Positions 1 to 64,000 of a stretch of DNA of 64,000 nt are shown here, piece by piece. This DNA is from Zoroaster sp. YZ-2022 (Eukaryota > Echinodermata > Asteroidea > Forcipulatida > Zoroasteridae). The translations under genes and the position numbers were made by a program. Under the pieces are notes generated by a model. That model saw only the letters and a list, made by a program, of their open reading frames with translations, ran no database searches and was not told the DNA's origin. The stretch lies in contig CM055837.1 in assembly GCA_029582265.1 (NCBI GenBank), positions 10,677,926-10,741,925 on the forward strand. Reading direction: 5' to 3'. Each line of letters opens with the position of its first letter. The stretch's first letter is position 1.

Positions 1-213
<213 letters not shown>

Positions 214-1166
214 GATGTTCATGTTAATTAATGGCATGAAATAAGCTGAAATTTTTACAGGTTCATTTTCATACATATCTTTTGACTATTATAAAGTATG
301 GATGCATTTGTGGGAATTTTATCCAAAGTGTATTTTACCATTGGCTGTACAGTAACAGTATATGCGGTGTGGAGTATATTGAATTATCTGCACTCATTAC
401 GCTTCAAGGGCAGAGTACGGCCTTCAATCAGCTTTCTGTGAAACCCATGAAAGAGACAACAGATGTAATTATCCCCACCCCCCCATACAGCTCCCACCTT
501 TGTTTGCAGTGGAGATAATTAGCATGTACCGTGTAGTTTCTGTAACCTTCAAGTTATTCCCTGTGCAGGATGCCAGTGCAATGATCAGGGAGGGAGAATC
601 ATTCCGTGTGTGCATCGCAATTTCCATGTTTTTATTTCTGTGTTTCTTGAATCGTTCAGCTACATGTGTTTTCTTCCGAAAGATGAATAACAAAAGATGG
701 GGTGGGATGTTGATAGGAGATGCGGAAACGAAAAGAAAGCAACTTAATCCGTTTGAGTTCCTTTGCAGTACAAACATTTGTGACTGGCTCTGGCAAAAGT
801 GACCTCCCAAATTTATCATGAAAAATAACAATGTTCCCAACAACATTTCAGGATTTTTCTTTTTCCATCAAAATCTAGAGAAAATGCTCTATATGGTGAC
901 ATGAAAACTGGTCCCTCAAACTGGTCCCTGGGGTCAGTTTTTGACCTTTTCATGGATGTTAACGCATTATGGTAAATGCCAAGAAGTTTCGGGTTTTTCC
1001 AGAGCGGGTCACATTTGACAAATGGGACTCAGTCTTATTTACAGTCTGAGTCTGAAGGTAGGCACAGCTACAATGTACTTTTGTGATTAATCACAAGTAC
1101 TTGCACAGTGCAAATCAGTAGAAATTGTCACTTTATTTCACCCCATGAATGTCTTAATTGTTAGGG
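214..1166. other. Unassigned non-coding stretch
   Basis: I see no exon with convincing splice sites and no recognised repeat here. Short ORFs on both strands overlap each other without protein-like content. Confidence 0.5.
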
Positions 1167-1516
1167 TCATTCCACCAGATTGGGGCAAGCTACCTGTGTC
1201 CCTCGTTACGTAGGTAAGTGTACTATTTTATTATCATTTATGATGACTCCTAATTAACATTATTGTAACTTCCTATTCAAGGCACAGAGATTAATTTCGT
1301 ACTAATTTGAAGAATAACTGAGAGTGTGTACTCATAATAAGGATAATGAATGGTACATCTACATACGTAACAAGGACACCATGTCACAAAGCTTGCCCCC
1401 AACCTGGTGGAATGACCCAAGAATGTGCACTCATAATAAGGATAATGAATGGTACATCTACCTACGTAACAAGGAGACCATGTCACAAAGCTTGCCCCAA
1501 CCTGGTGGAATGACCC
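1167..1516. repeat. Foldback repeat with GGGTCATTCCACCAG ends
   Basis: The stretch begins with GGGTCATTCCACCAG and ends with its reverse complement. The right half contains two direct copies of a roughly 100-bp unit (about 1329-1427 and 1430-1516), and the left arm (1167-1250) is a diverged inverted copy of that unit. It is probably a non-autonomous foldback transposon; no clear target-site duplication was found. Confidence 0.7.
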
Positions 1517-1973
1517 ATTGACAAATAAGTTTGGTAACAAAATGAAGATGATAATGTGATTTTTTTTTTGACTGAGCTGTACAAATCCAGTGGTTCATTC
1601 ACTTATGACTCATTTTGTAAGATCCAGGAACATGTAACAGCTGTTGCTATCGGCCATTAACCCCGGGGTTGTCAACTTCTAGGGTGAATAAAATAACATT
1701 TTGCGAGTTTATCATGACGCCGTTGTGAAATGTCGTGCAATACATTACATGTTCATCAGACCATGGAGCACACGGGTACAATGTCAACCTTGCACCCAGG
1801 GGTTTACCTTGCTCTCACTACTAGTCCCTGGTGGGGGAAGAAAGTGCTTTCCACAACGCTGATTGGTTAAAAAAATAATACACAAACAGAAATAGTTTGA
1901 ATATTATTTTGGGGAAATAATATACAGTGTATTTAATTTTTTTCTTCTTACTTCATGTACATGTATACTACTC
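1517..1973. other. Unassigned non-coding stretch
   Basis: No exon was recognised. The part around 1790-1870 loosely resembles, in inverted form, sequence near 18900-19000, which suggests a dispersed repeat fragment. Confidence 0.4.
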
Positions 1974-2619
1974 AAAACAATTTAGGGAACACCGGAATAA
2001 TCTCAGAATAATATTTAGTAATTACATATTACAAGATTATGGATTGTTTCAGAAAGTTTAAGATAAAATGATGTGAATTTGGTAAATGTACCTGAGAAAT
2101 TATTCTGGAAAGAATATCGAACCCAACCGCCACTTGTGCATAATGTCTATTGCATGTGTTTTAGCAGACGACAAATTGGCCAACATCTCATTGGATGTGC
2201 ATACATTCATTACTCAAAATCTCCCAAAATATTGTTTCCAATCCTCACTTGACTACTCTTTCCTCTCCTTAATTAAGTGTATCCTCTATCATCTTTTAAA
2301 GGAAAATCTGTGAAATTTGTCATATACTCAAAATAATTTAGGGAACACCGGAATAATCTCAGTTAAAGCAAGATCATTTATTTCAGATAAACACAATGTT
2401 TCACAGAATTGATGAGAAACACCTGCACAATGAAACAGATGATAAAGGATGCATGTAGTGATTACACATTTCATGACATGAATACTGAAAGAGAGAGAGG
2501 GGGTTGCAAATGAAAATCCCGGTTCATGGAACATTTCAATAACGGGTGTGACCACCTCTTGCAGTAAATCCGGTGTTCCCTAAATTGTTTTGTTCCCTGA
2601 ATTGTTTTGAGTAGTATAC
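1974..2619. mobile_element. Tc1/mariner-like MITE, nested pair of copies
   Basis: Terminal sequence TATACTACTCAAAACAATTT followed by AGGGAACACCGG occurs at 1974 and again (slightly changed) at 2323, and the inverted end lies at about 2570-2619. Full copies occur at 38616-38888, 39934-40204 and 49052-49288. The TA-bounded long terminal inverted repeats without a transposase ORF fit a non-autonomous Tc1/mariner-type element. The first end here is separated from the second by about 300 bp of a different repeat (2095-2320). Confidence 0.75.
2095..2320 (+). repeat. Dispersed repeat family A, copy 1
   Basis: The segment with GAACCCAACCGCCACTTGTG and CAGACGACAAA is repeated at 57045-57140 in the same orientation and at about 58140-58376 inverted. 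It contains only short ORFs and its class is not assigned. Confidence 0.7.
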
Positions 2620-3009
2620 TAGTATAATGGCTATATGGATTTTTTTAAACACATGTTTGGATGAGTGAAATGAATTGGATGGCCTCGTCCCAGCTTCCCC
2701 ACTGCAGCACACACTTTACTTAGTAATGGTATCACCTTATTTGCATATTCAAGATTTTTGGAAAGTGAAATCATCCAGTTACAGGGCGAGAGAGCAGTGG
2801 GTACGAGGTTGGTACATTTGTAAAGTCAGTTTGTTTTTTCATCACCGCCATTCTGGTAAATGTTAAGGATGGAAATTGAACTCATTTGCGTGTGAATGCA
2901 GTTGCAACAGTTATGAACAAATAATAGTTAATATTTCAGCATTTCCCTGATATTCATCCTTCACGTAGTCCAAACTGGGTGGGGGGGTGGGGGGGGGGGC
3001 ATATTCGAA
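2620..3009. other. Unassigned non-coding stretch with G-rich tract
   Basis: No exon was recognised. A G-rich homopolymer-like run lies at about 2980-2999. Confidence 0.4.
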
Positions 3010-3290
3010 CAAAAGTATAAAGTCAGGCATGTGATTTCTCAGGATTTTTCCTGATTTCAGGATTTTGTACAAATTTCCCTTTGCCTCAAAAGTGTTCTTG
3101 AAAGAAGAGAAGTACAAGAAGCCACCAAGGGAAGAAAGAAGTACATGTAGCCTGTATTGTGTCCAAACCTCTAGTTTCTTGTTTGTGGGGATGTGGAGAG
3201 TCTGTAAATCCTCCAAAATTCAACATCCAGGAGGTTCAGGGGGGCTTTGTCCTCGAGACCAAAGGGAGACCCAGGCCTGCTACCCATTTA
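3010..3290 (+). repeat. Dispersed repeat family B, copy 1
   Basis: The segment containing GTGTCCAAACCTCT, a GGAGAGTCTGTAAATCCTCC core and AAAGGGAGACCCAGGCC recurs at 20808-20965, 51790-52045 and, diverged, at 61268-61410. Shorter TTTCAGGATTTT-containing pieces occur near 21290-21350 and 21750-21910. The 5' part is rich in TTTCAGGATTTT, and no coding potential is seen. Confidence 0.75.
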
Positions 3291-3363
3291 CCATGCAAAG
3301 CTCCAAGTCTTACTTTAAACTTGAATCATTTATGTGTGTTTTCAAGATTACCAGTAACTTTAA

Positions 3364-4402
3364 AGCCCTTTTCACACGACCAAAAAAACCATAGATTCCT
3401 TGAGACGAATTTTACGAGCGAGGATTGTTTATCTTATCGTCCCACGAGTGACTGCTTTCACAAGCTTTCACACGACACCAAGTAAAAAAACCAACATTCT
3501 ATGAGAGTACACACATTAATATCGTTGGTCATGCACTATCCGATATGTTCATTTAAATTTGCCACACACAAATCTGTGACGACAAAAGACGTTAACGTAA
3601 AAACAAATTATATCATAGCTCTAATTCTGTAAAAGAACTGACCTTAACATTTCAGAGTTATGAGTAACGATATCTAGGGTACTAGCATTGAAAACATGAG
3701 TTAAAATGCACGACAACTGTTAGAAGTACGAGTAGAAAAATGTAGAGCGATCAGGATGGACCACACAAATTAATCTGTGCCGACAAAAAAGTTGTTCAAG
3801 TGGAAAGAAATTAAACCATAACTCTAATTCTGTAAAAGAACTGACCGTAACATTTCAGCATTATGTGTGCTGATATCTTGGCTACTAATAACGAAAACAT
3901 GAGTGAAAACATATGACAATTGTTTGAGATACATCGAAAAATGTAGAGCGATCGTGAAGGACCGATGTTGTGCATATACATGTAGATACACCACGTGCGT
4001 TATCATCTCGGCCGCCCACCACTAGTTGTACAGTACATACAGTGCATGGGTGCAGTGCATGCTGTCAATCGCGCACGATTGGTCTTCACGCGCACGATTG
4101 GTCTTCACGCGTGTGCAATACGACCACTTTCGCACAGGACGTTGGTCAATAAACAACGGATCATTTCACACGAGGAGTGTACTACATGTAGGTTCCTTGA
4201 GAAAAATTCCACTAGTGTAAGATTTTGTCGTAGGTCGGGACCTCCGACAAAATATCTCAATGTTTGAGAAAATTTCGCAAGGAATGTAGGACATCTCAAA
4301 CATTGGTGTCCATTTCACACGAAGCTCATTTTGTAATATTTCTCAAACATTGAGAAAATTTTTCAAGGAATGTTGGCTTTTTTTTGTCGTGTGAAAAGGG
4401 CT
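3364..4402. mobile_element. PIF/Harbinger-like non-autonomous DNA transposon
   Basis: The ends are AGCCCTTTTCACACGAC and its reverse complement, immediately flanked on both sides by TAA (3361-3363 and 4403-4405). A 3-bp TWA duplication and an A/G-rich start are typical of PIF/Harbinger elements. The interior carries repeated ACAAATCTGTG and ATGTAGAGCGATC words in two diverged half-copies and no transposase ORF. The superfamily assignment rests only on ends and target site. Confidence 0.7.
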
Positions 4403-5637
4403 TAATACACTTTGACAATTGAGGTTATTGCTCATGTACACTTTAGATTAAAACTCACCATAAGGCCAAACAATAAAAATATTCAGTTTCTGGTCATTGG
4501 TCGGCTTCAAAATTGGTACGGTGATGCACTTTTTTTTTTGTAATCTTTTTTTTGGGGGGCCAACAGAGAAATACGTGATACATGTTTACGTGGGGACCAA
4601 ATTTCCCAAATACAAAGCATGGTGGCAAAGAGAGGCCTCACAAATCAGGCAAACATTCATACCCCTATGTGAAAAAGTCATTTAAAACACAGCATGGCAG
4701 AATTCCAATCGATCCAGCAATTTTGGCTGCAATTGGACATCGTTTCGTGGCAAAACAAAAAATTTAAAATGCTGACGTGCTGGTCTGAGGCGACGCGCAC
4801 AGAGACCACAAACTAGAGACTTTTTTAGCCTAATAGGTTAATGGTACTCTTTAGGTGCACTTACACTAGCATACCGCCACTTAGATATAACAGTAATTTA
4901 AGGATTTAATAAGTGGAGAATTTCCTATCTCTGTAAATGAAAATAGCCTTGTTCACATAAGTCCTTGATGTTAAGTTTAATGGCCTGCTGATTGGAAGTC
5001 AACCTGGGTATCCCATAGCTAGTTATCCTTGATGCTGATTTTGCTGGTATTGTAAACCTTGTACACTGTAAAAATAATATTAAGAGTCTTGTTGCTTTTT
5101 TTTTTTAATTTTATTTATTTTTAATTTTTTATTTGTTTAATTTGATGGATTTGACTTGTGTGATCCAAACAGATCTGTTAACAGATGCAAATGGCATTTG
5201 GAAGTCATGACAGTGTGACCATCTGAAGGTCCGCATTTATTAAGGAATGCTATTAATGAAGTTAGGGCAGTTGCATGTCATCGCCCTCTATTGTTGGAAA
5301 TGCACTCAACATCTTTTGGATCTACAGGTGTACACGAGGCATTCTATCATCAAGTGAATGGTTGACACACTTGTGTACACAAAGTATCTGTTCCACGGGA
5401 GTCCTCTTTCCAATAAGATGAAAGTTACCTGTCAGAACGAATTTGGGAAATCTGAATGTATTTTCACAGTTTTCTCATGAACCAAACAACAAATGTTTAA
5501 ACTTTTACAGGTTTGCATGTTTAAAAATCCCTAACCCTCTAGACGTTTGAATAATTATATCTGAATGCATTTTTACTATGTTCTCAACAACACTACAATG
5601 TTAAAAGCTGAAACTTTCTCAGGGTGGTTGTTTTCTG
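4403..5637. other. Intergenic or intronic stretch
   Basis: Apart from a dispersed repeat at 4480-4690 and a poly-T/AT-rich run near 5090-5150, I recognise no feature. No exon with a DDX10-like reading frame was seen. Confidence 0.4.
4480..4690 (+). repeat. Dispersed repeat family C, copy 1
   Basis: The segment from TTTCTGGTCATTGGTCGGCT to the AGAGAGGCCTCACAAAT core recurs at 50325-50455. The copy here contains an extra poly-T/poly-G insertion near 4530-4560. Confidence 0.7.
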
Positions 5638-6467
5638 TATGGCTTGATTCAAATGGAGTATGCATACTCATACAGGTACATGTAGAAACAGTTATGCCAA
5701 CATTACCAATGTACCTTCCCTTCAATGTATATCTTGATTCAAAGAGAGTAAGCATACTCTTAGAAGCAGTTCAGCCAACATTATCAATGTTGTACCTTCC
5801 CTTCAATGTATATCTTGATTCAAAGAGAGTAAGCGTACTCATAGAAGCAGTTTTGCCAACATTACCGATGTTGTACCTTCCCTTCAATGTATATCTTGAT
5901 TCAAAGAGAGTAAGCGTACTCATAGAAGCAGTTTTGCCAACATTACCAATGTTGTACCTTCCCTTCAATGTATATCTTGATTCAAAGAGAGTAAGCGTAC
6001 TCATAGAAGCAGTTTTGCCAACATTACCAATGTTGTACCTTCCCTTCAATGTATACCTTGATTCAAAGAGAGTAAGCATACTCATAGAAGCAGTTCAGCC
6101 AATATTACCAATGTTGTACCTTCCCTTCAATGTATATCTTGATTCAAAGAGAGTCAGCATACTCATTGAAGCAGTTTGGCCAACATTACCAATGTTGTGC
6201 ATGTACCTTCTCTTCAATGTATATCTTGATTCAAAGAGAGTAAGCATACTCACAGAAGCAGTTTTGCCAATATTACCAATGTTGTACCTTCCCTTCAATG
6301 TATATCTTGATTCAAAGAGAGTAAGCATACTCATGGAAGCAGTTTTGCCAACATTACCAATGTTGTACCTTCCCTTCAATGTATATCTTGATTCAAAGAG
6401 AGTAAGCATACTCACAGAAGCAGTTTTGCCAATATTACCAATGTTGTACCTTCCCTTCAATGCTTGA
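5565..6467 (+). other. Long ORF created by minisatellite, probably not a gene
   Basis: A 300-codon open frame encodes about ten copies of a 27-residue repeat with core YLDSKRVSVLIEAVLPTLPM. The 81-bp unit is divisible by three, so any stop-free frame stays open, and the opposite strand is open over the same units. There is no signal peptide, and the frame breaks once the 75-76-bp units begin. I treat it as an arithmetic by-product. Confidence 0.75.
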
Positions 6468-7995
6468 TTCAAAGAGAGTAAGCATACTCATGGAAGCAGT
6501 TTGCCAATATTACCAATGTTGTACCTTCCCTTCAATGCTTGATTCAAAGAGAGTAAGCATACTCATGGAAGCAGTTTTGCCAATATTACCAATGTTGTAC
6601 CTTCCCTTCAATGCTTGATTCAAAGAGAGTAAGCATACTCATGGAAGCAGTTTGCCAATATTACCAATGTTGTACCTTCCCTTCAATGCTTGATTCAAAG
6701 AGAGTAAGCATACTCATGGAAGCAGTTTTGCCAACATTACCAATGTTGTACCTTCCCTTCAATGCTTGATTCAAAGAGAGTAAGCATACTCATAGAAGCA
6801 GTTTGCCAACATTACCAATGTTGTACCATCCCTTCAATGTATATCTTGATTCAAAGAGAGTAAGCGTACTCATAGAAGCAGTTTTGCCAACATTACCAAT
6901 GTTGTACCTTCCCTTCAATGTATATCTTGATTCAAAGAGAGTAAGCGTACTCATAGAAGCAGTTTTGCCAATATTACCAATGTTGTACCTTCCCTTCAAT
7001 GCTTGATTCAAAGAGAGTAAGCATACTCATAGAAGCAGTTTTGCCAACATTACCAATGTTGTACCTTCCCTTCAATGCTTGATTCAAAGAGAGTAAGCAT
7101 ACTCATGGAAGCAGTTTGCCAACATTACCAATGTTGTACCTTCCCTTCAATGCTTGATTCAAAGAGAGTAAGCGTACTCATAGAAGCAGTTTGCCAACAT
7201 TACCAGTGTTGTACCTTCCCTTCAATGCTTGATTCAAAGAGAGTAAGCATACTCATGGAAGCAGTTTTGCCAATATTACCAATGTTGTACCTTCCCTTCA
7301 ATGCTTGATTCAAAGAGAGTAAGCATACTCATGGAAGCAGTTTGCCAACATTACCAATGTTGTACCTTCCCTTCAATGCTTGATTCAAAGAGAGTAAGCA
7401 TACTCATGGAAGCAGTTTGCCAACATTACCAATGTTGTACCTTCCCTTCAATGCTTGATTCAAAGAGAGTAAGCGTACTCATAGAAGCAGTTTGCCAACA
7501 TTACCAGTGTTGTACCTTCCCTTCAATGCTTGATTCAAAGAGAGTAAGCATACTCATGGAAGCAGTTTTGCCAATATTACCAATGTTGTACCTTCCCTTC
7601 AATGCTTGATTCAAAGAGAGTAAGCATACTCATGGAAGCAGTTTTGCCAATATTACCAATGTTGTACCTTCCCTTCAATGCTTGATTCAAAGAGAGTAAG
7701 CATACTCATAGAAGCAGTTTTGCCAATATTACCAATGTTGTACCTTCCCTTCAATGTATATCTTGATTCAAAGAGAGTAAGCATACTCATGGAAGCAGTT
7801 TTGCCAATATTACCAATGTTGTACCTTCCCTTCAATGCTTGATTCAAAGAGAGTAAGCATACTCATACATGTAGAAGCAGTTTTGCCAACATTACCAATG
7901 TTGTACCTTCCCTTCAATGTATATCTTGATTCAAAGAGAGTAAGCATACTCATGGAAGCAGTTTGCCAACATTACCAAAGTTGTACCATCCCTTT
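5640..7995. repeat. Minisatellite, 81-bp and ~75-bp units
   Basis: About 29 tandem units carry the words TTGATTCAAAGAGAGTAAGC, AGAAGCAGTTTTGCCAA and TTGTACCTTCCCTTCAATG. Units in the left third are 81 bp and include TATATC after CAATG; most later units lack that hexamer and are about 75-76 bp. A roughly 300-bp higher-order duplication is visible at 7075-7610: an ACCAGTGTTG variant unit recurs 300 bp apart at about 7203 and 7503. A single diverged unit at 13120-13205 and fragments at 35710-35745 and 59465-59500 indicate that the satellite grew from a dispersed repeat. Confidence 0.95.
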
Positions 7996-8845
7996 AAGCA
8001 GTTGTACATGCACTTTTTGAAACCTTGAAATTACTAACACAATATTCAATGCAAGTCAAGGAGTTGAACCATATGAAGGGTTGATGTCCATTGATGTACA
8101 TGTTTTCGTCAAGGCCATCTCCAGTCTCTCATCTGATAGTGACTTCAGTCAGTGACTAAGCAGATTGCCTAATGAGTCAATACTATTACCCTTTGAAAAA
8201 GAAGTTATAACAAGCTTGGAGACATGTCCTTGGGCATAGCTTAGTGTACTGAGAGCAAAGATCCATGTACCTGGAGTGGGCACTGTGTGTTAAAGTTGAC
8301 AGCTGCAATGGTCAAAATGGGACAAAGGAAATAATGCCTTGGGTTGAGCAATCATCATCATTAAGGCATGCTTGATTATGTAACATTTATCAATTACACC
8401 CACCCAGATTAACCTTGATGAGGTTTTTTTTTGTTTTTTGTTTTTTTGTTTTTTTTGTTTTTGGGGGGGGGGGGGGCTTTTCTTTGTGTCTGCATTCCAT
8501 GGATTGTGGGTTCTGTTTGATTAGGAGTATCCATCCTGTTTATAAAGGAGGACATTTGGAATTCTACACTAAGGGTGTGTTAACCTTGGTTACTGTAGAC
8601 AACCCTGATAAGTAGAACTTAGTACATTGTGGGAGGTTATATTAATCTTTACTATGTAAGTAGGATGAGCAATACTGTGAGCTCTGGACTACTAATTGCT
8701 TTATTTGGCCAACTGCAGTTGTTCTGTTGAGGTTTATCAATTCTTGGGAAAGGGACATCATGGGACAATAATGATTGAAATCCTTTGTGCCCCAAAATAC
8801 CTTTATTTGGGTGATAAGATATTCGAGGAAAGGATTAATAATTCC
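7996..8845. other. Unassigned stretch with poly-T/poly-G run
   Basis: No exon was recognised. Positions 8424-8476 are a low-complexity T-rich run followed by a G homopolymer. Confidence 0.45.
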
Positions 8846-9490
8846 TAATCACACTAAATCAATCAAAATCCTCCAAGGGGAACTTTTTGGGAAAAATTCA
8901 GCACTGTTGGAAACTGGTACTTTCACCTCTTCAAATGGAGCAAAATTACTACCTGGCAAGAAGTACAGGCCATAAGTGCTGAATATGAAAGATCAACAAA
9001 AATGCATGGTGCATTTTGAAGATAAGGGCATGTTTCTAAGATTTGAGGCTTTGCATGGTGGAATATCGATATCATTTCGTGTTTATCTCAACTATCGCGA
9101 AGCTGAGGTACAGGTTCTGAAAAGAACCTTATCGCACCTTAAGAAGTGAGAAAGGTTCAAGTGAGAACCAATGTCAGGCAACTCGTTTTTTCTCTACTAG
9201 TGAGAAATATGGTTCATTAATAACCTGTGAAGTCCCCATGGTTCTCTCTGAACCATATTTCTCAGTTAGCGACAGTACAACGAAAAAAAGTTGCCCGACA
9301 TTGGTTCTCCCTTGAACCTTTCTCACTTAACGAAGGTTGAGATACGAGTTGTGCGATAAGGTTCTTTTCAGAACCTGTACCTCAGCTTCGCGAAAGTTGA
9401 GATAAACACATTGGTCATGTTTCCAAAAGTGCACTGATGGATTTTGGAGGATTCAGGAAGGTTCCTAGCCAGAGTGCCTAGGGGTTAGGG
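8846..9490 (-). mobile_element. CCCTAAC-end mini-element, interrupted by a foldback
   Basis: The segment carries the CTCCAAGGGG, GGCAAAATTACTACCTGGCA-type core and ends in GGTTAGGG. Closely related copies lie at 16373-16611 (opposite orientation), 47382-47687 and 49951-50291. It is split by the foldback element at about 9050-9412. The left boundary is approximate. Confidence 0.6.
9050..9412. repeat. Foldback element D, copy 1
   Basis: Two long inverted arms meet near 9240. The left arm reads GAGGTACAGGTTCTGAAAAG and the right arm CTTTTCAGAACCTGTACCTC. The arms repeat several AGGTTC/GAACCT words and can form an extended hairpin. A diverged relative lies at 23755-24108 in a DDX10 intron. No ORF is present. 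Confidence 0.8.
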
Positions 9491-9627
9491 TTTTTTAAAG
9501 CAGTAATTTTATTTTAAAGGAAGGGCAAGGGCGGATCTACATGTAAAATCAAAAGTTTCATAGGCCAAACACTGGAGGTGTGGATGTTTGAGCGCAAAGC
9601 CATTTATGACAGGGGTTCTAGGGCCTG

Positions 9628-10225
9628 CTTTACCTTCCTACTACTACAAGGGTCAAAATCAGTCAAAATGTTGATATACTTGCCGAGGTATATCTAAGTA
9701 AGACTAATTGCGGTGACACCATGTGGAATCTCAATTGAGTAGTAATTAGTTCTGAAAAGAACTGGAGGTACAACTCGACGTTTCGATCAGTATGCTCTGA
9801 TCGTCCTCAGGAGAAAGAGCATACTGACGATCAGAGCATACTGATCGAGACGTCGAGTTGTACCTCCAGTTCTTTTCAGAACTAATTACTACTCAATTGA
9901 GATTCCACATGGTGTCACCGCAATTATTCTTACTTATCATCCTCACCATGCAAAGCTACAAGTTTTACCAAGGTATATCTAGTGCACTTAAAAGTCAAAC
10001 ACTGTCAAACCTTATGTGTAGTAAGTACATTTACAGGTCAAAATGAGTCCACCGTTTTTGACTGGTAAAAGCATTGTCTGGTATTGTTGAGGGTGGTCAA
10101 AATGACAGTAAAAACCAGTCAAAAATGCCCCCTGTGTGCACATTTGGTTCAACAGTCAAAACAGGCAGTTGATTGGTTTTGACCGCTACAGCAACTTCCC
10201 ACTAAAGTGCAGCAATAGTAGGAGG
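9628..10225 (+). mobile_element. CCCTCCTA-end mini-element, split by element F
   Basis: The copy begins CCTTCCTACTACTACAAGGG and ends in AATAGTAGGAGGG. It matches complete copies at 24351-24659 and 29337-29643 (same orientation) and at 17765-18081 (inverted). Its interior is made of GTCAAAA-type words. It is interrupted by the foldback at 9697-9971. Confidence 0.75.
9697..9971. mobile_element. Foldback element F, copy 1, with 10-bp target duplication
   Basis: Two inverted arms carry AAGTAAGACTAATTGCGGTG-type ends and centre on ATGCTCTGATCGTCCTCAGG. The insertion is bounded by the direct repeat GGTATATCTA (9687-9696 and 9972-9981), a sequence present once in uninterrupted copies of the host mini-element. 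Other copies lie at 10381-10500, 32728-33479, 33579-33850 and 59319-59437, with a fragment at 42567-42603. Confidence 0.8.
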
Positions 10226-10380
10226 GTTTTAAGGGCCCCAAAAATGTTATTCTATAATTATAAAATACCTGACAAATTATAATCGGGAGAAGTTTTTCAG
10301 GAGAAACATCTTCAGGGGAAACGTCTTCAGGAGAAACTTTTACCATACTTTTGTTCCAGTGTGGCCCCGCCCCCCAACCC

Positions 10381-10500
10381 CATTCTCCTGAAGATGATCA
10401 GAGCATACTGATCGAAACGTCAAGTTGTAACCAACCAGTTCTTTTCCGAACTATTTACTACTCAAAAGAGAATTTGTACATGATGTCACCACAAGCAGTC
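10381..10500 (+). mobile_element. Foldback element F, partial copy
   Basis: The segment contains TTCTCCTGAAGATGATCAGA and CATACTGATCGAAACGTC, followed by a right-arm sequence ending in ATGTCACCAC. Only one arm is retained. Confidence 0.7.
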
Positions 10501-11401
10501 TTTACAAATGTGAGAGAATAAAAGGAAAAGAAAGCACTCTGCAGGAAATTTCCCTGTTTGACAAAAAATCCTTGACCGTAGATTTGTTCATTTGTCTTTA
10601 AAAAAAAGATGATCTTATCATAAAGTGGAATTTAATAAGTACATGTAAATTTAGGTGATATTTAAACCAGGGTTCGTGCTTACTTTGTAGCTAATGCATA
10701 AAAGATGAACAGTACAATAAGTTATAGACCTGTGAATTCATATATTATATATACAAATATTGTATTCATTAATAATGTGGCCCTGTAGAAAATTGACCTG
10801 GCACAAAGCACTGATTGTCCGTGGGTATCGGGCAGCTGCCTTTTACTACTGAGATTAAGTTGATTAACCCAGGGCTTTGGTGCCTTGCTAAAATCCTTGG
10901 TTTAATTGTCCTGAAGGCCATCATATTTTTCTTCGTGCACCATAAACTTTAATTAGCCTTCATCCAATGCATCACGCCTATCTCAGTCAGACTCGTTTTC
11001 ACGGCCACTCGTAACAGGAAAGAAAAAAACACATGTATACGTAAAGTTGATTTTCTATTTTAATTTTTTTTTTTAGCAATGGGGCTTATGGCTATAATTT
11101 ATCCGGTGACCTCTTTTTTAAGGTTACAATATGCAAATAGCCATGGTCACACAGAATCATTTTGAGTTTTGATACATGTAGCTGTCAGATTTAATTGCAT
11201 CGGATGGGGACAAATTCTCTTTGTTCTTATGGCAAAATTATTGACAATTTTAAAGGAATGTGTTGTTTTGGTTCCACTTTATTTTAACCCTAACCACCTA
11301 GACATTTTCACGAGTAACCCCCTGAATCCACCCAAATCAATCAACATGCACTAAACAGTCACCCAGTTGTTGGACTTTATATAATAATTAACCCTAACCT
11401 T
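10501..11401. other. Unassigned stretch
   Basis: AT-rich non-coding sequence in which I recognise neither a repeat copy nor an exon. Confidence 0.4.
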
Positions 11402-12051
11402 CCCAAATCCTCCAAAATCCTCTTTGCTAAAGTGAATGATTTTGAAGGATTGAGGTTACATGCTACATGCTCTTTGCTAAAGTGAAGGATTTTGGAGGAT
11501 TGAGGTTATTAGGCATACTTGCCTTTCCATGGTACATGTACATCCATGTTTGTTGTAGTGATTGCAAGGTCAGTGGACACTGTTTATTGCTTCATGCATG
11601 CAGGGAGGGTCCCTGGCCATGTACATGTATCACAGATTAGAAACACATGTGTGCATACATGTCATGTGCTTGCTTTACTACTGAAGGATTTTGGAGGATT
11701 CAGGTTATGTGTAAGCAAATGGGCCTAGGGAATTAGAAATGATTCAGGTTATGTGTAAACAAATGGGCCTAGGGAGTTAGGAAGGATTCAGTTTATGTGT
11801 AAGCAAATGGGCCTAGGGAGTTAGGAAGGATTCAGGTTATGTGTAAGCAAATGGGCCTAGGGAGTTACCTAGGAAGGATTCAGGTTATGTGTAAGCAAAT
11901 GGGCCTAGGGAGTTAGGAAGGATTCAGGATATGTGTAAAGCAAATGGGCCTAGGGAGTTAGGAAGGATTCAGGTTATGTGTAAGCAAATGGGCCTAGGGA
12001 GTCAGGAAGGATTCAGGTTATGTGTAAGCAAATGGGCCTAGGGAGTTAGGG
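11402..12051. mobile_element. CCCTAAC-end mini-element with internal tandem array
   Basis: The element starts CCCTAACCTTCCC after TTAA (11398-11401) and ends GGGAGTTAGGG before TTAA (12052-12055). Positions 11690-12051 are eight tandem copies of a roughly 44-bp unit with GGATTCAGGTTATGTGTAAG and CAAATGGGCCTAGGGAGTT. Positions 11519-11640 carry another dispersed repeat, found inverted at 50452-50590. The matching TTAA flanks suggest a piggyBac- or Kolobok-type target preference. Confidence 0.75.
11519..11640 (+). repeat. Dispersed repeat family E, copy 1
   Basis: The segment from TGCCTTTCCATGGTACATGT to GGGTCCCTGGCCATGTACATG is present inverted at 50452-50575. The order of flanking AAAATCCTCTTT words is also conserved, so both copies belong to the same larger element type. 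Confidence 0.75.
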
Positions 12052-12089
12052 TTAATGTAAAAATTACTTGGTGTAAATTAGCCTTTAGT

Positions 12090-12400
12090 CACGGCTCATG
12101 CAACAACCCAGAACACAACGCACGAAAAAAGCCCACCCACGCGAGTATTGGATGCTCTGAGGGCCTTTATCTGTCCATTCTGTGGACTTACGTTTTTCTT
12201 TATATTTCTCTGCCGATTTGGTAGAGAAATGTTAATACATAATGCATTAGCTTACTCATTTTTATGGCATGACTTATTTAAATATAGACGAGGCCAAAAT
12301 TTTGCTGACGGTGATTGGTTTTAATAAATTTGCAAACATAAATTGTTCATTTTGCTGCGGGTTTATGAAAAATTCAGTAGTAGCGTCCTCGGAATGGTCT
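12090..12400. repeat. Element G, partial copy
   Basis: The segment from GGCTCATGCAACAACCCAGA to TTCAGTAGTAGCGTCCTCGG matches the element at 17395-17755 in reverse orientation. It retains the left terminal repeat; the far end is less clear. Confidence 0.65.
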
Positions 12401-12814
12401 GGTGAGGCTAGGTATAAAGCTGATGATGTCATCAATATTCTCTAGCCCTCCTACAATCAGTGCAATTTTTGAAACAACCCATTCAGGCCACTCCAAGCCA
12501 TTAGCTGTTGCCAGTGGCCTCCTATGGTTACCCTTCTGTGCACTGTCACACCACTGAGATTGCAGGGTAAAGTGGTCTCCCATTGATACATTGTAGGCCA
12601 TACTAATATGCCCAAACATTTACAGTGGCCTTGGGTGGCACACAGTTGATTTTGTAAGATTACTTGGAAAGGACAGCAGGCTTGTATGTACTAAAGGTTG
12701 GTGAAGAACATATTGAAAATGTAGTGGATGGGAGTGGCCTCCATGTGTAGTAGGGCTAGAAATAGTTTTGTCTTTGAAAAATAAGTTTATTGGAAAAGGG
12801 TACTTTTTCCTTAA

Positions 12815-13011
12815 AGGGACACTATCATCACGATAAGAGCAGTCTTTCAACAGGGCATGGAATCGGTGTCCTAGTTTAAGATGAACACAGTGACTGCAAA
12901 TTACTGGCTCATTTAAGCAGCAGCAACGGTAATATGACCTTATCATGTGGGATATTATTGTCAGTCACTTCTGAGATTCCATGCCCTGTTGGTCGTGATG
13001 ATATTGTCTCT
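12815..13011 (+). mobile_element. AGGGACA-end TTAA MITE, copy 1
   Basis: The element starts AGGGACACTATCATCACGAT and ends ATCGTGATGATATTG-type sequence in inverted form (as GTCGTGATGATATTGTCTCT), flanked by TTAA on both sides (12811-12814 and 13012-13015). The conserved interior includes CAGGGCATGGAATCGGTGTC and GCAGCAGCAACGGTAATATG. Eight copies occur in the window and none encodes a transposase. Confidence 0.85.
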
Positions 13012-13119
13012 TTAATTCCATACATAAGAGTGAATACAACAGATCTAATTGAATTTGCAGTATTTTCACGATAATAACACAACAAAAATGTAATATGCTG
13101 ATCAACTTTTATAGTTTGA

Positions 13120-13205
13120 TTCTTGATTCAAAGAGAGGAAGCACTCATAAAAGCATATTTGCTAACATTACCATTTACCAGTGCTGTACATGTACATGTA
13201 CTTTC
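13120..13205 (+). repeat. Single diverged unit of the 5.6-8.0 kb minisatellite
   Basis: The words TTGATTCAAAGAGAG, AAGCA and ACATTACC followed by CTTTCCCTTTAAC match one minisatellite unit. It appears to be a stand-alone dispersed copy. Confidence 0.65.
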
Positions 13206-13361
13206 CCTTTAACAGAAGAATACACACTTTGTTCTGTCTCTCTGAGATAACTAGAGGGTCATTTTGTTCCCGCAACCCAACTCAACCCCACCCCAGTTTT
13301 TCAAATCTAAACCACATCCAAACCACTCCCTTAGCCACACACCAACTAGTACACGCAACTC

Positions 13362-13551
13362 ATTGGCGGATCCAGGGGGGGGGGGGGAGAGAAAAAGAGA
13401 GAGAGAGGGGAGGGGAGAACGCACTCCCATTCCCACAGTGTGCTTTGTTTTTCTCTCCCTTTGATTATTTCATTGTAATTTTTGTAGTACTGAAAAATTA
13501 TTGTTTTTGATTCTCAGCCCCCCCCCTAAAAAATGTTCTGGATCCGCCCAT
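13362..13551. mobile_element. GGCGGATCCAG-end MITE
   Basis: The segment is bounded by GGCGGATCCAGGGGG and its inverted form ending CTGGATCCGCC, with G-rich and C-rich runs just inside. The inner sequence is purine-rich and non-coding. Low-complexity ends are typical of short hAT- or similar DNA elements; the superfamily is not assigned. Confidence 0.65.
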
Positions 13552-13559
13552 GCAACTAC

Positions 13560-14576
13560 CCCCAACCGCACCCCCCCCCCCCAATTTATGCACTGGCAAT
13601 AATGTATCAACATTAACATTTTTGCATACATACAAAAGTACACATGCTTTGCAAACTTACTGGAAATAATTACACATATACATGTAATGGCTTATTGTAG
13701 TTTATACGTTTAATATGAAGCCTGTGAAATCGTCAGTGATAAATCTGATTTGTTGATAAGGAATTTCAACATCTTTTGATTGGACAAATCTCACTCCATA
13801 AAGATCTTGCAGAATTACAGTCCTCATCGGCACCTACATGTATGTGGGGGTTTCCCTGCGAAATACAGCAAAGATGGTGGACTTTCAGTTGGTAATCTAA
13901 AAACATGCGCCCTCGGCAGTACAAGTACATGCACAGAGCAGATAGTGCTGTAAACATTTGAGTGGTTTGACTCTGGCAAACATTTGAGTGGGCAAGTGGG
14001 AATTATTCCATCAGAAGATTAATAATATGCATCAGATAGCTGAAGGTCATCAGTTTATAATCCCCTAAAAATAAATTTATACAATTTACAATGTATTTGT
14101 ATCAAAAATAATTGTAATGGTAATACTGAATATCTATTTAAAGAAAACCAATTTATATTCAAATAAGTATCACTGATCTGAAATTCAAAGATAACAAGAT
14201 TAGCATGTTTTAAATCCACTGTACACTTGGTAAAATGTAAAAAAATGCATCCATACTTTATAGGGATCAAGATAAATTGGACAAAAATATATATTTATAA
14301 AACCTGTGAAAGATTATGTTTATTTCATTTTGTCGTTGATGAGAAATTACTGAACTGAATTCAGATCTTTCATGTATATTCCAACGTGGAATTTCTGTTC
14401 TCAGATAACAGAATTTATTTCTAGAAATTATTTCACTAATTTTACTTAAAAAAACAAAAACACCTGAGACAGAAATATTTCAGTGGATGTTTGATACCAT
14501 CATCAACTTTACGTCAAGTGAGTTTTATGTAAAACCGTGATAATTTTGTATTTTTTTAAGATTAACATTTAGTGGC
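13560..14576. other. Unassigned stretch
   Basis: No exon or clear repeat was recognised apart from a C-rich run at about 13570-13582. Confidence 0.4.
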
Positions 14577-14580
14577 TTAA

Positions 14581-14793
14581 AGGGACAGTCATGATCAGAG
14601 CAGACTTTTAACAGGGCATGGAATCGGTGTCTTAGTTTAAAATGAACACAGTGACTCCAGTCACTGACTGGCTCATTTATGCAGCAGCAACGGTAATATG
14701 ACCATATCATGTGGGTATTATTTTCAGTCACTGAGTTAATGTAAAAGTAGCACTCTGATTCCATGCCCTGTTGATTGTGACGGTACTGTCCCT
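14581..14793 (+). mobile_element. AGGGACA-end TTAA MITE, copy 2
   Basis: The element starts AGGGACAGTCATGATCAGAG and ends GTACTGTCCCT, flanked by TTAA at 14577-14580 and 14794-14797. The interior is the same as copy 1. Confidence 0.85.
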
Positions 14794-15224
14794 TTAAGTC
14801 TTGGCTCTATCACATTCCTGTTTTGGCTCTTTGATTTGTTTATTTTACGATGGCTTTGTTCTAGCATTCTTTGGCTTTTGTTTCTTTTTGTGTCAAAATG
14901 GTTTCAGTTTTGTAGTTTTTTTTTTTTTTTTTTCTTTTTCTTTTCTTTTCTTTTTTTCCCCTTCATTTTATCATCTCTTCAATGTTAGCCTTGTGACTTC
15001 GGAAATATAAATCAATGCAGGAGTATCCTTGCCGCATCCTTGAAGGTGTAGTAGAAGATAATTAGGCTGGAGGTTACCTCAGTCAGTGGGAGTGGCCTTC
15101 CCTGCCTCCTCATCTAGTGTCCTTGGTCATACGGGACCCTAGATAATTGAGTCTCTGACTAAGCCCCTTGCCTGAACCACAGACTGCACAGATGAAAGAC
15201 TAATACCGGCTACTGTTATTCAGG
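14794..15224. other. Unassigned stretch with pyrimidine-rich run
   Basis: A long T/C-rich low-complexity run lies at about 14916-14970. No exon was recognised. Confidence 0.4.
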
Positions 15225-15330
15225 CCTATCTTCTGGCCAGTGATTGGCCAGTGATTGGTCAGTGATTGGCCAGTGATTGGTCAGTGATTGGCCAGTGATT
15301 GCCAAATGATTGGTTGGTAATCGGGGTGCG
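15225..15330 (+). repeat. Short tandem repeat, CCAGTGATTGG unit
   Basis: About eight to nine head-to-tail copies of an 11-bp unit, CCAGTGATTGG alternating with TCAGTGATTGG, decaying at the right edge. Confidence 0.9.
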
Positions 15331-15454
15331 AAATTCAGGGTTGCGCAGTTGTCCGGGGCAACCTTAAGTTAGATATGTTAGTTTGTCACAGTGTGTCAAC
15401 TGTTTTGGTAACCATTGTAAACACTTACTGTACTCAATTCACATACATTATATT

Positions 15455-15730
15455 GTTTTAAGCTGGTTACCTTCCTACATAGCTGAACGTTTGTGGAAAG
15501 TAGCTTTAGTGGTCAAAATCAATACATTGTCTGTTTTTGACTGTTGAACCAACTGTGCACACAGGGGCATTGTTGACTGGTTTTGACTGTCATTTTAAAC
15601 CTCCCTCAGGCCTCAACATTACCAGACAATGCTTTCACCAGTCAAAAACAGTCAATTCATTTTGGCCTGTAAATGTACTTACTACACATTATAAGGTTTG
15701 ACAGTGCACTAGATATACATCGGCATGTAT
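15455..15730 (-). mobile_element. CCCTCCTA-family mini-element, truncated inverted copy
   Basis: The GTCAAAA-word interior of the 24351-24659 element is present in reverse orientation. The left end reads TTCCTACATAGCTG instead of the canonical CCCTCCTA and the right end fades near ATATACATC. It is an older, broken copy. Confidence 0.65.
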
Positions 15731-16368
15731 ACATGTATATAGAAATTTTGATTGATTTTTGTACCTTGCAGAAATAAAGGAAACAGGTACAGTTAATGAA
15801 AACTAAGCAATGTGTTGATCCCTTGATTTTCCAACATTCACATTCTGTATCTTATTCTATTTATATAAAAAACCTCTTTCTTTGGCTTTCAATATTGTAA
15901 CAAATATTTATATTGAATGCATTACATGTACATTGGAATGGCAATGAAAATGAGTACTCTATGAGTACAAGATTACTACACTGTTTGCTGCACTTAGATG
16001 TCAAATCCATGGATTGTAATTTGTCCTTGCTCATCTAAAAAAAAAAAAAAAAAAAATATGCATATATAGTTTATGTTGAGCCATATGGCATTAGGTGACC
16101 TTGAATCAAAAGTTGAAGGTACATGTATACTATGTGTCAATGTCAAATGAACCTTACACACTTTTATGGTTTTTTGATGTTTTGCAAAGCAGACCTTATG
16201 GTTGACCTGTGGACCACTGTAGTGTTAAAGAGCCAATGGAGTAAACGTAACATGCAGCTCTGTCATCTTGTTGACATCATTTGAATTTGCCAATTTGTGG
16301 GCATTTTGGTCCATTTTTAGGGCACATTTTGGTATTTACATGTGTGCTATTATGATATTGGTCGCACA
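15731..16368. other. Unassigned stretch with poly-A run
   Basis: Contains a poly-A run at about 16037-16057. No exon was recognised. Confidence 0.4.
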
Positions 16369-16372
16369 TTAA

Positions 16373-16611
16373 CCCTAACCCCCTAGGCACTCGAGCTAGG
16401 AACCTTCCTGAATCCTCCAAAATTCATCGGTGTACTTTTGGAAACATGCCCTTATCTTCAGAATGCACCATGCATTTTCGTTGATATTTCATATTCAGCA
16501 CTTACTGCCTGTACTTCTTGCCAGGTAGTAATTTTGCCCCATTTGAACAGTGCTGAATTTTCCCCAAAAAGTGCCCCTTGGAGGATTTTGCAGGATTTGG
16601 GGTGGTTAGGG
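16373..16611 (+). mobile_element. CCCTAAC-end mini-element
   Basis: The element starts CCCTAACCCCCTAGG after TTAA (16369-16372) and ends GGTGGTTAGGG before TTTTAA. It is the least rearranged copy of the family that also occurs at 8846-9490, 47382-47687 and 49951-50291. Confidence 0.75.
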
Positions 16612-16618
16612 TTTTAAT

Positions 16619-17212
16619 CAGGGATGCCAGTTTTCCGGCTATTGCCGGAATTCCGGCTTTTTCATATTTTTCCCAAAGAAATCCGGCACTCCGTCTTTCG
16701 TCCGGCCGGGGAAAAAAATCACCTTTACAGAGTACGCTCAGTTAGTCTTGGTTATCAAGATGTTCTTACCTTTTCTTTTTTTATGCCATCGCGTAATACA
16801 CTCGGACATTTCACCGACAGAGGGCGATCGATAGTAGCGAGATAACAAGCAAGACTAGCCCATTGCTCCGCCATATTGGAAACAGTGCGTGTGGGTCCGT
16901 GTAGCATGTGTGTTGTATGCGGTGTGTTGTACACATGGTGATTGCAACGTAATCATAAAGATTATGCGTTATGCCTTCATTTTCTGAAATTTTTGACTGA
17001 TTTTACTCAACTTGACTACCATAACGGAGGTCGGAAGAGGTGTAGATCTGGAAAAAATCGATGCTAGTGTAAAGAACAGCTTCAATTAGCATTGGCTTGA
17101 ATAAAAAAAAAACAATGAGGGACATTTGTTTTTGTGTGCAAGTATGAACGTTCGCTCTTCCTTTGCGGGAATTTTTTTCCGGCTCTGGAGCAAAGAGCTA
17201 CTGGCATCCCTG
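16619..17212. mobile_element. CAGGGATGCCAGT-end DNA transposon, 6-bp duplication
   Basis: Perfect 13-bp terminal inverted repeats CAGGGATGCCAGT and ACTGGCATCCCTG bound a 594-bp element. The directly flanking hexamer TTTAAT is identical on both sides (16613-16618 and 17213-17218). Just inside the left end are repeated CCGGAATTCCGG-type words. No transposase ORF is present. It is related to the element at 31865-32671. The ends resemble hAT elements, but hAT normally makes 8-bp duplications, so the superfamily is left open. Confidence 0.85.
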
Positions 17213-17394
17213 TTTAATATAGAGAATGATTTAATTCACAAATTTTGCATGTTAATGCTGAAATATTTTTGAGGCCATTTAAAAAAATAATTTACATGGG
17301 CAAAAAAGAAAAAAAAAGAGGAAAAAAAACAAAAAACACCATCCTTGGAGAGCACTCTCCTTTTTTTTCCCTCCAAAATCTGAGTAATTTGCTT

Positions 17395-17755
17395 AGCTCA
17401 TGCGGCAACCTGGAACACAATGCCCGAAAAAAAAGACCATGCACGTGAGTGGCGAAGCAGCAAGCGACTTTTCCCAAGGACGCTACTACTGCATTATTCA
17501 ATCATAAACCTGCAGCAAAATGAATAATGTATGTATGCAAATTTATTTTAACCAATCACCGTAAGCAAAATGTTGTGCTCGTCTGTATATAAATAAGTGA
17601 TACTAGAAGAAATTAGTTACCTCATGCATTATGTATTAACATATAAAGAAAAACGTAAGACCACAGAATGGACTGGTAAAGGCCCTCGGGGCATCTGCTT
17701 CTCACGCGCTGGTCTTTTTTTCCTGTGTTGTGTGCCGTGTTGCTGCGTGGTGGGC
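17395..17755. mobile_element. Element G, near-complete MITE
   Basis: The left end, CTCATGCGGCAACCTGGAAC, is mirrored by the right end containing GTGTGCCGTGTTGCTGCGTG. The interior (CATTATGTATTAACATATAA) matches 12090-12400 in reverse orientation. Non-coding. Confidence 0.7.
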
Positions 17756-17764
17756 CTTGACTAA

Positions 17765-18081
17765 CCCTCCTACTATAGCTGAACTGTAGTGGCAGGTAGC
17801 TACAGTGGTCAAAACCAGTCAACTGCCCGTTTTGACTGTTGACCCAAATGTGCACACAGGGGCATTTTTGACTGGTTTTTTTACTGTCATTTTGACCACC
17901 CTGAACAATACAAGACCATGCTTTTACCAGTCAAAAACGGTGGACTCATTTTGACCTGTAAATGTACTTACTACACGTAAGGTTTGATAGTGTTTGAATT
18001 TTAAGTGCACTAGATACAATGTATACCTTAACAAGTATATCAACATTTTGACTGATTTTGACCCGTGCAGTAGTAGGAGGG
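17765..18081 (-). mobile_element. CCCTCCTA-end mini-element, inverted copy
   Basis: The element starts CCCTCCTACTATAGCTG after CTAA and ends AGTAGTAGGAGGG before ATAA. The interior is the GTCAAAA-word family in reverse orientation relative to 24351-24659. Confidence 0.8.
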
Positions 18082-19482
18082 ATAAACACTACAAGCAAAA
18101 TTGTTCACTGCACTTCTGATGTCATAGCGGAATCACATGCAAGACCATGGTTGGTTCGGGCATACAGTGTTGACTGAATTTCTGTTCGTTTTACAAGTCA
18201 GTTCTCTAAATAGGATATATGTATTTAACAACCCCCCAAAAATTATGGTTTATAATATCGCCACGCTCTAGAAATATGCCAAGGATCAACTGCTCATCCC
18301 TTTAGTTTTAACTTCCTAAGACCTCAAAACGAGGTCATGTGTTTCCATTGTTTTTAGGTAGTTTCACACCATTGCAAGGCCACTTGCATTACGTCTAATT
18401 CCCAGAATTAAGTTTGCCCTTCTATAAAGTCTGTTGGAGCACAACACTTAAATCATGCGACCATCCCAGGCCGTGTTTACCACAGGCTCGGCAACCTCAT
18501 TCCCACAGCTTAATTTTGAGCAGTATCAGGAATTCTCGATCAGATCTTGATTACTCCTCTTCTTGAAACTGGATGATTAAAATATCAAAAACTCTATTTA
18601 AAAAAAAAAGGGTTATTGAAGGCCATGGGTTTTGTGTTACAGTCTGGCACATTAACTATACTGCAAAGATAGTGTGTTCTGCAGTAAAAGGTGTCTAGGG
18701 GACTAGACCGACCAATTTTCCAGTCCCATGCATTGCAGGAAGAGCCTTATTTTGTCATAATTCGATGAGTTCCGAGTGCATTATTTTTTCGGTGAAATCA
18801 ATCATCCAAATGTTGGTCATGTTAAAAAAAAATATAAAAAAAGAGAAAAAAGAGAAAAACATCTAGATTGTCATGATAGAAATTTTCAATTTTGAATATT
18901 TAAACTAGTAATAAACATTTAACCAATCAGCATTGGAGTAATCACATTTCCCATTAGTCTAGTAGTGAGAACAAGGTAGACCCTGGGGGATAAGGTTGTA
19001 GTTCCTGGTCCTCTTCAGGAATTAGCAGATGTCATCCCTAATGCCCTTTGACCTTCGACCTGTCACAGTTAATCATTTCAGCCAAGGCTCCTAGTAATAT
19101 TATATGATTAGATGGTTTTAATCGTGGACTTGTATCTGCCCTGCAAGTTAATCTTCTCTGAGGCAGCACCAAAGACCTGCCCATCCCTGCGCTGAGCAAT
19201 CCTTCTAGAAAAGGACTGGAAGTACTGTCTGCAAGTAGCAAGGACATTATATAATCCCATTCCATTATGCTGTCATTCCAAATATACTTCTAGTATAAAC
19301 TTTATACTTGTCAGAGCTTTTAACAAGCACTCAGTATTGTGCTGGTTGTGAGTTTATATTTTTTAACCGATTTGGGAATTTTCAAAACGAGGTGTCCAAA
19401 ACCCGCCGAAAGCTGTATTTGATGGCTAATATTATGAGCTGTAATCAGTGTCTTAGCCAGGATTTGTTTCAGTTTGTGCACT
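18082..19482. other. Unassigned stretch
   Basis: No DDX10-like exon and no clear repeat was recognised. The part around 18900-19000 (AACCAATCAGC, TAGTAGTGAGAACAAGGTAGA) loosely matches 1790-1870 in inverted form. Confidence 0.4.
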
Positions 19483-19486
19483 TTAA

Positions 19487-19811
19487 CCCTCCTACTGCTG
19501 GTACCTTTTTCATACAAGTTGATGCACCATTTGAAACCATTCGCTTTTGTGGTTTTGAATGGTGAAATAACTGTACAGTATTAATTCCCCCAAATGGTTT
19601 TGAATGGTAGGTCAGCTAATACAAAACCTTGTTCGGACACTTCTAATAAGTGGTGAATCAATGGACCCTCTATGCATTTGAATGGATTTGAATGGTAGTA
19701 AAGCTTGCTACCAACACTGTTCAAATGGTATCACCATGTGTGTACAAAACCAATGGGCATTTTGGTAAGTGGAAATTTTGAATGGTTTCAAATGGTCAAA
19801 CAGTAGGAGGG
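19487..19811. mobile_element. CCCTCCTA-end mini-element, GAATGGTTT interior
   Basis: The element is flanked by TTAA on both sides (19483-19486 and 19812-19815), starts CCCTCCTACTG and ends CAGTAGGAGGG. Its interior is unrelated to the GTCAAAA family and is built from TTTGAATGG/CAAATGG words. It lies less than 120 bp upstream of a DDX10 exon. Confidence 0.8.
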
Positions 19812-19929
19812 TTAATAGAAGCTGATTTTTGTGTTTAATTTTCAGAAATGAATCGCATTTTACTATTGTAATGTGAACATAGACAAATCTGTTTGTTAAA
19901 TGATCCCTGTTTTTTTGCCCCAACTTCAG

Positions 19930-20050
19930 GACGTGAAGAGTGAGATGGAGCGAATAACCCGCACGAATATAGTGGTGTGCACCCCTGGCAGATTTCTTCA
20001 GCACCTCGATCAGACTGTTAGCCTGGAATGCTCAAATCTACAGATACTTG
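19930..20050 (+). CDS. DDX10: DDX10 visible exon 1
   Basis: Encodes [21 protein letters not shown] and onward, i.e. motif Ib (TPGR). The acceptor is CAACTTCAG and the donor G/GTAAAG. It ends one base into a codon. An upstream exon must supply the ...GGK that precedes this point in the family. Confidence 0.93.
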
Positions 20051-23000
20051 GTAAAGGTTTTCTGCCCCACCCCCCTTCAAAAAATAATAATAATTAAAAA
20101 ATTTTTTTTTACAAATTTGAAATAAATTAATTTAAACAAGTTAAAACAAATGAAAATAAAACAAATAAAAATTAACAAACAAAAATATTTCCTGCAATCA
20201 AATAATCATGTAAAATCTGTTGTTTTTTAATCCATTCATATTAAATTTGGATAGAAATTGTCCAAAGGATGTTCCACTGTTTTCAGCATTTATTGAATTG
20301 AAACTTCCCAAGGTCCAAAGGTCCTTTTCTGTAAATGTTTCTTGATGTTGTGACATTTATTAACTTAAACAACAAATGTCTCTGAGAGGTTTTACTAATG
20401 AAAATTGTTGTTTAGGTAATTTTTGTTGTAATGAAGTAGACCATCTTACATGTACATGTAGTTATCGTTATTTTTTGTCATGTATGCATGTGATGTTTTC
20501 TTAATTTTTCGAGTTGAAAGCCCAAGAAACAACGTTGCAAAAATGTTGCTTTTTATTCACTGTAATTCAAGGTTGCTTGCATCATCAGAAAGTCAATATT
20601 TAGACAGATCGTAGTCGAACTCATGCAATTAACCTAATTAAGGTATGCTGACAGCTGATATGTAACATACATGTACAGTTTGCAGTGGAAGACAATGTTG
20701 AAGCTTTCAGGAAACTGAAGAGGGCGCTATTTGCTTTTAACACTGTGTGAGTTACAGAGAGTTTATCCATCTTCAATGGAGTGCTGTCGTGATGTTATTT
20801 TATGTATAGAAGTAGCCTGTATTGTGTCCAAACCTCTTGCTTCTTGATTGTGGGGATGTGGAGAGTCTGTAAATCCTCCAAAACTAAACATCCAGGAGGT
20901 TCAGGGGGCTTGGTCCTCTAGACCAAAGGGAGACCCAGGCCCGCTACCCATTTTTCAGGATTTTATTTACCTTTGTCAAGTCACACAGAAAGTCACACCT
21001 CAGAATCTTTTCAGCTATAAGCCTCTCTGCCATGATGTTAACGTTTAAGTTCTTATATTAATAATCAGTGCAATTCTTTCCTACTCTGCTTTTGGAATAA
21101 AATAAGAAATTAAAAATGTTCTTCATAAGTTTTTGTCTTGTTTTCAGTTCTTGACGAGGCAGACCGCATCTTAGATCTTGGGTTTGAGAAGACCATGAAC
21201 GGCATCTTGGAGAACCTCCCCACACAGCGGCAGACGATGCTCTTCTCGGCGACACAAACCAAGTAAGCCAGACATCAGGATTGTAATTTCTCGGGATTTA
21301 TCCTGATTTCAGGATTTTGAATAAATATAATTTCAGGATTTTTTTTTCCAGAATGCATGAGTTAGTACTTTTGGAAGCAAAGGCAGCCCTCAGATCCCTC
21401 CCTAACTGTCCAATCACACCCCCGAGACATTTCCTATTGAACATGTTTTAAGGAAGGCTGCTCATTTGTACAGCTCTTTTCAGTGGTGTAATTTTTTTCT
21501 TAAAGGTGAAGGGGGGCGGGGGAATGATTTGAAATATCAGTGACTTCTCCCTAATTGTCAATATCCCCTCACCCCCTCAACATCCACCCCTACCCAACGC
21601 CAACCGCTCCCCTACCCAACACCAACCGCTCCCCTACCCAACACCAACCGCTCCCCTACCCAACACCAACCGCTCCCCTACCCAACACCACTACCACCCG
21701 CCTGAATAAATAAAATGTGAGTTTGACATATTGAGATTCAAGCAATTTTAGGGGTGTGATTTGTCCGGATTTTGGGATTTTTACAAATCCCAATGTTGTA
21801 ATCGTCCGGATTTTAAAGATTTAAGCAATAAAGGAAAGCAAAGCAAATGCTCAGAACTATAGATTTCACCCCAGCGCTGTTCACAACAGCGGTCCTAATA
21901 CCCCTAGCAAAATTTACATGGATTTTTCAAAACTGCCCAATTACACCCCTGCAACTTGTATAATCATCGAGAACAATTTTAAAGCACCATTGACAAGCCA
22001 CTTAATGTTTTTTTTAGCAATAAATTCCGTCGTCTTGATTTCTTTATTTATCATTCAGGTCCGTACGGAATTTGCCATTGGACTTACTTTTTAGTAAAAA
22101 GTTATGTCGTATTCATTTCTTTATTTATCATTCAAGTCCGTACGGAATTTGCCATTGGTCTTACTTTTTAGTAATAAGTTATATCGTATTCATTTCTTTA
22201 TTTATCATTCAGGTCCGTACGGAATTTGCCATTGGACTTACTTTTTAGTAATAAGTTATGTCGTATTCATTTCTTTATTTATCATTCAAGTCCGTACGGA
22301 ATTTGCCATTGGTCTTACTTTTTAGTAATAAGTTATATCGTATTCATTTCTTTATTTATCATTCAGGTCCGTACGGAATTTGCCATTGGACTTACTTTTT
22401 AGTAATAAGTTATGTCGTATTCATTTCTTTATTTATCATTCAGGTCCGTACGGAATTTGCCATTGGACTTACTTTTTAGTAATAAGTTATGTCGTATTCA
22501 TTTCTTTATCATTCAGGTCCGTACGGAATTTGCCATTGGTCTTAACTTTTTAGTCATAAGTTATATCGTATTCATTTCTTTATTTATCATTCAGGTCCGT
22601 ACGGAATTTGCCATTGGACTTACTTTTTAGTAATAAGTTATGTCGTATTCATTTCTTTATTTATCATTCAGGTCCGTACGGAATTTGCCATTGGACTTAC
22701 TTTTTAGTAATAAGTTATGTCGTATTCATTTCTTTATTTATCATTCAGGTCCGTACGGAATTTGCCATTGGACTTACTTTTTAGTAAAAAGTTATGTCGT
22801 ATTCATTTCTTTATTTATCATTCAAGTCCGTACGGAATTTGCCATTGGACTTACTTTTTAGTAATAAGTTATGTCGTATTCATTTCTTTATTTATCATTC
22901 AGGTCCGTACGGAATTTGCCATTGGACTTACTTTTTAGTAATAAGTTATGTCGTATTCATTTCTTTATTTATCATTCAGGTCCGTACGGAATTTGCCATT

Positions 23001-26000
23001 GGACTTACTTTTTAGTAATGAGTTATGTCGTATTCATTTCTTTATTTATCATTCAGGTCCGTACGGAATTTGCCATTGGACTTAACTTTTTAGTCATAAG
23101 TTATATCGTATTCATTTCTTTATTTATCATTCAGGTCCATACGGAATTTGCCATTGGACTTACTTTTTAGTAATAAGTTATATCGTATTCATTTCTTTAT
23201 TTATCATTCAGGTCCGTACGGAATTTGCCATTGGTCTTACTTTTTAGTAATAAGTTATATCGTATTCATTTCTTTATTTATCATTCAGGTCCGTACGGAA
23301 TTTGCCATTGGACTTAACTTTTTAGTAATAAGTTATATCGTATTCATTTCTTTATTTATCATTCAGGTCCGTACGGAATTTGCCATTGGTCTTACTTTTT
23401 AGTAATAAGTTATGTCGTATTCATTTCTTTATTTATCATTCAGGTCCGTTAGGGATTTGGATTTGGACTTACTTTTTAGTAATAAGTTCCATCATCTTGA
23501 TTTATTTATTTATTGTTCCGGTCCGTTCAGGATTTAGCTTTGGACTTATATTTTTTAGTAATAAGTTCCATCTTCATTTATTTATGTATCAATCAGGTCC
23601 GTGAGGGATTTGGCCAGGCTGAGCTTGAGGGATCCTAAGTATGTATCCGTCCATCAACATCATGAATACAGCACCCCAGCTCAACTGGAACAGGTAGGCG
23701 TTTACAAAATCCAAGAGATTTGTTGAATGTGGTGTTAATGATATAAGATAATAGGCTTTGTATGGTGGAGTATTGCTATAGTTTGGGTTTGTGGTAACAC
23801 CATGTGTTTATCTCAACTGTAAAGTGAGGTACATGTTCTGAAAGGAACCTTATGAATCACCTGACGATGATTAGAGCATGCTAATCGAAATATAGAGAAG
23901 ACCCTGTGAAATTACACACGGTTCTCTACGAACCACGCTCTCACATAGCAAAAGTTGAGAAACGAGTTGCCCGATATTGGTTCTACCCTGAACCATAATC
24001 TCACTAATAGCGACAATTGAGTTGTAAGTTGTGCGATAAGGTTCCTTTCAGAACCTGCACCTGACTTTAGCGATAGTTGAGATGAACACACAGTGTTGCC
24101 GCAAACTGAGACGATATGTGCTGTGAATGCTTGTTTGATTCACTGCAGTTAAAGACAGAAAACGCTTCTGGTAAAATGCCTGTAAATGCATCAACGTTTA
24201 TTTTAGTTTATTTGTTTCCAAATGTGAAATTTGCCAATTTGTGTATGGAGGTGCCAAGTCGAAAAGCAAGGCTTATACGAGACCAGGCACCGTGTATAAA
24301 AATACATGTTGGAGAAAAATATATTACATGACATTTTGATGGATTATTAACCCTCCTACTACTACAAGGGTCAAAATCAGTCAAAATGTTGATATACTTG
24401 CCAAGGTATATCTAGTGCACTTAAAAGTCGAACACTGTCAAACCTTATGTGTAGTAAGTACATTTACAGGTCAAAATGAGTTGACCGTTTTTTGACTGGT
24501 AAAAGCATTGTCTTGTATTGTTCAGGGTGGTCAAAATGACAGTAAAAACCAGTCAAAAGTGCCCCTGTGTGCACATTTGGGTCAACAGTCAAAATAGACA
24601 GTTGACTGATTTTGACCTCTGTAGCTACTTCCCACTAAAGTGCAGCTACAGTGGGAGGGTTAATGATATTAGGTTGAATGTATAAGGTTAAATTGTTTGA
24701 CAAAGACAAAAATGTTTGAATGTTAACAAAAAGTCTTAGGGCAGTGTAAAATTTTTGTAAATGAATCCATACTTTATAAGTTTCAGTGTAGTTCATAAAT
24801 GTCATTGTAAAGAAGATTATTTATACTGCCTTTACAATTCTACGGCCAATTTTTAGGGCTGGCAAAGGAACAAGTTACTTGGAAATCATTAGACAAAAGC
24901 CCATAGATATGTGGTATTCTTCAAAAGCCTCTGACCTAGATATTGACGAATGAGTTGATTGTAGTTAAGGTTGAATCCGAATCACCTACTTTGACATCAA
25001 CTGCTAGCTAATAGATCTTGGCCCAATTTCGTAAGGCCGCTTAACAGCTGAATTTTTGCTTACTGTACGTTTTTTTATTATTTCATAGCGCTGCTAACCG
25101 TTAAGCATAGAGAAAGGCACGCTAACTTTGCCGGCCGTTATTACTAGCAAATGAGTGACGCAACAATACAAATCCATGGTGAACGCGCACGCGCCACTCT
25201 GAATATTCTTGTTAACCTGTGAAATACGCTTAATGCTTAAGCAAATTTGTCTGCTGTAATTAGCACGAAAATTTGCTTACCGGTAAGCGGCGCATGAAAT
25301 TGGGCCCAGATTAACAGCCCCCCCCCCCCCATCTTTACTGGCTATGGCAACACACAATGAAACTCACAAATACGTATAACGTGCGAACACCAATCATCAA
25401 ATTGCATGCATCAGTAGTGGATGAAGTGTCATCATCGTTAACGTCATTCTCACTTCGACAGCTCTCGTCCGTCACGCTGGCCGACCTTGGCCAAGCTGAC
25501 CGCCTTATCTCAAGGTGGGATTAAGCTCTGTGTTGGTTCGGCCGTTTGACGGAGCCGGGTTTAGGTCGAGGGCATCATTCTCGATCTTCTCCAGCCCAAG
25601 TGCGTGTAGTTGACACCTTCCTTGACCTAATTGCAACACTCAGGGACTTATTTGCTGGGAGTCGGGATGACATGCATAGAAAAAATTTTATAATGCGAAA
25701 TTAAATCAACCGAGTTCTTGAAAATGGCATCTATTTAAAAAAAAACACCTCTATATATTAATGGGAGTGTCTTTGCTTGTCTTGTCTCTGCAGAGCTTAG
25801 TGGTTTGTGAACTGGACCAGAAAATTGATCTTTTGTACTCGTTCATTCGCAACCATACCAAACAGAAGGTACTGGTGTTCATGGCTAGCTGTAAACAGGT
25901 ACACGTATGATATACTTGCATTCATTCAAGGAAGACTGATTTTGAAAATGTTGATTTTAAACCTGTGGTTTAGAATGCTGAGACTTACAGGGGGAAAATG

Positions 26001-29000
26001 TTGAAAAAGCACTATTTTAAGGAGAGGGGGGTGGGGGCTCAAAAAGATGTTGATAAGTTTGGGTAGCTACTACCCAAGGATTGCAAAAATATCCTTAGTC
26101 TCCCACACTCAATTCCATATTCTGACCCAATGGTTATATTGGTACAGGTTTATAAGTTTATCTGCCCAACATCCATGTCATTACAAAGTCTGGAAAACGT
26201 CAGACATGGATTCATCTTTAAGGGGACAATATCGTCACGATCAGAGCAGACTTTCGACAGGTCATGGAAGTGGTGTCCTTGTGTTAAGGTGGACACAGTG
26301 ACTGTAAATTACTGGCTCATTTATGCAGCAGCAACGGTAAAATGACCTTATCATATTTTCAGTGACTGATTAAATCTAAAACTAGCACTCCGATTCCATG
26401 CCCTGTTGATTGTGGCAATACTGTCCCTTTAATGTACTACAAAAAAATAAATTGAGTAAAAAAAGTCAACAGAGTTGAAGTGTGGCTGTATGGAATCACA
26501 CCATTATTTATCACACAATACTCCATTAGTATTATTATTTTCCCCATTAGGTTAAGTACACGTTTGAAGTGTTTTGTGCTCTCCACCCTGGTGTTACTGT
26601 CATGGCCCTCTACGGAACCCTGCACCAACTGAGGAGAGTAGCCATCTACACTGAATTCTGTAATGCCAAACACGCTGTGCTCTTTGCGACAGATATCGCC
26701 GCTAGAGGACTTGGTAAGTTGTTGTAGAAAGCCAGAGACAAAGCGATGCTTCAATGCCACTTCATGATCTTATAAGGGATAGTATTGTTACAGTCAGAGC
26801 AGGCTTTCAACAGGGCATGAAATCAGTGTCCTAGTTGAATTCAGAGACTGAAAATTACTGTCTCATTTATGCAGCAGCAACGGTAATATGACCTTATCAT
26901 GTGGGGTGTTATTGTCAGTCACTGAGTTAATCTAAAACTAGCACTCTGATTCCATGCCCTGTTGATCGTGATAATATCATATTCTCATTTTAAAAAGTGT
27001 AAATAATCACATTTTTACATGAAACTTGGTGTAAATTTGATTATGTATCAAACATCCCTTGAAATATTTCTGTCGGAGGTCATTTTCGTAAAAATAAATA
27101 TAATGAGTTCAAAATTTGTAGAATGCATGAGAATTTGTGAAAGTTACAGCTAATTTCATTTTGTAATAAAGGAGAAAACGGTGAAAATTCATTCAGACAT
27201 GTGTGTGACAGTATGAAAATCATGTTTCAAACATGCCCACACATGGCATACACATTGCACTGGTACACATATAAACATAACACGCACTTAAATTTGATCG
27301 TTGATTGGTTTCTTCAGAAAAACAAACGGGGGAAAAAAAAACAAAAAAACAGTTGAATGAGATTACAAGATATCCACGACATTTGTGGAAGTCCTCGACG
27401 TCGTGAGCTTGCCCTCGGTCGACGTTACTGCACAAAGCTGTCACAGACGTTTTGTCCCAAGAAACGGGAAATGAGTCCGGTCAAATGGAATCGGCTTGCT
27501 ACATGTAGGAGTCAACCAAAAAACTGTGGCTTGAGACTGACTTGACTCACTCAAACTCTAGTTGCTCAACAACAACAAAATTGAATTTTTTTTCCTAATC
27601 TTAACTGTTTTTTTTTTCAACATGCAGATTTTCCATCGGTCAACTGGGTGCTACAACTGGACTGTCCCGAGGATGCAAGCACCTACATCCATCGGGTCGG
27701 CAGGACGGCACGGTACGAGCAAGGAGGTGAGTCTTTGCTCATCCTCCTGCCGTCTGAGGAGGAAATGGTGAAACAACTGGTGGAGAGAAAGATACCCATT
27801 CAGAAAATCAAGTAAGTGAACGATGAAATCGATGGAACTCAAATCACCGAAGAGTAGATGTTTTTGCTTCATGCTTTGTTTTGGCTTTTGTTGGCCAGGA
27901 AACGAAGATAAAAGGCCAGGTCTTTCTTCTGATATTGGTTTTTTGTATTTTTTTGTTCAATCTATCAATAAATTGATTATTGATAAGAATATTTTCAATA
28001 ATTCATCTGCTTTGTAATGTTGAATAACATTGCATCTGCTTCAATTCACAGATCGTTCTGTTGATGTCATTATTTTTCCCTATGTTTTTTTTTTCAGGGA
28101 AGTTTTTCAGGGACTGTTTCTACATTCTTCACCTTTTTTTCAAATTCAGAAAAACTTAAATAATCTCCTAAGAGTTTCAAATTCAGAAAACCTTAAAGAG
28201 ACAATATCGTCATGATCAGAGCAGAGTTTCAACAGGGCATGGAATCCGTGTCTTACTTTAAGATGAACACAGTGACTGAAAATTACTGGCTCATTTATGC
28301 AGCAGCAACGGTAATATGACCTTATCATGTGGGGTATTATTTTCAGTCACTGAGTTAATCTCAAACTAGCACTCTGATTCCATGCCCTGTTGATCGTGGC
28401 GATACCCTCCCTTTAAATAATGTCCTTTTTTTTCATACTTCAGTGTGAATCGAAATCGTAAGATGAGTATACAGAGTAAACTGCAGTCTCTCTGTGCCGG
28501 CAGTATCGATCTCAAGCAATCTGCCCAACGCTGCTTCATCAACTACGTCAAATCTGTCTACCTCATGAAGAACAAGAAAGTGTTTGACGTCACCAAGCTC
28601 CCGCTGGAAAAATACTCATTGTAAGTGCCCACTCTGTCCATATCATAGCCCTCTACTGCTGAAAATGCACCCGGTCACCAAGTGTGGGGCACGCTCCCCC
28701 ACACCCCCTGCGTCTTGGTTTGATTCGGACTGTGCTTTTGTTTCCCACAGCTCACTGGGGCTTGCCATCCCTCCGCGAGTCAGGTTCCTCCAGCGAGCTG
28801 CCAAAAGGAAAGACGAACACCAGATGATAAAGCAAGGAAAGAACGCCAATGATCTCGAGTCCAATAAGAAAACGGGTAAGTAAATCTCACAGACTTTAGT
28901 AAAGAAGGCAGTTGTATTGTAAGGTGTGCATTGGTTTCAGACGCGGTTGAGATAATCAACTGATGAATCTTAATGACTGAGTTAGCGAATGGAAGTGCAG

Positions 29001-32000
29001 AATACCACACCTAACCACATGCCAGTCATTTAAAAGTTTTTTGAGCTTACTAAGATGTGACGGCAAATCTTGGTATTGCATGACACATAAATGTGGGATC
29101 GTAGTGGGATTGTCAGTAGCCTGTGCAGGCCTGGAACTTACTTATTCCTTTTCCTGAGTACTTCCATAACAATATCAGAATGGCTATGGGAACTTTTTTC
29201 AGGGGCACGAAGGCCAAGACCAGGGCAACGGAGGCAGAAGCCTCCATGGAATTCTAGGGCTGCTGTAGCCTATAGTGAGTCAGCTGTTAATGAACTGGGA
29301 GAACCATTGTTCTTGTGTTAATAATAATAATACTAACCCTCCTACTACTGCAAGGGTCAAAATCATTCAAAATGTTGATATACTTGCCAAGGTATATCTA
29401 GTGCACTTAAAAGTCGAACACTGTCAAACCTCACGTGTAGTAAGTACATTTACACGTCAAAATGAGTCAACCGTTTTTGACTGGTAAAAGTGTTGTCTTG
29501 TATTGTTCAGGGTGGTCAAAATGACAGTAAAAACCAGTCAAAATGCCCCTGTGTGCATATTTGGGTCAACAGTCAAAACAGGCAGTTGACTGGTTTTGAC
29601 CACTATAGCTACTTACCACTAAAGTGCAGCAATAGTAGGAGGGCTAATGAACAGTTCTTATATAGCACATAATACCTTCCAATGAAAGTCTCTATGTACT
29701 TATTATTTGCCCTGGTCACTGGGCCAATATCATTCCTGGTCACTGGGCCAATATCATTCCTGGTCACTGGGCCAATATCATTCCTGGTCACTGGGCCAAT
29801 ATCATTCCTGTAATCTTTCTCAGCTCCCTGGGGAGTATACAGCCCATTATGTGCAACCATTTTTGGCACTACAGGGCTAATCAAACACAATTACCACCTC
29901 TACCCTCACAGGTACCCATTTATACTCCTCGGTGAAGAGAAGCAATTACAGTTAAGCGTCTTGCTCAAGGACACAAGTACCATGGTCGCGGCTGGGATTC
30001 GAACCCACATTCTGACGACTCAGCCATCAGAACATAAGTCCGATATACCAGATCGCTCGACCATGACACCCCACTCAAGACTTTACCATAATTGCTAAAC
30101 CATGCCACCCTATAGAATGTTGTTCATTGCTAAGGTTTAGTCTATTAACTTTCATTAGTTGTCCTTTTACTTTCACTCTTCCATTACTAGTTCTGAAACA
30201 GCGTGAGAGAGGTTCAGACTTAGAGATCTTAGAGACAGAGGAAACAGGCGGCGTGGATGATGGAGGTCTAGACGCCATCGTGGCGAAACTCAGATCAACC
30301 ATGCCGCAGAGAATGAAGGGCGGAGCTAACATCAAACCACTATCAAGACCAAAGGAGGATGACCAGGAGTTGGAAGAAGAACTGGGCAGCATGGGTGACG
30401 GAGGTCTGGACGCCATCGTGGCAAAGCTCAGATCAACCGCGCCGCGGAGGATGAAGGGTGAGGCTAACGTCAAACCAAGAGTTAGACAAGAGGAGTTGCC
30501 AGATGAAGAGGATCGGGAAGAAGAGGAGACAAGACGGGATGATGATGAAGATGAAGAAGATGCTGAAGATGATGATAAAAAGGATTCATCCTCATCAAGA
30601 AAGGCAATGGCTGTTTCCAGAACACATGGAAAAACACCTGCGAGTAACACAAGAACTTCCAATGAGTCCAAGAACACTTCAAATGAAAAGAAAGCAGCAT
30701 TGAATAAGAAAACGGAAAGAATCGGTCGATTGCAATCTCAGAAATCGAGTGAAACAGTCAGCCAATCGCATTTGAGATCTCGTTCTAGTGTTGCGGATTC
30801 CCACCCTTCAGAATCAAGCTCTGGGGAGGATTCTGACGGTGAGTTGCAGGAAAAAGAAGACGGGCCAGGCTTCCAAGGAGGAAATGATGAGGAAGAAGAG
30901 GACGATTTTCTTGTTGTCAAGAAGAAAGATGTCTTTGGTATTAAGAAGGAGGAACCGGTAAGAAATGGCTGTAATTTCTACCATTTCTTTAAAAAAAAAT
31001 TTTTTCCTGTCACATGCTGAACATGTCATCTATAACATTTCAGTTGAATAAGGTTTATTTGGCTTGTACATCCCAAAATTGTATTATCAGTTTGTGTTTC
31101 TGTGAGTTAGGTTTTACATTCTATGGATATTGTACGTGTGGTACATGCTTATTGGCATTGCATTGCGCTGTTGATGACTTGAACTGTTTGTTACAAGATG
31201 TGCTGTGAGTGACTACAAACAATGTGGGATGTTTCTTTGCGAGTTTGGTAAAAAAATGTACATGAAATGGTCTATAGAATGGTCTTTAGCATTTCGAAAG
31301 ATCGATTCAATTTGCATTTAGCATCAGACAGCAGCAAAAGGTAACAGTAGTTATCTGCATGCATTTCGTAATAGCACAGACATTTTTTGTACACTATACT
31401 TTGGCTATTTGGCTATTCAACCTTGTGAAATTGTCCACTTTTTTCCCCATTACAGAAGCAAAGAAATCCTGAAGCGGAAACTATAGAGGGCGCTAAGAAA
31501 TCCAACAAGCCGAAGAAGCAACCCAGCAAAGTAGCCATGGCTAAGAAACTACACCGATTGAAAATAGCAGTCAATACCAAGAAGACGTTTGATGAGGAAG
31601 GGGAGGTAATGAATTATTCATTTGACACTCGTCATTATTCATATTCATGCATGTTTATTCATTTATGCAAATTGAATGCACGATAACAATCAGTTTCTTG
31701 TCTTTAATGAGGGAATGAAATGCAGTTATTCATCTCATTGTGTTCTATAATTATACCAACCATAACAGGAACCATGGTTATTTTTAGGTGAATTTACAAT
31801 TTTATTGTTGATTTGTTTCATACACTCAGCAGGAAAATTAATTTCATGTACACTGTTTGAATTACAGAGATGCCACTTTTCCGGTTTAAACCGGAATTCC
31901 GGTTATCTCCCCAAAATCCTTTTTTTTTCCAGCCGTCCATTCATAAAAAGAGCGGAGGAAAAAAAAGGAAACGGAAATTTATTATTACTATTTTGTTCGC

Positions 32001-35000
32001 GTCTCGAGAGCTCGACGTACGACAGCAGCGCAGCAGTAATTTCAGTAGCCTTGATTTCGAGGCTTATCCCGCGAACGCCTGCCGACTACGTGTATGTATG
32101 TAACGAGCGCATGATGAACCTGGTTCGTCTTCGTATGTATGCTGTAGTGGTAAGCGAAGTTATCACACACAGCCTTGAAATCAAGTCTATGATTTCATGC
32201 GTCGGTGGTTTTCGATCGCAGTCTTCATATCAAATACTCTACATTACTCGCCGGGTACCAACCAAGTCCTTGTCACATGACCATCTGAGACTAGGCAGGC
32301 CGAGTTGTCTAACACATGTACATGTATGCTGAAGCGATACACATTGAAACTTGGTTTTCGTAAATTCTGTCAAAGCATGGAGGAAGAGTGAGGCCATTCT
32401 CTTCGGGACAATTCAAAGAACGGACAGTTTGAAGACAATTGAGGCGAAGGTTAAAAATAAATTTGTTGCTGACATTTTTCATAAATGTAACATTTATTCT
32501 GTGTAGTAGTTGACAGGAGAGCCTTCCATAAGGCCTAGAAAGGCTAAAATTCATGAGCTGCACCCCGGTCGATACACGTTACGCTTGCGACGTTCGCTCC
32601 GCGGCTATGAGTATTTGTCACAATGATAATAAATTTCCATATTTTTTTTAGCCAACGCAGTGGCATCTCTGGAATTACATGACAAATAAAATGTTGAATA
32701 TAATTTAAATAAGTTATTTTATTTTAGGTAAAACTTGTAGCTTTGCATGGTGAGGATGATAAGTAAGACTAATTGCGGTGACACCATGTGGAATCTCAAT
32801 TGAGTAGTAATTAGTTATGAAAAGAACTGGTGGTACAACTCGACGTTTCGATCAGTATGCTGGCAAAATTGGAGCCAGCAGGGACATGTCGTTTAATATA
32901 CATGTTCATTGTTAAGTTTTATAAATTATTTTAATTTAGATGGTTAGAAGGGTACATGTTTCATGTGGGTTCCCGGTTTGCCACAGATTCTTTGTTCTCG
33001 TGTCCGTAGAGAGTGGTGGCAAAATTGGAGCCAGCAGGGACATGGGTCCGTTTAATATACATGTTTTCGTTTTATCCACTATGTGTTTAAATCGTTCTTT
33101 GTGTCTTTATATGTCTTCTGTTCCTTATTGTGATGTAATGTCTGGTTGGTTTTGTCTTTTGTGCTTAAAGGACCCCATTAGAAATAAGTCGCAAGACTTT
33201 TATGGGCTATCCTGATATTACCGCCTTCATGTGCAATTTAAATTTATTTATGTTTTTATTTGCTTATTTATTGTGTGTATTTGTAATTTATTTTGAATGG
33301 TGATATCAAATAAAACATAAACATAAACATATGCTCTGATCGTCCTCAGGAGAATGCCGGACTCTGGAAAATGCTGCTGCTGATCGAAACGTCGGGTTGT
33401 ACCACCAGTTCTTTTCAGAACTAATTACTACTCAATTGAGATTCCACATGGTGTCACTGCAATTAGTCTTACTTATTTTATTTTGTTACAAAATATTTTA
33501 TTTTGCTACTAAATATGTGAATACTTATTTATTTTATAAAATAAAAATCAAGGAATGCTTAGTAGAATTAATATCATCAAGGTAAAACTTGTAGCTTTGC
33601 ACAGTGAAGAGGATATTAAAGTAAAGACTAATTTAAAGGAGAAGTAAAGACTAATCCTCCAGCATCCAGTCTTCGCATGATCCTCCAGCAGCCTACTTAA
33701 GCAGCAGCATTTCCCAGAGTCTGGCATTCTCCTGAGGACGATCAGAGCATACTGATCGAAACGTTGAGTTGTAACCTCCAGTTCTTTTCAGAACTAATTA
33801 CTACTCAATTGAGACGTCACATGGTGTCACCGCAATTAGTCTTTATGACTATCATCAAGCAGAACAAATAATGTATGTGGGAAAAAAACATTTAAATTAT
33901 CGCTTAAGGGTACAGGAGTTCTTCCATTTACTCTTTAACACACAAGAGTCAGACAGTTAATCCTGTGCAAAGTGGTCTTAATGGACAGGTGGCCTCAATT
34001 TTGCGTAGTGTCAACCAACGGCTGGCCACATTGAGCAGGTGGCCTCTTTATCCAGGCCACAGAAGCAGGTTGATTTTCAGAAGTGTTACTTGATCATCAA
34101 ACCAATCTGTTCCTAGGTTACCAAGCAGTGGCCGCCACTCCCTAACACCGCCGATCCAAACGAGGGCGGTATTGATATTGAGAAGGCCAAGGAGTGGATG
34201 AGAGAGGAGGACCAGCATGATAAGGAGGTGTACCGAGAGCGTATCAGGGCCAAACATAAGGTGAGACTATCTCGGGTTGCTGGGGGAGGGCAACATTTGA
34301 AAAGAGCGAGTTGATGACAATTGGGGAAATATATTCAACCTACATGTTCACTAGATTGCTAAATGTTTTCTTTTAACCGCAATCAATTGACTTTGATTTG
34401 AAAATTGTGTTTTCTTCCTGTGTTAGGCTGAGAGACTGAGGGCAAAGGAGGAACGACGGAAATTATCGAGACGAGGAAAACGAGAGGAATCGGACGATGT
34501 AAGTTTATAAAGCAATATTTTGGAAGCAACTAGTAACATGAGCTTTCTCCGGGCAAATTGAATTCAGTTAGTGATGGCCATAGTAATGATTACAATAAAA
34601 TAAAAAAACACTGAAGGGCACAAAAATTGCATTTTGATTTCACGTTAAAGAATCACTTTGTCTGACCAGTGCCAATTATTGATATGTTTTTTATTCCAGA
34701 ATGAGGACATAGGTGCAGCTCTTGACCTCGGCGATGGATATGTGCCCTTTGACCCCGACACGCTGCCAGACCCCGACAAATATGCGGAAAAGAGCGAGAC
34801 CAGTGACGACGCAGAAGCGGAGAAACCGCCCAAGAAGGCTAAGAAGAAGACGAGAAAGGAATTCACGGAGAAGACGCCCTCAAAGAGGAAAGCAAAGTCA
34901 GAGGAGAAAGAGAGAAAACAGAGCGGCAAGAAAAAACGAAAGACAGGAGAGGGAAAAGAGGGGGGTAGGATGGACAAGTCATTCGATACAGGATTGACGT

Positions 35001-35053
35001 TACAAGACGACGAGGAACTGGCATTACATATTCTATCGAGTAATCAGTTTTAA
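19930..35053 (+). CDS. DDX10: DDX10-type DEAD-box RNA helicase, 3' 13 exons (5' part not seen)
   Basis: The gene encodes an ATP-dependent RNA helicase of the DDX10/Dbp4 family, which acts in the nucleolus in small-subunit ribosome biogenesis. Thirteen exons join in a single frame with GT-AG borders and consistent phases: 19930-20050, 21148-21262, 23597-23693, 25794-25898, 26551-26713, 27628-27811, 28444-28620, 28751-28875, 30191-30957, 31456-31605, 34117-34260, 34427-34498 and 34700-35053. The visible 857 residues carry TPGR (18-21), DEAD (43-46), SAT (74-76), [10 protein letters not shown] (192-201) and HRVGRTAR (222-229). A long acidic/serine/lysine-rich tail follows and ends in the family-typical [17 protein letters not shown]. 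Human DDX10 is about 875 residues, so roughly 185 N-terminal residues (Q motif, Walker A, PTREL) are missing from what I can see. The introns are loaded with repeats, including a satellite made of the exon-3 acceptor. Confidence 0.95.
20051..21147 (+). other. DDX10 intron with family B repeat
   Basis: Contains an A/T-rich run at 20080-20190 and dispersed repeat family B at 20808-20965. No additional exon was seen. Confidence 0.6.
20808..20965 (+). repeat. Dispersed repeat family B, copy 2
   Basis: Matches 3010-3290 through GTGTCCAAACCTCT, GGAGAGTCTGTAAATCCTCC and AAAGGGAGACCCAGGCC. Confidence 0.75.
21148..21262 (+). CDS. DDX10: DDX10 visible exon 2 (DEAD and SAT motifs)
   Basis: Encodes [13 protein letters not shown] with the Walker B DEAD box, then MLFSATQTK (motif III). 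The acceptor is TTTTCAG and the donor AA/GTAAGC. The split AA plus G of the next exon codes lysine. Confidence 0.95.
21263..22021 (+). other. DDX10 intron, left part
   Basis: Holds TTTCAGGATTTT-type fragments of repeat family B (21290-21350 and 21750-21910) and a tandem array at 21577-21700. The 77-bp satellite begins at about 22022. Confidence 0.6.
21577..21700 (+). repeat. 22-bp tandem repeat, CCAACCGCTCCCCTACCCAA
   Basis: About five head-to-tail copies of a 22-bp C-rich unit with core CACCAACCGCTCCCCTACCC, degenerate at both edges. Confidence 0.9.
22022..23596 (+). repeat. 77-bp satellite made of the DDX10 exon-3 splice acceptor
   Basis: About 20 tandem units of 77 bp each contain TTTATTTATCATTCAG followed by GTCCGTACGGAATTTGCC. 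The authentic junction at 23597 reads TTTATGTATCAATCAG then GTCCGTGAGGGATTTGGCC. It lies exactly 77 bp after the unit at 23520, which is itself 77 bp after 23443, so the real exon start is in register with the array. The two units nearest the exon (GTCCGTTAGGGATTTGG and GTCCGTTCAGGATTTAGC) are intermediate in sequence, while the centre is homogenised. Copies near 22135, 22289 and 22825 read CAAG instead of CAGG at the junction. The units alternate in part as 154-bp dimers. Confidence 0.93.
23597..23693 (+). CDS. DDX10: DDX10 visible exon 3
   Basis: Encodes [20 protein letters not shown] and ends STPAQLEQ, matching the linker between the two RecA-like domains. The donor is CAG/GTAGGC, phase 0. 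Its first ~20 bases are the source or relative of the satellite immediately upstream. Confidence 0.95.
23755..24108. repeat. Foldback element D, diverged copy
   Basis: Inverted arms with GAGGTACATGTTCTGAAAGG and CCTTTCAGAACCTGCACCTG flank a centre containing TGACGATGATTAGAGCATGC. Related to 9050-9412. Confidence 0.7.
24351..24659 (+). mobile_element. CCCTCCTA-end mini-element, complete copy
   Basis: Flanked by TTAA at 24347-24350 and 24660-24663. It starts CCCTCCTACTACTACAAGGG and ends CTACAGTGGGAGGG. The interior is a run of imperfect GTCAAAATGA/CAGTCAAAA words with no ORF. Confidence 0.85.
25019..25309. mobile_element. GGCCCAATTTC-end MITE
   Basis: Inverted ends GGCCCAATTTCGTAAGGCCG and GGCGCATGAAATTGGGCCC are continued by GCTTAAC/GTAAGC words. 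The interior is non-coding. Confidence 0.7.
25794..25898 (+). CDS. DDX10: DDX10 visible exon 4
   Basis: Encodes [20 protein letters not shown] and [10 protein letters not shown] (motif IV region). The acceptor is CTCTGCAG and the donor CAG/GTACAC. Phase 0 at both ends. Confidence 0.94.
25899..26550 (+). other. DDX10 intron with MITE
   Basis: Contains one AGGGACA-end MITE (26222-26428) and otherwise unassigned sequence. Confidence 0.6.
26222..26428 (+). mobile_element. AGGGACA-end TTAA MITE, copy 3
   Basis: Starts GGGGACAATATCGTCACGAT after TTAA and ends CAATACTGTCCCT before TTAA (26429-26432). Confidence 0.85.
26551..26713 (+). CDS. DDX10: DDX10 visible exon 5 (motif V)
   Basis: Encodes [20 protein letters not shown] and, at its end, [12 protein letters not shown]. 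The usual LHG before the Q..R segment reads LYG here. The donor is G/GTAAGT. Confidence 0.95.
26714..27627 (+). other. DDX10 intron with MITE
   Basis: Contains a diverged AGGGACA-end MITE at 26774-26985; the rest is unassigned. Confidence 0.55.
26774..26985 (+). mobile_element. AGGGACA-end MITE, diverged copy 4
   Basis: Conserved interior CAACAGGGCATGAAATCAGT and GCAGCAGCAACGGTAATATG. Its ends are mutated and TTAA flanks are no longer evident. Confidence 0.75.
27628..27811 (+). CDS. DDX10: DDX10 visible exon 6 (motif VI)
   Basis: Encodes [20 protein letters not shown] then [10 protein letters not shown] with the arginine finger motif, and ends IPIQKIK. The acceptor is CATGCAG and the donor AA/GTAAGT. 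Confidence 0.96.
27812..28443 (+). other. DDX10 intron with MITE
   Basis: Contains an AGGGACA-end MITE at 28197-28412 shortly before the next acceptor. Confidence 0.6.
28197..28412 (+). mobile_element. AGGGACA-end TTAA MITE, copy 5
   Basis: Starts AGAGACAATATCGTCATGAT after TTAA (28193-28196) and ends GATACCCTCCCT before TTAA. Confidence 0.85.
28444..28620 (+). CDS. DDX10: DDX10 visible exon 7
   Basis: Encodes the segment with [20 protein letters not shown] and [13 protein letters not shown], conserved in DDX10/Dbp4 C-terminal to the helicase core. The donor is TT/GTAAGT. Confidence 0.95.
28751..28875 (+). CDS. DDX10: DDX10 visible exon 8
   Basis: Encodes [20 protein letters not shown] and a lysine-rich stretch. 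The acceptor is TTTCCCACAG and the donor G/GTAAGT. Confidence 0.95.
29124..29268. mobile_element. Probable short MITE, CAGGCCTGGAA ends
   Basis: Approximate inverted ends CAGGCCTGGAACTT and GGAATTCTAGGGCTG enclose a 145-bp segment containing GGCACGAAGGCCAAGACCAG. No duplication was confirmed. Confidence 0.45.
29337..29643 (+). mobile_element. CCCTCCTA-end mini-element at a CTAA site
   Basis: Starts CCCTCCTACTACTGCAAGGG and ends AATAGTAGGAGGG, with CTAA on both sides (29333-29336 and 29644-29647). A non-TTAA site duplicated on both flanks is good evidence that the 4 bp are a true target duplication. Confidence 0.85.
29650..30076 (-). mobile_element. tRNA-type SINE, copy 1
   Basis: Read on the minus strand, the element begins near 30075 with GTGTCATGGTCGAGCG (A-box-like) and then GTGGGTTCGAATCCC (B-box-like), as in tRNA-derived SINE heads. 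A body with AGCAAGACGCTTAACTG and GGGAGCTGAGAAAG follows. Its tail region holds the 24-bp tandem array at 29712-29815. Further copies lie at 45858-46125 and 57141-57700. Confidence 0.8.
29712..29815 (+). repeat. 24-bp tandem repeat inside the SINE
   Basis: About four copies of GGTCACTGGGCCAATATCAT plus TCCT. The GGCCAATATCATTCCT word is a single-copy part of the SINE body elsewhere, so the array arose in place. Confidence 0.9.
30191..30957 (+). CDS. DDX10: DDX10 visible exon 9 (acidic linker)
   Basis: A 767-bp exon encoding a low-complexity acidic and serine-rich tail. It contains two direct copies, 46 residues apart, of a motif with core [13 protein letters not shown] followed by MKG.AN.KP (nt 30256-30340 and 30394-30478), and ends [19 protein letters not shown]. 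The VKKKDVFG block matches the family's C-terminal region. The donor is CCG/GTAAGA. Confidence 0.94.
31456..31605 (+). CDS. DDX10: DDX10 visible exon 10
   Basis: A 50-codon, lysine-rich exon ending KTFDEEGE, conserved in DDX10. The acceptor is CATTACAG and the donor GAG/GTAATG; phase 0. Confidence 0.92.
31865..32671. mobile_element. CAGAGATGCCACT-end DNA transposon, 6-bp duplication
   Basis: Perfect 13-bp inverted ends CAGAGATGCCACT and AGTGGCATCTCTG are flanked by identical GAATTA hexamers (31859-31864 and 32672-32677). Just inside the left end, repeated CCGGTTTAAACCGGAATTCC sequence parallels the element at 16619-17212. Size 807 bp, no transposase. Overlapping short ORFs are not protein-like. 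Confidence 0.85.
32728..33479. mobile_element. Foldback element F, split by a LINE fragment
   Basis: The left arm (GGTAAAACTTGTAGCTTTGC to GATCAGTATGC) and the right arm (TCTGATCGTCCTCAGG to AATTAGTCTTACTT) are separated by the insertion at 32861-33329. Confidence 0.8.
32861..33329 (+). mobile_element. Non-LTR retrotransposon 3' end, 5-bp target duplication
   Basis: The insertion is bounded by TATGC on both sides (32856-32860 and 33330-33334). It ends in AAATAAAACATAAACATAAA, a short A-rich microsatellite tail as in CR1-like LINEs, preceded by AGGACCCCATTAGAAATAAG and CTTTTATGGGCTATCCTG. A GGCAAAATTGGAGCCAGCAG word is duplicated at 32862 and 33017. Only 3' UTR-like sequence remains. Confidence 0.75.
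33579..33850. mobile_element. Foldback element F, further copy
   Basis: Starts AAGGTAAAACTTGTAGCTTT, passes through CCTGAGGACGATCAGAGCAT and ends with GGTGTCACCGCAATTAGTC. The left arm is partly replaced by a short CCTCCAGCATCC/CCTCCAGCAGCC duplication. Confidence 0.75.
34117..34260 (+). CDS. DDX10: DDX10 visible exon 11
   Basis: Encodes [20 protein letters not shown] and ends RERIRAKHK. The QWP block and the following IRAKH are characteristic of DDX10. The donor is AAG/GTGAGA. Confidence 0.94.
34427..34498 (+). CDS. DDX10: DDX10 visible exon 12
   Basis: A 24-codon basic exon ([20 protein letters not shown]) ending ESDD. The acceptor is TGTTAG and the donor GAT/GTAAGT. Confidence 0.92.
34700..35053 (+). 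CDS. DDX10: DDX10 terminal exon
   Basis: Encodes [12 protein letters not shown], a long lysine-rich nuclear/nucleolar-type basic stretch, and the conserved end [17 protein letters not shown] before TAA at 35051-35053. Confidence 0.96.
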   Translation, partial: NEDIGAALDLGDGYVPFDPDTLPDPDKYAEKSETSDDAEAEKPPKKAKKKTRKEFTEKTPSKRKAKSEEKERKQSGKKKRKTGEGKEGGRMDKSFDTGLTLQDDEELALHILSSNQF

Positions 35054-35397
35054 TGGATGGATACACATTGTCACAGTGGGGGGGGATCGCCCAACATATC
35101 TCTTGGTTCTTGTATGCATTTACATACATTTGACCAATCTTGGTACACCGCCATTAACAACCTTGGTACAATGAACCAATAACATAAATAGAATATGCGT
35201 GTCTTCATGCATACCCCACGAGAATTTGGAGATACGTATAGAAACTGACCTTCAATGATAGAGCTTTTTACAACCACTGTCACTTTATCAACGGAGATAA
35301 GATTATAGCAATTTATTCAGTATTTCAATGGAGGAAATTCCAAAAATGAGATTCTGCTGTTTTCCGTCACTCTTAATGGATTCGTTGTTTTCTAAAT

Positions 35398-35574
35398 CAG
35401 CGGCGTAGACAGGACTTTTCCAGTGGGGGGGGGGGGGGGGCATTGCTTTTCAGTGGGGTATGGGTTTTTTCCCTTTTCTTTTTTTGGGGCACTATTGGGA
35501 TTTTTCGTGGGGGGGGGGGCACCTGGGGGCACTGGAAATTTGTGGGGGGGGGCACCCCCGTGGCTATGCCACTG
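35398..35574. mobile_element. MITE with CAGYGGCRTAG ends
   Basis: Left end CAGCGGCGTAGACAGGAC and right end GTGGCTATGCCACTG are inverted repeats with G homopolymers inside. Similar GGCATAGCCAGGATTTT sequence at about 46815 and GTGGCATAGCATAGCC at about 57808 suggest further fragments. Confidence 0.6.
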
Positions 35575-35867
35575 TTCTAAGTATCAAATCTCACATGGAG
35601 GAAGTAAGTTAGCTTTTATTTGAACAAAAGACTAGCAGAAATGTGCACGTTGTCACTTTGCAAGAATTATTTACATTAATTGTATATGAAGGAAGTCGTT
35701 AACTCTTGTCTTAAAAGGGAAGGTACAACATTGGTAATTACCGGAGTGCAAAATGACCAAACTCTTATCCAAAAGCTAAGTTGATGTGAAGTTGGTAAAG
35801 ATACCAATCATCCAGGAAAATGATTCTGTCACAAGTGCTCTCATTCCAGAGAAAACATGTGATGAAA

Positions 35868-36015
35868 TTAAACTTTTTATTTTATTTATTTTTTATTTAT
35901 TTATTTTGATTGTTATTATTATTTATTTATTTATTTTTTAAATTTATTTATTTATTTATCTATTTATTTATTAATTTATTTGTTTATTTATTTATTTTTA
36001 ATTTTTTTTTTGGGG
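35868..36015. repeat. AT-rich low-complexity tract
   Basis: (TTTA)n/(ATTT)n-type sequence with few interruptions. Confidence 0.9.
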
Positions 36016-36804
36016 CGGTCCTATCTGGGTTTCCCAAAGTAATAGATAACCCTGACCTCTTTTAAAAAAGGGTTGATGCCATAAAATAATTATAGGGTTG
36101 ATTTTTTAATAGCATTGCCCGTGAGGTTTGGGTAGTTTATGTGAAAATGGGCCTTAATAATTTAGAGAAAATTGCCAGTGGTTAGTAATTGTTATTGTTT
36201 TAAAATTACAGAAATTTAATATCACTAAGTTAATATCACTAATTTAATATCCAAAGGCAAAATCCTTGAACTGTAACCAAGCTGGGTTTACATTAGAGCT
36301 ATAATTCCCAAAATTACATGTCCTTGGTTCGCTGAATAAAATTGCAAAAAGGTGAAGCCACTTAATTGTCTGTGTGGTCCCTAAACCCTTGTCTTAAGAC
36401 TTAGACATTTTTCCCAGCAGCTAAACTACTGCAATGTTGTTTCAGCTGTTTACTGTCAAGTGTGGGTTATAACGGTTATGTTGTTTCCTGTTCCGTACAT
36501 GCTATCAAAACAAAATCCATATTTGTTGTTGCAAAAGTTAGGAACTACAATATCATCCATAATTATTTTTTATAGAAATATGATAGTCAAACCTTTCTAT
36601 TTAAACTGTGAAGCTTTCATTTGATTTGGTTTACTGCTTTTGAAAACAAAGACAATTGTGGAACGCTGGTGCGATTTATGCCATTCCAAATTTAACAAAC
36701 TGGACAATCACAGTATAGGTTATGAGAAATACCGCATGCAATGTGCTTACTTGTTCTAATGAGGCCGTGTGACGTGTATTTGGAACAACGGAACAAAACC
36801 AAAC

Positions 36805-36850
36805 CCATGCCATTTCATTTCATTTCATTTCATTTCATTTCATTTCATTT
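36805..36850. repeat. (CATTT)n microsatellite
   Basis: About nine CATTT pentamers in a row. Confidence 0.95.
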
Positions 36851-37972
36851 ATTATTTCACAGGGTACAAAAAAGACATTAAAAAACCAAATATGATCAAA
36901 TGATACAATGATTACACAAGACAAAATAATACAAATTAAAACCAGTTGACAGTACACCCTGTAGGATTACCAAATGCGAACTGAATCATGGAAAGACCCT
37001 TTGCACTCACAAATATTATCACAATTGGCCATGGAAACTTGGCTAGGGGAACATATTAGTCGAACTGGACTGTGATCGGCCGTGAAAAACCACAACTTAC
37101 CCCAAGGAAATTAGATAGAGTTCTTAATAACATCGCCAATAAACATGTTCAAGGACGGAGATGTGTAAATCCAGAGGTCCAGATGTATATTTACAGAAAT
37201 GTCAACGTTTCAGCTTTTAGATTATAATTTAGTATTTTGCAATCGGGTGTAATTACCTTTAACTTGATCTTTTCAAGTTGATCCTTCATCTTGAAAACAA
37301 CATGCCTTGCCGCAGTGTTTTTATTCTATTCATGGCATGGATTTATATCATGTTTCAACTGGGATAAACTCGTCTTGTGTCTGTTACAACGTACCGGTAT
37401 GCAAAAGATTGAATATTAACTGCCTTAAAATTACAATGCCCAAGTTAATCCAACTTCAGCATGGTGCCCGTTGCTCTAAATAAATAGCATTCCAGGCAGG
37501 TATCAAGACCATTTTAATCATAAAAATGACCTTCTGTGAAACCTTAGTGCGGTTCATAATCATCACCCGTAACTAAAATGGTTCCTTCCGATTGTTTTTA
37601 AGAAAAATCCTTGATAAAAATGTACTTTAATCACGAGTTTCAAATTATCTCATCATAAATATTGAAATATACACGAAAAAGGTTGGTTGGCCACTTTTTA
37701 AAACACCGACAGCGGTGATAATGGATATATAGGTAAACCATTCAGAACATACATAAAGCTTTAAAGGTATTGACTGGTGACATTGTGAGCACAATAGAGA
37801 ACGCGAACGCAAAGTATAGAGATACCAAGTCAAGACAAACAACATTGTTTTGAAGAGTTGTATTAAAGCTTCTATTAGGCTATAGCGCACTATTCACAAT
37901 AACAGTTGTAAAACATACTGGACTTGATTGTACGTACGTGTGTATGTGTGATCTGCAAGTGTACTGTGGTTC

Positions 37973-37997
37973 TGGATCTGGATCTGGATCTGGATTG
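37973..37997. repeat. (GGATCT)n microsatellite
   Basis: Four tandem TCTGGA/GGATCT hexamers. Confidence 0.9.
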
Positions 37998-38274
37998 TTT
38001 TACTCCGTAAAAGCGGTATATCCGCATCACTACAAAGTGTTGGTTACAGAACATTTGCTGAAAAAACGTGTTCGAAATCAATTGCTGCGGAACTTACGTT
38101 TTTACGGCAACGAAGTACATGTATATGAACGAGTTTGATGTAAACTTTGAATATTATTCCACCAACTGCAGACAAATTAACGCATTTCTATATTTTCCAC
38201 AACTTTAATCGTTGTTAAAGTCACTTTGGCGATCAGGCCACGAACTTTTCTTGCCACACACATTCTCTACAAGT

Positions 38275-38566
38275 ATGGAAATTACAAGTTTTCAATTTTC
38301 AAAAGCATTCTCATCATTATTGCCATCCGCGTCAAAATTATCACCGGCACTCTCGATTCTCCTCGCCGCGGTGATCTTACTTGATGTAGCAAACGCACGG
38401 CCGCGCAGTGACAGAGGGAATAGTCAATTCCCCACGGAGGGTGAGGAAGCGGACACGGAGTCATCGTCAAGGGGGCCAGAGACGCTTGTCGACCGGGTAG
38501 TTATTGAGGGGAGGAGTGGCGAGTTGGACCATCCCGGTCAAACTAGACCGTGGCAGATCAATCAAG
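38275..38566 (+). CDS. Astacin-kringle exon 1 (signal peptide, propeptide)
   Basis: Starts [20 protein letters not shown], then a leucine/alanine-rich core and ANARPRS. The remainder is a hydrophilic propeptide ending RPWQINQ. The donor is AAG/GTAACT with one base carried over. Confidence 0.85.
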
Positions 38567-41500
38567 GTAACTTGAGTAAATTCAATTCACTAACTTTCAT
38601 CGGTTAAACACAATATATACTACTCAAAACAATTTAGGGAACACCGGAATAATCTCAGTTAAAGCAAGATCATTTATTTCAGATAAACACAATGTTTCAC
38701 AGAATTGATGAGAAACAACTGCACAATGAAACAGATGATAAAGGATGCATGTAGTGATTACACATTTCATGACATGACTACTGAAAGAGAGAGAGGGGGT
38801 TGCAAATGAAAATCCCGGTTCATGGAACATTTCAGACCTAAGTTGATGTTAAAAATCCGGTGTTCCCTAAATTGTTTTGAGTAGTATATATGTATACATA
38901 TTTGTTGCTAAATGTTATGTGAATTAGGCCCAATAAGTGTTGAGTTATTGTGTACTCGACAAGAAGTCTTAAGAGAATGAAAGTTTATGTGAATGTGATT
39001 AATTGATGAACCCTTTTGAATACTTTATAAAATATGCTCACTGTGTAATTAATTAACAGTGAAAATTAATATAAAAAATTATCCAATGAAATGTCATTAA
39101 AGGGACAGTATCGTCACGATCAGAGCAGACTTTCAACAGTGCATGGAATCGATGTCATAGTTTAAGATGAACACAGTGGCTGAAAATTACTGGCTCATTT
39201 ATGCAGCAGCAACGGTAATATGACCTTATGTGGGTAATATTTTCAGTCACTGAGTTAAATCTAAAACTAGCACTCCGATTCCATGCCCTGATCGTGACTT
39301 TATTGTCCATTTAATTAACAAATCATAAATTGTGGCCAAAAGGCGCTGTGCACCATGGGAAAAGTCTAATTGAATTACGGTGTTTTCAAACATAAAAGTG
39401 GCCTATCTGATTTGTGGTGTATTATAGACATAAGCTAATATTTACCTATATTAAACAAAAGACGGATCGTTTTCTCTTTTGGCGACCCCCGCCATCTGCG
39501 ACCCCAAAGACAAAATAACATGCGCCCCTGAACACTAATCATTAATTTATAAATATTTATACCAACTTTGAGTTTGTGAAGTATTTCTTAGTCGTCCTAT
39601 AAGCTGACAAGGTTGTGCTCAATAAATAAATAGACGTTGTACATAAGATAAACTTGGCCTTGTAATACCGCGCCAGCAACGGACCTAAGTAGCCACCTGC
39701 ACTACACTAGCCACCTGTGCCCCGGCATCATTTAAAAAAATCTATGGTTGCAATGGAAGATCGTGAATTGTTTTATTACTTCAAAGGGATTATTTTTCTA
39801 AACGGGAAAGATGAATGATTTGAAAAATATGAAAACTTCCATTGTTGACTAAGGCTGAGATTTATGTGCTTGATTTTAAATGAACCGCATGTTATATTGT
39901 TTTTGTTTCCCTTGAAAGGAAAAGAAATATATATATACTACTCAAAACAATTTAGGGAACACCGGAATAATCTCAGTTAAAGCAAGATCATTTATTTCAG
40001 ATAAACACAATGTTTCACAGAATTGATGAGAAACAACTGCACAATGAAACAGATGATAAAGGATGCATGTAGTGATTACGCATTTCATGACATGACTACT
40101 GAAAGAGAGAGGGGGTTGCAAATAAAAATCCCGGTTCATGGAACATTTCAAACCTATTTGATGTTAAAAATCCGGTGTTCCCAAAATTGTTTTGAGTAGT
40201 ATATATACATAACAGCAAAAGAAACGTCACCCCTAAAAATATTTATTATTTTCATTTTATAATTAATATAATTTGTTTAACCTAACTCCCTAGGCATTGT
40301 ATTAAAACAATAAAAATCCTTCAAAATCCTCCAACTGGCTTTGTTATCTAGAGAGTTAGGGTTAATGAAGAATATTGTGAGTATGGAGTGTAACTCGAAC
40401 ACAATGTGGTAAATTTGGTTGACCTCAAAATTCGTCATGCATGACGTCTGAGGACACATAAGCTAAACACATTCTCAGACTTATCAAAATTTAGGGGGTG
40501 ACGTTTCTTTTGCTGTTATGTATATATACATGCAATATACCCGGTAGAACCTGGTCATCTCAATCTAGTCATTATCGCCGATTCAGAACGAACTTATTTC
40601 ATATAAAAACTGGAGTTTATCCATAATTTAAAATCAGATGAAATAAATGGTAATGTCAAGTTCGGTATATTGGACTGAACAACTGTTTTCCCCCCTTCTT
40701 TTTCCTTGTAGGTTTGTGTCCACCACCTCTAGCCCATTTATGTACCGTCCGCATACCGGGACCAGCGGGTGGAAGTAAGTCTCTTACTCCTGGCTTGATT
40801 CCATGAACACAACACTATAATCATAGCACTGATCCTGGCTCCTCGATAAATAAACCTTGATTATTTTTATTCACATGTGCAATGGGATCGCCTTTTTTCC
40901 CCCTGTTTTACCGGCAGACTATTTGACTGGCAAGTATTTGACTGGCAAGTATTTGACTGTAATTTATTAGATTTTTTGCCCTACACCAACGTATGTATGA
41001 AGCAATAGATACTTGGGGTGCTTTCTGTTGAAATTTTGTTTCCACGTGTGACTCGGGTGGGAATCGAACCTACAATACGTCTTTTACTGAAGAGAAAATG
41101 AAAACGAATGCTTGCTTTACAAATGACACATTTCACAAAATGATCGCGAGAAGCATGTTTTGTTTGTTTGTTTGTTGGGGTTGTTTGTTTGTTTGTTGGG
41201 GTGTTTGTTTGTTTGTTTGTTTGTTTGTTTTGTGAATACCATGTCCCGAAATGAATTTATGATGGAGTCTGTCATAAAATAATTGTTGCAAATAATAACT
41301 CTTTTTACCAAGCCTAGTGAAATAAATTAAAAAAATCCAAGGGCTAATTAAATTATTTTTGTATAAGTTATAATAAACTATAAATTTAATAGTTTCAACA
41401 CATTTGGAAACTTCAGAATCACCCTTTTCCTTAATTCGTGTCTTCGCTCATCAGCTCAGCAAGCCTATGTGACCCCATTCTTCGAGGGTGATATCGTCTT

Positions 41501-44500
41501 AGATCCCAGTACCCGACGTAGTCTGGGCCTGGCCAGCATGTTGCAACGAGCCAATCATAACGGACACCACACGAGAGAGGCCCATTGGCCGTCCCATCCC
41601 CAGCGCACACCAAGGGCCGCCGTCCGGCCAATGGACCAGCGATGGACGGACGGAGTAATTCCTTATATTATCGACGATGATTTCGGTACAGTGGGAACTT
41701 TTTGATTTTAGTGTAAACCTAGTCCGTAGACTATTAACTTTCAATATTTGACTTATGACGCTGTAACATGTTCATCTGGAGATATAGTTTGCTTTTGCAA
41801 ACAAAACATTGAACACATTTCAACTGAGAATTCATTCGTTAAAAATCGAAGTTCTTCCATTTGAAATTCATTGCAAACACCGAGGTGTTAAAACTACACC
41901 AGCGGTGTTTCTATTGGGCAATTTGTCCAATGTAATAAATACCATGGAAGAATTTAAGTTTACACCACTGGTTATTTTAACACCCAAGTTTGCACATTTT
42001 CAGAAATTGATGTAAGCAATTTCCATATAATGATCAGGAGATTTCTAAAATGAATAAATATTTCATGAAATTCTTGCGTTGAGATAATAAACAAATGATT
42101 TGATGAATATATAAAAAATAAAAATAAATATAAATAATGAATAACTGTAAAACAGAACTGTGTGAGCGATGGTATTTTTTTTTTGAAATTTTAAGCCACT
42201 TTTCATTTATTTTCTTTCTGTTCAGCTCCTCATACGGCCAGATTGATCCGGTCAGCCATTAAGCATTGGGAGAAACACACTTGTATTCACTTTAGACATC
42301 GGAGATCCAAGGACAAGGACTATGTGCGTTTTGCTTACTACCCAGGGTAAGCATCAGCCAGCCATGGTCAATTCCATTCATTAGCTGAGCAAATTGGTTA
42401 ATTGAATTAGCAGCCATGTATGATTCAATTCAATTCAATCCAATCCAATCCAATCCAATCCAATCCAATTTGACCGTAACATATTTCATGGTCCAATATG
42501 CCATGAAATAATTACCCATGATTGTATTCTCTCAACTGGGGATTGTTGTTGGTGGTTTATGAATTGAACATGTAAGTAAGACTGATTGCGGTGACACCAC
42601 AATCAGGGTTGTAGCTACGCCGGTCGGGTCTAACCGGCACTCCCTCTGGCCGACCGGCACCAAACGCAAATTGATGTCTTACCGACCGGCACAAAAAATG
42701 TGTGAATATTTCATTAAACAGTAATAAAAGTTTAAAAAGTTCATGTATTCTTCATTTCTTTGAGTTATTTGCCATTATTTTGAGGACTTTAGTCTATAGA
42801 TCAATTAAAACATCGTACGATATTATAAAATAAATCTCAGTTTGTAGCGGTACAAACAAAATACACTAATTAGCATTTATTTATGACGTCAGGGAAAAGA
42901 CCTGGGAATCCCCATTATGATTGGTTGTTTGCGCCTGCACGATGAGCTAATGCCATTTGTCTCTACCGCGTGCAAATGATGCGACGTGCTTCGTAATGTC
43001 GATGTACGTAAATTTCAGGTTGGATAAGCGTGACTTCGTAAACGTCTAGCTTCCCCGCGATGTGCTCAGCAAAGGGAAAATTATTCACGTGCGTCCCTCC
43101 GCCCATTCATGAAAAGTTTTGTGAACGTTTTTTGGAAGTGTTTTGATCAAAATAATTATGTCGCACTCGCAGAAAAGTATCACCAGCTTTTTCTCTTCGG
43201 CCACTAAGGCCAAGTAAAAAAATAAACATGTTTAGCGTCCCCGCCCGCTTCCTTTTTAGAGGCCGCCTCCTTTTTTTTTCTTCTTTTTTTTTACGAAAAA
43301 AAAGGATACATTTTAACGATCTCAGACAAAAAAATAAATTTTAAAATAAATAAAGATCGATTTTTTTGTTTTACTTTAGCACACCGTGTGACATGCCAAT
43401 TGAGGCAGCTTATTTTGTGACATTCAGCGACCCATTGTATTTTTATTGCGGGTCTGAACATAGCCTGGAAGCGAACGATGGTCAAGATCCACTATGTGAC
43501 ATCTGCAAAGCCAGTGGTAAACAACCTCACAGAAAGAATACAAGGGCTTTTGTCCCTAGTTAGACTGATTTCATATATGACATTGGATTTGGTGAAAGGT
43601 CATACCAGCAATAGCTGCCAGAAAATATCAGACTGTGTATTTAGAAATTTACTGACTTGAATAGTTTTGGCTAGTTGGATGTGTATCCTGCACTATGGCA
43701 TATATTTTTAACACCTCATATCTAGCAAATGTAATATACATTTAATACATCATGGAAGAAACAATACATGTGTATCTCAAACTTTACCTTGGTAAAGGAA
43801 CGGGTGATTAGGAATATTGATAATGTAGAGTGGTTGACATGACCAACAAAGAGGGTAAGATTGATGCTAAATATGAACAATGTTTGCCAATTTGATGATA
43901 TAAAAGTTAAACATAAATTTGACACAAACCATTGGAGAACTTATAGGCCTTTGAATATCTGTGAAGAAACAGGTGATTAGATATGAAAATTGTTTCATTT
44001 GCTACTTTTATTGTTTTGTCTTTATGTGTCACTAAAAAACTTATTCACTTCCCATAAATGCGACATCACAGAGGCTAAAGTGACATCATATGGTGCAATT
44101 GCGCAGAAGAGATGTTCGGTTCTGCATAGTGGCATTATTTTGGTCTCATTTTCTGTTGCATCTTGCCCATAAGAAGCCAATATGTCATTTCCTGAGTCTA
44201 AGTGGCGGCCATTTTGAAAAAAGCTGGCAGCCATCTTGAAAAATAGCCCGGCCGGTTGTCTTTAAAAATGTGTCGGGCGGCCATTTTAAAAAAAAGAAGG
44301 AAAAAAAAGGCCCTCCTTCCTTTTTTCAAAAAGGCAGGACGCTAAACATGTTTATTTTTTTATTTGGCCTAAACGCGGCCGGCAGTGATAGACACGGCAG
44401 CCGGGTCAAGCGAGAAGCCGGCAAATTCGAGACATTCTTCTGCGACCACATCTGTTTCCTTTTTTTTGTTTTTGTTTACTTAGGACATAATTTTTACAAA

Positions 44501-47500
44501 ATATACATAATTATTCCTAGTACTCTATACAATTATATCTCTTGTACATATCGTTTCGGCCAGTGGACTCTTCTGCCGGAACGAGTTGTGCGAACGCTTG
44601 TTCTGTCTTCTGTTAAACTTGGAAGCGGTGGTGGTTGTTTTACTATGGTAGTCGGCTGGGCTACTGTTCTGGAATCGATGAAATCTTCATCCAAGTATGC
44701 CACTTTCAACCTGTCTATGCTCACTGAGTCTTTGTGCTTCGACCTGACCAAACCAAACTCTCGGGTCGTTGGGCCAAAATGGCGGTAACTTTAAACTCAC
44801 AGCAAAATGCATGCTACTAGCTTGCGAAGAATGAGGTTTCTCCTCACCAGTCGCCATTGTAAGCTATTCTATAGAATCAATCAGTGAACGCTTAGCTATA
44901 GTACCAATGACAATAAGTTAACAGGAGTAGTATTAACAATGAGGTGCATTCAACTGTTGTTGTAAAGAAAGTATATCCAATTCAAAAGAACGGAGAAGTT
45001 CACTGTACCACTTCTTTTACAGATCGGATTTGGCATGCAAACCATCATACAAATGTGAAAAATCGTTACGTAATGTGGTGTAATGACCAGACCTGTTTTT
45101 ACGTTTACTTGATTTTCTAATGGAAGTATGCCACGAAAGTGTGCGTGAACTAACACCTAATTGCAACTCACTGTTAAGTGCTCTTATACGTGCATTAGCC
45201 TGTTCCAACAAAAAATCAAGTTGCTTTTGATTGTATGTTAGATCTGCTTCAGACAAAATAGGTACAGATAAGCTCTTACTAGCCTGGAATTTTGCGAATG
45301 ACGCTGGCGGTATAGTTACAAATGAAACAATGGCAATTGCCCTACAACCTAGAACCTGCTGCTTAAAATTGGTATACTTTGCAAACAGTCCGTCTAAACT
45401 GAGGTCTGATTTTTGTAAGACCTTGGCACGGGAATGTGTAGATTCGGTAAAAACCGTAAGATCATTAATACCAGCAGCTAACTTGACAATAATAAAATCA
45501 GAGTCACTGTAACTTCGTAATTTTGCCAAAGTTGGTAAAATAAGATCGTCAATTTTGGCTCCACGTATTATAACAAAATCTAAATTCAAATTACAAGACG
45601 GTGGACGTGGATAATGGTTAAACGAAAAAGCTCTAGAATCAGCAACAAATAATTGACGAACTTTAGAAGACATAAATATTTACACAATCTATAGCTTTAC
45701 GAATATAATAATTATGTACAATCACGTCGGGGTCACCAGTTTTTAGAGTGCGTGTTCTTAAATGATAAAGGAGCCACTGTGGTGCACCTATTAGCGGTAT
45801 GCTACTGCCAAATGGACACCACAGTGATGGAACGAAAAGCTGTCGCTCGAACACCTAATAATAATAATAATAATGGACACTTATATTGCCCCGGTATCCA
45901 CCAAGTTTGACTCTCATGGCGCATGAATATTATTACCCCTGTCATCGGGCCAGTTATATCATTCCTAGAACCATCTCAACTCCCAGGGGAGTATGCAGCC
46001 CACGCTGCCAAATGTGTAGCGCAACGAGCTTAATCAAACACAGTTACCATCTCTGCCCTCATAAAGGTCCCCATTTATACTCCTGGGTGAAGAGAAGCAA
46101 TTATAGTCAAGTGTCTTGCTCATTTATGCATTTTAATTTTGAAATCAACGTGTCCTGCAGTTGTTGGTCTTTTGTCGGGCGGCAGGGAGGTAAACAGATC
46201 ATCTCTATGGGACCAGGATGCGCTGTCTTCGGTACCATCATTCATGAAATTGGGCATGCAGTTGGCTTCTGGCACGAACAGGTAAGCCAAACAAATCAAA
46301 CATTTGGTGGATAGATATTACAGTTTATTACATATTTTATTCAAACCAACCATTCATCATAGCTATTGGCTAATCCGCATGTGTATGGAGATATATCAAT
46401 GAGATGAATTCAAAATAATTTTACCACGACTTCAAAATATGACGCCAAGGTTGGAGGATGGGTGATGATAGCATGAGTTGTTTTTACATTGTTTTCATCA
46501 TTTCATATGAAAACCTTAAAAAAAACGCTATACATTATTGAGAATCTTGACCAAAAAAAATCCAAAAAGCAGTTTGACATGAAATTTACTTGATGTAAAA
46601 TAGCTGATGATATGAAAACATCCCTTGAAATATTTCTCAGATCTCAGGTGCTTTCATTTTAGTCAAATTAGTGAAATAATTTTCAAAATGAATTCCACGC
46701 TAGAATGATATACCAACAATTTGAATCTATGTTCACCTTGAATCTTGATTTTTTTTTTACAAAGTATGGGTCATTCACAGACCAACCAATTGTCAAAAGT
46801 GTTTCTGGCTTTAACAGTGGCATAGCCAGGATTTTAAGAGGGGGGGAAACAGTTTTTGAGGTAAATTTTACCGACACAAAACTGAAATGAACTGGCAAGT
46901 TTGTGAATTTACCGACGGACGCTATTTTGCCAACAAGTGAGTGGAGGTGGCCTAACTTCCCCCGCCCTGCCATTGGGCTTTAAGTAAGAATTGCTTACTC
47001 TCTTGCAAATACAGAGCCGTCGCGATCGTAACAGGTACGTCAGAATCATTTACCACAATATCGTGCCGGGCACCGAGGAAAACTTTGGCATGATAGACCC
47101 CGCCAACGTGACCAGCCTGGGCTTTCCGTACGACTACGAGAGCATCATGCACTACCCACCCAACGCCTTCACGGCAACCGGTCGTCCAACCATCAAGATC
47201 CAGAAGATTGGCCGGAGACACGGGTTCCAGATGGGTCAGCAGGACAGACTGAGTCCACTGGACGTGGCACAGGTCAATTCTATGTACGACTGCAACCTGA
47301 AGAAAATGGCCAAGGACTCGGATGGTAGGTTTATTTTATTGTAAAGGAAAGATACAACTTTGGCAAAATTTCTTACTTTAAACCTAACCACCCCAAATCA
47401 TGCAAAATCCTCCAAGTGGCACTTTTTGGGAAAAATTCAGCCCTGTTGGAAACTGATACTTTCACCTCTTCAAATGGGGCAAAATTACTACCTGGTAAGA

Positions 47501-48691
47501 AGTACAGGCCATAAGTGCCGAATGTGAAAGATCAACGGAAATGCATGGTGCATTTTGAACATAAGGGCATGTTTCCAAAAGTGCACTGATGGATTTTGGA
47601 GGATTCAGGAAGGTTCCTAGCCAGAATACCTGTAGGGGGTTAGGGTTCACTAAGGTTCCTAGCCAGAATACCTGTAGGGGGTTAGGGTTAAACTTGTACT
47701 TGGTGCCGTTGACAAGAAAATAGTGAAAATGCATTCAGATTTGCTGTATTCATTCTACATGGAATTAAGGAAGGAGTACTCTTTCCTACATTTGAACTAG
47801 ACATTATTTTACTTAAAGTGACAGCACCTCGGACAAAACTATTTATAGGGAGGATTGATACCAACATCAGCTTTATACAAAGTAATTTGATCATTCTGTT
47901 AATTTTGAATTACCAATCCTATACTGTATTTTTTATGTTAAGATTTGGGGGAGGAAAGGTACAGTATACTAATGCATATATGTGTGGTTTGAACAGATGC
48001 CAAAATGGCAAACATGTCACAATGTCTTACATATCACATGAACAAATAATGATTACATTACATTACATTACATTACAACAAGTATTTATCATGCGCCATT
48101 CCCGAGAGGCTCATGGCGCTTACAAAAGTTAATATGACATAATAAACACAAATCAGGATAGAATAAGACATAAATTGATGCAAAATTAATGAGGAAACAA
48201 GTGAGTTTTAAGAGCCTTCTTGAAGGCATTAACAGAAACAGATTGTCTGATATAAACAGGAAGATGCATGGATGCACAAACAGTGAAAGATCTATCACCA
48301 GCTTGGACTCTTGTGATAGGATATTCAAGGCGGAGATAGTCATCTGTTGATCTTAAATGCCTATTTGGAACATACAATGATGCATTTGCACGTTTTTTTT
48401 AAATTCCCCGCAGAGGAGTGCACACCCAGCAAGAGAGGCGATGGGCAAGAGTACCGCGGCAACCGTGACTTCACAGTCTCGGGGACAACGTGCCAGAAAT
48501 GGAACTCACAATGGCCACACAAACAAGAGTACTGGAAGGACGAGCACGAGCGAAATGAGAGACGGGGGCTAGGGGACCATAACTACTGCCGCAACCCATC
48601 GGGGAAGAGGGATAGACCATGGTGCTTCACAACACTCAGGAAAACCAGGTGGGAATATTGCGATGTGAAAATATGTACCAGGGAAACATGA
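38275..48691 (+). CDS. Secreted astacin metalloprotease with C-terminal kringle domain
   Basis: Seven exons (38275-38566, 40712-40774, 41455-41685, 42226-42346, 46161-46281, 47015-47324, 48414-48691) join in one frame to a 471-aa protein. The signal peptide has its hydrophobic core at [11 protein letters not shown] and a likely cut after VANA (about residue 41). A long propeptide contains FEGDI at 128-132, whose Asp131 is the astacin aspartate switch. The mature enzyme probably starts after PR (about residue 172) and opens with [12 protein letters not shown]. The zinc site is [13 protein letters not shown] (264-276) and the Met-turn SIMHY (319-323) supplies the switch tyrosine. [11 protein letters not shown] and the cysteines typical of astacins are present. 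Residues 382-467 form one kringle with six cysteines, [23 protein letters not shown] and RWEYCDV. No EGF or CUB domain follows. It should be a secreted zinc endopeptidase; its substrate is unknown. The ATG at 38275 is preferred over the in-frame TTG upstream. Confidence 0.93.
38616..38888. mobile_element. Tc1/mariner-like MITE, copy 2
   Basis: Inverted ends TATACTACTCAAAACAATTT and AAATTGTTTTGAGTAGTATA. The interior CAAGATCATTTATTTCAG and AAACACAATGTTTCACAG is shared with the copies at 2323, 39934 and 49052. Confidence 0.88.
39101..39310 (+). mobile_element. AGGGACA-end TTAA MITE, copy 6
   Basis: Starts AGGGACAGTATCGTCACGAT after TTAA (39097-39100) and ends TTATTGTCCAT before TTAA (39311-39314). 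Confidence 0.87.
39934..40204. mobile_element. Tc1/mariner-like MITE, copy 3
   Basis: Same ends and interior as 38616-38888, with a 2-bp shorter GAGA run and a few substitutions. Two such similar copies about 1.3 kb apart suggest recent activity or local duplication. Confidence 0.88.
40281..40361. mobile_element. 81-bp CCCTAAC-end mini-element
   Basis: Flanked by TTAA on both sides (40277-40280 and 40362-40365). It reads CCTAACTCCCTAGGCATTG to GAGAGTTAGGG. An inverted 72-bp relative is at 58380-58451. Confidence 0.85.
40712..40774 (+). CDS. Astacin-kringle exon 2
   Basis: A short 63-bp exon encoding [20 protein letters not shown] in the propeptide. The acceptor is TTCCTTGTAG and the donor A/GTAAGT. 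It keeps the frame; it adds two cysteines to the propeptide. Confidence 0.75.
41160..41232. repeat. (GTTT)n microsatellite
   Basis: GTTTGTTTGTTT runs interrupted by GGGGTT and GGGGT. Confidence 0.9.
41455..41685 (+). CDS. Astacin-kringle exon 3 (aspartate switch, mature N-terminus)
   Basis: Encodes [12 protein letters not shown] (aspartate switch) and [15 protein letters not shown], the conserved astacin mature N-terminus. The acceptor is CTCATCAG and the donor G/GTACAG. Confidence 0.92.
41686..42225 (+). other. Astacin intron 3
   Basis: Contains at 41878-41995 an imperfect inverted repeat (CACCGAGGTGTTAAAACTAC and TTATTTTAACACCCAAG). The rest is AT-rich. Confidence 0.5.
42226..42346 (+). 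CDS. Astacin-kringle exon 4
   Basis: Encodes [25 protein letters not shown] and [10 protein letters not shown]. The [10 protein letters not shown] block with its cysteine is conserved in astacins. The donor is GG/GTAAGC. Confidence 0.93.
42427..42472. repeat. (CAATY)n microsatellite
   Basis: CAATT pentamers grade into CAATC pentamers. Confidence 0.9.
42604..44400. mobile_element. Fragments of DNA transposon(s) with internal inverted duplication
   Basis: The stretch starts CAGGGTTGTAGCTACG and repeats CCGACCGGCAC words. Positions 43160-43300 (+) and 44270-44400 (-) are imperfect inverted copies sharing AAATAAACATGTTTAGCGTC. The plus copy opens a short frame beginning [19 protein letters not shown], the kind of N-terminus seen in some domesticated or hAT-type transposases; a stop codon follows at once. 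An ORF at 43366-43563 ([20 protein letters not shown]) is protein-like but unassigned. Confidence 0.5.
44533..44751 (-). pseudogene. C-terminal remnant of Gypsy pol
   Basis: The ORF has [19 protein letters not shown] and [15 protein letters not shown], typical of the extreme C-terminus of Ty3/Gypsy integrase-domain polyproteins. All upstream pol sequence is deleted. Confidence 0.75.
45017..45673 (-). pseudogene. SGNH-hydrolase-like ORF in a Gypsy-type element
   Basis: A 218-codon ORF starts [16 protein letters not shown] about 50 bp after the primer-binding site. FVADSRAF occupies the place of a GDS block, and [11 protein letters not shown] resembles the GxND block of SGNH/GDSL esterases; the C-terminus has [13 protein letters not shown], resembling the DGLHP end block. 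It stops at TAA, but the same frame continues open for about 27 codons, so the stop looks like a nonsense mutation. The usual catalytic serine and histidine positions appear preserved in part (S in ADS, H in GLH); activity is not claimed. Confidence 0.6.
45725..45738 (-). other. Primer-binding site of the Gypsy-type element
   Basis: Minus strand TGGTGACCCCGACG; its complement ends GGGGTCACCA, a mature tRNA 3' end. Confidence 0.7.
45858..46125 (-). mobile_element. tRNA-type SINE, 5'-truncated copy
   Basis: The plus strand begins with an (ATA)n run, then CTCATGGCGCATGAATATTA, CAACTCCCAGGGGAGTATGC and AGAGAAGCAATTATAGTCAA, matching the SINE bodies at 29650-30076 and 57141-57700. The tRNA-like head is lost at TGCTCATTTATGC. 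Confidence 0.8.
46161..46281 (+). CDS. Astacin-kringle exon 5 (zinc-binding motif)
   Basis: Encodes [20 protein letters not shown] and [15 protein letters not shown], with zinc ligands His264, His268 and His274 and catalytic Glu265. Donor CAG/GTAAGC, phase 0. Confidence 0.97.
46282..47014 (+). other. Astacin intron 5
   Basis: Mostly unassigned AT-rich sequence, with a GGCATAGCCAGGATTTT-type repeat fragment near 46815-46850. Confidence 0.5.
47015..47324 (+). CDS. Astacin-kringle exon 6 (Met-turn)
   Basis: Encodes [28 protein letters not shown] (Met-turn) and [12 protein letters not shown], closing the catalytic domain. Donor G/GTAGGT. Confidence 0.97.
47382..47687 (-). mobile_element. CCCTAAC-end mini-element with duplicated right end
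   Basis: Begins ACCTAACCACCCCAAATCAT after TTAA and ends GGGGGTTAGGG before TTAA. The terminal AAGGTTCCTAGCCAGAATAC block is present twice in tandem, as it is in the copy at 49951-50291. Confidence 0.75.
48051..48375 (-). mobile_element. Second SINE-like dispersed repeat
   Basis: An (ATTAC)n tail at 48051-48078 is followed by GGCTCATGGCGCTTACAAAA and a body with AGTTTTAAGAGCCTTCTTGA. The GCTCATGGCGC word is shared with the tail of the tRNA-type SINE at 45858. Class inferred only from layout. Confidence 0.5.
48414..48691 (+). CDS. Astacin-kringle exon 7 (complete kringle domain and stop)
   Basis: One exon encodes the whole kringle: six cysteines, [34 protein letters not shown] and [10 protein letters not shown], then TRET and TGA. 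A module in one exon with a phase-1 left border is typical of shuffled domains. Confidence 0.96.
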
Positions 48692-49051
48692 AATAAGGAC
48701 ACGCATGTTTTCTCAAGTTGAGTCTCAAAATTAGACAGAAATGACCCATTACAACAGAATCGCATGAACACAGGAAATGAAACAATGTCAAATGCTGCCA
48801 TGGCTTATACTAAAAACACACAACGGGCACAAATGTTTTATTCCATTGGGTTGTTATAAGGGTCGTGGCTAAGTCGTCAACAGGGAATGGTCAGTGCACC
48901 GATCCAGTTATGATCAAAGTCCCAGCCCACCCTCAGTCATGCTGAAAACTAAGTCTTACCACCTACATGAAGCCAAGCGTGAGGCTACCATTGAGACAAT
49001 TGTTGATACCGATACTCCACTATGCAAAGCCTCAAATGGTCACAATGAATA

Positions 49052-49288
49052 TATACTACTCAAAACAATTTAGGGAACACCGGATTTTTAACATCAAATA
49101 GGTTTGGGCCATGTGCAATGATGTCATGTACCAGCAATATTGACACAATGGCCGTGTTCAATCTGCCACACGTGTCTAAATTCTTTGTTAACTCATCAGT
49201 TCTGTGAAACATTGTGTTTATCTGAAATAAATGATCTTGCTTTAACTAAGATTATTCCGGTGTTCCCTAAATTGTTTTGAGTAGTATA
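49052..49288. mobile_element. Tc1/mariner-like MITE, copy 4, inverted
   Basis: Has the ends of the family; the interior (GTTCTGTGAAACATTGTGTT, TAAATGATCTTGCTTTAACT) is the reverse complement of copies 2 and 3 and is partly deleted. Confidence 0.87.
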
Positions 49289-49950
49289 TATTTTTAGAGT
49301 AGTTATTATGTAATATACACTGCACATAACATCCACTGTTTAAATATCTACAAGTGTGATTGGTCGGTTTCTGATGAATTCATCGGAAGGGAGTTTCAAG
49401 AACCAATGGCAGGGGCTGTCACAAACAAGGTGTTGATTTACATTGTTTTTCTCAAATGCTGACGCAGTGTTATAGCCACAATGGTGTTACTGTGTTATGA
49501 CAATATTCTGTCAGTTTTAAATCCATATTTATTCATATGAAAACGACTTTAAAAAAATATATTATATTAATTTGCTGCATAATAAGTTTAGATATTGCAT
49601 ATGGAAACGTATTGAGATTCCACAAGATATTTACCAAAATGCATTTTAAAATTGTTTTTGTAACTTGGCTTTTTTCTGTGCTGAATGTACGTGTAATACA
49701 TATCATCAGAAACAACTTCACAATAATAGATATTTAAATATGTATAAAAGTTGAATTAGACAATGCATACTTACATTTTGTTTTATAAGTTGTGCCCAAT
49801 AAGATTTGTTAATTGCGTTTTGTTGCTGCTTTATGTATAATTACAACCTATTTAATTTATTTGCATATTATTAACTTTAAATTGATTTACAAGTGTGCAT
49901 TTTGAATTAAAGCTTGTGTGATTGTAATTGTTTGTACTTTTAGACCTTAA

Positions 49951-50291
49951 AGCCTAACCACCCCATATCCTCCAAAATCCTCCAAGGGGCACTTTTTTGG
50001 GAAAAAAATACAGCACTGTTGGAAACTGGTACTTTCACCTCTTCAAATGGGGCAAAATTACTACCTGGCAAGAAGTACAGGCCATAAGTGCTGAATATGA
50101 AAGATCAACGAAAATGCATGGTGCATTTTGAAGATAAGGGCATGTTTCCAAAAGTGCACTGGAGGATTCAGGAAGGTTCCTAGCCAGAATACCTAGGGGG
50201 TTAGGGTTAATTAAGGTTCCTAGCTATAATACCTATAGAGGGTTAGGATTCAGGAAGGTTCCTAGCCAGAATACCTACGGGGTTAGGGTTA
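49951..50291 (-). mobile_element. CCCTAAC-end mini-element with repeated right end
   Basis: Begins AGCCTAACCACCCCATATCC after TTAA (49947-49950). GGTTAGGGTTAA occurs at 50200-50210 and again at about 50282-50292, after tandem repetition of the terminal GGTTCCTAGCYATAATACCT block. Confidence 0.75.
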
Positions 50292-50324
50292 AAGCCATTG
50301 CATTATACTATTGATAAGGCTTCG

Positions 50325-50455
50325 GTTTCTGGTCATCGGTTGGCTTCAAAATCGGTGCAGTGACACGCTTTTTTCCCATATACAAAGTATGGTGGCTAAG
50401 AGAGGCCTCACAAATTGGGCAAACGTTCATACCCCCATGTGAAAAACGTGTACAT
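50325..50455 (+). repeat. Dispersed repeat family C, copy 2
   Basis: Matches 4480-4690 from TTTCTGGTCATCGG to ACCCCCATGTGAAAAA. Confidence 0.7.
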
Positions 50456-50590
50456 GGCCAGGGACCCTCCCTGCATGCATGGAGCAATAAACAGTGTCCA
50501 CTGACCCAAGCACTGACCTTGCAATCACTACGACAAACATGGATGTACATGTACCATGGAAAGGCAAGTATGCCTGATAACCTCAATCCT
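50452..50590 (-). repeat. Dispersed repeat family E, copy 2
   Basis: Inverted match to 11519-11640 (CATGGCCAGGGACCCTCCCT to TGTACCATGGAAAGGCAAGT). Confidence 0.75.
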
Positions 50591-50749
50591 CCAAAATCCT
50601 TCACTTTAGGAAAGAGGATTTGGGAAGGTTAGGGTTAACGACACAATGAAATAAGCTGAAACTTTCACAGGTTGTTTGGCTACATAACTCTTGATTCTTA
50701 CAATGTATGGATGCATTTACAGACATTTTACCCAATGTGTCAGTATTCA

Positions 50750-50930
50750 TTAGACATTACTTGTCATTCCAGCAACCATCTCGAGTCTGAGAGTAGAAAG
50801 CCTCATCTACCAGTAAATCACTCATCAATACAACACACTAACCATCTCTCCCTTAGAAGCAATTACATTAATGTCTCTAGGATTCAAACCCACAATCTGA
50901 AGACAAAGTCACCATGTGACGGGATTCACC
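50750..50930 (-). mobile_element. Degenerate tRNA-type SINE fragment
   Basis: AACCATCTCGAGTCTGAG, CAACACACTAACCATCTCTCCC and GATTCAAACCCACAATCTGA align in order with the SINE body and B-box region, with large gaps. Confidence 0.5.
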
Positions 50931-51177
50931 ACTCACTCATGGCAATCCATCTGCCTCTCATTACCCCCAACTGCTGGCACAAGCAGGGGGTGCCGACTGG
51001 TCATAGTCATCAGTGACAAAGCACATAGATAACATTTGGTTTTTCACTAATATCACCCCCACAATTTAGGCATGGCACATGCTGCAGATCTCACTGTATG
51101 CCTGCTGTTCATTCTCAAATGTCCAAAGACCTTGAACGAGACGTCAATATCACCAGATATCGATTATTAGCTTTTTA

Positions 51178-51255
51178 TCACCTGGCCAGGGTCACAGTAC
51201 TTTCTATTTCTCTTAGTGTTCTCTTGCCTTGTGTAAGAAGCATCCTGATTGCCAT
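51178..51255 (-). CDS. LYRM2: LYRM2 exon 3
   Basis: Encodes MAIRMLLTQGKRTLREIEST and VTLAR, then TGA. The acceptor is GTTTCGCAG. Confidence 0.92.
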   Translation of the reverse strand: MAIRMLLTQGKRTLREIESTVTLAR

Positions 51256-53305
51256 CTGCGAAACAAAATTCAAGTAAATATATATGAATTAGAAACATTA
51301 ATGAACAATATTTGTTCATTTGCGAAAACCATTTTTGAAAATTCCTGCCCACAGTGACCTTACTTGGCTTGTGTTACATAGCAAAATTCTACAAAAAAAA
51401 TTCAAGATTTGCTGTTCAAAATGAAAAGCATTAGAAACACACACACAAAAACTCTGCCTAAAATAGCAATATTTATGAATGAAATTTACCTCATAGTCCC
51501 AAATTAATAACCAGTCATTTCTTATGGTCAACCCTTTTTACAAACGTGATCACGAAATACGTGTGTGATGCAGAACTAGTTATTGCACAAAAACATTGAT
51601 GGTATATTTCACAATATTACCATCTACTGATGTTTTGTTAAACACAGACATGTAACTTTGTAATTGCAAAAAAAAGAGGAAATGACCGAGCACACAAAAC
51701 TTTGTACAGTATTTTTTCAGTTTTTTATAACACTATTATTAAAGAAAAAAGAGGAAATCAGCTGATCAGCTGCATGCCTGTAAACACGCCTGTGATTTTT
51801 CAGGATTTTTTAAAAATCTCCCATTGTCTCATAGTTTTCTTGAATGAAGAGAAGTAGCCACCAAGGAAAGAAAGAAGTAGCCTGTGTTGTGTCCAAACCT
51901 CTTATTTGTGGGGATATGGAGAGTCTGTAAATCCTCCAAAACTAAACATCCAGGAGGTTCAGGGGGCTTTGTCCTTTAGACCAAAGGGAGACCCAGGCCC
52001 GCTACCAATTTTTCAGGAATTTTTTTACTTTTGTCAAATCACCCCTGGTTAAAACCAAAAATCAGGTCAAGTTTGTCTTCTGATTGACATTTCATTTTAA
52101 TAATGACCTCCTGTTTCTGTCCCTTGTTCCTCTTGAACTCTTCTCTGGCCCACAATCGGAGTTCCTCTCGATCTTTCTCATCTGGTACTCTCCTCAGAGC
52201 TCGCTGTACATCCCTGTAAAGACTCAAAACTTGCTGTCTCAACAGAAACTGTCAACAAAATTGAGATATTCAATTAAAGGAATAAAAAATTTGTCACATG
52301 GTCTTTAACTCGGAATAAAAACTAATCAATGACCTCTGTTATACTGACTAAATATCATGAATAGTCGAGGGTCTGAGCAACACTCCATTTATACTGTTGA
52401 AAAACCTTTGTGGCGTGATTATGCATGATAAATAAACATCTGGTTCAGTAGGTGACCCAATGTAAAGTAAAGAAAGTTGGTAGTCAGAGCCAGCCGGGGG
52501 TAGCTTTTAGAAGGTGCACAGTCGTATCCGACCGCCACTTTTTAAGGGTTTGGGGGATTCTTTTGTTACCACTAACCAGTTAAAAATGATTCTATCGATT
52601 TTTGGGGGTACAAAAAGCGAAAACTATCTTTAAAATCCACTTTCATGATGGTTTTCGGACTTTATTTCCCTTCTAAAAAAATCTTCCCCTTCAGAAAATA
52701 GAAGGATCCTATTATAGTTGCCACTGCGCATGTACAATGACTGTGTTGGCTACTTATGGGGGAGTTGACAAGATCAGACTGACATGACTGAGGAAGTCAT
52801 CGTATACCAAAAATGCCCGATTTTTCATGAAACAAATATCCTGGAATAATTTGAAGTATATGTCCATCATCATCCATATGTTCTCCACCTTACTAGGTAG
52901 GTAAGATTACATTATTGGTTATATTTAATGAGAAAAAATGGCAGTCAGGTACGACATTCTACCCATTACTTGTACTCACGGACCATCTGTATTGTTATGA
53001 AAGTGTATGGCAAGATGGGGTTGACTCCTATCCCCCTCATTTGCTTGTAGTTGTACACTTTCTTACTCTGTCTAAGTTACTTACCTCCATTTTTGGCATT
53101 GCTCTATAACTAACGTTAACGTTAAATCAAATGCTACCTCCTCTGGGTTTTACCAACATTTTCCCTTGTTGGACCAAAAAGTCAGTTTTCTTTCGGGATT
53201 AACTCCTATTTTCATCAAATTAATCTCAGTTAGGCCTGTCTTCAAACAGAAACAAAACTATACCTGTTTGAGTGTCAAAAACTGAGGGAACTTGGAAGCT
53301 GCCAT
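51178..53305 (-). CDS. LYRM2: LYR motif-containing protein 2
   Basis: Three minus-strand exons (53305-53264, 52248-52108, 51255-51178) give an 86-aa protein against 88 in human. It begins MAASKFPQFLTLKQ, carries the LYR motif in VLSLYRDVQRALR, then RLWAREEFKRNKG, and ends RMLLTQGKRTLREIESTVTL-AR. All residues align to the LYRM2 family without gaps across both exon junctions, and phases are 0/0. The family is mitochondrial; LYR proteins bind acylated mitochondrial acyl carrier protein, and LYRM2 has been linked to respiratory complex I assembly. The exon-2 donor GAG/GTCATT is weak but gives the conserved join. The gene converges with the astacin gene and is divergent from the exon at 54368. 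Confidence 0.94.
51256..52107 (-). other. LYRM2 intron 2
   Basis: Contains a family B repeat at 51790-52045. The rest is unassigned. Confidence 0.6.
51790..52045 (+). repeat. Dispersed repeat family B, copy 3
   Basis: Matches 3010-3290, including TTTTTCAGGATTTTTT and AAAGGGAGACCCAGGCC. Confidence 0.75.
52108..52248 (-). CDS. LYRM2: LYRM2 exon 2 (LYR motif)
   Basis: Encodes FLLRQQVLSLYRDVQRALRR through EEFKRNKGQKQE. The acceptor is GTTGACAG. The frame stays open beyond the donor, so intron retention would add an unrelated tail. Confidence 0.94.
52249..53263 (-). other. LYRM2 intron 1
   Basis: No recognised repeat or exon; unassigned AT-rich sequence. Confidence 0.5.
53264..53305 (-). CDS. 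LYRM2: LYRM2 exon 1
   Basis: Encodes MAASKFPQFLTLKQ, nearly the family N-terminus; the donor is CAG/GTATAG. Confidence 0.92.
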
Positions 53306-53309
53306 GTTG

Positions 53310-53525
53310 TAGCCTGCCCTCTATTGATTTAATATTATCATGAATTTACTTTCAAAAGAGGGCGCACTTCAAAAAAGTAGTAATATCATTTATTAATGAT
53401 CAACAGAGGGCGTGCTTCTAAATTTGAAAAATATATCAATGCGCCCTCTACGCCAATACAATTTCCCAACTATGAAGCCCGCCCTCCATTGAAATATTTG
53501 GACCTTTTACGATAGAGGGCGGGCT
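53310..53525. repeat. Cluster of CGCCCTCT/AGAGGGCG words
   Basis: Five to six occurrences in both orientations within about 215 bp (GCCCTCTATTG, AGAGGGCGCAC, AGAGGGCGTGC, GCGCCCTCTACG, GCCCTCCATTG, AGAGGGCGGGC). It may be nested fragments of a short inverted-repeat element. Confidence 0.6.
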
Positions 53526-54106
53526 TGATCATGACCATTAAATTCTCTAACCATCCACCATAGAGTTATAACTATGCCATGGCCATGCACGCACAATCAA
53601 GCGCGCTGGCGCAGTCAGTGCATGCTAGTGTGCGGCGCTATACAGTTATCAAAGACTTGTGATTTTTTGATAGAAAACAACAATCCTTCCCCCTTAATTG
53701 TAATTTCGGTAAAAAAACTTTTTAAAAATACAAGGTTTTTACCCCCTTGTGATTTTGATGAAAAACCTCAAGGCTTAGGTTTAAATTTTAAAAACAAGGC
53801 TTAATTAACCCTCGTGATTTAATTTAAACAAGTCTTTCCCCTTTTTGAAAAAAAAAATACAAGGCCTTGTGATTTTGGTTAAAATTTAGGAGGATTACCC
53901 CCTTGTGATTTGAATTTAGAAAAATTATGTCGGAGGTAATGTCTTTTTTAAGAGAAATAGGAACACAATTTAACTTCCACACACAACAGCCATTATTTAT
54001 GGCGACTTTCGGAGACAACTACTGGAATTAATTACTTGCTGTGTGAAAGAATAGGCCTACTGCCCTCTATTGACCCAAATGAGAAATGTGTGACCCCTGC
54101 GCTAGC

Positions 54107-54236
54107 CTGAAGATCTGACGTCACGCTTTGAGGCGGCTCGTGAAAGACGCCACCAGAAAGTTGCCTCTTTGGAGGAGATGCAACTTTGACCTTGGTTGGT
54201 CAAAGCCAGCCTCGAAGCGTGACGTCAGATCTTCAG
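54107..54236. repeat. 28-bp inverted repeat carrying TGACGTCA
   Basis: Arm 54107-54134 and arm 54209-54236 are reverse complements at 27 of 28 positions and share GATCTGACGTCACGCTT. The loop is 74 bp. Each arm holds a consensus CRE palindrome TGACGTCA. It could be a small MITE or a cis-regulatory palindrome about 130 bp upstream of the ATG at 54368. Confidence 0.85.
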
Positions 54237-54367
54237 CACAACATATCCAATGAAAGCTCTTGAATGGTACAGCCGTTGCCTGTCTCTATATCCTTGATAG
54301 GATAACGACAGGGGACCAGGCTAGGCCCCTGCGCGCGCGCGCATGCGCATGCTTCAAGGAAGACAAA

Positions 54368-54444
54368 ATGGACGACCTCGTCAGACAGAGCTTCACTGCT
54401 TTCTCATCCACGTTTCCAGTTTTAGCAGGCAATTCAGCACTAAG
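54368..54444 (+). CDS. Putative first coding exon of an unidentified gene
   Basis: ATG at 54368 opens MDDLVRQSFTAFSSTFPVLA-GNSAL, ending with two bases carried over at donor AAG/GTTAGT. The GC content rises locally and the exon sits head-to-head with LYRM2. I do not recognise the protein. The next exon was not found; the candidate at 63273 is in a different phase and would need an intermediate exon. Confidence 0.5.
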
Positions 54445-54768
54445 GTTAGTTGAGAATTATTTCCTCTGAAGAATTATTGTTATAATTATGGATTTTACAC
54501 AACAATATTTGAAGTAGGCTAACATTATTATAACTAGACATTTCAGCTTTGTGCGCGCGCGATGTTTGAAAAAAAAACACGTGGTGAAATTCTAACAATT
54601 GACGTTATTCATGGGTAGCGATGCCAAACCGAGCCGGATTTTCACGCTGCCTATTCCGTACTGCACAAAATAATGCGTCACAAAATCATGTTTTTTCCAC
54701 AACTTGTGAACATTATTCCACAAAAATACAATGTAATATTCATTTTCAACACCTTACCTTATCCTTAA

Positions 54769-55076
54769 CCCTCCTATAGGTTTAACACTCAAAGACACTC
54801 AAAATTTGTATGTCTCTCTTAACCCATTGACTTTGTGCAGTGCACTCAGATACATGCAAACACATGTGGCTGTGTGATAGGAGGTCAAACCCAAAGACAC
54901 TCAAAATTTGTATGTAACTCCCAACCCATTGACTTTGTGCAGTGCACTCATACACAGCTGTGTGTGACTCTGGTTTGACCTACCAATTGGAAATGCACCC
55001 AAAAATACTCAAGTGACTGTCTGTGACTGTGAGTGCCGTGCTGACTGGGCCAAATTTCAGCCTGGGCATAGGAGGG
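54769..55076 (+). mobile_element. CCCTCCTA-end mini-element, CACTCAAAGA interior, copy 1
   Basis: Flanked by TTAA on both sides (54765-54768 and 55077-55080), with ends CCCTCCTATAGG and GGCATAGGAGGG. The interior of ACTCAAA/TTTGTATGT words differs from both other CCCTCCTA interiors. A second copy is at 59615-59983. Confidence 0.85.
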
Positions 55077-55080
55077 TTAA

Positions 55081-57044
55081 TGACGTTATTTATGTTATCC
55101 CTCTGCCATAAAGTGATATTTTGATTCAAAATGTTTTATGTGCGTTTGAACAAATCTCAAATCTGACACAAAATTTCCGACTTTTTTTTTTGAGGAGCGC
55201 TAGCACCACTCGATGTAAAATATGGTCTGTACTTTATTGCAATAAGCTACGGAGGCAAATAAGGTACCAAAATGAAGAAAACATGATAAATTAGAATATG
55301 GGTTCAAAATCCAAATTAAAAAATGTTTTAAGTGTGAAAAGTCCATTTTTATTTTTTAAATATTTTTTTCCCAAAAAATTTAATGTTTTGGTAAATAAAA
55401 AAGAAAACTAGGGGTGATGACAATATGGTGACAACGGTTTTTGGAAAGCTTAGGTTGTCAGCTATCCAGACATACCTAACTTGTTTAAAAAAAATATGCC
55501 TGTCATGCCTGTAAGTGCCTAGAGCGGGAATTTCAAAACCATACCAAGTGTCTCAACGCTCAGAACTGTACATTTCACCCGCAGCGCTGTTCACAACAGG
55601 TGCGCAAAATTTCTATATGCTAGCAATAATGAATAGTAAGTATATCTTTTGATTAGGATAATACAAAAATCTATATAATAATTAGTTTGGGAGATTCTTG
55701 ATTTATTACTATTATTTTTTTAATCAAAAATTGTTCCTCATGCAACAAGTTTAAAAACAATTAATTGTATACATAGGGGCCTATTTCACTTCTGAATGCA
55801 TTAAATAAATAATTTGTTTTCATATACATGTAAAATATTAAATATATTATTTTTATTACTTTATTTCTTTGTTGGTTATTTATTAGTTTACATTCTAATT
55901 CGACTGAGTTTCACTTAAATTCCCTAACCTTGACTGCTGTCAATAAAAAAATATTTTAGATTTGTATTTCTTAATATAAATATTTATATTTCATTGCATA
56001 AAAGTTTCTATAAATAAACAGCCATGTGCCAGATCATACATACATATTTCACCCCTTTTCCCCAGATAATAGTCTTTCTAATGAGAAAGTATTAAAAAAT
56101 ATCCAGTCTGCCTGTAATAAAGAAACTGCCTCATGGATCCTTGAGTTATCATCAGTCTGATAAAGCACTTCATAATTCAGGTGAAGTTTCCTTCAGATGC
56201 TGTTAAGTGTCTGTAAAAAAAGAAAGACTCGTGTTATTCATTTGGTTAAACATGTGTTTTTGAATTAACTGTTTAGTAAACAATATCTTAAATTAACTGA
56301 AGATCTTTGTCAAGTCAAGCCAGGAATTCAAATGCATACACAATACACATATGTGACCTATTTATTTCACTGTTAATTAAAAGACCAATTAATAAATATT
56401 TATTATAACCACTAAAAATGTTCATTCTTACAATACTACTTTTTAAGACTTTGAAGTATTATCTGATTATATAAATACATTGCTTATTGTACTAAAAACA
56501 ATGAAACTGGCCATGTAAAGCAAGAACAGTCATTACTTTTGTTGCGTATCAAGTGCGTATTGAATGAACAATTAAATTATTAATAAATATTTTTGCAATT
56601 GTCAAAAGGGCCCAATATGAGTTGTATATTAACTTGTAGACTATGGAGAGATGAAAGAAAACAAAAAAATATGAAAAATCAGTATGCTTAAATAAATTAC
56701 TGACATTTCAGAAAAGATTCATTTTCTTGGCGGAAAAAATGTTGATGTCAATTTTCATAATGAGCTAATTTGCATATACAGTGATTTACATGAACTCCAG
56801 GTACAGCATGTTGTAGAGGAGACTCTGCTCTTTCAAATGAGTGGTGACATGTCAACATTATTATGGAAAATGTAAATTGTTTTGGCATCGCTATCATGGG
56901 CACGTTTTGAAGACTGCAAAATCTGAGATTTTTTGTTTAAGAAGTAAAAACTTGTTTGTTAATTTCCCAAAATCACAAGGTTCAAGACACCTGGGGTGGG
57001 TTAGTTGGGGGGGCTAAGCTGCTCTTTGTGTACATTCTTCATTT
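55081..57044. other. Unassigned AT-rich stretch
   Basis: No exon was recognised. The segment around 55540-55620 (CGCTCAGAACTGTACATTTC, CAGCGCTGTTCACAACAG) resembles 21850-21895, a dispersed fragment. Confidence 0.4.
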
Positions 57045-57140
57045 TGGAAAGAATGTCGAACCCATCCGCCACTTGTGCATAATGTCTAAGCATGTGTTTT
57101 TAGCAGACGACAAAATGGCCAACATCTCACTGGATGTGCA
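57045..57140 (+). repeat. Dispersed repeat family A, copy 2
   Basis: GAATGTCGAACCCATCCGCC through ATCTCACTGGATGTGCATA matches 2095-2200. Confidence 0.75.
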
Positions 57141-57700
57141 TAATAATAATAATTTAGATAGATTTGTATAGTGCACCTAAACACCAAACTGGTGCTCAAG
57201 GCGCATTACATTATTACCCCTGCTCATCAGGGGCATAAATCTTTCCTGAAACCATCTCGGTTCCCTGGGGAGTATACAGCTCAATGGCTGCCATTTCGGC
57301 ACATATAGGGCTAATCAAACACAACAGCCAACTCTGCCCTCACAGATACCCATTTACTCCTAGGTGGAGAAGCAATTATGGTCAAGTGTCTTGCTGAAGG
57401 ACACAAGTACCATGGTTGCAGCCAGGATAAGGTTTATCGCAAATAGCACTGAAGCAATTGCCGCAAAGCATACTGGGATACAATTTGGGGCATCTGTTTG
57501 GCACAGCTTGTGTGACGTCAATAATATTTTGTTTGTCCGCACGGCACGCAGTGGCGCTGTTGCGCCCACAGACATCCCACGATTCCTTGCAGCTGCTATT
57601 TGCGATAAGCCTTATTCGAACCCATGTTCTGACGACTCAGCCATCGGATCAGAACACAAATCCGATGCACTAAACTGCTCGACCATGGCCCTCCATTCTT
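57141..57700 (-). mobile_element. tRNA-type SINE, copy 3, interrupted by a MITE
   Basis: An (ATA)n tail at 57141-57155 is followed by the body (CCATCTCGGTTCCCTGGGGA, AGGACACAAGTACCATGG) and the tRNA-like head (TTCGAACCCATGTTCTGACG, CTGCTCGACCATGG). The insertion at 57428-57614 splits the B-box region. Confidence 0.85.
57428..57614. mobile_element. 187-bp MITE inside the SINE
   Basis: Inverted ends TAAGGTTTATCGCAAATAGC and GCTATTTGCGATAAGCCTTA (19 of 20 matching) bound the insert. Uninterrupted SINE copies read GGATTCGAACCC across the site, which maps the insertion after GGA. No clear duplication is visible. Confidence 0.85.
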
Positions 57701-58139
57701 TCCTTACTATCAGTCACACTCTAAACAAATGATATGGTCAGAGCTTGCACATAAAAAACTTTCTCAAAATATAGGGTCCATGAAGTTAAATTGAACTCGT
57801 GCCACCCAGTGGCATAGCATAGCCAAAGGAGGGGGCGGGGACAAGAGGGCACCCCCTGTCATAACCATATTCGCAAAAATTCACAAAAAATTAATATGTT
57901 GGTACTTTAGCCCCCTTCCCTTCTTCAAACTTCCATGTGGTAAAGCATCACAATAGCCACTGTGGGGGGTAAAAAGTAAAATGAAAATGCATACATTTGT
58001 ATAGGAATAGTGAACAAAGAAAAAATGTTGCTATAGTTATGGCAGTTGTATTCCTAGTGGGAATTGTTTTTGGAATGTCCATGAAATGACTTGTTGAAAT
58101 GACGGAGAAAGAATGGAGAAAGAATGTCTATCTATCGTC
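57701..58139. other. Unassigned stretch
   Basis: Includes a fragment with CAGTGGCATAGCATAGCC near 57808 that resembles the MITE ends at 35398. No exon was seen. Confidence 0.4.
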
Positions 58140-58376
58140 TATCTATCCAAATTATGACAAGTATCACACATTTTCCTTTAAAAGATGATAGAGGACACAC
58201 TTAAGGAGAGGAAAGTGTAGTCAAGTGAGGATTGGAAACGATACTTTGGGAGATTTTGAGCAATGAATGTATGCACATCCAGTGAGATGTTGGCCATTTT
58301 GTCGTCTGCTAAAAACACATGATGAGACATTGTGCACAAGTGGCAGTGGGTTCGACATTCTTTCTTATGGCTACTT
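58140..58376 (-). repeat. Dispersed repeat family A, copy 3, inverted
   Basis: TTTAAAAGATGATAGAGGAC through GTGGCAGTGGGTTCGACATT is the reverse complement of 2095-2310. It is interrupted at its right end by the mini-element at 58380. Confidence 0.8.
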
Positions 58377-58379
58377 TAA

Positions 58380-58451
58380 CCCTAACTCCCTAGACAACAA
58401 AGCCAGTTGGAGGATTTTTATTGTTTTAATACAATGCCTAGGGAGTTAGGG
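58380..58451. mobile_element. 72-bp CCCTAAC-end mini-element
   Basis: Flanked by TTAA on both sides (58376-58379 and 58452-58455), with perfect inverted ends CCCTAACTCCCTAG and CTAGGGAGTTAGGG. The core GCCAGTTGGAGGATTTTTAT is the inverse of 40281-40361. Confidence 0.88.
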
Positions 58452-58470
58452 TTAAAGGGGACAAAATTAA

Positions 58471-58899
58471 CCAGTTCGCGTCGGGAATAAAAAAGTTTTT
58501 CTGGGCCCCTGTGCGGGTTTATTTTCCCCACACACACATGGATGGATCATCATGAGCACAGGCCCTGGGCACAAATTCACCACGGGCCCATACACGCGCA
58601 TAATACTACTAGTACTATGCTTTTTTTTTTTTTTTTTTTGAAAACCAAGGGCCCCTATTGGCTCCTGGGCCCGGGGCACGTGCCCAGTTTGCCCGTGCGG
58701 TAATCCGTGCATGCACACACACCGTGAATGGAAGCTTCCACAGCGGGTGGCCACGTCTTCCAAGCATGTCACAGTACACGGGTGGCTCAACCGAGCATGC
58801 ATACCAATATTCCGGAGTTTCCTTTGGCGTGTTTAGATGCTCTCAGATCCACGGTGCAAAAAAAAATTGCGTGTATACACGGCCTCCGACGCGAACTGG
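58471..58899. mobile_element. CCAGTTCGCGTCGG-end TTAA element
   Basis: Inverted ends CCAGTTCGCGTCGG and CCGACGCGAACTGG (13 of 14 positions in exact register) are each flanked by TTAA (58467-58470 and 58900-58903). The 429-bp interior is GC-rich compared with its surroundings and has a poly-T run at 58621-58639. No transposase. TTAA targets fit piggyBac- or Kolobok-type elements. Confidence 0.8.
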
Positions 58900-58903
58900 T
58901 TAA

Positions 58904-59318
58904 AGAAAGAAACAGGAGCGGGTGCTTATTCATAGTATTTCAAAGATCATTCAATGTATCAACTGAGGATTGCATGCATTCAGATATAATTGAAGGCTAT
59001 GGATCTTCAAACAATTTAAAAGGAATCAAAATCATTTTACCTTTATATCATAAAAAAACCTTTGAAAGTTTCATCACAAATTTTTTTAAATGTTTTTGAG
59101 AGAAAACAAGAAAAACTTTTTTGTACAGTATGTTTATGTTTTTTGTTTAACAAAAAGTTGCCAAATGGCAAATTTTTGTGAATTCAACATATCAATTCAT
59201 GTCTTCTCTTAAATGAAAGTACTTCAGATGAAACAATTTATCTTCTTGATTGATACATGTAGGCCTAGCATTTTTACACCAAGCAAGTTTTTAGATTATA
59301 ATTTTTAAATTTAAGTAA
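58904..59318. other. Unassigned AT-rich stretch
   Basis: Nothing recognised. Confidence 0.4.
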
Positions 59319-59437
59319 GTAAGACTAATTGCGGTGACACCATGTGGAATCTCAATTGAGTAGTAATTAGTTCTGAAAAGAACTGGAGGTACAACTCGAC
59401 GTTTCGATCAGTATGCTCTGATCGTCCTCAGGAGAAT
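59319..59437 (+). mobile_element. Foldback element F, left arm only
   Basis: AAGTAAGACTAATTGCGGTG through ATGCTCTGATCGTCCTCAGG is nearly identical to 9697-9818. Confidence 0.85.
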
Positions 59438-59614
59438 TTTTAAATTTGATGATTTGGTAATTTTGCACCTGGTAATGTTGCCAATGTTGCACCTTCCCTT
59501 TAAATGTTATTTATCCAAACATAATTGAAAGCCATCACTTTATGAAATTTCTTAAAATGGTCTACATGTCTCTTTTTAATTACCTGTAAGCAATCAGTGC
59601 TCAGTTGTAATTAA

Positions 59615-59983
59615 CCCTCCTATAGGTTTAACAATCAAAGACAATCAAAATTTGTATGTCTCTCTTAACCCATTGACTTTGTGCAGTGCACTCAAATACA
59701 TGCAAGTACATGTGGCTGTGATAGGAGGTCAAACCAAAACCAATCAAAGACACTCAAAAATTTGTATGTAACTCCCAACCCATTGACTTTGTGCAGTGCA
59801 CTCAAATAAATGCAAGGACATGTGGCTAGGATAGGTCAAACCAAAACCACTCGACAGTACATACACAGCTCTGTGTGACTCTGTGGTTTGACCTACCAAT
59901 TGGCAATGCAACCAAAAATACTCAAGTGACTGTCTGTGGGTGCCGTGCTGACTGGGCCAAATTTCAGCCTGGGCATAGGAGGG
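59615..59983 (+). mobile_element. CCCTCCTA-end mini-element, CACTCAAAGA interior, copy 2
   Basis: Flanked by TTAA (59611-59614 and 59984-59987). Compared with 54769-55076 it has an additional internal duplication of the AACCCATTGACTTTGTGCAG block context. Confidence 0.85.
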
Positions 59984-60203
59984 TTAATGATGTAATTGAT
60001 TTTTATTTCAAAGTTATTATAAGGCTTCATGTAGGTATCAGGGGTTGAGGCTAGTGATTTTAGCAGCAGGACTATTAACTTGCTGGGGTTTGGGTAGCCC
60101 CATAGGTTAGTCCCATGGGTTAGTCCCATGGGTTAGTGAAAAAAAAATTCACAAAAAAACATTCGGTGTGATCTCAGCAAGAACATGTTGCTCACCAGCT
60201 TAA

Positions 60204-60422
60204 AGGGACAGTATCATCACGATCAGAGCAGACTTTCCAAAAGGGCATGGAATCGGTGTCCTTGTTTAACATTAACACAGAGACTGAAAAGTATTGCCTA
60301 ATTTATGCAGCAGCAACGCATATATATGACCTTATCGTGTGGGGTATTATTTTCAGTCATTGAGTTAATCTAAAACTAGTACTCCGATTCCATGCCCTGT
60401 TAATCGTGACGATATTGCCCCT
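60204..60422 (+). mobile_element. AGGGACA-end TTAA MITE, copy 7
   Basis: Starts AGGGACAGTATCATCACGAT after TTAA (60200-60203) and ends GATATTGCCCCT. Confidence 0.85.
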
Positions 60423-60533
60423 TTTAGGTTCATTTCTTTTTCTTGTATTTATATTCACCTTTTTTCAGGACTACTAAAAAGAGGACTAGTAAAATTTTGA
60501 CATAACTTCTTCTGTGGGCTACCATGAAATTAA

Positions 60534-60971
60534 CCCTAACCACCCCAAACCATTCAAACTCCAACGGCAGGGTTTGTTGGAATTTGATGGACTCGGTACT
60601 GTATAGCCCAGACAGGGATACTTTGCATGGGGCCGGGTGTCCCAATTCCAGCTAAGTCCAACCATGGTGGTAGTGTTACTGCATGGTGTTGTATTTTGAT
60701 GGACTTGGTACTGTATAGCCCAGACAGGGATCCTTTACATGGGGCAGGGTGTCTCAATTCCAGCTAAGTACAACAGTTGGGTGGTAGTGTAACTGTATGG
60801 TGTTGCATTTTGATGGACTCAGTACTGTATAGCCCAGACAGGGATACTTTACATGGGGCAGGGTGTCCCAATTCCAGCTAAGACCAGCAGTTGGGAGGCA
60901 GTGTTTGTGCATGGTGTTGGATTTTGTCAGGTTCAGTAAAGTTCTTAGCCAAAATAGCTAGGGGGTTAGGG
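60534..60971. mobile_element. CCCTAAC-end mini-element with 112-114-bp tandem units
   Basis: Flanked by TTAA (60530-60533 and 60972-60975). It begins CCCTAACCACCCCAAACC and ends GGGGGTTAGGG. Three tandem copies of a 112-114-bp unit start near 60586, 60698 and 60812, with TACTGTATAGCCCAGACAGG and CCCAATTCCAGCTAAG. Confidence 0.85.
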
Positions 60972-61267
60972 TTAAAGTTAATTTCTACCCCTGACGTACA
61001 GTACTGGTAAAACTGCTAAGATTTCTTACTATTTTTAATAAAGTTATACATTTAAAACCAACCTGTTAATCTTTCAGCTTGATCCATACATGTTTTAGAA
61101 AATTTGAAGCATTCATTTTCAAATGTGAATTGTTAAAAACGCATTCCAATAGAGGATAGTGCTGAATTTAGGAAGGAGTACTCTGTCCTAAATTAAAACT
61201 TATTAAAATTATTGGACAAAAAAATGCACTTTTCTTGAAAATGACAACGCCTCAGATTCTCTAAAAA

Positions 61268-61410
61268 GCAGGCCTGTAATTTATCAGGATTTAAAAAAAA
61301 AATCTCCCTTTGCCTCATAATTAAACAAATAGCCTTTATTGTGTCAAAACCTTTAATTTCTTGTTTGTAGAGATGTAGGGAGTCTGTAAATTTCATCATA
61401 AGAAAATGCA
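61268..61410 (+). repeat. Dispersed repeat family B, diverged copy 4
   Basis: GCCTTTATTGTGTCAAAACC and GAGTCTGTAAAT mark an old copy. Confidence 0.55.
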
Positions 61411-61907
61411 AGGCTTACCCCCTTTGAATGCTTGAAGTTTTTTGCCTAACAATTAAGTTGTTTAATTAACCCTCCTATTATCAGTGTTGTTCTTTACAAA
61501 GTGGACCCATACTTCAAAATGACACAACCATGACATTTTGTGGTACACACTTTCTTATATAAAGATTAATGGCATACCCCAAGGCTCTTCAGAGAGATGA
61601 GGTAAACTGAAGCAGCCACCTGCTTTGTTTCATTGCAAGGTTAACTTGAAATAAACCAGTGCAGTAACTTGGGGTATACACATACTGTGTGAAGGTCAGA
61701 ACACTTTGTTTTTGTCCCAGACCCGAGGGGCATTTTGGGGTATCCATGTACCATTCTTGTGTACAGTATGCAATATTTTAAGGCATGCATAGAAAAAGCA
61801 TTGTGTACTTTCCTTCAAGAGGATATCACATTACCAAACATTAATTTTTAAATAAAGTATAGGGCCTACACTTTTGGTAGAATGTCTGTACATAAGAATC
61901 GGTAGAT
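61411..61907. other. Unassigned stretch with one CCCTCCTA end
   Basis: ATTAACCCTCCTATTATCAG at about 61465 looks like the left end of another mini-element; no matching right end was found. Confidence 0.4.
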
Positions 61908-62492
61908 ATATGTGTGGCGGTCCAGGAAAACCCAACACATGGTCAAATTTTTACAATTCTTGTTGAGCATTTAATCAAGTAATACACCCTTTACTGATCT
62001 CATAACAGTTTTAATGAGTTCAATATTCAAACCACAACTGAAGTTATGACCTTTCAAAGACGGTTTATTCTAAAATCCACAAACGGAGAAAATAGGCTTC
62101 AAAGTTGGCTATGCAGTAAACGTAAATCCCTTGAACTATTAATAGGACAGGATCAGGACTAGTGTAGAGCTTTCCATTGATGGGTTATACATAGGTGGGC
62201 GTTCTATGGGAGAATTCATGAGAGTCGGCCAAAAAGTGCATTGTTTTAGAGTGAATTTTTTAAATCTTTTAATTATTTTAAAATGCATTGGGTTCAAAAA
62301 CATCCCAAAAATACATTTTATACTTTGATTTTCCTTTAAAAAAAATTTTAAGAGGAAATTTAAAGACAACAACTTCCATTTGGAACCCAAATCTCAAAAA
62401 TGACACTGTGGAAAATTTTTACGTAAATCGGTCCATAATTACAAAATGTGCATGGCGACTTCCGACGGGTTTTCCCCGACTGCCACACATAT
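61908..62492. mobile_element. DNA transposon with ATATGTGTGGC ends
   Basis: Inverted ends ATATGTGTGGCGGTCCAGGA and TTTTCCCCGACTGCCACACA-TAT, about 85% matching over 26 bp, bound a 585-bp non-coding element. Target duplication is unclear (GTAG occurs near both ends). Confidence 0.65.
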
Positions 62493-62724
62493 GTAGAAAA
62501 AACCAACCTGTAAAAGTTTGTGGTTATTAAGAAAATAGTTCAAATTGTTTGTATTCATTCCAACGTTGAATTTCTGATGACAGATATTCATTCAGGAAAT
62601 TATTTTACTAAAATCATAGTACCCGAGACAGAAGTATTTCATGGGATTTTAAGTTTGATATAATACTCTGATCATTTATGTTTTTCAACTGAAGATTATC
62701 GATAGTATGTCGGCACGATAGTAT

Positions 62725-62860
62725 ACTTTCCACAGTGCATGGAATCGGTGTCCTAGTTTAAGATGAACACAGTGACTGAAAATTACTGGCTCATTTATGC
62801 AGAAACGGTAATGACCTTATCATGTGGGCTATTATTTTCATTCACTGAGTTAATGTAGTT
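62725..62860 (+). mobile_element. AGGGACA-end MITE, truncated copy 8
   Basis: Retains TGCATGGAATCGGTGTCCTA and ACTGGCTCATTTATGCAG. Both ends are lost or heavily changed. Confidence 0.7.
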
Positions 62861-63272
62861 TACGATTTTTCTCTAAAAATGTCCAGTATATGTCCCTCAC
62901 TCAATTTAGAGCACTCACTTTAGAGACATCGATTGTCGCATCAGTAGATGCAAATCTCGGCAAATCCTAGAATATAAGATTTGACATTTAAGTTAGGGCT
63001 ATATGGTGGTGCCACGATTCGATAGAGAAACTTCAACATGTTGTTCAATGGTCCAGTTAATTCCTAAAAAATAATGAGCTTTGGACTGTGGTGGTGCATT
63101 GATTGATTTGAGAAAACACCAAAAAGAAGGAAATCATTTTGCAACTGTACAATCTTTACTCTTAAAAATGATGATACAAATTTTAATGTGAAATGGTTTA
63201 TGCAACGGCAAGAACTTTCAACCTCTAGCGACCTGTAACTGCTAGCTGACATTACAACATTTCAAACCATAG

Positions 63273-63360
63273 GAATTGACCGGAGGCAGCTCACAGCCAT
63301 CGTTAGTCATGTTGGAGTTTTTGATCTCGACAGTGAGAGCCACTTCATCATATCCCCCTG
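63273..63360 (+). CDS. Candidate internal exon of an unidentified gene
   Basis: An 88-bp open segment between acceptor ACCATAG and a strong donor CTG/GTGAGTG. With two leading bases the plus frame reads IDRRQLTAIVSHVGVFDLDS and ends HFIISP. The opposite strand is also open (YDEVALTVEIKNSNMTNDGC) behind acceptor TTCACTCACCAG, so strand is uncertain. Not recognised as a known family. Confidence 0.4.
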
Positions 63361-63545
63361 GTGAGTGAAACTAAAGATTTAGACTGCAGTATGCTGTCAT
63401 ATGAGGAAAAACTAAACAAGATGCAATATTGGGAATTCGTTAATTATTCACAGGGCAAGATGTTAATGGATAGAAAGATGAAAAGAAAATACTTTAATTT
63501 GTTTTTCTGTAATAGTTAAGAAAATTCCATTTTCACCACTGATCC

Positions 63546-64000
63546 AGACCTCCCGACATGTACGAATTTTTTTTTTCACCCATTTTACGCTTTTACGCTT
63601 TTATTCTTCATTTCTACGATTTTTGACAATGCCGTTTTTAAAGTTTTTTTTAAAAATCTTTTTTAATTTGTTATTTTTTTATTTCGCACGCCATAGGCCG
63701 TGCAAGTCTCATGGGCGAGACTTAACACAGTCTATTGCTGTGTGGTCTGTTGTTCCCGGTCGTGCGGTCCGCATAATCGCATTCACTGTAATACGTTTGA
63801 TCTCTGAAGGGCAAAGGAGGGACTGTCAACTAGTTTATGAATAGATGACGTGTGTGCAAACTGATACTCTGTGGAAGCGTGGCTTCTGTACACACGATAT
63901 GTATGCAGACTGTACACATACCTGTGTGCATTGCGACACGCAACACAATGACTACCGGCTTGAAGAAAGTACTATTTTTGAAAACTGAATGTTGGGAAGT
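63546..64000. other. Unassigned stretch, possible transposon left end
   Basis: CAGACCTCCCGACATGTACG followed by a T-rich run and repeated TTTTACGCTT words looks like the beginning of a DNA transposon continuing past the window. No second end can be seen. Confidence 0.35.

What the first reader, a model, noticed from the sequence alone, without database searches (positions are those of the whole stretch)
22022..23693. Tandem satellite of about 20 decoy splice acceptors in phase with a real DDX10 exon
Each 77-bp unit contains a near copy of the intron/exon border of the exon at 23597: a T-rich stretch, CAG, and then the first ~18 exon bases changed to GTCCGTACGGAATTTGCC. Units at 23443 and 23520 are intermediate, and the real exon start is exactly one period further on. 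The array therefore seems to have grown from duplication of the acceptor junction itself. The spliceosome must choose the last of about 21 similar acceptors. Use of a decoy would insert an SVRNLPLDL-type peptide and eventually a stop codon, which could tune DDX10 output.
Basis: partly seen in the sequence, partly recalled or inferred. Interest (0 to 1): 0.9.

Follow-up and report, generated by a model that had tools for sequence, protein, structure and literature searches.

The report
Tandem copies of a splice acceptor
In the DDX10 gene of what is very likely a sea star, 20 near-copies of one intron/exon border stand in a row just ahead of the real border; they likely arose by repeated duplication of that border and would make a natural test of how cells pick the right splice site.

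Summary
A 77-bp array (22011-23602) in a DDX10 intron carries 20 near-copies of that intron's 3' end plus the first ~17-20 bases of the next exon; the real acceptor is the 21st site. Sixteen copies keep CAG, three read CAA, and the nearest reads CCG. Similarity of three tested units to the real junction beats 2,000 of 2,000 shuffles each. In the 1.0-Gb genome the interior 18-mer has 17 exact matches, all here. The real exon start is conserved in DDX10, so the exon is the source and the array the copy. Edge units keep older sequence and the interior is homogenised, as expected from unequal exchange. A crude matrix scores all 16 intact decoys above the real site, and every decoy would bring a stop within 11-88 codons. 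This is the anatomy of amphioxus 'mirage' minisatellites, here in an echinoderm (host inferred from protein similarity). Most likely it is a by-product that splicing ignores because exon definition favours the 97-nt exon; a dosage-tuning role is possible but unsupported. An RNA-masking idea was tested and failed. No RNA data and no other sea-star genome could be reached. New member of a known kind.

The parts
22011..23602 (+). 77-bp tandem array, 20.7 copies by TRF; its last partial copy runs into the real exon
   Evidence: spacing
22059..23443 (+). Decoys 1-19 (first exon-like base of each from 22059 to 23444): 16 with CAG, 3 with CAA (22136, 22290, 22826)
23444..23520 (+). Unit 19: CAG acceptor, exon-like start identical to the real exon at 16 of 17 bases
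23521..23596 (+). Unit 20: acceptor AG lost (CCG); its intron-side states TTCC..CTTGATTT are shared with unit 1
23597..23693 (+). Real DDX10 exon (exon 6 of 16), 97 nt, acceptor CAATCAG|GTCC, donor CAG|GTAGGC
   Evidence: numbering
21148..21262 (+). Upstream DDX10 exon (exon 5), ends CAA|GTAAGC
21263..23596 (+). Host intron (intron 5), 2,334 nt; 748 nt of it lie before the array
19930..35053 (+). The 13 DDX10 exons that lie in the window; three more exons lie before it

Best explanation
A 20-copy, 77-bp minisatellite in intron 5 of a (likely sea-star) DDX10 gene repeats that intron's own 3' end together with the start of exon 6; it likely arose by tandem duplication of the acceptor junction followed by unequal exchange, and it is predicted to be silent because exon definition would still favour the last, real acceptor. 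Shown: the units, their similarity to the real junction, their confinement to this locus, the conserved real exon start, and older sequence at both array edges. Inferred: the first duplication spanned the boundary, and unequal crossing over or conversion homogenised the interior. Inferred: only the real acceptor lies 97 nt from the next donor, an ordinary exon size in this gene, whereas the 16 intact decoys would define exons of 250 to 1,635 nt. Inferred: any leak into a decoy gives an early stop and would be removed by nonsense-mediated decay.
For: Junction similarity above all shuffles for three tested units. The exact interior 18-mer has 17 matches in the 1.0-Gb genome, all in this array. 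Of 240 similar proteins 239 hold SATQT, 205 of them continue xS[VI]xDLARLSL, none holds the decoy peptide, so the exon side is ancestral. Unit 1 and unit 20 share four states absent from units 2-19 (190 of 200,000 random draws do as well), and the real junction shares TTCC among them; interior stretches are nearly or exactly identical. Only 1 of 30 DDX10 splice borders has nearby copies: score 70, the other 29 at 19-30. Exon 6 is 97 nt between introns of 2,334 and 2,100 nt; its donor scores 10.1 and no other donor-like site in the array exceeds 5.9. Published mirages did not disturb normal splicing in RT-PCR (passage).
Against: No RNA was available, so silence is a prediction. By a crude 12-site matrix the 16 intact decoys score 11.4-12.5 against 8.2 for the real site, which would favour decoy use if strength alone decided. 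The exon-side similarity is weak for the interior unit (5 of 2,000 shuffles) and not significant for unit 20 (69 of 2,000). The left breakpoint of the first duplication was not resolved (577 of 2,000 shuffles as good). No relative's intron was seen, so the age and order of events are unknown.
Confidence: 0.8

Rival explanations
1. The array is a splicing brake: intact decoys capture part of the transcripts, the products carry early stops and decay, and array length sets DDX10 output.
For: Sixteen intact decoys score above the real site in a 12-site matrix, and all 20 lead to a stop within 11-88 codons. Each intact unit has a branch-point-like motif at -21 or -17.
Against: No RNA evidence. Published mirages did not disturb normal splicing (passages). 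The matrix is crude: 52 of 3,584 AG sites in the window score at least as high as the real one, among them an AG at 21313 in the same intron (11.0). The nearest decoy has lost its AG.
Confidence: 0.08
2. Neighbouring decoy units pair through the palindrome TCCGTACGGA in RNA, so the decoy AGs are hidden and the real AG stays open.
For: Four units fold more stably than shuffles (z -2.85), the real junction does not (z -0.27); the exon, unit 19 and unit 20 lack the palindrome.
Against: The real AG is predicted to be paired at least as much as the decoys at 37 and 15 C. 205 of 3,000 shuffled units hold a palindrome as long, and 25 of 150 shuffled units repeated four times are as stable.
Confidence: 0.02
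3. Each decoy CAG|GT works as a recursive splice site: a decoy splice rebuilds a donor at the junction and the array is climbed until the real exon is reached.
For: Joining exon 5 to a decoy rebuilds CAA|GTCCGT (CAA|GTCCAT for one of the 20); within the array CAG|GTCCGT scores 5.9 against 6.2-10.6 for the 12 real donors.
Against: The rebuilt donor CAA|GTCCGT scores 3.5, below every real donor, and the real exon start would rebuild the same donor in every correct mRNA.
Confidence: 0.03
4. The likeness to the exon start is chance, or the array is a dispersed satellite that landed here.
For: The exon side alone is weak for the interior unit and unit 20.
Against: Whole-junction scores exceed every shuffle, the register fits the exon start within one base, and the exact 18-mer occurs only here.
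Confidence: 0.03

Closest known systems
Amphioxus 'mirage' minisatellites (Adh3; globin BflGb6 and BflGb9; PGBD5; troponin C): passages of PMC3087553 and PMC3902484; the original Adh paper is not held
   Same: Tandem units span an intron/exon border; many but not all units keep AG/GT; edge units escape homogenisation.
   Different: Here an echinoderm gene, one border of DDX10, 20 decoys of 77 bp. The passages give 6 and 3 units of 150-160 bp for two BflGb6 haplotypes and unit lengths of 10-72 bp for Adh3; the Adh3 copy number was not seen.
Human CBS c.844_845ins68 (passages of PMC2630376)
   Same: Tandem duplication of an intron/exon junction; the distal site is strongly favoured. The passage says 'donor', but the reference it cites is titled 3' splice site selection.
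   Different: One extra copy of 68 bp and a human polymorphism with RNA evidence; here 20 copies without RNA evidence.
Human CBS 31-bp VNTR c.1444_1467+7 (passages of PMC2630376)
   Same: By its coordinates a tandem array that reaches from coding sequence into the intron, 16-21 units.
   Different: It lies at a donor border, not an acceptor; any effect on splicing is recalled, not seen in a call.
Intron gain by tandem genomic duplication of AGGT (passages of PMC3443670)
   Same: Tandem copies of AG|GT create candidate acceptor and donor sites.
   Different: That model duplicates exonic sequence to make a new intron; here the border of an existing intron was copied inside it.

Membership tests
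Mirage minisatellite | Tandem units that span an intron/exon border | tested here: met
   Whole-junction similarity above all 2,000 shuffles for three units; register within one base
Mirage minisatellite | Many but not all units keep the splice signal | tested here: met
   16 of 20 keep AG
Mirage minisatellite | Interior homogenised, cluster edges not | tested here: met
   Units 1 and 20 share four states absent from units 2-19; difference matrix
Mirage minisatellite | Length instability between alleles or cells | not testable with these tools
   One assembly only; no reads
Mirage minisatellite | Normal mRNA despite the array | not testable with these tools
   No RNA; three relatives' annotated proteins show no insertion at this point, but their introns were not seen
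Mirage minisatellite | Cephalochordate host (described range in the passages read, not strictly defining) | tested here: not met
   DDX10 core 88% identical to two sea stars; amphioxus proteins 65% over 39-40% of the query
Intron gain by tandem genomic duplication | Duplicated exonic AGGT segment becomes a new intron | tested here: not met
   The copies include about 50 nt of intron and lie inside an intron of 2,334 nt
Recursive splice sites | Acceptor joined to a donor good enough to be reused | tested here: inconclusive
   AG|GT present; rebuilt donor 3.5 against 6.2-10.6 for real donors, 12-site matrix

The most novel reading that the evidence does not exclude
The array is a self-grown dosage dial: every copy added by unequal exchange adds an acceptor better than the real one, so array length sets what share of DDX10 transcripts decays, and ribosome production varies heritably between sea stars through the copy number of one splice junction.
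Probability: 0.08. Interest if true: 0.8.

Novelty: new member of a known kind. Interest (0 to 1): 0.42.

Why it matters
One natural transcript presents 17 AG acceptors of nearly the same sequence in the same phase, with three dead interior copies as built-in controls and a fourth dead copy nearest the exon. Reads from it would show whether position relative to the next donor, rather than site strength, decides 3' splice site choice. It would also carry junction minisatellites beyond the cephalochordates of the passages I read, which bears on how often splice borders seed satellites and, perhaps, new introns.

Tried and rejected
RNA masking by pairing between units: promising at four units, but the real AG is predicted paired as well, and palindrome and stability are within shuffle range; rejected. 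Left breakpoint with microhomology: a shared CCATTG between left flank and unit tail is matched by 577 of 2,000 shuffles; left open. Array as a coding or dispersed repeat: a 100-aa frame across it found no protein at E 0.01 (74 candidates), and the exact 18-mer is confined to this locus. Rfam families in the window: none at gathering score. Selection on the decoy AG: not inferable, because the CAA copies look inherited by block duplication (the stretches starting at 22059 and 22749, each ending in CAA, are identical, and the one at 22213 differs by one base). A survey of other gene borders in this genome and a search for a second copy of the junction did not complete. The first folding script timed out; it was replaced by a whole-segment partition function. 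A count was spoilt by a pattern one letter too long for the captured text and was redone.

Literature: ten searches. I saw listings; one search listed 15 of 129 papers. No listed title or abstract start described a boundary-spanning array in an echinoderm. Passages only were read of PMC3087553, PMC3902484, PMC2630376, PMC3443670 and PMC4039745. The original Adh paper is not held (one search tried a wrong DOI for it) and is known here only through passages that cite it.

Full report
What is there. The window lies on contig C22 of a 1.0-Gb genome in 616 contigs. TRF reports one array at 22011-23602, period 77, 20.7 copies. It sits in the gene for the DEAD-box helicase DDX10: the exon at 21148-21262 has human DDX10 (2pl3) as its best match among solved structures, and 13 exons with GT-AG borders join into one frame of 857 residues and a stop. 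Three sea-star DDX10 proteins align to the same exons. Their first 164 to 168 residues find nothing in the window, but three further exons lie about 13.5 to 21 kb before its first base. So the exon after the array is exon 6 of 16 and the array is in intron 5.

Host. The 362-residue DDX10 stretch compared is 88% identical to Asterias rubens and to Patiria miniata, 85% to Acanthaster planci, and 73, 67 and 69% to a feather star, a sea urchin and a sea cucumber. The host is therefore very likely a sea star; no call names the species.

The repeat is the splice border. Each unit has about 50 nt equivalent to the end of the intron, then in most units GTCCGTACGGAATTTGCC, against GTCCGTGAGGGATTTGGCC at the real exon. 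The real junction aligned with an interior unit, unit 19 and unit 20 scores 69, 80 and 67; no shuffle of 2,000 each exceeds 35. By side, the intron part carries most of the signal. The exon part is decisive for unit 19 (16 of 17 bases), weak for the interior unit (5 of 2,000 shuffles as good) and not significant for unit 20 (69 of 2,000). Sixteen of 20 decoys keep AG.

Direction of copying. The exon start is conserved DDX10 coding sequence: of 240 listed proteins from two searches, 239 hold SATQT; 205 of them continue xS[VI]xDLARLSL, 164 KSV[KR]DLARLSL; none of the 240 holds the decoy peptide. Many of the 240 are vertebrate or unnamed. The exact interior 18-mer has 17 matches in the held genome, all in this array; diverged copies elsewhere were not sought successfully (the DNA query did not complete). 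At both ends units keep an older type: units 1 and 20 share four intron-side states not seen in units 2-19 (190 of 200,000 random draws do as well), and the real junction shares the TTCC among them. Interior stretches differ little and several are identical; one (starting 22444) is a 4-nt-shorter outlier. This is what unequal exchange with sheltered edges leaves, and the same was reported for an amphioxus globin array (passage).

Is it one of many? Of 30 splice borders of this gene (25, 5) only the acceptor at 23597 has copies within about 4 kb: score 70 against 19-30 for the other 29. A genome-wide survey got no answer.

What decoys could do. Each unit has a pyrimidine tract (12-13 of 16 pyrimidines; the real site has 10) and a branch-point-like yUnAy at -21, or at -17 in unit 7. 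With a matrix from the 12 other acceptors placed in the window, the 16 intact decoys score 11.4 (15) or 12.5 (1), the real site 8.2, and the 12 others, left out one at a time, -6.7 to 11.0. Twelve sites make a crude matrix, and 52 of 3,584 AG sites in the window reach the real site's score, one of them at 21313 in the same intron. Every decoy enters in the same phase, and 20 of 20 lead to a stop 11-88 codons after the junction, inside the lengthened exon, with ten introns still downstream. Nonsense-mediated decay is the expected fate (established knowledge).

Why the last site would win. Exon 6 is 97 nt between introns of 2,334 and 2,100 nt; in such a setting exons are expected to be recognised as units (established knowledge). 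The real acceptor pairs with a donor 97 nt away (score 10.1); the nearest intact decoy would make an exon of 250 nt, the farthest 1,635 nt. Inside the array the best donor-like site, CAG|GTCCGT, scores 5.9, just below the weakest real donor at 6.2, so short pseudo-exons are possible but poor. A human precedent, the CBS junction duplication, strongly favours the distal site (passage). This step is inference; no RNA was available.

Masking by structure was my own alternative. Interior units carry a perfect 10-nt palindrome and are predicted to pair with neighbours. The idea fails its test: the real AG is predicted to be just as paired, and palindrome and stability are within shuffle range.

Known or new. 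The anatomy is that of amphioxus mirages, seen in passages of PMC3087553 and PMC3902484. The host phylum differs, and 20 decoys exceed the 6 and 3 units given for the two haplotypes of one globin gene. Ten paper searches listed no echinoderm case that I could tell from titles and abstract starts; most subscription papers are not in that library. I file it as a new member of a known kind.

Verdict. The origin is well supported; a tuning role is not. Interest comes from the natural experiment it offers rather than from a new kind of system.

Noticed in passing
window 1-19929; L010, L011: The intron between DDX10 exon 3 (in L010) and exon 4 (19930) is about 33 kb, far longer than the 12 other introns measured (130-2,511 nt).
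   Followed up: partly
5683-7994: A second large minisatellite: 29.6 copies of a ~76-81-bp unit, also read as 14.8 copies of 151 bp, inside that 33-kb intron; no DDX10 exon touches it.
   Followed up: no
21587-21690: A 22-bp, 4.7-copy C-rich array in the same intron as the decoys, unrelated in sequence.
   Followed up: no
30191-30957: The long DDX10 exon codes for a motif twice (DGGLDAIVAKLRSTMPQRMKGGANIKP and DGGLDAIVAKLRSTAPRRMKGEANVKP), a duplication within the protein.
   Followed up: no
45874-48691: Frames with astacin (two) and kringle domains on the + strand, likely exons of a secreted metalloprotease gene.
   Followed up: no
22059-23443: Interior units hold a perfect palindrome TCCGTACGGA that units 19 and 20 and the exon lack; 205 of 3,000 shuffled units have one as long, so it may be chance, but a DNA hairpin could favour expansion.
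   Followed up: yes
21313: Another strong AG (score 11.0, above the real acceptor's 8.2) lies about 50 nt after the exon 5 donor, outside the array.
   Followed up: no
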